Shown here: piece by piece, positions 1 through 43,641 of the stretch | Position numbering within the stretch: position 1 is the stretch's first letter | How the letters are laid out: every line of letters starts with the position of its first letter | Source of the DNA: Candidatus Omnitrophota bacterium | GTDB taxonomy: Bacteria; Omnitrophota; Gorgyraeia; B26-G9 | Assembly (NCBI GenBank): GCA_016213925.1 | Contig: JACQZH010000030.1 | Location: forward strand, 1-43,641 | DNA: 43,641 nucleotides | Reading direction: 5' to 3' | The notes under the pieces: model-generated | Database searches by the model: none | Told to the model about the DNA's origin: nothing | The model's input: the letters and a program-made list of their open reading frames with translations, nothing else | Program-made: the position numbers and the translations under genes

Positions 1-86
1 TTGTAAAAGATCGTAAGCGGATAATCTTTTTATAAAGTAAAGAAGCTGCGGTTAATTTTTGACCCTGTAAAAGATAATGGAGCAAA

Positions 87-1391
87 ATGAAAGTTTTAGT
101 AGTAGGTTCCGGCGCCAGAGAGCATGCGTTGGTTTGGAAAATCTCCCAGTCTAGGCTTGTAAAAAAAATTTATTGCGCGCCTGGAAACGCAGGAATCGGC
201 CAAATAGCTGAATTGGTCGATATCAAGCCGGAAGATATCAATGGTTTGCTAGAGTTTGCCCTAAGTGAAAGAATCGGACTGACTGTGGTTGGACCGGAAG
301 CGCCGTTATCAGCGGGTATTGTCGATGTTTTCAAAGAACGGGGGTTAAGAATATTCGGCCCAGGTAAGAATGCCAGCGCCTTGGAATCCAGTAAGATTTT
401 TGCCAAAAAGATAATGAAAAAATACCGGATTCCTACTGCGGAATTTGAGGTTTTTTTCGATTATGAACAAGCGCTTGCTTTTGTAAAGGATGCGCGGCGC
501 CCGCTGGTGATTAAAGCCGACGGATTATGTGCTGGAAAAGGTGTTTTTGTCTGTGATGAGCTTGAGGATCAGGAACAGGCGTTATCATCGATATTTAAAG
601 AATCTCTATTTGGAGAGGCAGGTAGAAATATATTGATTGAAGAAAAACTTGACGGAGAAGAAGCGTCGATTATAGTAATTAGTGACGGGAAAAATATCGT
701 ATCTATGGCTTCCAGTCAGGATCATAAAAGAGTTTTTGATAATGATGAAGGGCCTAATACAGGCGGTATGGGCGCATATTCTCCTGCACCGGCGGTAAAC
801 AGAAAAATTTTTAAACAGATTGAAGAAAAAATAATTATTCCGGTAATTAGGGCAATGGAGAAAGAAAGAGCGCTTTATTGCGGAGTTCTATATGCGGGAA
901 TAATGCTGACTCAAGAGGGGCCTAAGGTATTGGAATTCAATGTTCGTTTTGGTGACCCAGAAACACAAGCTATCCTGCCAAGGTTAAAAAGTGACCTTGT
1001 CGAGGTAATGCTTGCGGCCTTAGAGCAAAAACTAAAAAATTATTCCTTGGAATGGGATAATCGTGCTTGTGTTTGCGTAGTGCTTGCGTCAGGAGGTTAT
1101 CCCGGAGGATATGAAAAGGGAAAAAAAATAACCGGACTGGAAAAAATTAAGTCTTTAAAAGATGTTTTTGTTTTTCATTCAGGGACCAAGTTTAAAGGCG
1201 GTGAAGTTGTTACTGACGGGGGCCGTGTATTAGGCGTAACGGCACTGGGCAAAGATATTAAAGCAGCGCTTTCACGGGTATATAACACTGTGGGGATGAT
1301 TAATTTTGAAAAAATGCACTACAGAAAAGATATTGGCAGGCGTGCTTTGGTTAGACGAAATGATTTTAGAAAGCTAAAAAGGAGCAAGTAA
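87..1391 (+). CDS. purD: Phosphoribosylamine--glycine ligase
   Basis: MKVLVVGSGAREHALVWKI start; GGMGAYSP and FNVRFGDPETQ motifs of the GARS family. Confidence 0.97.
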   Translation: MKVLVVGSGAREHALVWKISQSRLVKKIYCAPGNAGIGQIAELVDIKPEDINGLLEFALSERIGLTVVGPEAPLSAGIVDVFKERGLRIFGPGKNASALESSKIFAKKIMKKYRIPTAEFEVFFDYEQALAFVKDARRPLVIKADGLCAGKGVFVCDELEDQEQALSSIFKESLFGEAGRNILIEEKLDGEEASIIVISDGKNIVSMASSQDHKRVFDNDEGPNTGGMGAYSPAPAVNRKIFKQIEEKIIIPVIRAMEKERALYCGVLYAGIMLTQEGPKVLEFNVRFGDPETQAILPRLKSDLVEVMLAALEQKLKNYSLEWDNRACVCVVLASGGYPGGYEKGKKITGLEKIKSLKDVFVFHSGTKFKGGEVVTDGGRVLGVTALGKDIKAALSRVYNTVGMINFEKMHYRKDIGRRALVRRNDFRKLKRSK

Positions 1392-1393
1392 TC

Positions 1394-1885
1394 ATGGGAA
1401 AAAGAGAAGTAGAGGTTAGTATACTTATGGGAAGCAAATCAGATTTGGAAATTGTTCAGGAGGCGATAAAGATACTGGAAAGTTTCGAAATTTCTTATGA
1501 GGTAAAAGTGCTTTCTGCTCACCGGACTCCAAAAGATTTGGTTAATTATGTTGAACAGGTTGTAAATAATGGAGTGAAAGTTATTATTGCTGCGGCTGGG
1601 ATGTCAGCGGCGCTTGCCGGTACTATTGCCGCGCATACGGTGTTGCCGGTTATTGGAATTCCGATAGAAACAAAAAACTTAAAAGGGTTGGATAGTTTAC
1701 TTTCTACAGTACAAATGCCAAAAGGGATCCCTGTGGCGTGTATGTCTATTGGAATGTCCGGAGCGGCTAATGCCGGTTTATTTGCTTGTCAAATTTTGGC
1801 ATTACAGAAAAAGGATTTAGGTAAAAAACTTAAAAAATTCAAGGAGGATATGGCTAAAGAAATTCGAAAAATAAGGATTGGCTGA
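1394..1885 (+). CDS. purE: 5-(carboxyamino)imidazole ribonucleotide mutase
   Basis: ILMGSKSDLEIV, SAHRTP and AAGMSAALAG motifs of class I PurE. Confidence 0.96.
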   Translation: MGKREVEVSILMGSKSDLEIVQEAIKILESFEISYEVKVLSAHRTPKDLVNYVEQVVNNGVKVIIAAAGMSAALAGTIAAHTVLPVIGIPIETKNLKGLDSLLSTVQMPKGIPVACMSIGMSGAANAGLFACQILALQKKDLGKKLKKFKEDMAKEIRKIRIG

Positions 1886-1886
1886 T

Positions 1887-2951
1887 ATGAGGAAAAAGAC
1901 TAAGGTCTTTAAGATTGATCCGGATAATCCGCAGCTAGAAAAGATAGCAGAAGCTGCGGAAATTTTAAAAGCCGGAGGGATAGCGGCTTTTCCTACGGAA
2001 ACAGTATATGGTTTGGCTGTTGTGGCTTCGAATGATAATGCGGTAAATAAGCTTAAAAAAATAAAAGGCCGAGATCACGGAAAAAAGTTTTCTATTTGTA
2101 TCCATAGTTTTGAGCAGGCAGAAGGGCTAACGGGGAATATTCCGCCGTTCGCTTATAGGCTTATGAAAAAATTTTGGCCCGGCCCGATTACTTTGGTGCT
2201 TGAATCGAAAGATTCAGATAGTGTTGGTTTGAGGATGCCTGACCATGGCGTGACTCAAATACTGCTTAAATATGTCGGAGATCCTGTATTCGCTCCCTCT
2301 GCAAACCTTAGCGGTTGCCAACCGGCAGTTTCCGCGGAGGATGTTTTAAAAAACTTTGATGGGAAAATAGATGTTATTTTAGACGCGGGAAAAGCAAAAT
2401 GGGAAATATCCTCAACGGTTTGCCGGGTTTTTGAAAATAGCTTTGAAATTTTGCGGCCTGGGGTAATTACGGATAAAATGATCAACGTAGTTTTAAGAGA
2501 TAAGAATGTTCTTTTTGTTTGTACCGGAAATAGCTGCCGCAGTGCCATGGCAGAAGGGTTAATGAAGAAAATATCCGGATTTAACCCGCATCTTAGCGTT
2601 CATTCTGCCGGTATTGCCGCTTTTGAGAATATGCCGGCAACTAAGGAAGCGGTTGCGGTTATGAAACAATCAGGTATAGATATATCTGAACATAGAACTA
2701 AGCGGTTAACTGATGTGATATTAAAAGAAGCGGATTATATTTTAGTTATGGATTATGGACATAGGCGCTATATTTTAAATCATATGCCGCAAGTAGCTAA
2801 AAGAGTATTTTTGTTAAAAGAGTTTTCCGGTGCTAAGGAAGAAGAAGGGTTGGTAATTCCTGATCCGATTGGGATGCAAGCGGAGTATTATTTGGAAATT
2901 TCAAATATCCTTAAACAGTCCATAGAGAAAATCGTGGAGAAAATACAATGA
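1887..2951 (+). CDS. Fusion: Sua5/YrdC threonylcarbamoyl-AMP synthase domain + low-molecular-weight (arginine/tyrosine) phosphatase domain
   Basis: N-terminal GGIAAFPTETVYGLA and SANLSG (YrdC); C-terminal NVLFVCTGNSCRSAMAEG and DPIG (LMW-PTP/YwlE). One ORF; ATG at 1887 preferred over the TTG at 1878. Confidence 0.9.
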   Translation: MRKKTKVFKIDPDNPQLEKIAEAAEILKAGGIAAFPTETVYGLAVVASNDNAVNKLKKIKGRDHGKKFSICIHSFEQAEGLTGNIPPFAYRLMKKFWPGPITLVLESKDSDSVGLRMPDHGVTQILLKYVGDPVFAPSANLSGCQPAVSAEDVLKNFDGKIDVILDAGKAKWEISSTVCRVFENSFEILRPGVITDKMINVVLRDKNVLFVCTGNSCRSAMAEGLMKKISGFNPHLSVHSAGIAAFENMPATKEAVAVMKQSGIDISEHRTKRLTDVILKEADYILVMDYGHRRYILNHMPQVAKRVFLLKEFSGAKEEEGLVIPDPIGMQAEYYLEISNILKQSIEKIVEKIQ

Positions 2952-3376
2952 AGATAGTTATAGGCAGTGACCATAGAGGAGTTAGGCTTAAAACAAACTT
3001 AGTTGACTATTTAGAAAGCAAAGGGCATAATGTGCTGGATATCGGGACTGATACGGAAGATTCATGCGATTATCCTAAATTTGCTTTGAAAGCAGCAAGG
3101 GCAGTTTCGCGTAAGGAAGTTGAACGCGGGATTCTTATTTGTAACAGCGGATTGGGGATGACAATGGCTGCGGGTTCGGTTAAGGGAGTACGTGCCGCTA
3201 ATTGTTTAAACCTTGCTATGGCCCGTTTCTCCCGGGAACACAATGATGCCAATGTGCTCGTTGTGCCTGCGGTATTTGTTAAGGAAGCTTTAGCTAAGCG
3301 TATTGTGAATGTCTGGCTAAAAACGGAATTTGCCGGCGGCAGGCATTTAAGAAGGATAAAGATGTTTGCGAAGTAG
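2948..3376 (+). CDS. rpiB: Ribose-5-phosphate isomerase B
   Basis: MKIVIGSDHRGVRLK, CDYPKFA and NSGLGMTMAA motifs. Confidence 0.95.
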   Translation: MKIVIGSDHRGVRLKTNLVDYLESKGHNVLDIGTDTEDSCDYPKFALKAARAVSRKEVERGILICNSGLGMTMAAGSVKGVRAANCLNLAMARFSREHNDANVLVVPAVFVKEALAKRIVNVWLKTEFAGGRHLRRIKMFAK

Positions 3377-3436
3377 CAAGCAGTAAGTAGCGAGTTTATG
3401 AAAGTTCTCTTTACTTTCTACTCGTTGCTTTCTACT
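3372..3436. repeat. Imperfect inverted repeat built of 7-bp-period units
   Basis: Left arm AGTAGCAAGCAGTAAGTAGCGAGT (3372-3395); right arm ACTTTCTACTCGTTGCTTTCTACT (3413-3436); about 18/24 complementary. Confidence 0.65.
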
Positions 3437-3456
3437 GCATAAGCTAGGGAGGAAAG

Positions 3457-4695
3457 ATGAATTATTTAAAAGATGCAGACTTCGAGATTTATAATGCGAT
3501 ACAAAAAGAATTAAAGAGACAAAGAGAACATATAGAGCTTATAGCCAGCGAAAATTTTACGTCATTTGCCGTGATGCAGGCACAGAGTTCTGTGTTGACT
3601 AATAAATATGCGGAAGGCTACCCCGGATCCCGTTGGTACGGCGGGTGTGAACATGTGGATGAGGCAGAAGATATAGCCCGTGAACGCGCAAAAAAATTAT
3701 TTGGGGCTGAACATGTTAATGTTCAACCGCATAGCGGTGCGCAGGCAAATATGGCGGTATTTATGTGCTGTTTAAAAGCAGGCGATACGGTGCTAGCTTT
3801 GGACCTTGCTTGCGGAGGGCATCTTTCTCACGGCCATCCGCGCAATTTTTCCGGTTTGTTCTATGATATAAAATCATACGGCGTAAACAGGAAAACTGAA
3901 ATGCTTGATTATGATGAGATTGCGTCTATGGCAAAAAAATATAAGCCGAAATTAATTCTTGCCGGAGCATCAGCATATCCGAGGACAATAGATTTTAAAC
4001 AGTTTCGGAAAATTTGCGATTCTGTGGGAGCGGTTTTGTTGGTGGATATGGCGCATATCGCAGGGCTTGTTGCTGCCGGTATTCATCCTTCTCCGGTTCC
4101 GTATGCGGAATATGTCACGACTACAACACATAAAACCCTTCGCGGCCCGCGGGGAGGGATGATTTTATGTAAGAACGAGTTTGCTAAAAAGATAGATTTG
4201 CATGTTTTCCCCGGTGTTCAGGGCGGCCCGCTTATGCATACAATCGCGGCTAAAGCGGTTGCTTTAAAGGAAGCTTTATCGCCTCAATTTAAAAAATATC
4301 AGGAACAGGTAGTGCAAAACGCGAAAGCATTGGCGTCAGCGCTTAAGGAGAAAAATTTCCGTATTGTTTCCGGAGGCACAGATACTCATTTAATGCTGGT
4401 CGACTTGAGGAGCAGGGAGATATCAGGTAAAGAAGCGCAGACAATATTAGAGAAAGTAAATATAACAATCAATAAAAATTTAATTCCTTATGATCCTAAA
4501 TCGCCTTTTATTACCAGCGGTATCCGTTTGGGGACTCCGGCTGTGACTACGCGGGGAATGAAGGTGGGGCAAATGAATCAAATCGCGAGGATTATAGACG
4601 AGATTTTGGTTAATGATCTTGAATTGGTAAAGCGGAAAGAGAAAATCATAAAAAAGGAAGTCCTGAATTTGACAAAAAAATTTCCGTTATATTAA
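3457..4695 (+). CDS. glyA: Serine hydroxymethyltransferase
   Basis: [29 protein letters not shown] and [14 protein letters not shown] motifs. Confidence 0.98.
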
Positions 4696-4720
4696 GAAAA
4701 GCGACTTTCTTGATTAATGG

Positions 4721-4770
4721 TAACCGATAGTAACTACTTGTAACCAATTGTAACCGTTTGTAACAGGATT
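4721..4770. repeat. Five tandem decamers TAAC(C/T)nnnnG-like, exactly 10 bp apart
   Basis: taaccgatag taactacttg taaccaattg taaccgtttg taacaggatt. Confidence 0.8.
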
Positions 4771-4778
4771 AAAATACC

Positions 4779-5258
4779 ATGGACAAAAAAACGCGGCTAA
4801 ATAAAATCAGGCGCCCTAGTTGGGATAAATATTTTCTCGATATTGCGCAGTTAGTAGCAAAGCGTTCAACATGCCTGCGCAGGCAGGTAGGAGCGGTTAT
4901 TGTAAAGGATAAGCGTATCTTAACTACAGGATATAATGGCGCTCCTTCAGGATTGCTTCATTGTGAAAAGACCGGATGCCTAAGGGAAAAAATGAAAATT
5001 CCTTCGGGAGAGCGCCATGAATTGTGCCGTGCTTTACATGCTGAAATGAATGCGTTACTGCAAGCGGCGCATTATGGCATAAGCGTAAAAAACAGTATTA
5101 TGTATTGTACGAATCAGCCCTGTTTTATCTGCGCGAAGATGATTGTTAATTCAGGCATAAAAAAGATTGTGGTTCTTTCCCAATATCCTGATAAGTTTGC
5201 AAAAGAAGCTCTCAAAGAGGCGAATGTCAGGATAATCATAGGCAAGAAAGTTGCTTAA
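4779..5258 (+). CDS. dCMP deaminase (ComEB family)
   Basis: [13 protein letters not shown] zinc site and [20 protein letters not shown] motif. Confidence 0.93.
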
Positions 5259-5335
5259 ACTTATAGTTTCAGAAAAAACTTAGAAAAAACAGCAGAAAAT
5301 TACAAAAATTATTAATTTTAGAGGAAAAATAAATA

Positions 5336-5390
5336 TTGACAAAGCACAATATATTGTATATTATGAAACGAAAGATACAAGATAGTGTAT
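5336..5390 (+). promoter_or_regulatory. nrdR promoter with two NrdR-box-like palindromes
   Basis: -35 TTGACA (5336-5341), 17 bp, -10 TATTAT (5359-5364); boxes gcaCAATATATTGtat (5344-5359) and ataCAAGATAGTGtat core (5375-5390), with box centres 31 bp apart. Confidence 0.75.
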
Positions 5391-5426
5391 ATTTTGGTAT
5401 CGGAATAATAACGGAGACGATAAATT

Positions 5427-5888
5427 ATGAAATGCCCTTTTTGCGCGAATATAGAGGATAAAGTGGTTGACTCCCGGATTTCAACAGAGGGAGATTCTAT
5501 ACGCAGAAGGCGTGAATGCTTAAAATGCCAGCGCAGGTTTACAACTTATGAATATGTTGAAAAGACTACGCTGATGGTTATCAAAAAAGATGGGCGCCGT
5601 GAGCCGTTTGACCGGAATAAGGTTTTATCAGGGGTATTACGTGCTTGTGAAAAACGTCCGATAAGCATGCAGGCAATTGAAGGAATGGTTGATTCAATAG
5701 AGCGCCAGTTACAGAAGAATAATGAAAAGGAGGTGGTAACTTCCGATATTGGGGAACTTGTTATGAAGTCCTTGCACGGAACTGATGAAGTAGCTTATGT
5801 GAGATTTGCGTCTGTTTACCGGCAATTTAAAGATATAAATCAATTTTTAGGCGAATTGAAGGATTTATTGGATAAGAGGAGGGAATAA
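5427..5888 (+). CDS. nrdR: Transcriptional repressor NrdR
   Basis: MKCPFC...[22 protein letters not shown] zinc ribbon plus ATP-cone. Confidence 0.97.
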
Positions 5889-5890
5889 AA

Positions 5891-8314
5891 ATGCTGTTAG
5901 AGGATAAAATTGTTTCCAGGGAAGGGAAAACTCTTCAAAGTGTAGTAAAACGTGATGGCCGTATAGTAGCGTTTGACAGCCAAAAAATTAGCGAGGCTAT
6001 TTTTAAAGCAGCGCAGGCTGTAGGAGGAGAAGATCGTTTGCTTGCTGATGAGTTGGCCAATGCGGTTGTATTATATCTGGAAAAGAACTTTCAGGATGCG
6101 GTACCGGATATTGAGCAGATTCAGGATATTGTCGAGAAAGTATTGATTGAAACCGGGCACGCGAAGACAGCTAAGGCATATATTCTTTACCGCGAAAAAC
6201 GCAGGAAAATAAGAGAAAGCCTTAAAGTGCGGAAAAAAGTAAAGGGGCGTACAAATTCAACTGACCTGGCTCTTCTGGTAACTCCGATGGCCAAGGATGA
6301 GGTTTTAAACTGGGATAAAGGCAGGATCGCGCTTGCGCTGCAGAAAGAAGCTAATATTGAAGAAGACTTGGCTTTAGATATTGCTTCCGGTGTGGAAAAA
6401 AGAGTTTTTGATTCCGGGCTTACGCGTATCTCTACGTCGCTTGTCCGTGAGTTAGTAGATAATGAGTTATTTGAACGCGGTCTGGATAAGACTATCTCTA
6501 AGCAGAGTATTATTGGTATGCCGACTTATGACCTTGAACAGTTACTTTTTTCAAAAAGCTGCGAAAATTCAAATATTGCTTCAAATAATCCGGAAGCGGT
6601 TAACCTTTCTATAGCGGAAACAATTTTAAAACAGTATGTTTTGCAAAAGGTATTTTCCGAAGATGTATCCAGTGCGCATTTACAGGGCATGGTTCATATC
6701 CATGATTTAGGTTACCCGAGAGCTTACTGCGGTTCGCATTCTATTGAATATTTAAAAAAATACGGGCTTGAACTGGGTAATCTATTTACATCAAGCGGCC
6801 CGGCAAAATATGCCCGTACTCTTACCGGGCATTTGAACACATTCCTGGCTTCTTTACAGGCTTATTATGCCGGAGCTTTAGGAATCGGATATGTAAATAT
6901 AATGTATGCGCCTTTTATTGAGGGTATGAGCGATAAAGAAATGAAACAGGAAGCGCAGTACCTTATATTTTCCGCTTCGCAAAATGCTTTTTCCCGCGGT
7001 AGCCAGAGCTTGTTTATTGATTTTAACGTGCATACCGGAGTGCCTAAATACTTGCGTAATATTCCTGCGATTGGCCTTGGCGGAAAATATACAGGAAAAA
7101 CATACGGCGATTATGAGGAAACAGTTATTAGATTTGCCAGGGCTATGCTTGATGTGTGGCGTGATGGCGACCGAGATGGCCGTGTTTTTGCTTTTCCGAA
7201 GTGCGATTTGCATATTAATGAGGATACATTTGAAGATCCCCTTCAGTTGGAGCTGCTTAAGCATGCTTGTCTTATAGCTTCCGAAAACGGAACGCCTTAT
7301 TTTGTGTTTGACCGCGGCGATGAAGCAGTGTTATCTCAATGTTGCCGTTTGCGCCAGAAAATAGAGGATATGCATATGATTGAGCATCCGGAAAGTATGA
7401 GGTTCTGCGGTTTTCAAAATGTTACGATTAATCTGCCGCAGGCAGCTTATCGTGCCGGCAAGGATAATTTGGATAACCTGCTTAAGGAAATTGAAGCAGC
7501 GATGGATATAGCAGTAAAGGCCCACTTGCAGAAGAAGGAGTTCATTGCCCGGCTTATGAGTGAACCGGGAATGCCCATGTGGGAAGTAGGTAAACCGGCC
7601 AAGGATGGCCGGCCATACATCGATCTTGCAAAAGCAACATATATTATCGGTTTAATCGGGCTTAATGAGTGTGTTCAATACTTAAGCGGTAAAGAGCTGC
7701 ATGAGTCTGAAGACATATTTAAAATTGGTTTAAAGATTATTTCCTTTATGCGTTATAAAACTAAGGAATATGAGAAGCAGCACGGCCTTAAGTTTTCGCT
7801 TGAAGAATCTCCGGCAGAATCAGCATGCCGCAGGCTTCCAAAGGTAGATTTGCGCCAGTTTCCACAAGCTGCCAGCGTAATAAAGGGGGACATTGATAAC
7901 GACCAATATTATTACACTAACAGTATCCATTTCCGTGCTGATGCGCCGATAGACTTAATTACCAGGATTCAGAAGCAGAGCAAATTTCATACAATGATAG
8001 AATCTGGAGCGATAATTCATGCTTTTGTCGGAGAGCAGAAGCCGTCTGAAGAATCAATTTTGAATCTGGTTAAAAAGGCGCTTTTACAAAGCCAAACCGC
8101 TCAGTTGACAATATCTCCTGAATTTACAATGTGTAATAGCTGCGCAAAGACTAACCGCGGATTAGAGAACAAATGCGCGAGTTGCGGTTCGCTGGATATT
8201 TATAATATTACCAGGATTGTCGGATATTTCAGCCGTGTAAATAACTGGAATCCGTCAAAACTGGCAGAACTTGATGATAGGCATCTAGGAGACTATAAGG
8301 TTAAGGAAGGTTAG
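5891..8314 (+). CDS. nrdD: Anaerobic ribonucleoside-triphosphate reductase (class III)
   Basis: N-terminal ATP-cone (VVKRDGRIVAFDSQKI); MVHIHDLGYP; C-terminal zinc site CNSCAKTNRGLENKCASCGS and RIVGYFSRVNNWN. Confidence 0.95.
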   Translation: MLLEDKIVSREGKTLQSVVKRDGRIVAFDSQKISEAIFKAAQAVGGEDRLLADELANAVVLYLEKNFQDAVPDIEQIQDIVEKVLIETGHAKTAKAYILYREKRRKIRESLKVRKKVKGRTNSTDLALLVTPMAKDEVLNWDKGRIALALQKEANIEEDLALDIASGVEKRVFDSGLTRISTSLVRELVDNELFERGLDKTISKQSIIGMPTYDLEQLLFSKSCENSNIASNNPEAVNLSIAETILKQYVLQKVFSEDVSSAHLQGMVHIHDLGYPRAYCGSHSIEYLKKYGLELGNLFTSSGPAKYARTLTGHLNTFLASLQAYYAGALGIGYVNIMYAPFIEGMSDKEMKQEAQYLIFSASQNAFSRGSQSLFIDFNVHTGVPKYLRNIPAIGLGGKYTGKTYGDYEETVIRFARAMLDVWRDGDRDGRVFAFPKCDLHINEDTFEDPLQLELLKHACLIASENGTPYFVFDRGDEAVLSQCCRLRQKIEDMHMIEHPESMRFCGFQNVTINLPQAAYRAGKDNLDNLLKEIEAAMDIAVKAHLQKKEFIARLMSEPGMPMWEVGKPAKDGRPYIDLAKATYIIGLIGLNECVQYLSGKELHESEDIFKIGLKIISFMRYKTKEYEKQHGLKFSLEESPAESACRRLPKVDLRQFPQAASVIKGDIDNDQYYYTNSIHFRADAPIDLITRIQKQSKFHTMIESGAIIHAFVGEQKPSEESILNLVKKALLQSQTAQLTISPEFTMCNSCAKTNRGLENKCASCGSLDIYNITRIVGYFSRVNNWNPSKLAELDDRHLGDYKVKEG

Positions 8315-8358
8315 ATACTAGGATCTCTGGTTAAAGTATTAAAGGAGGATTTTCAGGA

Positions 8359-8625
8359 ATGAAGATTAAGGTGTTTGGTAAAAAGGGCTGCGCGAAATGT
8401 GAAACCACAAAGAACAAGCTGACCCATTTTATTACTAAATGGGATGTTGATAATAAAGTAGAACTTGTTTTTCATGATATGGATACAATAGATGGAATGG
8501 CTGAAGGAGCGTATAACGATGTTTTGCATATCCCTACGACTATTGTAGAAAAGGAAAATCAGGTTGTTGCCCGATGGGATGGAGAGGTCCCTATTTCCGA
8601 TAAGGTAAAGGAGCATATTTTATAG
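8359..8625 (+). CDS. Small thioredoxin/glutaredoxin-like protein (CxxC)
   Basis: KVFGKKGCAKCETTKNKL and a cis-Pro-like IPTT; lies directly after nrdD. Confidence 0.7.
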   Translation: MKIKVFGKKGCAKCETTKNKLTHFITKWDVDNKVELVFHDMDTIDGMAEGAYNDVLHIPTTIVEKENQVVARWDGEVPISDKVKEHIL

Positions 8626-8694
8626 AGTAGGTTAATATTGAAAAAGATAGTTTTCAGGAAGACAAGGAGGTAATAGTTATACTTCTTGTCTTCT

Positions 8695-8766
8695 TGTTTT
8701 TAGCTTTTGATTTTTTTCGCCAAAATTCATGGCGGATTCGCCGGTCTGTGCGGCGAAAATTTTTGA
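8695..8766 (+). repeat. Dispersed intergenic element, copy 1 (T-rich heptamers plus alternating CGCC/GGCG hairpin)
   Basis: ttttttCGCCaaaattcatGGCGGATTCGCCggtctgtgcGGCGaaaatttt; inverse-orientation relative at 15599-15672. Confidence 0.6.
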
Positions 8767-8774
8767 TTTAGTAT

Positions 8775-9420
8775 ATGGCATATATAATAAAGGGTTTTAA
8801 TCCGCATACTTTTATTGATTGGGCGGGAAAGCTGGCAAGTGTGGTCTATTTGCCCGGGTGCAATTTTCGCTGCCCATTTTGTCATTCTAAGGCGCTTGTA
8901 CAGGAAATTGATACTCTTTCAGATATCTCCTTTGATTACATAGAGAAGTTTTTGAAAGAAAAAAGCGGCTGGCTTGATTCAGTGGTTATCGGCGGAGGAG
9001 AACCTACGCTGCATGCTGACCTGCCTGAGCTTTTGAAGAAAATATTTAATTTCCGAAGGATTGGTAGATTATGTGGCAATGGATATAAAAGCGCCTTTAG
9101 ATAAAGAAAAATATTCCTGTTTGGCTGGGGCAGAGGTCAATCTGGCCGCGATAAAAAATAGTATTGAGATCATTATGAAAAGCGTTATTGATTATGAATT
9201 CCGCACGACAGTTGTTCCGGGTTTATTAGAAATAGATGACATTTTGAGGATTGCAAAAGACGTGTACGGAGCGAAAAGATATGTTTTGCAGCAGTTTGAT
9301 CCGAAAGAAGCATTAGACTGTTCATTGCATGCTGTGAAGCCTTATGATACGCAAATTTTGATACAAGCTGCTTTATCCGCGAAAGAATTTGTGCGGGATT
9401 GTTTTGTGCGGGGAATATAA
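8775..9420 (+). pseudogene. nrdG: Anaerobic RNR activating protein NrdG-type radical SAM, split by an internal frameshifting deletion
   Basis: ORF 8775-9104 has the CNFRCPFCH radical SAM motif and GGGEPTL, then leaves frame; ORF 9061-9420 resumes with LVDYVAMDIKAPLDKEKY in another frame. Confidence 0.8.
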
Positions 9421-10272
9421 ATGAAAGAGGCGCTTTATTATCGTATCCATAAGGCTGATGCTGTGCAGTGTGTTCTTTGCCCGCACAATTGCCTGATAGC
9501 TGAAGGGAATACCGGCTTTTGCCAGGCGCGGAAGAATGTTGCCGGAAAACTTTATTCCTTGATTTACGGGAAAACATCAGGCATTGCTTTAGACCCGATT
9601 GAAAAAAAACCGCTCTATCATTATCATCAGGGAGAGAGTATTCTTTCTTTAGGCACAGGCGGATGTAATTTAAAATGCCAATTCTGCCAAAATTGGCATA
9701 TTTCCCAGAATCTGGATGTGTATTTAAAAGATATATCTTCTGAAGAAATTGTAAAAGAAGCGCTGCGCCTTAAAACATTCGGTATTGCTTATACCTATAA
9801 TGAGCCGTTTATCTGGTACGAGTTTGTTTTGGAAACTGCTAAATTGGCTAAAAGCAAAGGACTGGAGAATGTCCTGGTAACTAACGGTTATATGAATATT
9901 GCTCCTTTAGAGGAAATGCTGCCCTTTATTGGGGCAATGAATATCGATTTAAAGGCAATGGATGATGGGTTCTATCGAAAGATTTGCAAGGGGGCGCTTG
10001 AGCCTGTTTTGGCGACAATAAAAAGGGCTAAAAAAGAATGCCATATTGAACTGACAAATCTGGTTATTCCTACGCTAAATGACAGCGATGAGCATTTTGA
10101 AAAAATAACTGATTGGGTTTTTGAAAATACCGGAGCTGATACTGTACTCCATTTTTCCAGGTATTTCCCCTGTTATCAGTTGAATCTGCCGGCTACTCCG
10201 GCGGAAACTCTAAAGCGCGCGCAGGTTATCGCGAAGAAAAAACTTAAGTATGTTTATTTAGGTAATATCTGA
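9421..10272 (+). CDS. AmmeMemoRadiSam-system / PflA-like radical SAM protein
   Basis: CVLCPHNC...GFCQARKN; GTGGCNLKCQFCQNWHIS radical SAM motif; AYTYNEP. Confidence 0.88.
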   Translation: MKEALYYRIHKADAVQCVLCPHNCLIAEGNTGFCQARKNVAGKLYSLIYGKTSGIALDPIEKKPLYHYHQGESILSLGTGGCNLKCQFCQNWHISQNLDVYLKDISSEEIVKEALRLKTFGIAYTYNEPFIWYEFVLETAKLAKSKGLENVLVTNGYMNIAPLEEMLPFIGAMNIDLKAMDDGFYRKICKGALEPVLATIKRAKKECHIELTNLVIPTLNDSDEHFEKITDWVFENTGADTVLHFSRYFPCYQLNLPATPAETLKRAQVIAKKKLKYVYLGNI

Positions 10273-10302
10273 CCTTTTAAAATTATTTTAAGGCGGCTGT
10301 TT

Positions 10303-10770
10303 ATGTTTGAAATAAAACCGTATGTTGATTCAAAGTTTTGCCTGGAATGTAAAGGCTGTTGTTTGTTTATGAAAGAAAAATGGCTTCCGCATTTGCTTGA
10401 GGATGAAAAAAAGCTGCTTGAAAAAGATAGGATAAAATTAAAAGAAATAAATAATACTGACGGATGCGAATTTTTAAACCGGAAAAATCATTTATGCTGT
10501 ATTTATGGACAGCGGCCGTTTGAGTGCAGGCTGTATCCTTTTTTGCTTGTACGCAATGAAAAAACTCTGGATCTTGTTGTCCATCTGGCATGCCCGTTTA
10601 TAATGGATAGCCGGGAAAGTGAATATTTTAAAACCTATTCCAGCGAGCTTGTATCTTTCCTGAAAAAATCGCCGGCAGTGGATTTGCTGAAAAAAGAATA
10701 TAAGGCATTCCGCGTTTATCCCGAAGCGGAACTTTTTAAAATAGAGAGTGATATCTTAGGGAAGGGCTGA
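10303..10770 (+). CDS. YkgJ-type cysteine cluster protein
   Basis: CLECKGCCLF...CEFLNRKNHLCCIYGQRPFECRLYPF. Confidence 0.82.
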   Translation: MFEIKPYVDSKFCLECKGCCLFMKEKWLPHLLEDEKKLLEKDRIKLKEINNTDGCEFLNRKNHLCCIYGQRPFECRLYPFLLVRNEKTLDLVVHLACPFIMDSRESEYFKTYSSELVSFLKKSPAVDLLKKEYKAFRVYPEAELFKIESDILGKG

Positions 10771-10773
10771 TTA

Positions 10774-11700
10774 ATGAGGCAGGAGCTTTTTCTCAAAAAC
10801 AAAATTTCTTTAAGCGACAGGAAGATATTTGAAGATTTTTTACGCAAATATCCGGCGAATTTAAGCCCGTACAATTTTTCCAATATTTTTATCTGGAACG
10901 GGTTTTTTGATATTTTTTGGTGTGTAATGGAAGAGAGCCTTTGTGTTTTTTATAAAAATAACGCTGGTTGTTTTATGTATCTAAGCCCGGTTGGCCCTGC
11001 CTTGACCAAGGCGCTGATCAAGGATTGTTTTGCGCTTATGGATGAACATAATAAAGATGTCAGGTTCGCGCGTATTGAAAATGTTGGAGAAAAACACGCG
11101 GAATTTTACCGGCAGGCGGGTTTCGCGGTTAAAAATAAGCCTTCGGATTATCTTTATTTAACTAATCGGCTGATTGATTTAAAAGGAAACGATTTTAAAT
11201 CAAAACGGGCAGCGGTTAATTATTTTACTAAAAATTTTTCCTGCAAATATCTGCCTTATAGAATTAAATTAAAGGATGAGTGCAGGCAGCTTCTGCTGGA
11301 TTGGGCTGCTAAGCGCAAAAAGGCCTATCCGGAGGATTATTTTTGCCATCTGATCGATGATAATGTTATGGCGCAGGAAAATGTATTTGAATGTTTTAAC
11401 GAGCTTGGCCTTGTTGCCAGGGTTGTTAAAGTTAACGATAAAATAGCAGGATATACTTTCGGCTATGAGCTTAATCCGCAAACTTTTTGTATTTTATTTG
11501 AGGTTTGTGACCTTAAATATAAAGGGATCTCCCAATTTATTTTTCATGAATTTTGCCGGGAAATGGAAAGATATAAATATATTAATGCAACTGATGATTC
11601 GGGCATTGAAAATATAAGAAAGGCAAAATTGTCGTTTAAGCCATTAAAAGAAGAAGCGAATTATCTGGTTTTAAGGGGCGATAAAGGCATTTGTTTGTAA
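10774..11700 (+). CDS. DUF2156 / phosphatidylglycerol lysyltransferase C-terminal-like (GNAT-fold) protein
   Basis: Family resemblance: NLSPYNFSNIFIW, FYRQAGF, GYTFGYELNPQTFCILFE. Confidence 0.65.
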   Translation: MRQELFLKNKISLSDRKIFEDFLRKYPANLSPYNFSNIFIWNGFFDIFWCVMEESLCVFYKNNAGCFMYLSPVGPALTKALIKDCFALMDEHNKDVRFARIENVGEKHAEFYRQAGFAVKNKPSDYLYLTNRLIDLKGNDFKSKRAAVNYFTKNFSCKYLPYRIKLKDECRQLLLDWAAKRKKAYPEDYFCHLIDDNVMAQENVFECFNELGLVARVVKVNDKIAGYTFGYELNPQTFCILFEVCDLKYKGISQFIFHEFCREMERYKYINATDDSGIENIRKAKLSFKPLKEEANYLVLRGDKGICL

Positions 11701-11781
11701 CTTGCGTAATTCAGTGCGTAATTTAGCTGGTTTTTATCTTGTTTTTTGGTATAATGCATTATATATTATGGAGGTCTAATT

Positions 11782-12975
11782 TTGGATAATCTTTCAAAGG
11801 GCAAAAGTCCATTTTATCCTGGGCAACCCGTTCCTGTAGATTTCTTTATTGGCCGCATTAATGAAATTGAGCGGATTATAAGGATTATAAAACAAGTTGA
11901 ATTGGGAAAACCGCAAGCGGTATTTCTTTCTGGTGAATATGGCATAGGAAAAAGTTCGCTAGCCAGTTTTCTTCGGTATTACGCAGAAAGAAATAACCAT
12001 ATTTTGGGTATTCATGTTTTTTTGGGTGGAGCTGAAACTCTGGAAGATGTTGCTGTTAAAACTGTTGAGGCAGTAATTAAACAGCAGATTTATGAAGAAA
12101 CAAAATTAGAAAAAATCCGCAATTTTTTTGCAAAATATATGGGCCAACAGTCTCTTTTTGGATTAAATATCAATTTTGATGCTCTTAAGGCAGATGCTTT
12201 GAATTTATCTCAAGGGTATCTGCCTTTCTTAAGAGAATTACTCAATCGTTTCAAGGAGGATAATATTAAAGGTATAATGTTGATTCTGGATGAGATTAAC
12301 GGTATTACCGAAAATAAACAATTTGCGCATTTCATTAAAGGCTTGGTTGATGAAAATGCAGTTAGTAAAACCCCTTTGCCTTTGTTGCTGATGCTTTGCG
12401 GAGTTGAAGAGAGAAGGAAACAAATGATAGATAAACATCAGCCGATAGAACGCATATTTGATATAGTCGAAATAAATCCGATGAATGAAACAGAAATGAA
12501 AGAATTTTTTACGAAAACATTTAATTCGGTAAACATGCAGGTAGTGGATGATGCGATGGTTTTTCTGTGTAAATACTCGGCTGGATTCCCGAAATTGATG
12601 CACATAGTTGGCGATAGCACTTTTTGGTTAAATAATGATGCGTTTGTGAATAAAAATGACGCTACTGCGGGAATAATCGAGGCCGCGGAAGAGATAGGTA
12701 GAAAGTTTGTAGATCAGCAAATTTACACGGCTTTGCATAGTAGCGATTATAGATCGATACTTGCAAAATTAGCGAAAGAAAAATTTGACTTATTATTTGA
12801 AAAAGGCGATATAGAAAAAGGCCTTTCCGAATCCGAAAGAAAGAAATTCCATAATTTTCTTCAACGGATGAAGAAGCTTGGCCTGTTAAAATCAGGAGAA
12901 AAATACGGAGAATATATTTTTACCAATCGGCTTGCACGTCTGTATATTCGATTTAAATCTCTTGAAGATAAATAA
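11782..12975 (+). CDS. ATP-binding protein, AAA/STAND (Orc1/Cdc6-like ATPase)
   Basis: FLSGEYGIGKSSL P-loop, GIMLILDEING Walker B, C-terminal wHTH-like region. Confidence 0.8.
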   Translation: MDNLSKGKSPFYPGQPVPVDFFIGRINEIERIIRIIKQVELGKPQAVFLSGEYGIGKSSLASFLRYYAERNNHILGIHVFLGGAETLEDVAVKTVEAVIKQQIYEETKLEKIRNFFAKYMGQQSLFGLNINFDALKADALNLSQGYLPFLRELLNRFKEDNIKGIMLILDEINGITENKQFAHFIKGLVDENAVSKTPLPLLLMLCGVEERRKQMIDKHQPIERIFDIVEINPMNETEMKEFFTKTFNSVNMQVVDDAMVFLCKYSAGFPKLMHIVGDSTFWLNNDAFVNKNDATAGIIEAAEEIGRKFVDQQIYTALHSSDYRSILAKLAKEKFDLLFEKGDIEKGLSESERKKFHNFLQRMKKLGLLKSGEKYGEYIFTNRLARLYIRFKSLEDK

Positions 12976-13196
12976 TTTTTCATCAAGATATTACAAGAAT
13001 TATTGCTGAATCCGAAATTAAACAAGTATCGTTAGAAATCATTTCTGGGGTGGGTTATGTGGTTGTTAATAGGCTGATATCGTCCCTGAAAGACATGGTT
13101 AGGAAAGGCACGACTCGGCAATAGAGTTATTGACACCAAGTTGACATTCATGATTTTTTATGATAAATTGAAACAACCTCGTAAATAAAGTTTAGT

Positions 13197-13272
13197 GCCG
13201 AGGTAGCTCAGTCGGTAGAGCGAAGGACTGAAAATCCTTGCGTGGGCGGTTCGATTCCGTCCCTCGGCACCA
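13197..13272 (+). tRNA. tRNA-Phe (GAA), CCA encoded
   Basis: 7-bp acceptor GCCGAGG/CCTCGGC; anticodon arm AAGGA-CTGAAAA-TCCTT (GAA); TTCGATT T-loop; ACCA end. Confidence 0.95.
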
Positions 13273-13307
13273 AAAATAAAGACCCCTTTTGGGGTCTTTA
13301 TTTTTTT
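13273..13307. terminator. Bidirectional intrinsic terminator between tRNA-Phe (+) and the convergent radical SAM gene (-)
   Basis: aaaataaagacccc-tttt-ggggtctttatttttt, perfect stem with A and T tracts. Confidence 0.92.
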
Positions 13308-14683
13308 AGAAGATATTGTTCAATCTTTTCTGGGCTGTTGAGCAGCGGATTAAACTCCTGCCAGCATTTATCATCTTCCATGCATAGATAAACCGGGGTT
13401 TGAGGGTCGTATTTTCGGATGTTCTTTAACATAACCGAATAGATTTGTTTTCTTAAAAATTTCGGGTAACGCAGTTTTTTATCTTTTCCCAGAAAAAGTT
13501 CTCCATAAAAGATGTTTTTGCCTGGGAAGCGCAGTTCGGATGATGTTTTTAATTTTCTTGTCCCGCGCAGAGTGCCGATGCTTATCCACCTGAATCCTCC
13601 GGATAAATGATTGTAGATAAGTTCAATAACATCCTGATAATCTTTTTCCCAGTTTTCTGAATATATTACCGGGTCAAAGTGAAAGCTAAGCGTATATCCG
13701 TGCTCTATGACTTTTTTGGCGCTTGTCAGCCTTTTGAGCAGTGAGGCTGTGTTTATTTCTTCTTTATCGATTGTTTCTTGAGGATTCAATGACCAGGAAA
13801 TAACGATATTTTTTGAGGCAGGAATCATTAACAGATTTTCGATATTAGAGCTTTTTGTTTTTAATTCGAAAAGCACATTTTTGTTCCGGAAGAAGTTTAC
13901 AAGTTGTTCGGAATAATTAGTGATATGATCCAGGGCTAAGGAGTCAGAAAATTCTCCGGTGCCGATTCTTATCGGTGCTTTTAGATTTTTATAGTATGAA
14001 TTAAATTTTTCAAAAAAATCATCAAGGTTTGCCGGCAGGGTAATACCCGGGAAATTCGCGTATTGCTGCAGGAAGCAATAAGAGCAGTCGTAAGGGCATC
14101 CAAAGCCAAGATTAAGGATCCAGTAATTACAGCCAAGGTGGCCTTTTGTGCATGGGCAGGGTTTTATATAGTCCCAGTTTTCGCTCACAATAAATACCAG
14201 CGGAGCTTTTAGCTCTGAAAGCTGGAATTTATTTTTTTGAGCGTATTCCCAGGAGTGATTTATGAATTCGGTTTCAACAGTTGGGAAAAGTCCCTGAAAA
14301 CGTTTGGCAAGATAGCTGTTTTTCGCTTTTTCTTCTATGAAAATTTTTTCAGGGAAGAAATCTTTAAGGGGTGTGATGTTATTTTTAAGCTGCGGTTTTA
14401 GCCCGTTAAGAAACACATCTTTTGCGTCAATTTTTTCTTTTTGGCTTGTCAGAGGGAACCGTAATTTTATCAGCTGCTGTTTTAGAAAGAAAAATTTGTT
14501 TTTTCCTTCGGCCTTAATGATCGCGGGGTCGGTTTTTAAAGTGCTGATAATTTGAGGGTAAGAAGTATTGCCGCGTTTTTCTATTTCGTATAACAAGCGC
14601 TGAAGTTCTTTGAACTGGTTAGTATTCAACCGGAAATCAAAATCCTGCTCAAGCTTATTTTTTAATATGTTTTCTGTTTGCAT
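13298..14683 (-). CDS. Spore photoproduct lyase-like radical SAM protein
   Basis: NLGFGCPYDCSYCFLQQYAN motif, IRIGTGEFSDSLALD, TKSSN. Confidence 0.82.
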   Translation of the reverse strand: MQTENILKNKLEQDFDFRLNTNQFKELQRLLYEIEKRGNTSYPQIISTLKTDPAIIKAEGKNKFFFLKQQLIKLRFPLTSQKEKIDAKDVFLNGLKPQLKNNITPLKDFFPEKIFIEEKAKNSYLAKRFQGLFPTVETEFINHSWEYAQKNKFQLSELKAPLVFIVSENWDYIKPCPCTKGHLGCNYWILNLGFGCPYDCSYCFLQQYANFPGITLPANLDDFFEKFNSYYKNLKAPIRIGTGEFSDSLALDHITNYSEQLVNFFRNKNVLFELKTKSSNIENLLMIPASKNIVISWSLNPQETIDKEEINTASLLKRLTSAKKVIEHGYTLSFHFDPVIYSENWEKDYQDVIELIYNHLSGGFRWISIGTLRGTRKLKTSSELRFPGKNIFYGELFLGKDKKLRYPKFLRKQIYSVMLKNIRKYDPQTPVYLCMEDDKCWQEFNPLLNSPEKIEQYLLKK

Positions 14684-14729
14684 AAGTTTTTAATCTGGAT
14701 TGTTTTAAAGCTTAATTAATTTTTGTTTT

Positions 14730-14757
14730 GCAGCCTGCGGCTTGAAGCTTGCAGCCG
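14730..14757. repeat. Four degenerate heptamers
   Basis: GCAGCCT GCGGCTT GAAGCTT GCAGCCG. Confidence 0.7.
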
Positions 14758-14759
14758 AA

Positions 14760-15587
14760 TTATCTTGTGTGCTTATCTATAATATTTTGGTAGTATGCTA
14801 CTTCTTTTGATTTATCTCTTTTTTTTGCGCCTTTTATGTAAATGATGCATTTTCTTTCAAGTTCCTTGACGGCCAATAAGCGCTGTTCATCAGAGAGTCT
14901 ATTGTTATCGATAATCTTTTTTATGGAATAAATTCTGAATTTATCCATAGCAGGGTGTTTTTTAGAAAGCTGGTCTTGATGCCCGCCTTTTTTTTCAGTC
15001 ATAAATTCAGGGATCAGCTTTACCGGAAATTCCGCGCTTACCCTTAACCAAAAATCATAATCTTCGCAGGCAGGAAGGTTTTCGTCGAACATACCTATTT
15101 GTGTAAAAATTTCTCTGCTTATGGCTGCTGTGGATATGCTGATACAGCAAAGCTTCAAAGCGTTTTTAAAAACATAACCGTCTGGCTTTTTATGGATTGT
15201 TTTTTGCGTCAAGAGTTCTTTATTGCGATACCAGATTTCTTCAGTATGAAATATTTTGTATTCAGGATATCTTTTGATGTAGTCATAAGTTTTCTTAAGT
15301 TTATCCGGTTTAAACCAATCGTCAGAATCGAGAAAGCAGATAAAGCTTCCGGTTGCTGCTTTTACTCCGCTGTTGCGGCTGAAAGAAACTCCCTGATGAG
15401 GTTGTTTAATGTATTTAAGCCGGGGATCGTTTATTGTTCTAATGAAACTTTCGGTTTCATCTTCAGAGCCGTCATCAATTATTATAAGTTCAAAATCCTT
15501 AAACGACTGGTTTAATACAGAAGCAACTGCTTTTTTTAAAAAATCAGAGCGGTTATATGTAGGGATAATAATGCTGAAATAGGGCAT
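14760..15587 (-). CDS. Glycosyltransferase family 2
   Basis: FSIIIPTYNRSDFL, IIIDDGSEDET, FLDSDDWF. Confidence 0.93.
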   Translation of the reverse strand: MPYFSIIIPTYNRSDFLKKAVASVLNQSFKDFELIIIDDGSEDETESFIRTINDPRLKYIKQPHQGVSFSRNSGVKAATGSFICFLDSDDWFKPDKLKKTYDYIKRYPEYKIFHTEEIWYRNKELLTQKTIHKKPDGYVFKNALKLCCISISTAAISREIFTQIGMFDENLPACEDYDFWLRVSAEFPVKLIPEFMTEKKGGHQDQLSKKHPAMDKFRIYSIKKIIDNNRLSDEQRLLAVKELERKCIIYIKGAKKRDKSKEVAYYQNIIDKHTR

Positions 15588-15598
15588 ACCTTTAAAAG

Positions 15599-15672
15599 TT
15601 TTCGCTACAAAACGTGGCGAATCCGCCGTGAGTTATGGCGGAAAAAGTTAAAAACAAAAAACAAAAAATCAT
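15599..15672 (-). repeat. Dispersed intergenic element, copy 2 (inverse orientation relative to 8695-8766)
   Basis: Reverse complement reads ...ttttCCGCCataactcacGGCGGATTCGCCacgttttgtaGCGAAAA, preceded by T-rich heptamers. Confidence 0.6.
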
Positions 15673-16045
15673 GTTGATTATAATATGTTTGAATTGATTT
15701 GTAAACAAAACAGAAAAATATACTAAGCCAAAACAAAAATTATTTCCTTATTTTTAAAACAAGACTTTTAAAAACTTTTTAACTTAATTTTCCGACGAGA
15801 AAAAAATTTATAGCGCATCTTGCGAAAAATATAAACATATGATATACTTTTTGGTCTTTTTGGATTTGAACTAAAAATTTTTAAAAAGGTAATTTTTTTA
15901 ATTTTATCATCCGGGGGGTTGGTGAGATTAGTATGATGAACTCATCAGCCTTTTAATTTTTTGTGATGTAATAGTAGGGCTAAAAGAAAAATTTTTTAGC
16001 AGGATAAGTTAAAAAGGACTGATTAAAAAAGGAAAGGGGTTTGGG

Positions 16046-19000
16046 ATGTCAAATTTTATTTTGAGGCGTTTAAATAAGGTTGTTTCTTTAATTATTGCGC
16101 AAGTATTTTTAATAACTAGTCTCTCATGGGCAGCACCAGGAGGGACTTTTTCTTTAATAGGCGAGGACAATACGCTTTCTCCGACCATACAGGTCGGACA
16201 GTCGCCATTTCTCGTGGGATTTCAAAACGCGGCGCAGGCTGATGCGTCTTTTTCCCAGAATGTTTTAAGAGATGGATTTGTTGCGGTTGATCCGATTTTG
16301 GTTGAAGGGCTTGAGAGCGTAGAGGTTGCGGAAACGCTTTCTGAGGCGAATTCTCTTGAAGGGCCGATTGAAAGTAAAGTTGATTTAATGCACGCGCAGA
16401 ATATGGCTGCCATAGAAGTGCTTAAATGGATTAATACTGTCGGTAGCAGGTTTGCAAAAGAGAAGGCAGACGGAGCCGGGGCCAGGTGGACGCGCCATTA
16501 TTATAATCAGGGAATTCCTTGGATGAGGGGTACTGTTGTTATTGGCGAAGGCGAACGCGATAAAGCAGCGATGTTGTATATTGGGGAAGAAGTTGGTGGA
16601 GCATATAATACGACCCAGGAAGACAGTGATTCTATTGAGGTTGATATTGCCGGCGATGTGGTTGAACTTACCAACGGGATTGTGAAAACTGGTATTCTGG
16701 GAACGGTTTCTGTTGCTTCATATTCAGAAAAAGGCGGAACGCTTAACGCACCGGATATTTATATGACTAAGTGGGCAGTCGGGCCGGCGGCGAAAGGCTG
16801 CGGGATAAGCACAGAATTAAGCCTGGAAGAAAACCTAAGCCGAATCGCGGATAAATTAGGTAAAGAAGTAAGCGGCTTAAGGGGAACGATGCTTTTCAGA
16901 GAAAGGCATGTCGCGTGGCTGGTGAAATTTTTTGATGCAGGAATTCAAATGAACGCGCAGGAAGACAAAGAATTATCCGCACTAATTAACGCGTATAAAG
17001 AATTTCAATCACATAAGAAACAGTATCTTGGAAACGCAAAAGGTACTTCTTCGGAAGCAGACGCTTTATTAAAATTAAAAGAAGTAAAAGCAGAGCTAAT
17101 TAAGGCGTATAAGGCTTTAGATAAAAAAGTTAAAGCAGCGGGAAAATATAGAATCGGGAATTTTTATCTTTTGGCGGATGGTGATCTTATGCCGGTATGG
17201 GCAATGGAAAGCGTTGAAAAAGGAGAGATAGATTTTTTAACCGGTGCCGGCGGCGCTCCTGAAGCGGTATTGGCAGCAAGCGCTGTTGAGACAATGGGCG
17301 GTGAAATGGTTGCGCGTCTTTGCGCTTATGAAATTTTAAAGGAAACGGCTAGTTCCGATAATCCGCTGGATTGGCCTGATGTTGATGAGGATTGGAATAA
17401 ATTTAATGATAAAGAATTGGCAAGGCTTGCTGGTTTCGGTTATGATAGCCCGGAAACTTTAGGCGCGGCAAGAACTTCTAAAGAATTGATTAGCGGAAAA
17501 GATGTGGTTTTTATTGCCACTGCTATAAAAGACAGCCCTTGGTTAAAAAATTTAAAAGGCGTCAGCTTTGATGCTCAAACCGGATTAATAACTGTTTATA
17601 CTCTTAGGGCGACAAAGTCGGGAGATAAAAAGATATGGAAGTTTAGTTATAAAACTCCGGCTACTGAATTAAAGGCAAAGTTGGCAGTAGAAGATAATGA
17701 GGTTAATAAGGCGGAATTACGTTATCAATTAAGCTCGGTTTATGGCCGCGTCGGCCGGTTGGATTTAGCCATGGGAGAAATCAGGCAGGCGGTTAGTACA
17801 GCAGGAGTGAGTGCGGATAATTTAAATAAATATCAGGCGGCGTTGTATTTTTATCAAGCTAAGATGGCTTTATTGCAGGAAAAAGATCAAGAAGTAAGGG
17901 CGTTGGGGCTGCTTGAAGCAGCTTATAAGGTCTATCACAAAGATGAAGTGAGAGCCAGAGAATTAAGCGCTGAGCTTGCTGAATTTATGGCGGATAATTT
18001 AGCGAAAACCAAAGATTATGTTAAAGCGGTAGAATATTATCGTCATGCTTTGCGCCTTTTCCCGGAGAATGAACCTTTACTTGATAAAATCAGAAAAACA
18101 GAAGATTCCCTTAGAAAACAGCAGCAAAGCAAGGGAAAGGTTCTTGCAGTTGATACTTTGGAATTCAGCGGATTACGCGGGCGTGATTTATTTGACGCAT
18201 TGGAAGCTACAGAGGCAGGAAGGAAGATGATAGTACCTGCGTTTAATATACGTGTAGCGGACTTAAGCTACGCGGGTATAATCAGGGCGGCAAAAGCAAA
18301 AGGAAGCATAATTGAATTTCAAAAAGCAAAGAGCGAATTAGGATACACGCATAGGGATAAGAAAGCGATTCTTCATAATATTTATGAATTTGCGCAGGAA
18401 GTAAGGGAAGCATGCGCCAAAGAAGGGTTTAATGATTTTATAATTAAGGGAGATCATTTAACGACAAAAGTTGATGAAGCGTTTCTGACTGATAAGGCAG
18501 CGCAGGAGGCGGTTAAGGGATTGTTTGACCGAATTTTAGCGACAAAAGATAAGGCAGCGAGGAAATATATATTCCTTAACGCGTTGGAAGATAAAAAATT
18601 CATGGCTAACGCAAATACGGCTAATGCAATGAAAGTTATAAAAGAAGTATTTGATATGATTTTGGCGGAAGTTGACGCAGGGTATAGCGTGTTCGCGATA
18701 GACGCTTCATGGATGCCGATGCCGTTGAATGTGCGGATTACGGCGTTTTTCCATGGGATGATACCTGCGGACCGCGCAATAGTTGAAGGAGAAGTGGGAG
18801 AGATTGACGGGAATAACAACTCTACTCCTGCGGACGCGGTGGAATTTTTAACCGGCGTAAGATACGCGGAAGAGATTGAAGTAAGCAATCCGAAGACAGG
18901 GGAAAAAAGGATAGTTGCAAGCACCTCGGAGATTAAAAAGGGAGAAGAGATAGATGATGCTAAGCTGGTAAAAGATGCGGCAGGTAATTATGTGGAACTT

Positions 19001-21643
19001 TACCGCGGAGAAGGTTTAATAAACTTTATAGCAGCTGAAGAATTTATCAGAAATATAGCGGTAAAGAACGGTTCAGCGCATGGCAACCAGTTTGACGAGA
19101 ACAATAATCCGATACCGACGAAGCTTAAACCAAGGCTGACGAAATCGATACATGATACGGTAAATGAATTCATGAAGCCGTATGGGATTAAGGTTAGGGT
19201 AGTCCAGCATGGAATAACCGGGACTCCTCTTGAGAATATGCAGGATTTAAGGCGTGTAGGCATCCGTTCCGGGCATGTGGGAACGCAGTGGCAAAACCTT
19301 GTCTGGGATGAGCTGATACCGGCAGCAAAGGAAAATACGGAAGTAATGAAAGTGGTGGAAGAAATCCTGACCTGGACGGCGAATCTTTTCGGTAAAAAGT
19401 ATTTAAGCGAAGCCGACCAGACGCCGGAAAGAATCAAGGAATTAGTAAAAAGATATATTGCGCAGTACGGCCAAGCGAAGATGGAAGCGAGCGATAAGGC
19501 GTTTGACAAACTAATTTCCAAAGAGATAAAGAACGCCAACGGCCCGTTTACTGATCAATTAAAGGCATTGCCGCAGTGGTTAAAGGACAGGATTAATAAT
19601 GCGACTCAGAAGTCTGCGGAAGAATATTTTGACGCTTTCAAAAGTACGGGAGCCGCGCAATTGGTAGTGGAATATTTAACCACAGAAGATTATATAAGAG
19701 ATACTTTTGGCTCCTTGGTATTTACTGCCGAGCAATACGCTCAAAAACGCGGAATCAGCAATGAAGAAGCCCAAAGAAGACTGGAAACAGCGTGGCGGAA
19801 CTTTGATAATATTGATCGTGTGAAATTAAGTAACGGAAATAAAGGTTACTGGTATAATTCAATCGGTGTTGCTATTCAGCTTGGCTCAAACACAATGCCG
19901 AAAGATATTCCAGCCGGAGCAGCGATGAGGGTTATTGTCGGGCATTCCGCGGTAATGGAAAGAGGGATGACTGTTGCACAAAAGAAAGCGCAGTTAGACG
20001 CATTCCGTGACACCGGATATAAGATTATCTTTCCGTTCGGCGATTTCCCGGAAACCCTTAAAGGGGTTGATTACTTAAAAGGCGGGCAGCGTAAATTCGC
20101 CGTAACATTTGAAACAATAAAAGAACAAGCAAGATTATTTGGCGGAGAATACGCGGAATTATTCGCGGATGCCTCTGATGTAGAAGGTATGCGGTTTGTT
20201 AGTGAGTTGAGAACTGAATATGCCGATTACTATAGTACTCTGCAATCTGTTGTAACTGCTGGCATGAAAAAGATGCTGGCGGATGGAGCAAAAGATGAGA
20301 AAGCAGTAGCGCTTGTTTTAGATGCTAGGGGACGCGCTCAAATTAATGTTGCTAATTTGATACTTAGGCAATATCCGGAGCATGGACAGCGTATCTTGAA
20401 GGAATTAAACGTAGAAAATTATTTTCTAACAGTAGAAGATTTTAAACTATATGTCGAAGGCAAGGCGCAGATTCCAGAGCTGGATAAATTTATAAGCAAT
20501 GTGAATGAATTTATCTTAGATGATCTTGCGATGGTCAAAGAACTGATCATTAAAGAGATTTCTACGGTACATGATATCAACAGCCAGATAAGAGCTTTAT
20601 TCAAAGATGTTCCAGTAGAGCAGGTTTTACATCAGATAAAAGAATCTTATGAGCCGGTAGAAGGTATCAAAACTGTAGCGATTTCTAACCAATTACAGGT
20701 ATTGCGTAAAGAAAAGATGATCCAGGAATTGGTGCAAACAAGTATTCCTAGGCAAACAACCCAGGCGCAGGCAATAGAGATTGCTAAGGCTTTAGGGTAC
20801 ACGCAATTATCAGATGTGCAAGGCGAGCATTTAAAACAAAAGCTTGATACTTTGCGTGCTGTTTATAAAGAAAAATTGGAAGCTAAGATTATCTATGGCG
20901 GAGGCGCTAATGCTGCTAATTTTAAAGAAGTAAGCGGAATATGGGGCAATGCCGGAGCTTTTATCGGACGGGCGATTCTTGACGTTAAGGACTCTGTTAA
21001 AATAGCGGTTTCCGCGGCTAGAGCACCGGGACGTCCTGATGTAATAATGAATTTTAAAGCAGAAAGAGACGGGTCTTTAAAAGAATGGATGGATGCTTTA
21101 AAGGCAGCTAATATTGATTTGGCAAAAGATGTGAAGGTCACTTTAGGGGTATTACTGCATGACGCGGTTCTGACAATGCGCCAGTTGCAGGGTATAGACG
21201 TAAGTGATTTACTGGAAGACCAGAGCCAAGCGAAGTTTGGTTTTACTATTGATGCCAGAACAGCTGAAGTTGGAACTGAGCCGGCAGATATAAAATTAAA
21301 AGGTCCGACTTCTGGCAACATTCGTGCAGAATTTTTATCTAAACTGGGTGTTAAAACTGTGGTTATTGACGGTATGCAGTCAAAAGATACTGTTATGATG
21401 CAAGTGAGAAATTTAGTTAAAGCTGGTATTGACGTTGTTATTGTGCATAAAGACGCGGAAGACGGATTCACAGTTGACCGCGATAAGATAGTGGGTACCG
21501 GCAAGATTGATATCGTAACTTCTTTTGACTCAAGCAAAACTACTCCTATTGGTGAACTTAGGACAACAGCGGCAGTAGCTAAGATGCTTAGTTTAGTTAA
21601 TCTTAATCAAGAGCCGGTAGTTTTAGTCGGACGGGCAATTTAA
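16046..21643 (+). CDS. Multidomain fusion: signal-peptide-like N-terminus, class II fructose-1,6-bisphosphatase (GlpX-like), TPR-like linker, class II fructose-bisphosphate aldolase, triosephosphate isomerase-like domain(s)
   Basis: FBPase: KADGAGARW, VVIGEGERDKAAMLYIGEEVGG, LNAPDIYMTKWAVGPAAKG, LADGDLMPV, GAGGAPEAVLAA. FBA: KGDHLTTKVDEA, VEGEVGEIDG, NGSAHGNQF, VVQHGITGTP, GHVGTQWQ. TPI: VIVGHSAVMERG, SYEPVEGIKTV, IIYGGGANAANFKEV, GAFIGRAILD. Confidence 0.9.
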   Translation: MSNFILRRLNKVVSLIIAQVFLITSLSWAAPGGTFSLIGEDNTLSPTIQVGQSPFLVGFQNAAQADASFSQNVLRDGFVAVDPILVEGLESVEVAETLSEANSLEGPIESKVDLMHAQNMAAIEVLKWINTVGSRFAKEKADGAGARWTRHYYNQGIPWMRGTVVIGEGERDKAAMLYIGEEVGGAYNTTQEDSDSIEVDIAGDVVELTNGIVKTGILGTVSVASYSEKGGTLNAPDIYMTKWAVGPAAKGCGISTELSLEENLSRIADKLGKEVSGLRGTMLFRERHVAWLVKFFDAGIQMNAQEDKELSALINAYKEFQSHKKQYLGNAKGTSSEADALLKLKEVKAELIKAYKALDKKVKAAGKYRIGNFYLLADGDLMPVWAMESVEKGEIDFLTGAGGAPEAVLAASAVETMGGEMVARLCAYEILKETASSDNPLDWPDVDEDWNKFNDKELARLAGFGYDSPETLGAARTSKELISGKDVVFIATAIKDSPWLKNLKGVSFDAQTGLITVYTLRATKSGDKKIWKFSYKTPATELKAKLAVEDNEVNKAELRYQLSSVYGRVGRLDLAMGEIRQAVSTAGVSADNLNKYQAALYFYQAKMALLQEKDQEVRALGLLEAAYKVYHKDEVRARELSAELAEFMADNLAKTKDYVKAVEYYRHALRLFPENEPLLDKIRKTEDSLRKQQQSKGKVLAVDTLEFSGLRGRDLFDALEATEAGRKMIVPAFNIRVADLSYAGIIRAAKAKGSIIEFQKAKSELGYTHRDKKAILHNIYEFAQEVREACAKEGFNDFIIKGDHLTTKVDEAFLTDKAAQEAVKGLFDRILATKDKAARKYIFLNALEDKKFMANANTANAMKVIKEVFDMILAEVDAGYSVFAIDASWMPMPLNVRITAFFHGMIPADRAIVEGEVGEIDGNNNSTPADAVEFLTGVRYAEEIEVSNPKTGEKRIVASTSEIKKGEEIDDAKLVKDAAGNYVELYRGEGLINFIAAEEFIRNIAVKNGSAHGNQFDENNNPIPTKLKPRLTKSIHDTVNEFMKPYGIKVRVVQHGITGTPLENMQDLRRVGIRSGHVGTQWQNLVWDELIPAAKENTEVMKVVEEILTWTANLFGKKYLSEADQTPERIKELVKRYIAQYGQAKMEASDKAFDKLISKEIKNANGPFTDQLKALPQWLKDRINNATQKSAEEYFDAFKSTGAAQLVVEYLTTEDYIRDTFGSLVFTAEQYAQKRGISNEEAQRRLETAWRNFDNIDRVKLSNGNKGYWYNSIGVAIQLGSNTMPKDIPAGAAMRVIVGHSAVMERGMTVAQKKAQLDAFRDTGYKIIFPFGDFPETLKGVDYLKGGQRKFAVTFETIKEQARLFGGEYAELFADASDVEGMRFVSELRTEYADYYSTLQSVVTAGMKKMLADGAKDEKAVALVLDARGRAQINVANLILRQYPEHGQRILKELNVENYFLTVEDFKLYVEGKAQIPELDKFISNVNEFILDDLAMVKELIIKEISTVHDINSQIRALFKDVPVEQVLHQIKESYEPVEGIKTVAISNQLQVLRKEKMIQELVQTSIPRQTTQAQAIEIAKALGYTQLSDVQGEHLKQKLDTLRAVYKEKLEAKIIYGGGANAANFKEVSGIWGNAGAFIGRAILDVKDSVKIAVSAARAPGRPDVIMNFKAERDGSLKEWMDALKAANIDLAKDVKVTLGVLLHDAVLTMRQLQGIDVSDLLEDQSQAKFGFTIDARTAEVGTEPADIKLKGPTSGNIRAEFLSKLGVKTVVIDGMQSKDTVMMQVRNLVKAGIDVVIVHKDAEDGFTVDRDKIVGTGKIDIVTSFDSSKTTPIGELRTTAAVAKMLSLVNLNQEPVVLVGRAI

Positions 21644-21661
21644 GTAACATACTAAAAATAA

Positions 21662-21720
21662 AAAGCTGCAAGTTTCAGGTTTCAAATTTTAATTGTTGCC
21701 TGTGACTTGCAGTTTTTTTT
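21662..21720. terminator. Long-stem terminator with heptamer-periodic arms
   Basis: CTGCAAGTTTCAGG...CCTGTGACTTGCAG followed by T8; one mismatch and one G-T in the stem. Confidence 0.8.
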
Positions 21721-22348
21721 ATCGCTTTCTTTTAAAGCTAAATATTCCGGATAAACCGATAAGCCACATAATAAATGCGGATGGTTCGGGGATGGTATTG
21801 GCGTATCCCGGAGTCCCGTAGTCTCCTTGCCCGAAAATATATTCCGGACTTTGAGGTGTGGCAATCCAATTTGCCGGATTATTTAACTCGCCGTTTCCGG
21901 TATAAGCGATTGATTGCCCTGAAAACAAGGGCCAAGAAGCAGTATAATCTATACGGCTTATTTCTTCTGCGCCGGTATTTTCCAGAATTAGCTCATCTGC
22001 CGTATTGCTAAGCTGAAAACTGCTGTAAATATAATCAGGATTGTACCCGCCGTTTAAACCGGTATCCGCATTTCTTCCTAAAACCAGAAATCCAAACGCG
22101 GGAATTACCAAAGGGCCGTTGTTGTTTATCTGGTGATAATTAGTATCAATATCCCGTATTATCCATTGATTAATATCAACAGCAAGATTTTCAGGATTGT
22201 ATAACTCGATCCATTCTCCGTAAGTATCTGAAGAAGCGTTGGGGTCAATCATTGCTTCATTTATTATAACTGCCGCCTGTGAATACGCGCTTAAAAGCAA
22301 GCAAAAAGCTAAAACAAGTACAGTTTTAAGTATTTTCATAATCCACAC
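21719..22348 (-). CDS. Secreted lamin-tail-domain-like protein with a PEP-CTERM sorting signal
   Basis: Signal peptide; VIINEAMIDPNASSDTYGEWIELYNP; C-terminal PEPSAFIMWLIGLSGIFSFKRKR. Confidence 0.87.
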   Translation of the reverse strand: MWIMKILKTVLVLAFCLLLSAYSQAAVIINEAMIDPNASSDTYGEWIELYNPENLAVDINQWIIRDIDTNYHQINNNGPLVIPAFGFLVLGRNADTGLNGGYNPDYIYSSFQLSNTADELILENTGAEEISRIDYTASWPLFSGQSIAYTGNGELNNPANWIATPQSPEYIFGQGDYGTPGYANTIPEPSAFIMWLIGLSGIFSFKRKR

Positions 22349-22467
22349 CTCCCGATTTTTTTAGCGGTTAATATTTAAAAATTATTTTACTAAAATAAAA
22401 TATTTTTTTCAATCTAAAAAAATAATACTGATGCCTTAATTTTTAAAAAAGCATGCGATTTTGTGCC

Positions 22468-22496
22468 TTGACAAATTCCGGATTAGCGGGTAAACT
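22468..22496 (+). promoter_or_regulatory. Sigma70-like promoter
   Basis: TTGACA, 17 bp, TAAACT. Confidence 0.7.
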
Positions 22497-22569
22497 TTTA
22501 TAGTACTTTGTTTTGTTGCTTAAAAGGCCATGTGATAATGGTTTTAAGACAATATATGGGGTGGGAGAG

Positions 22570-22632
22570 ATGCAAAATGCGCATAAACAATGTGTTACGC
22601 TAAACTTTAATCTGTTAGAAAAGGTTTTCTAA
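22570..22632 (+). CDS. Candidate 20-aa leader peptide (MQNAHKQCVTLNFNLLEKVF)
   Basis: ATG after a GGGTGGGAGAG purine-rich stretch; stop lies inside the terminator stem. Confidence 0.3.
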   Translation: MQNAHKQCVTLNFNLLEKVF

Positions 22633-22648
22633 CAGATTTTTTATTTTT
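22609..22648 (+). terminator. Intrinsic terminator/attenuator upstream of the 22681 ORF
   Basis: AATCTGTTAGAAAA-GG-TTTTCTAACAGATT then TTTTATTTTT. Confidence 0.85.
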
Positions 22649-22680
22649 GACAATACGACAAAGGGAAAGAGGAGGAGAAA

Positions 22681-23571
22681 ATGGGAAAAATAGTAATTTG
22701 TGTGTTAGTAGTTTTTATGTTGGCAGTAACCGTAACATCCTATGCACAGCAAGGGGATTTGATTGTAAATGGAAAACTTGGTGTGGGTACGGAAAATCCC
22801 GCTAATTTACTTACAATAAGTAATGCGCAGCCCAGATTTGAAATAATTGAAAATGATGCCTCCGCGGATAACGGGAGATGGTTAATACAGGGCCATGCCG
22901 AAAATCTTTATCTTTCAACTACAAATGATGCGGGAAATTTAGATAAGACTTGGATGCGGGTTGAAAGGACTGGTTTAGACATTGATAGAGTAGTTATTCC
23001 TGAAGGTAACGTTGGTATCGGGACGTCGACTCCGTCCAGTCTGCTTACAATAAGTAATGCGCAACCCAGATTTGAAATAATTGAAAATGATGTAGCTCCG
23101 GATAATGGAAAATGGTTAATTATGGGCCATGCCGAAAATCTTTATTTTTCAACTACAAATGACGCGGGAAATTTAGATATTACTTGGATGCGTGTTGAGA
23201 GAACCGGTATAAATGTTGACAGGGTAATAATACCTGCAGGCAACGTCGGTATTGGCACGGCAAATCCTATAGGGAAATTAGATGTTAACGGCTCTATTTA
23301 TCAAAGAGGAAGCCAATTGCATGCTGACTATGTTTTTGAACCAAAATATAAATTAGAAAGCATTGAAGATCATTCGGATTTTATGTGGAAAAACAAACAT
23401 CTTAAATCTGTTCCGAAAGCTAGTGTGGACGAAAACGGCCTGGAGGTTGTCGAATTCGGAAATAGAAACAAAGGCGTTGTTGAAGAATTAGAAAAAGCGC
23501 ATATTTATATTGAGCAACTCAATGAACGCATAAAAGCATTGGAAGATAAGATAGTGTTATTAGAAAAATAA
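22681..23571 (+). CDS. Secreted fiber-like protein with two internal repeats and an S74/intramolecular-chaperone-like C-terminus
   Basis: Signal peptide; two copies of GNVGIGT/LLTISNAQPRFEIIENDxxxDNGxWLIxGHAENLYxSTTNDAGNLDxTWMRVERTG; C-terminal VFEPKYKLESIEDHSDFMWKNKHL...VVEELEKAHIYIEQLNERIKALE. Confidence 0.7.
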   Translation: MGKIVICVLVVFMLAVTVTSYAQQGDLIVNGKLGVGTENPANLLTISNAQPRFEIIENDASADNGRWLIQGHAENLYLSTTNDAGNLDKTWMRVERTGLDIDRVVIPEGNVGIGTSTPSSLLTISNAQPRFEIIENDVAPDNGKWLIMGHAENLYFSTTNDAGNLDITWMRVERTGINVDRVIIPAGNVGIGTANPIGKLDVNGSIYQRGSQLHADYVFEPKYKLESIEDHSDFMWKNKHLKSVPKASVDENGLEVVEFGNRNKGVVEELEKAHIYIEQLNERIKALEDKIVLLEK

Positions 23572-23589
23572 TCGTGAAAGAGGTTTTGT

Positions 23590-24972
23590 ATGAAAAACAG
23601 GTGGCAGGTTTGGTTATTGGCAGTGATATTTTTAGAGCTGATGAGTTGTAAGGAAGTTTGTTTTGGATTTAAATCTGGAGAGTTGATATCGGAAGAAGCC
23701 TATAAATATGGACGTTTTGAAGTGCGGATGAAATCAGCAAGAGGGAGTGGGTTAGTCTCGTCCTTTTTTACTTTCAATGATCACGCAGCTGATAATATTC
23801 AGTGGTGGAATGAGATTGACATAGAATTACTGGGTAAATATGAAGATATAGCGCATTTCAATATTATAAAGTATTATGCGGAGCAATTTCCCTATGTTCA
23901 GTCTGTAAGTTTTGACCCGCATGCTGACTTCCATGTTTATTCTTTTGAATGGACTCCTGATGGAGTAAGATGGTTTATCGACGGGGTATTAGTTTTTACA
24001 GATTATTATTACTACGCGAAACAATTAACCGAATATCAAAAAATTATGATGAACCTTTGGATGTCAACTGATGTTTGGCAAGAAATTGATCCTGGTAATT
24101 TGATTGTGGATAACCCTAATATTTTGCCTGTTTATGCTTATTACGACTGGGTTAAATATTATAGTTACAACGGACAAACGGGAACTTTTTCATTGGAATG
24201 GGTAGAAGATTTCAATACGGCTGCTGAAGTTTTAACTCGCTGGAATCCATCAGAAAAAGCAGGATTCTGGGGGAGTAACAGTGATTTTGAACCGGAGAAT
24301 GTTTTTTTTCATAAAGATGGATATCTGGTGTTGATATGCGATGATTTGCCTGACGATATTATTCCGGGAATACCTGGGCCAGATGAAATTATTTTAGCGA
24401 ATCCTCAGGAATTAGAATTTACAGCTGGTGCTGGAAACCGTAAAAGTTTTATTATCGAGAATGCGGTAGAGCAGAGCAATGTATACTGGAGTGCGTCAAC
24501 TAACAAAATGTTTTGGATAACAGGTATTTACCCTATCCAAGGCGGTCCGATTTCGTTGCATCAAACTTATCCGGTCACAATGTGGATAAACAGGCAAGGA
24601 TTAAGCGATGGGTTGCATGAAGGAATAATCACATTTACTGGCGGCGGTAAAAAAACAAATGTTTTGGTTAAAGTATGGATTCAGGGTGGGGGAAGTTTAA
24701 AATCAATTAGAAGTTTTCCCTCAATTAGTTATTATGATGATCTGGGCAGCGCATATTTTAATAGTCTTGATAATGCGATTATTCAAACTAAAAGTGAATA
24801 TTTTGGTAAAGATTTTATAGCAGATCAGAATAAAGTTGTTAGATTGTCGGGTGGATACGATGCTTTTTATGATGTGAACGCTAATGGGAATAGCATATTA
24901 AAATCGATGAAAGTGCTAAATGGTAAAATCATTATTGAGTCAGGAAAATATATAGTAGGGTTACCTAAGTAG
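23590..24972 (+). CDS. Glycoside hydrolase family 16-like secreted protein
   Basis: YGRFEVRMKSARGSGLVSSFF, WNEIDIELLG (ExDxE catalytic motif), FHVYSFEWTPDGVRWFIDG. Confidence 0.86.
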   Translation: MKNRWQVWLLAVIFLELMSCKEVCFGFKSGELISEEAYKYGRFEVRMKSARGSGLVSSFFTFNDHAADNIQWWNEIDIELLGKYEDIAHFNIIKYYAEQFPYVQSVSFDPHADFHVYSFEWTPDGVRWFIDGVLVFTDYYYYAKQLTEYQKIMMNLWMSTDVWQEIDPGNLIVDNPNILPVYAYYDWVKYYSYNGQTGTFSLEWVEDFNTAAEVLTRWNPSEKAGFWGSNSDFEPENVFFHKDGYLVLICDDLPDDIIPGIPGPDEIILANPQELEFTAGAGNRKSFIIENAVEQSNVYWSASTNKMFWITGIYPIQGGPISLHQTYPVTMWINRQGLSDGLHEGIITFTGGGKKTNVLVKVWIQGGGSLKSIRSFPSISYYDDLGSAYFNSLDNAIIQTKSEYFGKDFIADQNKVVRLSGGYDAFYDVNANGNSILKSMKVLNGKIIIESGKYIVGLPK

Positions 24973-24987
24973 AAACTTATTAAACCT

Positions 24988-26346
24988 ATGCAAAGCTCAT
25001 TTAGAGATCCAAGCGGTTTTCTTTTTTTTAAAGATGGCTTATTATACCGTCAGATAAATAAAATATATAAAGAGCATTATGACCATTTGATGAGTTCGGG
25101 CATTTATAACAGACTTATAAAAGAGAAATTACTCATACCTCATCTTGAGATAGATGGGAGAGCATCCGGGCAATCTGAAGTGTATAAAATTATTCAGCCG
25201 GAATTGATTCCTTTTGTTTCCTATCCTTATGAATGGTGTTTTAGCCAATTAAAAGATGCGGCCTTAACTACATTAAAGATACAAAAAATAGTTCTTGAAT
25301 CAGGGATGTCTTTGAAGGACGCAAGCGCGTATAATATACAATTTAAAGAGGGCAAACCCTTATTAATAGATACTTTGTCTTTTGAGAAATATAGAGAAGG
25401 ACAGCCTTGGATTGCTTATAGACAGTTCTGCCAGCATTTTCTTGCGCCGCTGGCTTTAATGAGCCTAACCGATGTTCGAATGAGCCAATTATTCAGGGTG
25501 CATATAGATGGCATCCCCTTGGATTTAGCAAGTCTATTACTGCCTAAAAAAAGCTGGTTAAGGTTTTCTTTATTTTGTCACATTCACCTTCACTCAAGAG
25601 GCCAGAAACATTTCGCGGACAAGCAAGTCAATATACAAAGGCATAAAGTGAGTAAGTTGTCTTTGTTGGGGATAGTTGAAAATCTTGAAAAAACAATACA
25701 AAAACTTGAATGGAACCCTAAAGGGACGGAATGGGCTAATTATTATGAAAATACAAACTATTTGCCTGAGGCGATGGAGCAGAAGAAATCGATAATGAAT
25801 GATTATCTTCAAAGGATAAAACCAGGTGCGGTATGGGATATTGGCGCGAACACTGGGTTATTTAGCAGGCTGGCAAGTGATAAAAAGTTATTCACAATAT
25901 CTTTTGATGCCGATCCTAGCGCTGTTGAAAAGAATTATCTTGAGTGTGTGGATAAGAAAGAAACTCACATCCTGCCTTTAATCCTGGATTTGACTAATCC
26001 GAGCCCTGCCATCGGCTGGGCAAATCAAGAAAGAAAGTCTTTTTCAGAAAGAGGCCCGGCAGATATGCTTTTTGCCTTGGCGTTAATCCATCATCTGGCT
26101 ATTTCTAATAATCTGCCTTTTGATAATATCGCGCTTTATTTTAGCAAGCTGTGCAGATACCTAGTTATTGAATTTGTATCTAAGAATGACTCAAAAGTCT
26201 TAAAATTATTATCAACTAGGGAAGATGTTTTTAAAGATTATACGCAAGAGTCTTTTGAAAAATCATTCAAGATGTTTTTTAGTATAGAAGCTAGTAATAG
26301 GCTCAAGGATTCAGAGAGAGTTTTATACTTAATGAAGGGTTTGTAA
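24988..26346 (+). CDS. SAM-dependent methyltransferase (NoeA-like)
   Basis: VWDIGANTGLFSRLAS; DASAYNIQF; DPSGFLF N-terminus. Confidence 0.75.
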   Translation: MQSSFRDPSGFLFFKDGLLYRQINKIYKEHYDHLMSSGIYNRLIKEKLLIPHLEIDGRASGQSEVYKIIQPELIPFVSYPYEWCFSQLKDAALTTLKIQKIVLESGMSLKDASAYNIQFKEGKPLLIDTLSFEKYREGQPWIAYRQFCQHFLAPLALMSLTDVRMSQLFRVHIDGIPLDLASLLLPKKSWLRFSLFCHIHLHSRGQKHFADKQVNIQRHKVSKLSLLGIVENLEKTIQKLEWNPKGTEWANYYENTNYLPEAMEQKKSIMNDYLQRIKPGAVWDIGANTGLFSRLASDKKLFTISFDADPSAVEKNYLECVDKKETHILPLILDLTNPSPAIGWANQERKSFSERGPADMLFALALIHHLAISNNLPFDNIALYFSKLCRYLVIEFVSKNDSKVLKLLSTREDVFKDYTQESFEKSFKMFFSIEASNRLKDSERVLYLMKGL

Positions 26347-26621
26347 TGAATATTGACTGTCCAAAATTACCTATTCTGATGTTATTGAGCGCTACTTTGG
26401 TTAGTTTATTTTTTTATCCGCTTTTTTCTGAATTGCATGATAATATCCTTATTTTACAGTGGCGTTGGATTAATACAGTGGAATTATTTTGTGTCTTCCT
26501 GTTATTTCCGTTCTTTCCGTTCTTTGCCGGTGTTACCCTTCATCTGATGCATAAATGTAAAAATGTTCATATAAAATTTTTGTTAGGTGGTAAAAAATTT
26601 TTAATGGAAAAAGAACCTTGA
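26346..26621 (+). CDS. Small hydrophobic membrane protein
   Basis: ORF overlapping the methyltransferase stop; two hydrophobic segments. Confidence 0.45.
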   Translation: MNIDCPKLPILMLLSATLVSLFFYPLFSELHDNILILQWRWINTVELFCVFLLFPFFPFFAGVTLHLMHKCKNVHIKFLLGGKKFLMEKEP

Positions 26622-26682
26622 ATTAGCATTCGTGATGAGATATACTTTTATTATTAGTAAAGGTATGTGGAGGAGAAAAAAG

Positions 26683-27081
26683 ATGGCAAGAAAAAATAAA
26701 GAAAACCCGGGATATGATTCAGAGAGGGAGACAAGAGTTCTGCTGGAAAACATGAACAAAAACATCGGTCTTATCTCCGAGCAGCACAGTGAAGTTATTA
26801 GAAAATTAGATGAGCATGATGAAAAATTCGAAAGATTAGGATCAGAGCTTGAGACTGTAAAAATGGCGGTAATGGAAAATAGCAGGCAGATAAAACAGTT
26901 AGATACTAAGGTTAATAATCTCGATACGAAAGTGAATAGCCTTGATACAAAGGTTGATAATCTCGATACGAAAGTTGATAATCTTAATACAAGATTGGTC
27001 CGGGTCGAGAAGAAACTTGATACTAATATAGATAATCACGAAAAAAGAATAATAAAAATAGAAGAAAAAGTGGGGATTTAA
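26683..27081 (+). CDS. Coiled-coil protein with heptad LDTKVNN repeats
   Basis: GGAGGAGAAAAAAG before ATG at 26683; LDTKVNNLDTKVNSLDTKVDNLDTKVDNLNTRL. Confidence 0.65.
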   Translation: MARKNKENPGYDSERETRVLLENMNKNIGLISEQHSEVIRKLDEHDEKFERLGSELETVKMAVMENSRQIKQLDTKVNNLDTKVNSLDTKVDNLDTKVDNLNTRLVRVEKKLDTNIDNHEKRIIKIEEKVGI

Positions 27082-27351
27082 ATGCTCTTTGAAAACAAGA
27101 TAATTTATCCCGCATGCTTTGAAAACCCTGGCTTTCCCGCCGATTTCTCTGCCGGACAAATGCTGAATGGAACGGTAATCAGATAGCCAGAGAGATAGGT
27201 ATATCCCCGCCTGCTGCGCACGCTGCCTTAAACTCCTTGTATAAAGAAGGCGTGCTTCAGTTGCGCAATATGGGCAGCACTCATGTTTACAGCCTAAAAC
27301 AAGATTCTTTTTTGGTGGCAATCCTGCTTAAGCCGCTGTTTGCAAATACTT
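27082..27351 (+). pseudogene. Remnant of a winged-helix (nucleotidyltransferase/regulator N-terminal) protein
   Basis: Open frame EWNGNQIAREIGISPPAAHAALNSLYKEGVLQLRNMGSTHVYSLKQDSFLVAILLKPLFANT* without an in-frame start; upstream part in another frame. Confidence 0.5.
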
Positions 27352-27416
27352 AACTTTACTTAACTTTGGTCTTGACAAAGGAAGTATTTACAATATATTG
27401 TGATATAATAATATTT

Positions 27417-27593
27417 ATGGAGAACACTCAATTGCAAAAACATCATGTGCAATCTTTTGCTAAGTTAAGTCTGGCTGATCGGTTATCCTGGTCTTTTTCG
27501 CAAAGCCGTTTTTTTTCCAGTTTCATGGATAACAAGGCAAGACAAATCAATAAAAATATCCGTAAAAATGGTAAAAAATACTTCAAACCCTGA
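27417..27593 (+). CDS. Small protein, possible partner of the downstream nucleotidyltransferase
   Basis: 58-aa ORF overlapping the next gene, with a promoter-like sequence upstream. Confidence 0.45.
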   Translation: MENTQLQKHHVQSFAKLSLADRLSWSFSQSRFFSSFMDNKARQINKNIRKNGKKYFKP

Positions 27594-28062
27594 AATTTGG
27601 CATAAAATAATCAAAAAATTTAATCAAACCAAATTAAATTATGTCTTGGTTAGAGGAGCTGCTCTAGTCATTCATGGATTACCGCGAAGCACTCTGGATA
27701 TGGATATTTATGTGCCTGCTGAAAAAGAAGTTCTAAATAAACTTTTTAAGATTGCGGATTCATTAGGGCTGGAATCTGAACAAAAATCAATATTGGTAAT
27801 CAGCCATTTACCGAAATTTTTTGTTAATCAATGGATCTGTTTCTCTTATGAAGGCCAAGATATTTTAGATGTATTCCTTGCCAGTAAAAAAGAATTTGAT
27901 AAACTATATGCCTCTTCCGAGCAAAAGAATGATAAAACCATTTCAATTAGAGTAGCCGCGCTTAACGATATTGAATTTATGAAGAAAAAGAGCGGACGTC
28001 CGATTGATTTGGCAGATATTGAATCTATAAAAGAAGCGAAAAAATACAAAAAAATTCAATAG
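27568..28062 (+). CDS. Nucleotidyltransferase (AbiEii/DUF6036-like)
   Basis: YVLVRGAALVIHGLPRSTLDMDIYV; SGRPIDLADIESI. Confidence 0.72.
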   Translation: MVKNTSNPEIWHKIIKKFNQTKLNYVLVRGAALVIHGLPRSTLDMDIYVPAEKEVLNKLFKIADSLGLESEQKSILVISHLPKFFVNQWICFSYEGQDILDVFLASKKEFDKLYASSEQKNDKTISIRVAALNDIEFMKKKSGRPIDLADIESIKEAKKYKKIQ

Positions 28063-28301
28063 GCAGCAGTATATTCATACTTTGTTCCTACTTTACCTTA
28101 AAACTAAGTACGGGGATAGTATGTTCTCTTCAGAGGAAAATGGAAAAGAGACTATTTAATAGGCAAAAAGGCAGGGCAACTGTTATAATCTTTTTAAAGT
28201 TGACAATGTTTCAGCGATACTTTTTTAATCCATAGGATTATAATATAAAAAAAGTTAAAGGATCTAATTAAAAGATAGAGAAACTTATAACCAAAAGGAC
28301 A

Positions 28302-28446
28302 AAAGCAATTATTTAGGGTATGAGAAGGGGGATTTCCCTGTTGCCGAGAAATTAGCTTCACAAGTGTTAAGCTTACCTATGTATCCTGAATTGGAAAAAA
28401 CGGAAATTTCCTGGGTTGTTAGTAACCTTTGTTTATGCGCACATTA
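28302..28446 (+). pseudogene. C-terminal fragment of a DegT/DnrJ/EryC1 aminotransferase
   Basis: Open frame YLGYEKGDFPVAEKLASQVLSLPMYPELEKTEISWVVSNL*, matching the typical DegT C-terminus; no upstream body. Confidence 0.7.
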
Positions 28447-28610
28447 AAAACTAAGTTTTGATTTAATCCGCTTTTTATTTTTCATCTGCAATCGGTTTTT
28501 AAAATCGCAGGTTAATTTGAATTGAATTGGAAATATATTTATATTTTGGTATAATCAAACTCTAGCAAATTGATTGGAATATATGTAAATATAGGAGAAT
28601 TAGCTAATAA

Positions 28611-29351
28611 ATGAAGATCAGCGAATTGGTTCTTTGGTTGAAAAATAAGGTTAAACAGGCCGGCGCAAAAGGTATAGTATTCGGCTTAAGCGGAGGCGTA
28701 GATTCCGCGGTGGTCGCGGCTTTAGTAAAAAAGGCTGTGGGGAATAACCATCTGGCATTGCTTTTGCCCTGCCATAGTTCCGGGCATTCTCTTGATGATG
28801 CCAGCTTAATGGTAAAGAGGTTTAAATTAAAGAGCAAGATTATAGACCTCACAGCTACTTTTGACCAAATGATAAAAATCATGCCTAAAGGCAATGATTT
28901 GGCTCGGGCAAATTTAAAACCGCGTTTGCGAATGATGACATTGTATTATTTCGCGAATAATTTAAACTATTTGGTTTGCGGTACGGGAAACTACTCCGAA
29001 TGTATGATTGGATATTTTACCAAGTATGGCGATGGAGGAGTGGATATCCTTCCGATCGCGGATATGTTAAAAAGAGACGTACGGAAATTAGCAAAGGAGT
29101 TAAATATCCCGGATAAGATTATTCAAAAAACTCCCACAGCTGACCTTTGGCACGGGCAGACTGATGAGCAGGAGATGGGGCTTAGTTATGATGAGCTTGA
29201 CTGCATCTTAAGCTGTATAGAGCAGGGTAAAAAATGCGCTGTGCCGAGAGCTAAAATAAATAAAGTAAAGAAGATGATCAAAGCGTCGGAGCATAAACGT
29301 GTTTTTCCTGAAATCTATAGAATAAATCAAAAATTAAAAACCAAAAGCTAA
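28611..29351 (+). CDS. nadE: NAD+ synthase
   Basis: IVFGLSGGVDSAVVAAL, GTGNYSECMIGYFTKYGDGGVDILPI, KTPTADLWHGQTDE. Confidence 0.92.
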   Translation: MKISELVLWLKNKVKQAGAKGIVFGLSGGVDSAVVAALVKKAVGNNHLALLLPCHSSGHSLDDASLMVKRFKLKSKIIDLTATFDQMIKIMPKGNDLARANLKPRLRMMTLYYFANNLNYLVCGTGNYSECMIGYFTKYGDGGVDILPIADMLKRDVRKLAKELNIPDKIIQKTPTADLWHGQTDEQEMGLSYDELDCILSCIEQGKKCAVPRAKINKVKKMIKASEHKRVFPEIYRINQKLKTKS

Positions 29352-29460
29352 AAATAGAACTAAAACCAAAAGATAATAAATCAAAAATTAAAAACCAAAA
29401 GCTAAAAATAGAACTAAAACTAAAAGATAATAAATCAAAAGCTGGAAATAAAACAAAGAA
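29321..29460. repeat. A-rich heptamer array with a 54-bp tandem duplication
   Basis: aataaatcaaaaattaaaaaccaaaagctaaaaatagaactaaaac... starts at 29321, 29375 and (partial) 29429. Confidence 0.9.
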
Positions 29461-29468
29461 AACCTAAA

Positions 29469-29828
29469 ATGGACGAAAAATTCAAGCAGAGGATTTATAA
29501 GTATATTATCAGGCTTATTGAATTTTTAGAATCATTACCTAAAAATTTAGTTGCTAAAGAAATTTCAAAGCAACTAATTAGGAGCGGAACGAGTATTGGC
29601 GCCAATTATTTTGAGTCCCAAGGGGCTAGTTCTAAAAAAGATTATCAGAACTTCTTCGCGTATTCGTTAAAATCAGCTAATGAATCAAGGTTTTGGTTCA
29701 ATGTTTTGATTGATAGTCAAATCATTTCAGGTGAATTAGTAGATGAATGTAAATGGTTATTAAAAGAAACTGAAGAGTTTGCTAAAATCTTTGCTTCAAG
29801 TATTTTGACAATGAAAAACAAGAAGTAG
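29469..29828 (+). CDS. Four-helix-bundle protein (23S rRNA intervening-sequence protein family, S23)
   Basis: FLESLPKNLVAKEISKQLIRSGTSIGANYFESQGASSKKDYQNFFAYSLKSANESRFWF. Confidence 0.88.
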   Translation: MDEKFKQRIYKYIIRLIEFLESLPKNLVAKEISKQLIRSGTSIGANYFESQGASSKKDYQNFFAYSLKSANESRFWFNVLIDSQIISGELVDECKWLLKETEEFAKIFASSILTMKNKK

Positions 29829-29848
29829 TTTTAAGGTTTAATTATTGG

Positions 29849-29997
29849 TTTTTAGCCTTTAACTTTTAACTTTTGGTTTATAAATGCTTTGTATTGTAGG
29901 TTTTTAGCTTTTAACTTTTGGTTTATAAATGCTTTGTATTGTAGGTTTTTAGCTTTTAACTTTTAACTTTTGGTTTATAAATGCTTTGTATTATCGA
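29849..29997. repeat. T-rich heptamer array, three direct repeats carrying copies of the hisH start
   Basis: TTTTTAGC units at 29849, 29901, 29946; ATGCTTTGTATTG(T)A at 29884, 29929 and the true hisH ATG at 29981; units differ by one ttttaac heptamer. Confidence 0.93.
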
Positions 29998-30613
29998 CTA
30001 CAGAATGGGTAATATCCGCAGTGTGGCTAAGGCTTTTGAGCTTACAGGAGCAAAGGTTGAGGTTACTTATAATTTGAAAAAACTGCGTAATGCCAATGCC
30101 CTGGTTTTGCCGGGAGTGGGCGCTTTTGAAGCTGGGATGAAAAACCTGCGGAAGTTGAAGCTTATTCCTGTAATAAAAGAGGCAGTAAAAGCAGGGAAAC
30201 CCTTTTTGGGTATTTGCCTTGGGATGCAGCTGCTTTTTAGCGAAAGCGAGGAACATGGTTTGCATAAAGGGCTGGATATTATACCAGGCAGGGTTGTGAG
30301 GTTTAAATCTAATCTTAAAATTCCGCATATGGGGTGGAATACTATAATAAAAACCAAGAACCAAAAACTAAAAACCAAAAATAATATTTTACAGGGGGTG
30401 AAAGACGGAGCTTATTTTTATTTTGTGCATTCTTATTATGTTAAACCAAAGAAAAGAAGCGTGATTTTAGCAACTTCAGAGTATGGGCAGAAATTTACTT
30501 GTGTTATTGGACGGGGTAATACTTTCGGGATACAGTTTCATCCGGAAAAAAGCTCTGATCTTGGGATAAAGATTTTAAAAAAATTCTGCAAAATAGCCGG
30601 AGAGGCCAAATGA
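29981..30613 (+). CDS. hisH: Imidazole glycerol phosphate synthase, glutamine amidotransferase subunit
   Basis: IIDYRMGNIRSV, LGICLGMQLLF, HMGWN, YFVHSYYV, GIQFHPEKSS. Confidence 0.93.
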   Translation: MLCIIDYRMGNIRSVAKAFELTGAKVEVTYNLKKLRNANALVLPGVGAFEAGMKNLRKLKLIPVIKEAVKAGKPFLGICLGMQLLFSESEEHGLHKGLDIIPGRVVRFKSNLKIPHMGWNTIIKTKNQKLKTKNNILQGVKDGAYFYFVHSYYVKPKKRSVILATSEYGQKFTCVIGRGNTFGIQFHPEKSSDLGIKILKKFCKIAGEAK

Positions 30614-30754
30614 CAAAAACAGCAGCCAGAATATATTATGAATCAACCTCGGGTCGGATGAACGCAGATAGATGCGGATAGCGGCCGGAAAGACAGGATA
30701 ATGCCGCTTTATAGATTGAAACAGGCGATGTCTTTTTATGGAGATGAATGACGC

Positions 30755-31147
30755 GTGAATTCACAGAAGAAAAAATTATCTGGAATCATAAGAGATATAA
30801 AAAAAGACAATCAAGTATTGGCTGTATTTTTATTTGGCAGTATTGCTCGGGAAGAAGGCCATGATAAATCAGATATAGATGTATGCTTAGTTCTGGAAGC
30901 CGGCCGGTATACCACTAAGGAGCTTTCGCGAAAAAAATTGGAATATCTTAAATCGTATGATTTCGATATCCAGATTTTTCAGCAATTGCCTGTTTATATA
31001 AAGAAAAGGATTATAAAAGAAGGCAAAGTCTTATTCTGTCGTAACGAAGCTGCTTTATATGAGATTGTTTTCTCCGTAATTCGTGAGTTCGCGGATTTTG
31101 AGTTTATCTATCGTGATTATCTAAAGGAGGTAGCCAATGTTAGATAA
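30755..31147 (+). CDS. MNT-type minimal nucleotidyltransferase (antitoxin-like)
   Basis: VFLFGSIAREEGHDKSDIDVCLV; partner of HEPN. Confidence 0.87.
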   Translation: MNSQKKKLSGIIRDIKKDNQVLAVFLFGSIAREEGHDKSDIDVCLVLEAGRYTTKELSRKKLEYLKSYDFDIQIFQQLPVYIKKRIIKEGKVLFCRNEAALYEIVFSVIREFADFEFIYRDYLKEVANVR

Positions 31148-31547
31148 AGAACGTGTCTTGTCCAAAATTGATGAATTAGATAGTTATCTGAATGAATTAA
31201 AAGAGGTGGTTCTCGCAAGATTCGCGGAGTATCAAAAGATTGAGAAGAAGCGTAGTTGTGAAAGGCTGCTGCAGTTATGTATAGAATCTGTTATTGATAT
31301 ATGTAAATTGTTTGTTTCAGGATTGGCATTAGGTTTACCTTCGGAAGAGAATGATTTGTTTAATAAAATGCGGAAAAAGAGAATTATTTCTGAGTAAATG
31401 GTTATTATTTTGAAAGAAATGAGAGGATTTAGAAATATTTTGATACATGAGTACGCGGCTATAGATGATGAACTTGTTTATGATGCCGCGAAAGAGAAAT
31501 TGACAGATTTCAATAAATTCAAAAAGGAAATTTTGAAGAAGTTTTAA
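31137..31547 (+). pseudogene. HEPN (DUF86-like) toxin interrupted by an in-frame TAA
   Basis: ORF 31137-31397 ends RIISE*; same frame continues MVIILKEMRGFRNILIHEYAAIDDELVYD...ILKKF* with the RNILIH (Rx4H) motif. Confidence 0.82.
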
Positions 31548-31575
31548 AATTGATTATTAATTAAATAAGCAGAGC

Positions 31576-31611
31576 TGTTATCTGTCTTCTGTTTTCTGAC
31601 TTCTTTACTAA
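31576..31611. repeat. Heptamer run upstream of hisF
   Basis: ctgttat ctgtctt ctgtttt ctgactt ctttac. Confidence 0.6.
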
Positions 31612-31624
31612 AGGGAGCTAGTAT

Positions 31625-32377
31625 ATGTTAGCAAAAAGAATTATCCCATGTTTAGACGTAAAAGACGGACGAGTGGTCAAGGGCATAAACTTTTTAAATT
31701 TAAAAGATGCCGGTGATCCTGTTGAACAGGCGGCTTTATATAGCCGTGAGGGTGCTGATGAGGTCGTATTCTTGGATATTACCGCAAGCGATGAACACCG
31801 TAAGACCATGTTGGATGTGGTCAGGCGTACGGCTGAAGAGGTTTTTATCCCTTTTACTGTAGGAGGAGGGATACGCTCTCTTGAGGATATCGAACTTATT
31901 TTAAGGCATGGCGCGGATAAGATTTCTTTGAATACAGCGGCGGCTCTATCTCAGCGGAGTAACTCATCAGCTCATCAGCTCATGAGCTCACGAGCTAATT
32001 CACATCCCTTGTCGAAACTTTCCTGGGAAGTGTATATCTATGGCGGTAAACAGCCGGCCGGCATTGATGTTATCGAATGGGTAAAAAGGGTAGAAAAACT
32101 TGGAGCCGGAGAGATTCTGCTTACCAGTATGGATAGAGATGGAACTCAGATAGGCTATGATATTGAGCTTACCAGGGCTGTTTCAGAAGCTATAAAAATT
32201 CCTGTGATTGCTTCAGGGGGAGCAGGGACATTAGAGCATTTATATGATGCGCTAAGTCAGGGGAAAGCGGATGCGGTATTGGCAGCGTCGATCTTTCATT
32301 ATGGGACATATACAATAAAACAGACCAAGAATTATCTAATAAAAAAAGGCCTAAATGTGAGGCTTGATAAGTACTGA
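31625..32377 (+). CDS. hisF: Imidazole glycerol phosphate synthase cyclase subunit with replaced central segment
   Basis: [57 protein letters not shown]-like; expected FGSQxxVVAIDAKR is absent. Confidence 0.9.
31963..32002. repeat. 8-bp-period repeat inside hisF
   Basis: CTCATCAG CTCATCAG CTCATGAG CTCACGAG CTAATTCA. Confidence 0.85.
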
Positions 32378-32491
32378 AGCATTGATTATAAGACGGGCTA
32401 ACACTTATTGAGAATATGTGAATATAAGAGAAATTAAATATTGAAAGTATTTTTTTATGTGTAAAGTGAATGAAGAATGGGTTTAAATTGC

Positions 32492-32520
32492 TTGAAATCA
32501 GACTTTTGTTATGTTAAACT
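32492..32520 (+). promoter_or_regulatory. Sigma70-like promoter for the hicB-like gene
   Basis: TTGAAA, 17 bp, TAAACT. Confidence 0.55.
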
Positions 32521-32541
32521 TAAAAAAAGAGGTGAAGAATA

Positions 32542-32748
32542 ATGAGTGAAATTATATTTGTTATTGAAAGCTCCGATGAGGGCGGCTTTATTGCTAAAGC
32601 TTTAGGGCACTCCATTTTTACCGACGGTGAAGATTTAGAAGAACTGAAAAGAAATATCAAAGACGCGGTAAAATGCCATTTTAATAAAAAAGACATGCCG
32701 CATGTAATTAGGTTGCATATGGTAAAAGACGAAGTAATGGCTATATGA
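32542..32748 (+). CDS. HicB-like antitoxin
   Basis: IFVIESSDEGGFIAKALGHSIFTDGEDLEELKRNIKDAVKCHF. Confidence 0.75.
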   Translation: MSEIIFVIESSDEGGFIAKALGHSIFTDGEDLEELKRNIKDAVKCHFNKKDMPHVIRLHMVKDEVMAI

Positions 32749-32852
32749 GAAAACTTCCCACTATCCCTTCCCACCGGCATCTTAAAATCGGTACATTAAG
32801 CGGTATTTTAAGCGATGTTGCTGTCCATTTTAAAATAGAAAAAACGATTTAA
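32745..32852 (+). pseudogene. HicA-like toxin with internal deletion
   Basis: MRKLPTIPSHRHLKIGTLSGILSDVAVHFKIEKTI*; only the N-terminal cap and C-terminal HxxLKxGTLxxIL remain; ATGA overlap with hicB. Confidence 0.65.
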
Positions 32853-33069
32853 TTGAAAAATTATTTTAATCAATAGTTTTTACGTTTTTTTTAGGGTAAA
32901 CTAGTTTGGAAGTATGGATATATTAGCTCATAAGCTCATTCTCTCTTAAGCTTTTTTAGAACACCAGCTTAAAAATTTACTATCTCGAAAGGATAGTAAG
33001 CTAAAAAATGGGGGAGGCGGTTACTCAAACCGCCGAGTAAATAATTAGTAACAAATTAGCTTGAAGGGG

Positions 33070-33098
33070 TTGACAAACTGCCTAGAATATGTTAAAAT
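33070..33098 (+). promoter_or_regulatory. Sigma70-like promoter of the RHH-RelE module
   Basis: TTGACA, 17 bp, TAAAAT. Confidence 0.7.
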
Positions 33099-33141
33099 AT
33101 AAATGAATACAAAAGAATTTATAGAATAGGAGGTGTTTTTA

Positions 33142-33384
33142 ATGTCTAAAGTAATCACATTGCGGCTCTCAGACGCAGAGTATAAAAAAATAGCGGCTGC
33201 TGCTTTGTCTGAGCACCGGCCAATTTCAAATTTTATTACTGCTGAAGTTTTGAAAGATATAGATGAATCTTATTCTGTGGATTCTATTGAGATGGCCCAG
33301 ATTAAATCAGACAGAAAATTACAAGAAAAGATTAAAGCGGGGCATAATGACGCAAAAAGGATGAAAGGTAAACTCGTTGGCTAA
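33142..33384 (+). CDS. RHH/CopG-like antitoxin
   Basis: KVITLRLSDAEYKKIAAAALSEHRPISNFI; overlaps the RelE-like gene. Confidence 0.75.
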   Translation: MSKVITLRLSDAEYKKIAAAALSEHRPISNFITAEVLKDIDESYSVDSIEMAQIKSDRKLQEKIKAGHNDAKRMKGKLVG

Positions 33385-33658
33385 CATCTTTAAAGTATTC
33401 GAGACGAACCAGTTTATTAAAGATCTTAATGACGATTTTAGCGGCCGGCAAGAACGCCTAAGAGCAAAACTTCACGCCTGCGTTTATCCTCAATTAAGGC
33501 AACAGCCGTATTTTGGCAAGCATATAAAGAAGCTTAGGGGATACTTGCCTGAAACCTGGCGTTACAGGATAGGTGATTACCGCTTTTTTTATTCCATAGA
33601 TGCGAGCAGGAAGGTTATTTTTATGATAGCCGTTGACCATCGTAGTTCTGCTTATTGA
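33377..33658 (+). CDS. RelE/ParE-family toxin
   Basis: FGKHIKKLRGYLPETWRYRIGDYRFFYSID...VIFMIAVDHRSSAY. Confidence 0.87.
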   Translation: MANIFKVFETNQFIKDLNDDFSGRQERLRAKLHACVYPQLRQQPYFGKHIKKLRGYLPETWRYRIGDYRFFYSIDASRKVIFMIAVDHRSSAY

Positions 33659-33671
33659 ATATGTTTTTAGC

Positions 33672-33954
33672 CTGGTAAAAAAACTAGGCGTCGGAGAGAT
33701 TCTGCTTACCAGTATGGATAGGGATGGGACATAGATTGGCTATGATATTGAGCTTACCAAAGCCTGTAGCAAAAGCCGTGAAAATTCCTGTGATTGCTTC
33801 AGGGGGAGCAGGGACAGTAGAGCATTTATATGATGCTTTAAGCCGGGGCCATGCGGATGCTGTTTTAGCTGCTTCGATATTTCATTACGGGACTTATAAA
33901 ATCAGGCAGGCTAAGCAGTAGTTAAAGCATAAAGGGATTACGATGCGGGTTTGA
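33672..33954 (+). pseudogene. hisF 3'-end pseudogene copy
   Basis: ggagagattctgcttaccagtatggatag.gatgg... and attcctgtgattgcttcagggggagcaggga shared with hisF 32081-32377; in-frame TAG (CAG in hisF) and +1 frameshift. Confidence 0.92.
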
Positions 33955-34148
33955 TTGTTTCTGCAATTAAGTTTGAATTTAACTCTTTTATTTCTATAGA
34001 GTTAAAGTATTAAATTGACTTCAGGAGTAAGCTATGTTATAATATTAAATTAAGTTGCCAAAAAAAGGGGAGGAATGTCTGAGTATTAGGGGATTAAGCT
34101 ATAGCTTGATAATTTTTGATTAAAAGAAGATTTAGTAGCTGATGAATA

Positions 34149-35480
34149 TTGTCTTATCCAGGGGTAAATGTCATGTGGCAGGAATTGGTTGTTAATGTTA
34201 AGGATAAGCTTAACTTTTATCTGGAAAATATGAAAATAGATGGGTTATTAAAAGATACAGGTATAGTATTTGTTGCTAGTTCAATTGTGAATGTTTTAAA
34301 TCTGTTATATCAGTTTTTCATGGTGAGAATGATAGCGCCTACTGATTTCAGGATATTGGATACAGTCTTATCCCTGACAATGATTGCGACTATGCCGACA
34401 GGGGTATTGCAGACTTTAGTAACGAAATTTGTTTCGGGGTTTAAGGCTAATAACGAGATAGAGAAGATTAGTTCTTTTTTATTGCTTTTTTTGAAAAAAA
34501 TGGGTATTTTCGGGATCATTATTTTTAGTGTTTTTTTTGTTTTTCGCCATAATATCGCTTCTTTCTATAAAATAGAAAAAAGCGTGATGATTGTAGTTGC
34601 CGGATTGATCATGCTTTTTTCCGCGCTGTTTCCGCTTACTTTGGGGGGGCTGCAGGGGCTGCAAAAATTTAAAAGTTTAGGGATGGTTAATATTATCAAT
34701 GCCGGGTTTAAGCTTTTAGCCGGATTTGTGTTAGTAGGTTTGGGTTTCAAAATTTGGGGGGCGTTAATGGCAATTATCATTGCTACGGTAATAGCTTTTT
34801 TTGCTTCGCTTTTTCCTTTAAAACCTTATCTTTTTGTTCCAGGAAGAAAATTCAGTAGTTGGAAAATAGAGGGAGTGTACTTGTGGTCTATTTATAAGTT
34901 TGCTTTTCCGATATTTGCCGCTACAGCTAGTTATGCTTTATTGACAAACATGGATATTCATTTAGTAATGCGCTTTTTTTCCGAAACGGACGCAGGTTAT
35001 TATGCTGTCGCGCGGATGGTTGGAAAAATAATCCTGTTCCTTCCCGGGGCAGTGACAATAGTGATGTTTCCCAAGGTTTCGGAACAGCACGCGAAAAATG
35101 AAGATACTATACATGTGTTAAAAAGAAGTTTAGTTATTGTTGGACTAACCTGCTTTTTGGCCAGCGTATTTTGTGTGCTTTTTCCCAGATTAATAATCAA
35201 TCTACTTACAGGCAATGTTTAGCCTGAATGCTTGCCTCTGATAGTCCCATTCGCAATCAGTATGAGTTTTTGCGCTTTAAATGGTGTTTTTCTTTATTAT
35301 AGTTTGTCCGTATACAAATCAGTTTATATATATGGGTTTATTATCGCAATGCTTTTACAGGCGTCAGGGATTATATTTTTTCATGCAAGTTTAGCGCAGG
35401 TATTATATGTTATGAGTTTTTGTTCGATAGGATTATTTTTCTTAAATATTTGTTTTATTAGAAAGCTGGGGAAGACATGA
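34149..35480 (+). pseudogene. Polysaccharide flippase (Wzx/MATE-like) interrupted by an in-frame amber codon
   Basis: ORFs 34149-35222 and 35232-35480 are in the same frame: ...LINLLTGNV-TAG-PECLPLIVPFAISMSFCALNGVFLYY...; multiple TM segments. Confidence 0.8.
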
Positions 35481-36328
35481 ACAATGTTTGCGGGAAAAAG
35501 ATTTCGGTGATTATGCCAGCCTACAATGAGGCAAGCAATATTAAGGCTAATATTGAGGAAACAATCCGTACTTTTGATGATTTCAAGTGTGATTATGAGA
35601 TAATTGTTGTTGATGACGGCAGTAATGATGATACCTATAAGAAGGTTAAAGAGATCGCCGATGCGTTAAGGAAGGGGCAGGTTCTTATTAAGCGCAATCA
35701 TGAGAATTTCGGTAAAGGCCGTGCGCTTAAAAAGGGGGCACGTTATATTAACGGTGATTATGTGATTTTTCTTGACGCGGATATGGACCTGCATCCCGGG
35801 CAAATAGCTACTTTTTTTGATATTATGGAGCTTACTGAAGCGGATATTGTTATTGGTTCAAAACTCCATCCGAATTCTCATATCCAGTACCCCTTATCCC
35901 GGAGAATAATTAGTACAGTATATTACGCTATGATAAAGTTAATGTTTGGTTTGCCTATACATGATACTCAGACCGGGTTGAAGCTTTTTAAGGCCGAGGT
36001 TTTACGCAGGGTAATGCCCAAGATATTAATCAAAGATTTTGCTTACGACCTTGAAATTCTAGCAAACGCGCATAAGGATGGTTTTAAAATTGAGGAAGCG
36101 CCGGTAATTCTTATCAGTCAACGGTTTAACGGCAGGATCGGCATGGGAGATATATGGAGAACATGGTGGGATACTTTGGCGATCTTTTACAGGATGTATG
36201 TTATTGGTTATTATGACAAGATTGATCAGGGAGTTAAAAACACATTAAAACCCAGGCGCAGCGGCTTACGCAAAAAAAGAGATTTAAGAGAAAGAATAGT
36301 TAGTTTGAACCGGCTGCTGATTGGATAA
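35477..36328 (+). CDS. Glycosyltransferase family 2 (dolichol-phosphate-glucose synthase-like)
   Basis: ISVIMPAYNEASNI, VVDDGSNDDTY, GKGRALKKGARYINGDYVIFLDADMD. Confidence 0.93.
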   Translation: MNNVCGKKISVIMPAYNEASNIKANIEETIRTFDDFKCDYEIIVVDDGSNDDTYKKVKEIADALRKGQVLIKRNHENFGKGRALKKGARYINGDYVIFLDADMDLHPGQIATFFDIMELTEADIVIGSKLHPNSHIQYPLSRRIISTVYYAMIKLMFGLPIHDTQTGLKLFKAEVLRRVMPKILIKDFAYDLEILANAHKDGFKIEEAPVILISQRFNGRIGMGDIWRTWWDTLAIFYRMYVIGYYDKIDQGVKNTLKPRRSGLRKKRDLRERIVSLNRLLIG

Positions 36329-36494
36329 CCCCGGATTGGTGGACAAAAAAATAATTAAAGTTGTTGTTTAAAAAATAAGATATTTTATTTTTTTTAATTC
36401 CCCGCTATAAATCCTGGAATGAACTGGGATTTATTCGGATAGGGAGAGCGCTCCGGACTGTAGTCCGAGGGGCTCTGCGAAGTGAAAGGAAAAT

Positions 36495-37433
36495 ATGAAA
36501 ATATTGGTTACTGGTGGAGCAGGGTTTCTCGGCTCGCATTTATGTAAGACATTTCTTAAAAAAGGATATTCGGTTATTTGTCTTGATAATTTTATCACAG
36601 GTTCTAGAAAAAACGTTGAGCAGATTATGAATGATCCTAAGTTTAGGCTTATTGAGCATGATATCTCAAATCCGATTATGTTGGATGAAAATATTGACTG
36701 GGTTTTACATTTTGCTTCTTTGGCTTCTCCTGTGCATTACATAAATCACCCGATTAAAACGCTGAAATCCGGTTTGTTAGGTACTCATAACTGTTTAGGT
36801 ATAGCTAAAGCGAAAAAAGCAAAGTTTTTTCTTGCATCTACCTCTGAAATCTATGGAGACCCTTTAATTCATCCCCAGTCTGAGGAGTATTGGGGGAATG
36901 TAAATCCTATCGGCATCCGCAGCTGCTATGATGAAAGCAAGCGAGGCGCGGAAGCCTTAACTTATGCTTATATGCGCGAACATAAAGTAGATGTAAGGAC
37001 GATCCGGATCTTTAATACTTATGGCCCGAATATGCAGATCGATGACGGACGAGTGGTTTCTAATTTTATTGTACAGGCTTTGCAGGAAAAGGGATTGACC
37101 ATATGCGGTGACGGTTCGCAGACGCGGTCTTTCTGTTATGTTGATGATCTGGTTAGAGGCATTATTAAGTTAATGGGTGTTGATTATAATCAGCCTTTGA
37201 ATTTGGGTAATCCTGGTGAGTATAAAGTTATTGACCTGGCGCGGATTATTATTGAGTTAACGCGGTCAAAATCTTCGATATTGTTCAAGCCTTTACCGGA
37301 GGATGACCCCAAAAGAAGAAGGCCGGATATCATGAAGGCAAAGCAGGTATTGGGATGGGAGCCGGAGATTGAATTAAGAGAAGGGTTAAAAAAGACAGTT
37401 GAGTGGTTCAAAACACAGCTTTTAGGTAAGTAA
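36495..37433 (+). CDS. UDP-glucuronate decarboxylase / UDP-xylose synthase-like SDR
   Basis: ILVTGGAGFLGSHLC, LASPVHYINHPIKTLKSG, STSEIYGDPLIHPQ, NTYGPNMQIDDGRVVSNFI. Confidence 0.9.
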   Translation: MKILVTGGAGFLGSHLCKTFLKKGYSVICLDNFITGSRKNVEQIMNDPKFRLIEHDISNPIMLDENIDWVLHFASLASPVHYINHPIKTLKSGLLGTHNCLGIAKAKKAKFFLASTSEIYGDPLIHPQSEEYWGNVNPIGIRSCYDESKRGAEALTYAYMREHKVDVRTIRIFNTYGPNMQIDDGRVVSNFIVQALQEKGLTICGDGSQTRSFCYVDDLVRGIIKLMGVDYNQPLNLGNPGEYKVIDLARIIIELTRSKSSILFKPLPEDDPKRRRPDIMKAKQVLGWEPEIELREGLKKTVEWFKTQLLGK

Positions 37434-37457
37434 GAGTTAGCTGGGGAAGGGGTTGAG

Positions 37458-38750
37458 ATGAATATAGCGATAATAGGCACGGGATATGTGGGATTAGTGT
37501 CAGGGGCTTGTTTTGCCGAGCTTGGGAATAAAGTTATCTGTGTTGACAATAATGAGGGGAAAATAAAGGACTTAACTAATGGCATAATTCCTATTTACGA
37601 GCCCGGGTTGGAGCAATTAGTTAAAAGGAATTACCGGCAGAAACGGTTATTTTTTACAACCAGCATAAAAGAGGCTGTGATGAAATCAAAAGTTATTTTT
37701 ATTGCGGTAGGCACTCCTTCAAAAGACAACGGTGACGCTAACCTGCGTTATATCGAAGAAGTTTCACGTTCTATTGCCTGTCATATGAATAATTATAAAG
37801 TAGTTGTTGAAAAGAGTACGGTACCGGTAGAAACAAATACCTGGGTTAAATATATAATGAAACTGAACAACCATAAGGTTGATTTTGACGTGGCTTCTAA
37901 CCCTGAATTTTTGAAAGAAGGTTCAGCCATAGATGATTTTATGCACCCGGACCGGATTGTGTTGGGAGTGGAAAGTGAAAAAGCTAAAAATTTATTGGTG
38001 AAATTGTACGAACCGCTTAAAGCGCCTATTGTGGTTACTAATATTCAAAGCGCGGAGATTATTAAACACGCTTCAAATTCGTTCCTTGCGGCAAAAATTT
38101 CCTTTATCAATGCTGTAGCTAATATCTGCGAACAGGTAGGAGCGGATATTGAAAAGGTAGCTGAAGGCATGGGAATGGATACACGCATTGGAAAGAGTTT
38201 TTTGAAAGCAGGAGTTGGTTATGGAGGAAGCTGTTTCCCAAAGGATGTAAAAGCGTTTATCCGTATTGCTGAAAAGCTAGGCGGGGAATTCGGGCTTTTA
38301 AAAGAGGTCGAGAAGATAAATGAGAATCAGCGCAAACTTATTTTTAATAAGATCGAGAAGGCATTATGGATCCTGAATGCGAAAACAATAGGGGTATTGG
38401 GAATAGCTTTTAAACCTAATACTGATGATATCCGTTCTGCTTCGGCAATTGACCTTATAAAAATGCTGCAGGATGAAGGGGCGCATGTTAAAGCATATGA
38501 CCCTAAAGCCATGGATCACGCGCGTTCTATTTTACCGAATGTTGAATTTTGTAAAAATCCCTATCATGTTGCCAAGGGCGCGGATGCATTGGTAATCGTG
38601 ACAGAATGGGATGAATTTAAGAAACTTAATCTGAGCAAAATAAAAAAACTGCTTAAGCATAAGATCATTATTGACGGGCGGAATATTTTTGACCCTAAAA
38701 AAATGAAGCAAATGGGGTTTAGATATTCAAGTGTTGGGCGCCCTGTTTAG
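37458..38750 (+). CDS. UDP-glucose 6-dehydrogenase
   Basis: MNIAIIGTGYVGLVSGACFAELG, VEKSTVPV, NPEFLKEGSAIDDF, GYGGSCFPKDVKA. Confidence 0.95.
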   Translation: MNIAIIGTGYVGLVSGACFAELGNKVICVDNNEGKIKDLTNGIIPIYEPGLEQLVKRNYRQKRLFFTTSIKEAVMKSKVIFIAVGTPSKDNGDANLRYIEEVSRSIACHMNNYKVVVEKSTVPVETNTWVKYIMKLNNHKVDFDVASNPEFLKEGSAIDDFMHPDRIVLGVESEKAKNLLVKLYEPLKAPIVVTNIQSAEIIKHASNSFLAAKISFINAVANICEQVGADIEKVAEGMGMDTRIGKSFLKAGVGYGGSCFPKDVKAFIRIAEKLGGEFGLLKEVEKINENQRKLIFNKIEKALWILNAKTIGVLGIAFKPNTDDIRSASAIDLIKMLQDEGAHVKAYDPKAMDHARSILPNVEFCKNPYHVAKGADALVIVTEWDEFKKLNLSKIKKLLKHKIIIDGRNIFDPKKMKQMGFRYSSVGRPV

Positions 38751-39041
38751 GTTAAAGGCAGCTTGATAGATGGGAAAAGAAAAAATGAAGACGGGCAAAG
38801 TAAATATTTCTCAAGATGTACTGGATTCTATAATGAAAAAATTAAAAACAGCCATTGCGAACTTCTGCGTGATTTTGCGAAAAAGATGGGGAAGTCTATT
38901 CTTTACAAGTTAAAATAAGTATTAATAATCTGCCTGATAAAAGGATTTACTGATCCCTTAGAGCGTGCAGGGCAGGATTACGCCCTATGGGGGGCGAAAA
39001 GGAGAAAGGTGCCATGGGTTTTAACCCGTGGGGCTTCACAT

Positions 39042-40040
39042 ATGAGTGATCCTAGCGTGGCAATAATTATTCCGGTAAAAGGGTTTAATTATAAATTAAA
39101 AAAATGCATCGAAGAATGCCTGAAGTTGGAATATTCTAATTATGAAGTGCTTGTTTTTCCGGATGAGGGTTTTTCAGAATTCAAAGAAAAAATCCGGATA
39201 ATTCCTACGGGCAATGCCGGGCCTGCGATAAAAAGGGATATGGCACTTGAACATTCAAAAGCTGATATCTTTGCTTTTCTTGATGATGACGCGTATCCTC
39301 AAGCTGACTGGCTCAAGAAAGCTGTCCCGCATTTTAAAAATGAAAAAATAGCCGCAGTAGGAGGGCCTTCAATTACGCCTCGGGAAAGCTGCTTTTTAGA
39401 ACACGCCAGCGGACTTGTTTTTTCTTCAGTATTGACTTCGGCAAGCTATGTTTACCGTTATTTGCCTGTGGATAAGGTATTCGAGGTCGATGATTATCCG
39501 TCCTGTAATTTTATTATCCGGCGTAAGGTATTCGAAGAACTGGGTGGTTTTGATAATACTTTTTGGCCTGGGGAAGATACTAAGTTGTGCCTGGATATTA
39601 CGAAAAAGCTTGGGAAAAAGATCATTTATGACCCGTCAATACTGGTGCATCATCACCGCCGCAGATTAGGCCCTGCGCATTTTAAGCAGGTAGCTAATTA
39701 TGCAATGCATCGGGGCTATTTTGCGAAAAAGTTTCCCCAGACATCGTTAAGATTAGCTTATTTTATACCAAGTTTGTTTGTAACGGCCTTAGTTTTAGGG
39801 GGAGCCTTAGCTGTTCTAAATGAGACGTTTCGAATTATTTATTTAAGTGCTTGTGTTTTATATTTGTCGATAATTTTTGGTAATGTTATCTATGGGTTGT
39901 TAATAGATAGAATTTCCCTGCCATTGGCAAAGATAATGCTGATTTTTCCTGTAATATTTGGAATTATTGCAACCCATTTTTGTTATGGGATCTATTTAAT
40001 TAAAGGTCTGTTATCAAATAGATTGAGTGACGAAAAATGA
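39042..40040 (+). CDS. Glycosyltransferase family 2, membrane-associated
   Basis: VAIIIPVKGFNYKLKKCIEECLKL, DIFAFLDDDAYPQADWL, C-terminal TM helices; start at 39042 or 39009. Confidence 0.88.
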   Translation: MSDPSVAIIIPVKGFNYKLKKCIEECLKLEYSNYEVLVFPDEGFSEFKEKIRIIPTGNAGPAIKRDMALEHSKADIFAFLDDDAYPQADWLKKAVPHFKNEKIAAVGGPSITPRESCFLEHASGLVFSSVLTSASYVYRYLPVDKVFEVDDYPSCNFIIRRKVFEELGGFDNTFWPGEDTKLCLDITKKLGKKIIYDPSILVHHHRRRLGPAHFKQVANYAMHRGYFAKKFPQTSLRLAYFIPSLFVTALVLGGALAVLNETFRIIYLSACVLYLSIIFGNVIYGLLIDRISLPLAKIMLIFPVIFGIIATHFCYGIYLIKGLLSNRLSDEK

Positions 40041-40088
40041 AATGTTTTTAACTTGTAGCCTGCAGCGAATACAAAAGTTTATGATAGT

Positions 40089-41591
40089 ATGAAAATAATA
40101 ATTTCTTATCCTCCATTAGATTCGCAAAAGGGAATTCCCCTGCTTTCCCAAAACAGGCAATTTCAATACTTCAAAGATCCGACATATATTTATCCGGTAG
40201 TTCCGGCACAGGCAGCGTCTTTGCTCGAAAGAGAAGGTTTTGAGGTTATTTGGAATGATTGCATTGCGCAGGGCTGGACATATGAACAGTTTATTGATTT
40301 TGTGAAAAAGGAAAAACCGGATGTCATTGCTATGGAAACTAAAACACCGGTTGTAAAAGAACACTGGAAAATTATTAATGATCTCAAAAAACTGGTGACT
40401 GGTGACTGGCAACTGGTGACTGTTATTTTCGGCGACCATGTGACAGCTTTACCTGAAGAAACGATGAAGAATTGCCAGGTGGATTTTGTGCTTACCGGTG
40501 GCGATTACGATTTTCTTCTTTTGAATCTTTGTCAAACATTAAGTCTGTCCGCTAATCGCTATTCGCTATCCGCTATCTTGGAGCCGGGTGTATGGTATAG
40601 AGAGGATCAGCAGATAAAAAACACTGGAAAATTCAAACTTGATCACGATTTAAATTCTCTTCCATTTATAGATCGCGACCTTACAGAGTGGAAAAATTAT
40701 GCTTATAAAAATGGTAACTTCCGCAGGACTCCGGGAACTTATATTATGAGCGGTAGAGATTGCTGGTGGGGGAAGTGCACTTTTTGTGCGTGGCCTCTGC
40801 TTTATCCGGAATTCAGGCAAAGGAAAGTAGATAATGTGCTTGATGAAATAGGTATTCTAATAGAAAATTTTAAAGTAAAAGAAATAATGGATGATTCCGG
40901 AAGTTTTCCTGTTGGGCAGTGGCTAAGAGATTTTTGTCATGGGATGATTTCAAGAGGATATAATAAGAAGATTAATCTTGACTGTAATATGCGCTTTGGA
41001 GCTTTAATAGATGATGATTATAGGCTAATGCGTAAAGCCGGATTCAGATTTCTGCTTTTTGGCATAGAATCGGCGAATCAAAATACTCTTGATAGGATAA
41101 AGAAAAATCTGACAGTTGATACTATTGTTCAATCATGTAAGAGCGCGAGGCGTGCCGGGCTTTATCCTCATATTACAATTATGTTCGGATATCCCTGGGA
41201 AAGTTATGAAGACGCGCAAAGGACACTTGAACTGGGAAAATGGTTATTAAAAAAGGACTATGCGTATACAATGCAGTCAACAGTGGTTATTCCGTATCCG
41301 GGCACGCCGTTGTTTGCGGAATGTAAACAACAGGGATTGCTGGAGAGCATGGATTGGCCTTATTATGACATGAAAAATCCGGTAATGAAAATAGGTTTTG
41401 ATAAGGATAAACTGCTTGAACTCGTACAGAGTTTGTATTCAGTCAGCTATTCTCCGGAATTTATAATAAGAAAAATTACCAGTATCCGGGAATTTGATGA
41501 TGTTATTTATTTCAGTAGGGCTTTCAAAAAAGTCATGGGCCATATTTTTGATTTTAAAACTCGGAATAAAAACAAATGCGGATGTGAATAA
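40089..41591 (+). CDS. B12-binding-domain radical SAM protein
   Basis: N-terminal YPVVPAQAASLLEREGFEVIWNDC; GRDCWWGKCTFCAW radical SAM motif; RFLLFGIESANQNTLDRIKKN. Confidence 0.88.
   Translation: MKIIISYPPLDSQKGIPLLSQNRQFQYFKDPTYIYPVVPAQAASLLEREGFEVIWNDCIAQGWTYEQFIDFVKKEKPDVIAMETKTPVVKEHWKIINDLKKLVTGDWQLVTVIFGDHVTALPEETMKNCQVDFVLTGGDYDFLLLNLCQTLSLSANRYSLSAILEPGVWYREDQQIKNTGKFKLDHDLNSLPFIDRDLTEWKNYAYKNGNFRRTPGTYIMSGRDCWWGKCTFCAWPLLYPEFRQRKVDNVLDEIGILIENFKVKEIMDDSGSFPVGQWLRDFCHGMISRGYNKKINLDCNMRFGALIDDDYRLMRKAGFRFLLFGIESANQNTLDRIKKNLTVDTIVQSCKSARRAGLYPHITIMFGYPWESYEDAQRTLELGKWLLKKDYAYTMQSTVVIPYPGTPLFAECKQQGLLESMDWPYYDMKNPVMKIGFDKDKLLELVQSLYSVSYSPEFIIRKITSIREFDDVIYFSRAFKKVMGHIFDFKTRNKNKCGCE
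40393..40420. repeat. Four heptamers inside the radical SAM CDS
   Basis: TGGTGAC TGGTGAC TGGCAAC TGGTGAC (encodes VTGDWQLVT). Confidence 0.9.
40550..40577. repeat. Four heptamers inside the radical SAM CDS
   Basis: CGCTAAT CGCTATT CGCTATC CGCTATC (encodes ANRYSLSAI). Confidence 0.9.
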
Positions 41592-41594
41592 ACT

Positions 41595-42407
41595 ATGATG
41601 GTTTCTGTAGTAATAACTACGAAAAATGAAGAAAAACATATTGAGACATGCCTGAAATCAATTAAAGCGCAGAGCTTTGCCGCTGAAGAGATTGAGATAA
41701 TTGTAGTTGATAATGGCTCTACTGATGCGACTAAAGAAATCAGCCGACGTTTTACGGATAATGTATTTGATTTTGGGCCAGAGCGTTCAGCACAGAGAAA
41801 TTTCGGGATTGGAAAGGCCAGGGGAAAATATGTGCTTTATCTTGATGCGGATATGATTGTTTCGCAAGGTGTGATTAAGGAGTGTGTCAAAAAGTGCGAA
41901 AAAGATAATTGTGTAGCTTTATACATCCCTGAGAAAATAATTGGTGAAGGGTTCTGGATAAAGGTGAGAAATTTTGAAAGAAGTTTTTATAATGCTACGG
42001 TAATAGATTGCGTGCGTTTTCTGAAGCGCGAAGCTTTTTTAAAATGCGGCGGTTTTGATGAAAATCTTACCGGCCCGGAAGATTGGGATTTTGACAGAAG
42101 AATAAGCGCTTTAGGAAAAACCGCTATAATTACAGATGTGATTTGTCATGATGAGGGCAATTTTGGTCTTAAAAAATATTTGCGTAAAAAACAATATTAT
42201 TCAAAGACCTTTGAAAAATATGCCGAAAAATGGGGAAAGGAAGATAAGGTAATAAAAAAACAATTAGGGTTTTGGTACCGTTACTTCGGAGTATTTATTG
42301 AAAATAATAAATGGAAAACTTTATTATTACATCCTGTCCTGATGTCCGGGATGTATTTTTTAAGGATACTAGTTGGCCTTAACTATCTAAGATTAAAAAG
42401 AGGATAA
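41595..42407 (+). CDS. Glycosyltransferase family 2
   Basis: [41 protein letters not shown]. Confidence 0.92.
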
Positions 42408-42409
42408 AA

Positions 42410-43453
42410 ATGAAAAAAGCGCTAATTACAGGAATTACCGGTCAGGACGGCTCTTATTTGGCAGAATTACTGCTTTCCAAAGGCTATGAAGTGCACGGTA
42501 TTATAAGAAGAGCAAGCACTTTTAATACCGGAAGAATTGATAATATCTATCAGGATGTCCATGAGTCTTCAAAAAGGCTTTTTTTGCATTACGGAGACTT
42601 ATCAGACGGAGAACAGATTTCTTCGATTATTTATAATCTCAGGCCTGATGAGATATACCACCTGGGGGCTCAAAGCCATGTGCGGGTGAGTTTTGATATG
42701 GCTGAATATACCGGTAATATCACGGGGCTTGGGACAGTGCGTATCCTGGAAGCATTAAGAAGAAGTAAAAACAAGATAAAATTTTATCAGGCGTCATCCA
42801 GCGAGATGTTCGGCGCGGCAAAACCTCCGCAGAATGAGCTTACTGCTTTTAAGCCGAGAAGCCCTTATGCCTGCGCCAAGGTATATGCCTATTGGCTGGT
42901 TAACAATTACCGAGAAGGCTATAATATTTTTGCTTCAAACGGGATATTATTTAATCACGAATCACCTCGCCGCGGGGAAACATTTGTAACAAGAAAAATT
43001 ACCCGCGCTGTTGCGGCGATTATGGCAGGTAAACAGGATTGCCTTTATCTTGGTAATTTGGCGGCTAAAAGGGACTGGGGATTTGCGCCGGAATACTTAG
43101 AAGCAATGTGGAAAATATTGCAGCAAAAAAAGGCCGGTGATTTTGTTATCGGTACTGGGCAATCGCATTCCGTAAAAGAATTTGTCGAAGAGGTTTTTAA
43201 ATATGCTGGTTTGAATTGGAAGAAATATGTAAAAATAGACAAGCGCTATTTCCGTCCTACAGAAGTTGAGAGCCTTATCGCGGATTTCTCAAAGGCAAAA
43301 AAAGCGTTAAAATGGAAGCCTCAGATTATGTTTAAAGACTTGGTGAAAATAATGGTTGACGCGGATATGCGCAAGGCCGGGCTTAAGCCTATCGGTGAAG
43401 GCGATAAAATTTTAAGGAAAAAATTTAAAAATAAATGGTGGAAGGAAGATTAG
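42410..43453 (+). CDS. gmd: GDP-mannose 4,6-dehydratase
   Basis: [82 protein letters not shown]. Confidence 0.97.
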
Positions 43454-43641
43454 ATGAAATTCTGGAAAGATAAAAAAGTTGTTGTTACCGGGGGAAACGG
43501 GTTTTTAGGCCGTTTCGTGGTTGAAAAATTAAGGCAGAACGGGTGCCAAAACATTTTTGTGCCGGATATCAAAGATTATGATTTAGTAAAAATGGAAGCT
43601 GTGCAAAAAATGTATAGTGACGCGAAACCTGATATAGTCAT
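43454..43641 (+). CDS. SDR epimerase, GDP-L-fucose synthase-like (truncated by window end)
   Basis: MKFWKDKKVVVTGGNGFLGRFVVEKLRQNG...DAKPDIVI; follows gmd. Confidence 0.75.
   Translation, partial: MKFWKDKKVVVTGGNGFLGRFVVEKLRQNGCQNIFVPDIKDYDLVKMEAVQKMYSDAKPDIV

Follow-up and report, generated by a model that had tools for sequence, protein, structure and literature searches.

Does the long ORF of this Omnitrophota contig really encode several enzymes of sugar metabolism in one chain and, if so, where would such a chain act, and on what? We call its product P0001, and by the window we mean the whole stretch of 43,641 nucleotides that was analysed. The original prediction saw there one uninterrupted 1865-aa ORF in which FBPase II, TPR-like helices, FBA II and TPI formed a gluconeogenic megaenzyme, presumed to act by channelling or scaffolding.

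The single frame is confirmed: it starts with an ATG preceded, 7-16 nt upstream, by a Shine-Dalgarno-like AGGAAAGGGG (16030-16039), and contains neither an internal stop nor a frameshift. The domain search also recovered the three enzyme families, in the expected order FBPase-FBA-TPI, and every motif that had been named was found. We judged the Pfam scores against the curated cut-offs, which were exceeded by FBPase_glpX (181 bits, E 3e-53, cut-off 27), whose match covers both halves of the domain, by F_bP_aldolase (52 bits, E 8e-14, cut-off 25.5) and by TIM (30 bits, E 5e-7, cut-off 20.1), the last over C-terminal strands. GlpX structures match P0001 at E 1e-28 in a PDB sequence search with phmmer. 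The cut-offs of the single-enzyme NCBIfam equivalogs are not reached by the domains of P0001; for glpX the score is 159.5 bits vs a cut-off of 259.3. The TPR-like helices fared less well: a weak signal is indeed present, with weak matches to designed TPR proteins in the PDB sequence search, but Pfam TPR_2/TPR_8 are marginal and below cut-off (residues 646-675). The order along the polypeptide is a signal-peptide-like N-terminus, FBPase II, the TPR-like part, FBA II and TPI. As far as profile matches tell, P0001 is one chain with three successive enzymes of sugar metabolism, the strands of its TPI being in permuted order.

In the alignment with E. coli GlpX, the ligand-motif residues D142, E168, D204, E207, T209, Y239, D378, D380 and E406 are retained, and we take their roles to be those of E. 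coli GlpX biochemistry. The motifs ADGA, GEGE, DxxExT, NAPDxYM, DGD and GGAPE are all found. The Gly of DPIEGT (G89 equivalent) is replaced by L208, which could lower the activity of the FBPase. In the aldolase the metal ligands are retained in GDH (D803, H804), SAHG (H1012) and QHG (H1055), while the catalytic/phosphate motif NxD[TS] is altered to GHVGT; this change of Asn to His (H1077) could also lower activity. When compared to stand-alone GlpX, class II FBA and TPI, with which they are homologous, the domains of P0001 are, on these alignments, diverged: they have large inserts and a permuted TPI and retain most ligands. As a separate observation, three other loci (L047, L048, L052), whose proteins are probably exported, have a helix-hairpin-helix array inserted within the class II aldolase domain.

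For the TPI, the Pfam match is confined to C-terminal strands because the domain is permuted, its N-terminal strands being placed downstream. We built a TPI profile from 21 canonical Omnitrophota TPIs and compared it, with hhalign, to a six-sequence alignment (A2) including P0001. Against the single profile, three stretches of A2 match in sequence order: beta4-beta5, beta6-beta8 and once more beta3-beta5. Against the doubled profile, one continuous path beta6-beta8-beta1-beta5 is obtained, with a probability of 96.8% and a score of 86 vs 66 for the single profile. Part 1 carries GHS (H1300), YEPV (E1536), YGGG and a long insert (about 1363-1500); in part 2 the NFK (N1669, K1671) is aligned on the canonical beta1 N-x-K. 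A non-permuted, N-terminally truncated TPI is ruled out, as the beta1 N-x-K is found downstream and the doubled profile aligns in one path. Hence the TPI of P0001, as these profiles describe it, is circularly permuted, beta4-beta8 preceding beta1-beta3. Part 2 also holds a degenerate second copy of beta4-beta5, with VIDGMQSKD replacing GHSERR, and loop 6 is without the canonical Trp (YEPVEGIK).

The four catalytic residues (N1669, K1671, H1300, E1536) are invariant in all six sequences, P0001 and five others whose identity to it is 32-71%. About 59 of the 661 alignment columns are invariant, and four out of four catalytic residues would be found among them by chance about once in 16,000, a figure which is only rough because the catalytic motif helps the alignment. 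The strand order beta3-beta8 then beta1-beta2 is also seen in more canonical-looking giants (L045, L077, L079, L060), L045 having the layout [beta3-beta8][beta1-beta8][beta1-beta2]; L066-L070 have TPI strands in the normal order. For an AF2 model of the L059 TPI tract (pTM 0.70), all of the 50 top PDB matches are TPI structures. The model of residues 1205-1865 of P0001, made from the six-sequence alignment, is weak (pTM 0.53) and returned no fold match. For an enzyme that is the archetypal TIM barrel, a natural circular permutation would be notable in its own right; none is reported in the titles and abstracts of the papers found that combine both terms.

Table. Features of the window (coordinates in the window) and giant ORFs of other Omnitrophota genomes (coordinates in their own loci)
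Feature	Location	Strand	Basis
Whole ORF, P0001, 1865 aa	16046..21643	+	ATG start, uninterrupted frame, RBS-like AGGAAAGGGG
Signal-peptide-like N-terminus, 29 residues, MSNFILRRLNKVVSLIIAQVFLITSLSWA then APGG	16046..16132	+	Sequence; hydropathy and charge scan; same layout in relatives
NTLSPTIQV motif shortly after signal peptide	16169..16195	+	Recurs in same-family giants
GlpX domain, residues 112-503, with ~60-aa insert (about 314-375)	16379..17554	+	Pfam; PDB phmmer; E. coli GlpX alignment
TPR-like helical linker, residues ~576-687	17771..18106	+	Marginal Pfam TPR; weak matches to designed TPR proteins
Class II FBP aldolase domain, residues ~708-1211	18167..19678	+	Pfam; alignment with canonical FBA and a stand-alone 370-aa relative
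Permuted TPI part 1, beta3/4 to beta8, residues ~1265-1655	19838..21010	+	Pfam TIM; hhalign
Permuted TPI part 2, beta1-beta3, residues ~1660-1800	21023..21445	+	hhalign doubled profile; N/K invariant in six
Small PEP-CTERM/lamin-tail-domain exported protein, adjoining the fusion gene	21719-22348	-	
GH16 glycosidase, beyond the PEP-CTERM/lamin-tail gene	23590-24972		
L067 (G365:C23): signal-peptide FBA-TPI (2638 aa) and adjacent signal-peptide enolase-PPDK (2025 aa)	1802-15891		Pfam
L069: FBPase class V-TPI			Pfam
L075: PGK-TPI			Pfam
L076: FBPase class I-TPI-GAPDH			Pfam
L077: TPI-GAPDH			Pfam
L059 (JAHFHJ010000055.1), 2851-aa ORF open at both ends: permuted TPI-GAPDH-enolase-PGM	whole contig		Pfam
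L043/L045 (G047): PPDK-aldolase start; aldolase tail-TPI-TPI-enolase	one contig; another contig		Pfam
L047: aldolase-PFK			Pfam
L044 (G047:C61), signal-peptide giant: degenerate FBPase, TPR, cytidylyltransferase-like (CoaD-like), CoaE	213-6950		Pfam
L101, L102, L103: PGK			Pfam

Inspection of the N-terminus gives a basic n-region and a hydrophobic core followed by SWA/APG, a layout which recurs in relatives. Because it resembles a Sec signal peptide, then followed by an LSPxIxI motif, the product of the gene is probably exported. Variants of the motif in same-family giants are TLSPTIQI, TLSPDIHL, NLSPSINI and TLAPNIGI, and related giants with an intact N-terminus show a signal-peptide-like sequence and an LSP motif. 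This kind of start, frequently followed by a motif resembling [TN]L[SA]Px[IV], is shared by giants of this and other families whose sets of enzymes differ widely.

The search for the same architecture in related genomes was successful: among 98 relatives, three same-family genomes carry overlapping parts of P0001. G006 has signal peptide-FBPase-TPR-aldolase in one ORF which stops at the contig end and is 62% identical over residues 1-805, with a nearly identical N-terminus; G001 has aldolase-TPI in one ORF (45% identical to P0001) and G011 a TPI tract (67% identical). All GlpX ligand motifs are intact in P0001 and in G006. The aldolase of G006 and G001 belongs to a different class II subfamily, with longer inserts, the ligands kept and the Asn of NxD[TS] retained. 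Since this domain comes from another subfamily, what is conserved, judging by the domain comparison, is the presence of an aldolase between FBPase and TPI, the domain itself having been exchanged.

The stand-alone copies asked about in the original prediction were found for two enzymes out of three: elsewhere in the genome there are a canonical full-length TPI (337 bits), directly adjoining PGK, and a canonical FBA (325 bits), as well as stand-alone PPDK and GAPDH, while no other glpX was found. This means that the fused TPI and FBA are not the housekeeping copies and would serve some other purpose. In this genome, which is about 90% complete, no GlpX other than the fused one was found, and a search for FBPases of classes I and V gave nothing. 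Two stand-alone PFK genes are present and, if one of them is PPi-dependent, the FBP/F6P step could be run without the fused GlpX. A conserved metabolic operon is ruled out as context, the neighbours of the ORF being glycosyltransferase, PEP-CTERM/LTD and GH16 genes. Another contig of the same genome (G000:C67, L100:1410-9118) carries two adjacent giants: the first is made of a signal peptide, the ATP-grasp and mobile domains of PPDK and an HD-like part, the second of a membrane part resembling a HEMGH metalloprotease and of a permuted enolase, with the C-terminal barrel placed ahead of the N-terminal domain.

Such giants are not confined to this genome. TPI was searched in 386 genomes of the class, and the matches of 44 genomes, nearly all with more than one, were listed match by match: most of the extra TPIs belong to ORFs between about 800 and 15,000 aa long, certain of these lengths (L071, L104, partly L060) being inflated by masked N runs and not relied on. 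Pfam assignments point to a recurrent Omnitrophota class of giant signal-peptide ORFs joining FBPase, FBA, TPI, GAPDH, PGK, PGM, enolase and PPDK. The giants were retrieved by TPI, FBA or FBPase queries and the enrichment of these three is biased for this reason; the partner domains were unselected. The FBPases in giants are of three unrelated types (GlpX, class I, class V). L043 and L045 probably form one gene, and the CoaD-like and CoaE domains of L044 may together cover the final two steps of CoA synthesis.

Several of these loci deserve a remark of their own. The two giants of L067 have their N-terminal region in common. At L102 (G011:C262) three signal-peptide giants stand in a row, one like UDP-glucose pyrophosphorylase with a CBM48-like part, one PGK and one unrecognised. 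L042 (G057:C162, 1139-13159) is a chain of 4007 aa in which a ligand-poor FBPase is combined with HEAT repeats, a protein kinase domain and a histidine-kinase ATPase domain. In L059 the motif RSE[TVA]R occurs ten times, mostly in the linkers between recognisable domains, and may mark processing sites. No such linker is found in P0001, and the reading as a cleaved polyprotein is for this reason not extended to it.

We propose, with confidence about equally divided, that P0001 is an exported, probably catalytic, cofactor-free multienzyme leading from triose phosphates to F6P, possibly with channelling of the intermediates, and that it belongs to an exported central-carbon system spread across the lineage. 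The signal peptide would direct it to the periplasm, the cell surface or the coat. The tethered TPI and then FBA would make fructose 1,6-bisphosphate from triose phosphates, and the FBPase would dephosphorylate it to fructose 6-phosphate and Pi, a stretch which should require no nucleotide cofactor; the TPR-like part would be a spacer or a docking surface. P0001 would probably cooperate with the exported PPDK-type and enolase-type giants of the same genome, on phosphorylated metabolites freed by prey, host or dead cells. Such a use of metabolites would fit the predatory or symbiotic traits described for Omnitrophota in PMC10066038. A cytoplasmic housekeeping role for the megaenzyme is not supported, given the signal-peptide-like N-terminus and the canonical TPI and FBA.

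The main rival, which we consider unlikely, is an exported pseudoenzyme, its domains reused as folds for adhesion, for the coat or for interaction with host or prey, with little or no catalysis. Surface "moonlighting" glycolytic enzymes offer a parallel. The Asn-to-His change of the aldolase and the degenerate second TPI copy point this way, as does the loss of metal ligands from the FBPases of less closely related giants (L042, L009 and L044 are without some of them in the E. coli GlpX alignment). The signal peptide and the great length also match the adhesin or coat role proposed for the giant ORFs of Omnitrophota in PMC10066038. Nevertheless, the metal ligands of both FBPase and FBA are retained in P0001, the catalytic N/K/H/E of TPI stay invariant down to 32% identity, and the partner domains are pathway neighbours and not random folds.

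It is still less probable that the N-terminus is a mere anchor and that P0001 is a cytoplasmic or inner-membrane-anchored metabolon, the tethering serving the gluconeogenesis of the cell itself. Three consecutive steps in one chain would suit it, and we keep it because the only class I, II or V FBPase found in the genome is the fused GlpX, which fits a cytoplasmic role equally well. The basic n-region, hydrophobic core and SWA/APG nonetheless look like a classical export signal of the cleavable kind, which would leave the C-terminus outside; the separate TPI and FBA, and the two PFKs if one is PPi-dependent, also speak against it. Neutral accretion, in which repeat-driven fusion, duplication and permutation in a lineage tolerant of giant ORFs left a functionless combination, seems very improbable: the domain sets and permutations do vary between lineages and no domain could be recognised in several bystander giants, but partners are strongly biased to glycolysis/gluconeogenesis, the architecture is conserved across genera, and the FBPase, TPR and TPI parts have dN/dS values of 0.10-0.17 (synonymous sites being near saturation), by which measure the sequence is under purifying selection. 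Finally, the idea that assembly or binning has wrongly joined separate genes can be dismissed, even though the source MAG consists of 81 contigs: the architecture is common to G006, G001 and G011, its junctions reappear in other, independent MAGs (FBPase-TPR-aldolase in G006, aldolase-TPI in G001), the frame is intact, and the single-contig genome G077 likewise has a signal-peptide giant with TPI.

Among known systems, Thermotoga maritima has a bifunctional PGK-TPI fusion, like P0001 a bacterial fusion that includes TPI, but it is not known to carry a signal peptide, FBA or FBPase, and its TPI has the canonical order. TPI-GAPDH fusions with mitochondrial targeting (PMC3527533) occur in stramenopiles, cercozoans and an apusozoan; like P0001 they place consecutive glycolytic enzymes in one chain behind a signal targeting it out of the cytosol, but they are eukaryotic, bifunctional, not giant and not FBPase-FBA-TPI, and the abstract mentions no permutation. 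Within the same phylum as P0001, giant ORFs with very long, poorly annotated and probably extracellular products are known; PMC10066038 discusses those >20 kb, with few annotated domains, as adhesins, coat or polysaccharide degradation, and a text search of this paper found no fused central-carbon enzymes. Our literature search found no paper on such fusions in Omnitrophota. Two-enzyme glycolytic fusions and Omnitrophota giant ORFs are each known, with no paper found that links them.

Bacterial glycolysis and gluconeogenesis are regarded as cytosolic. Our wider proposal, a tentative one in which we have less than even confidence, is that Omnitrophota may run a second, extracytoplasmic central-carbon pathway made of giant exported fusions (PPDK, enolase, PGM, PGK, GAPDH, TPI, FBA, FBPase), TPI and enolase being permuted to sit inside long chains, and acting on outside metabolites during predation or symbiosis. 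P0001 is small enough for direct expression and testing. If the proposal is true, signal-peptide giants with nearly the whole pathway would represent a new compartmentation of central metabolism, and some of the giant ORFs of Omnitrophota would receive their first concrete biochemical function.
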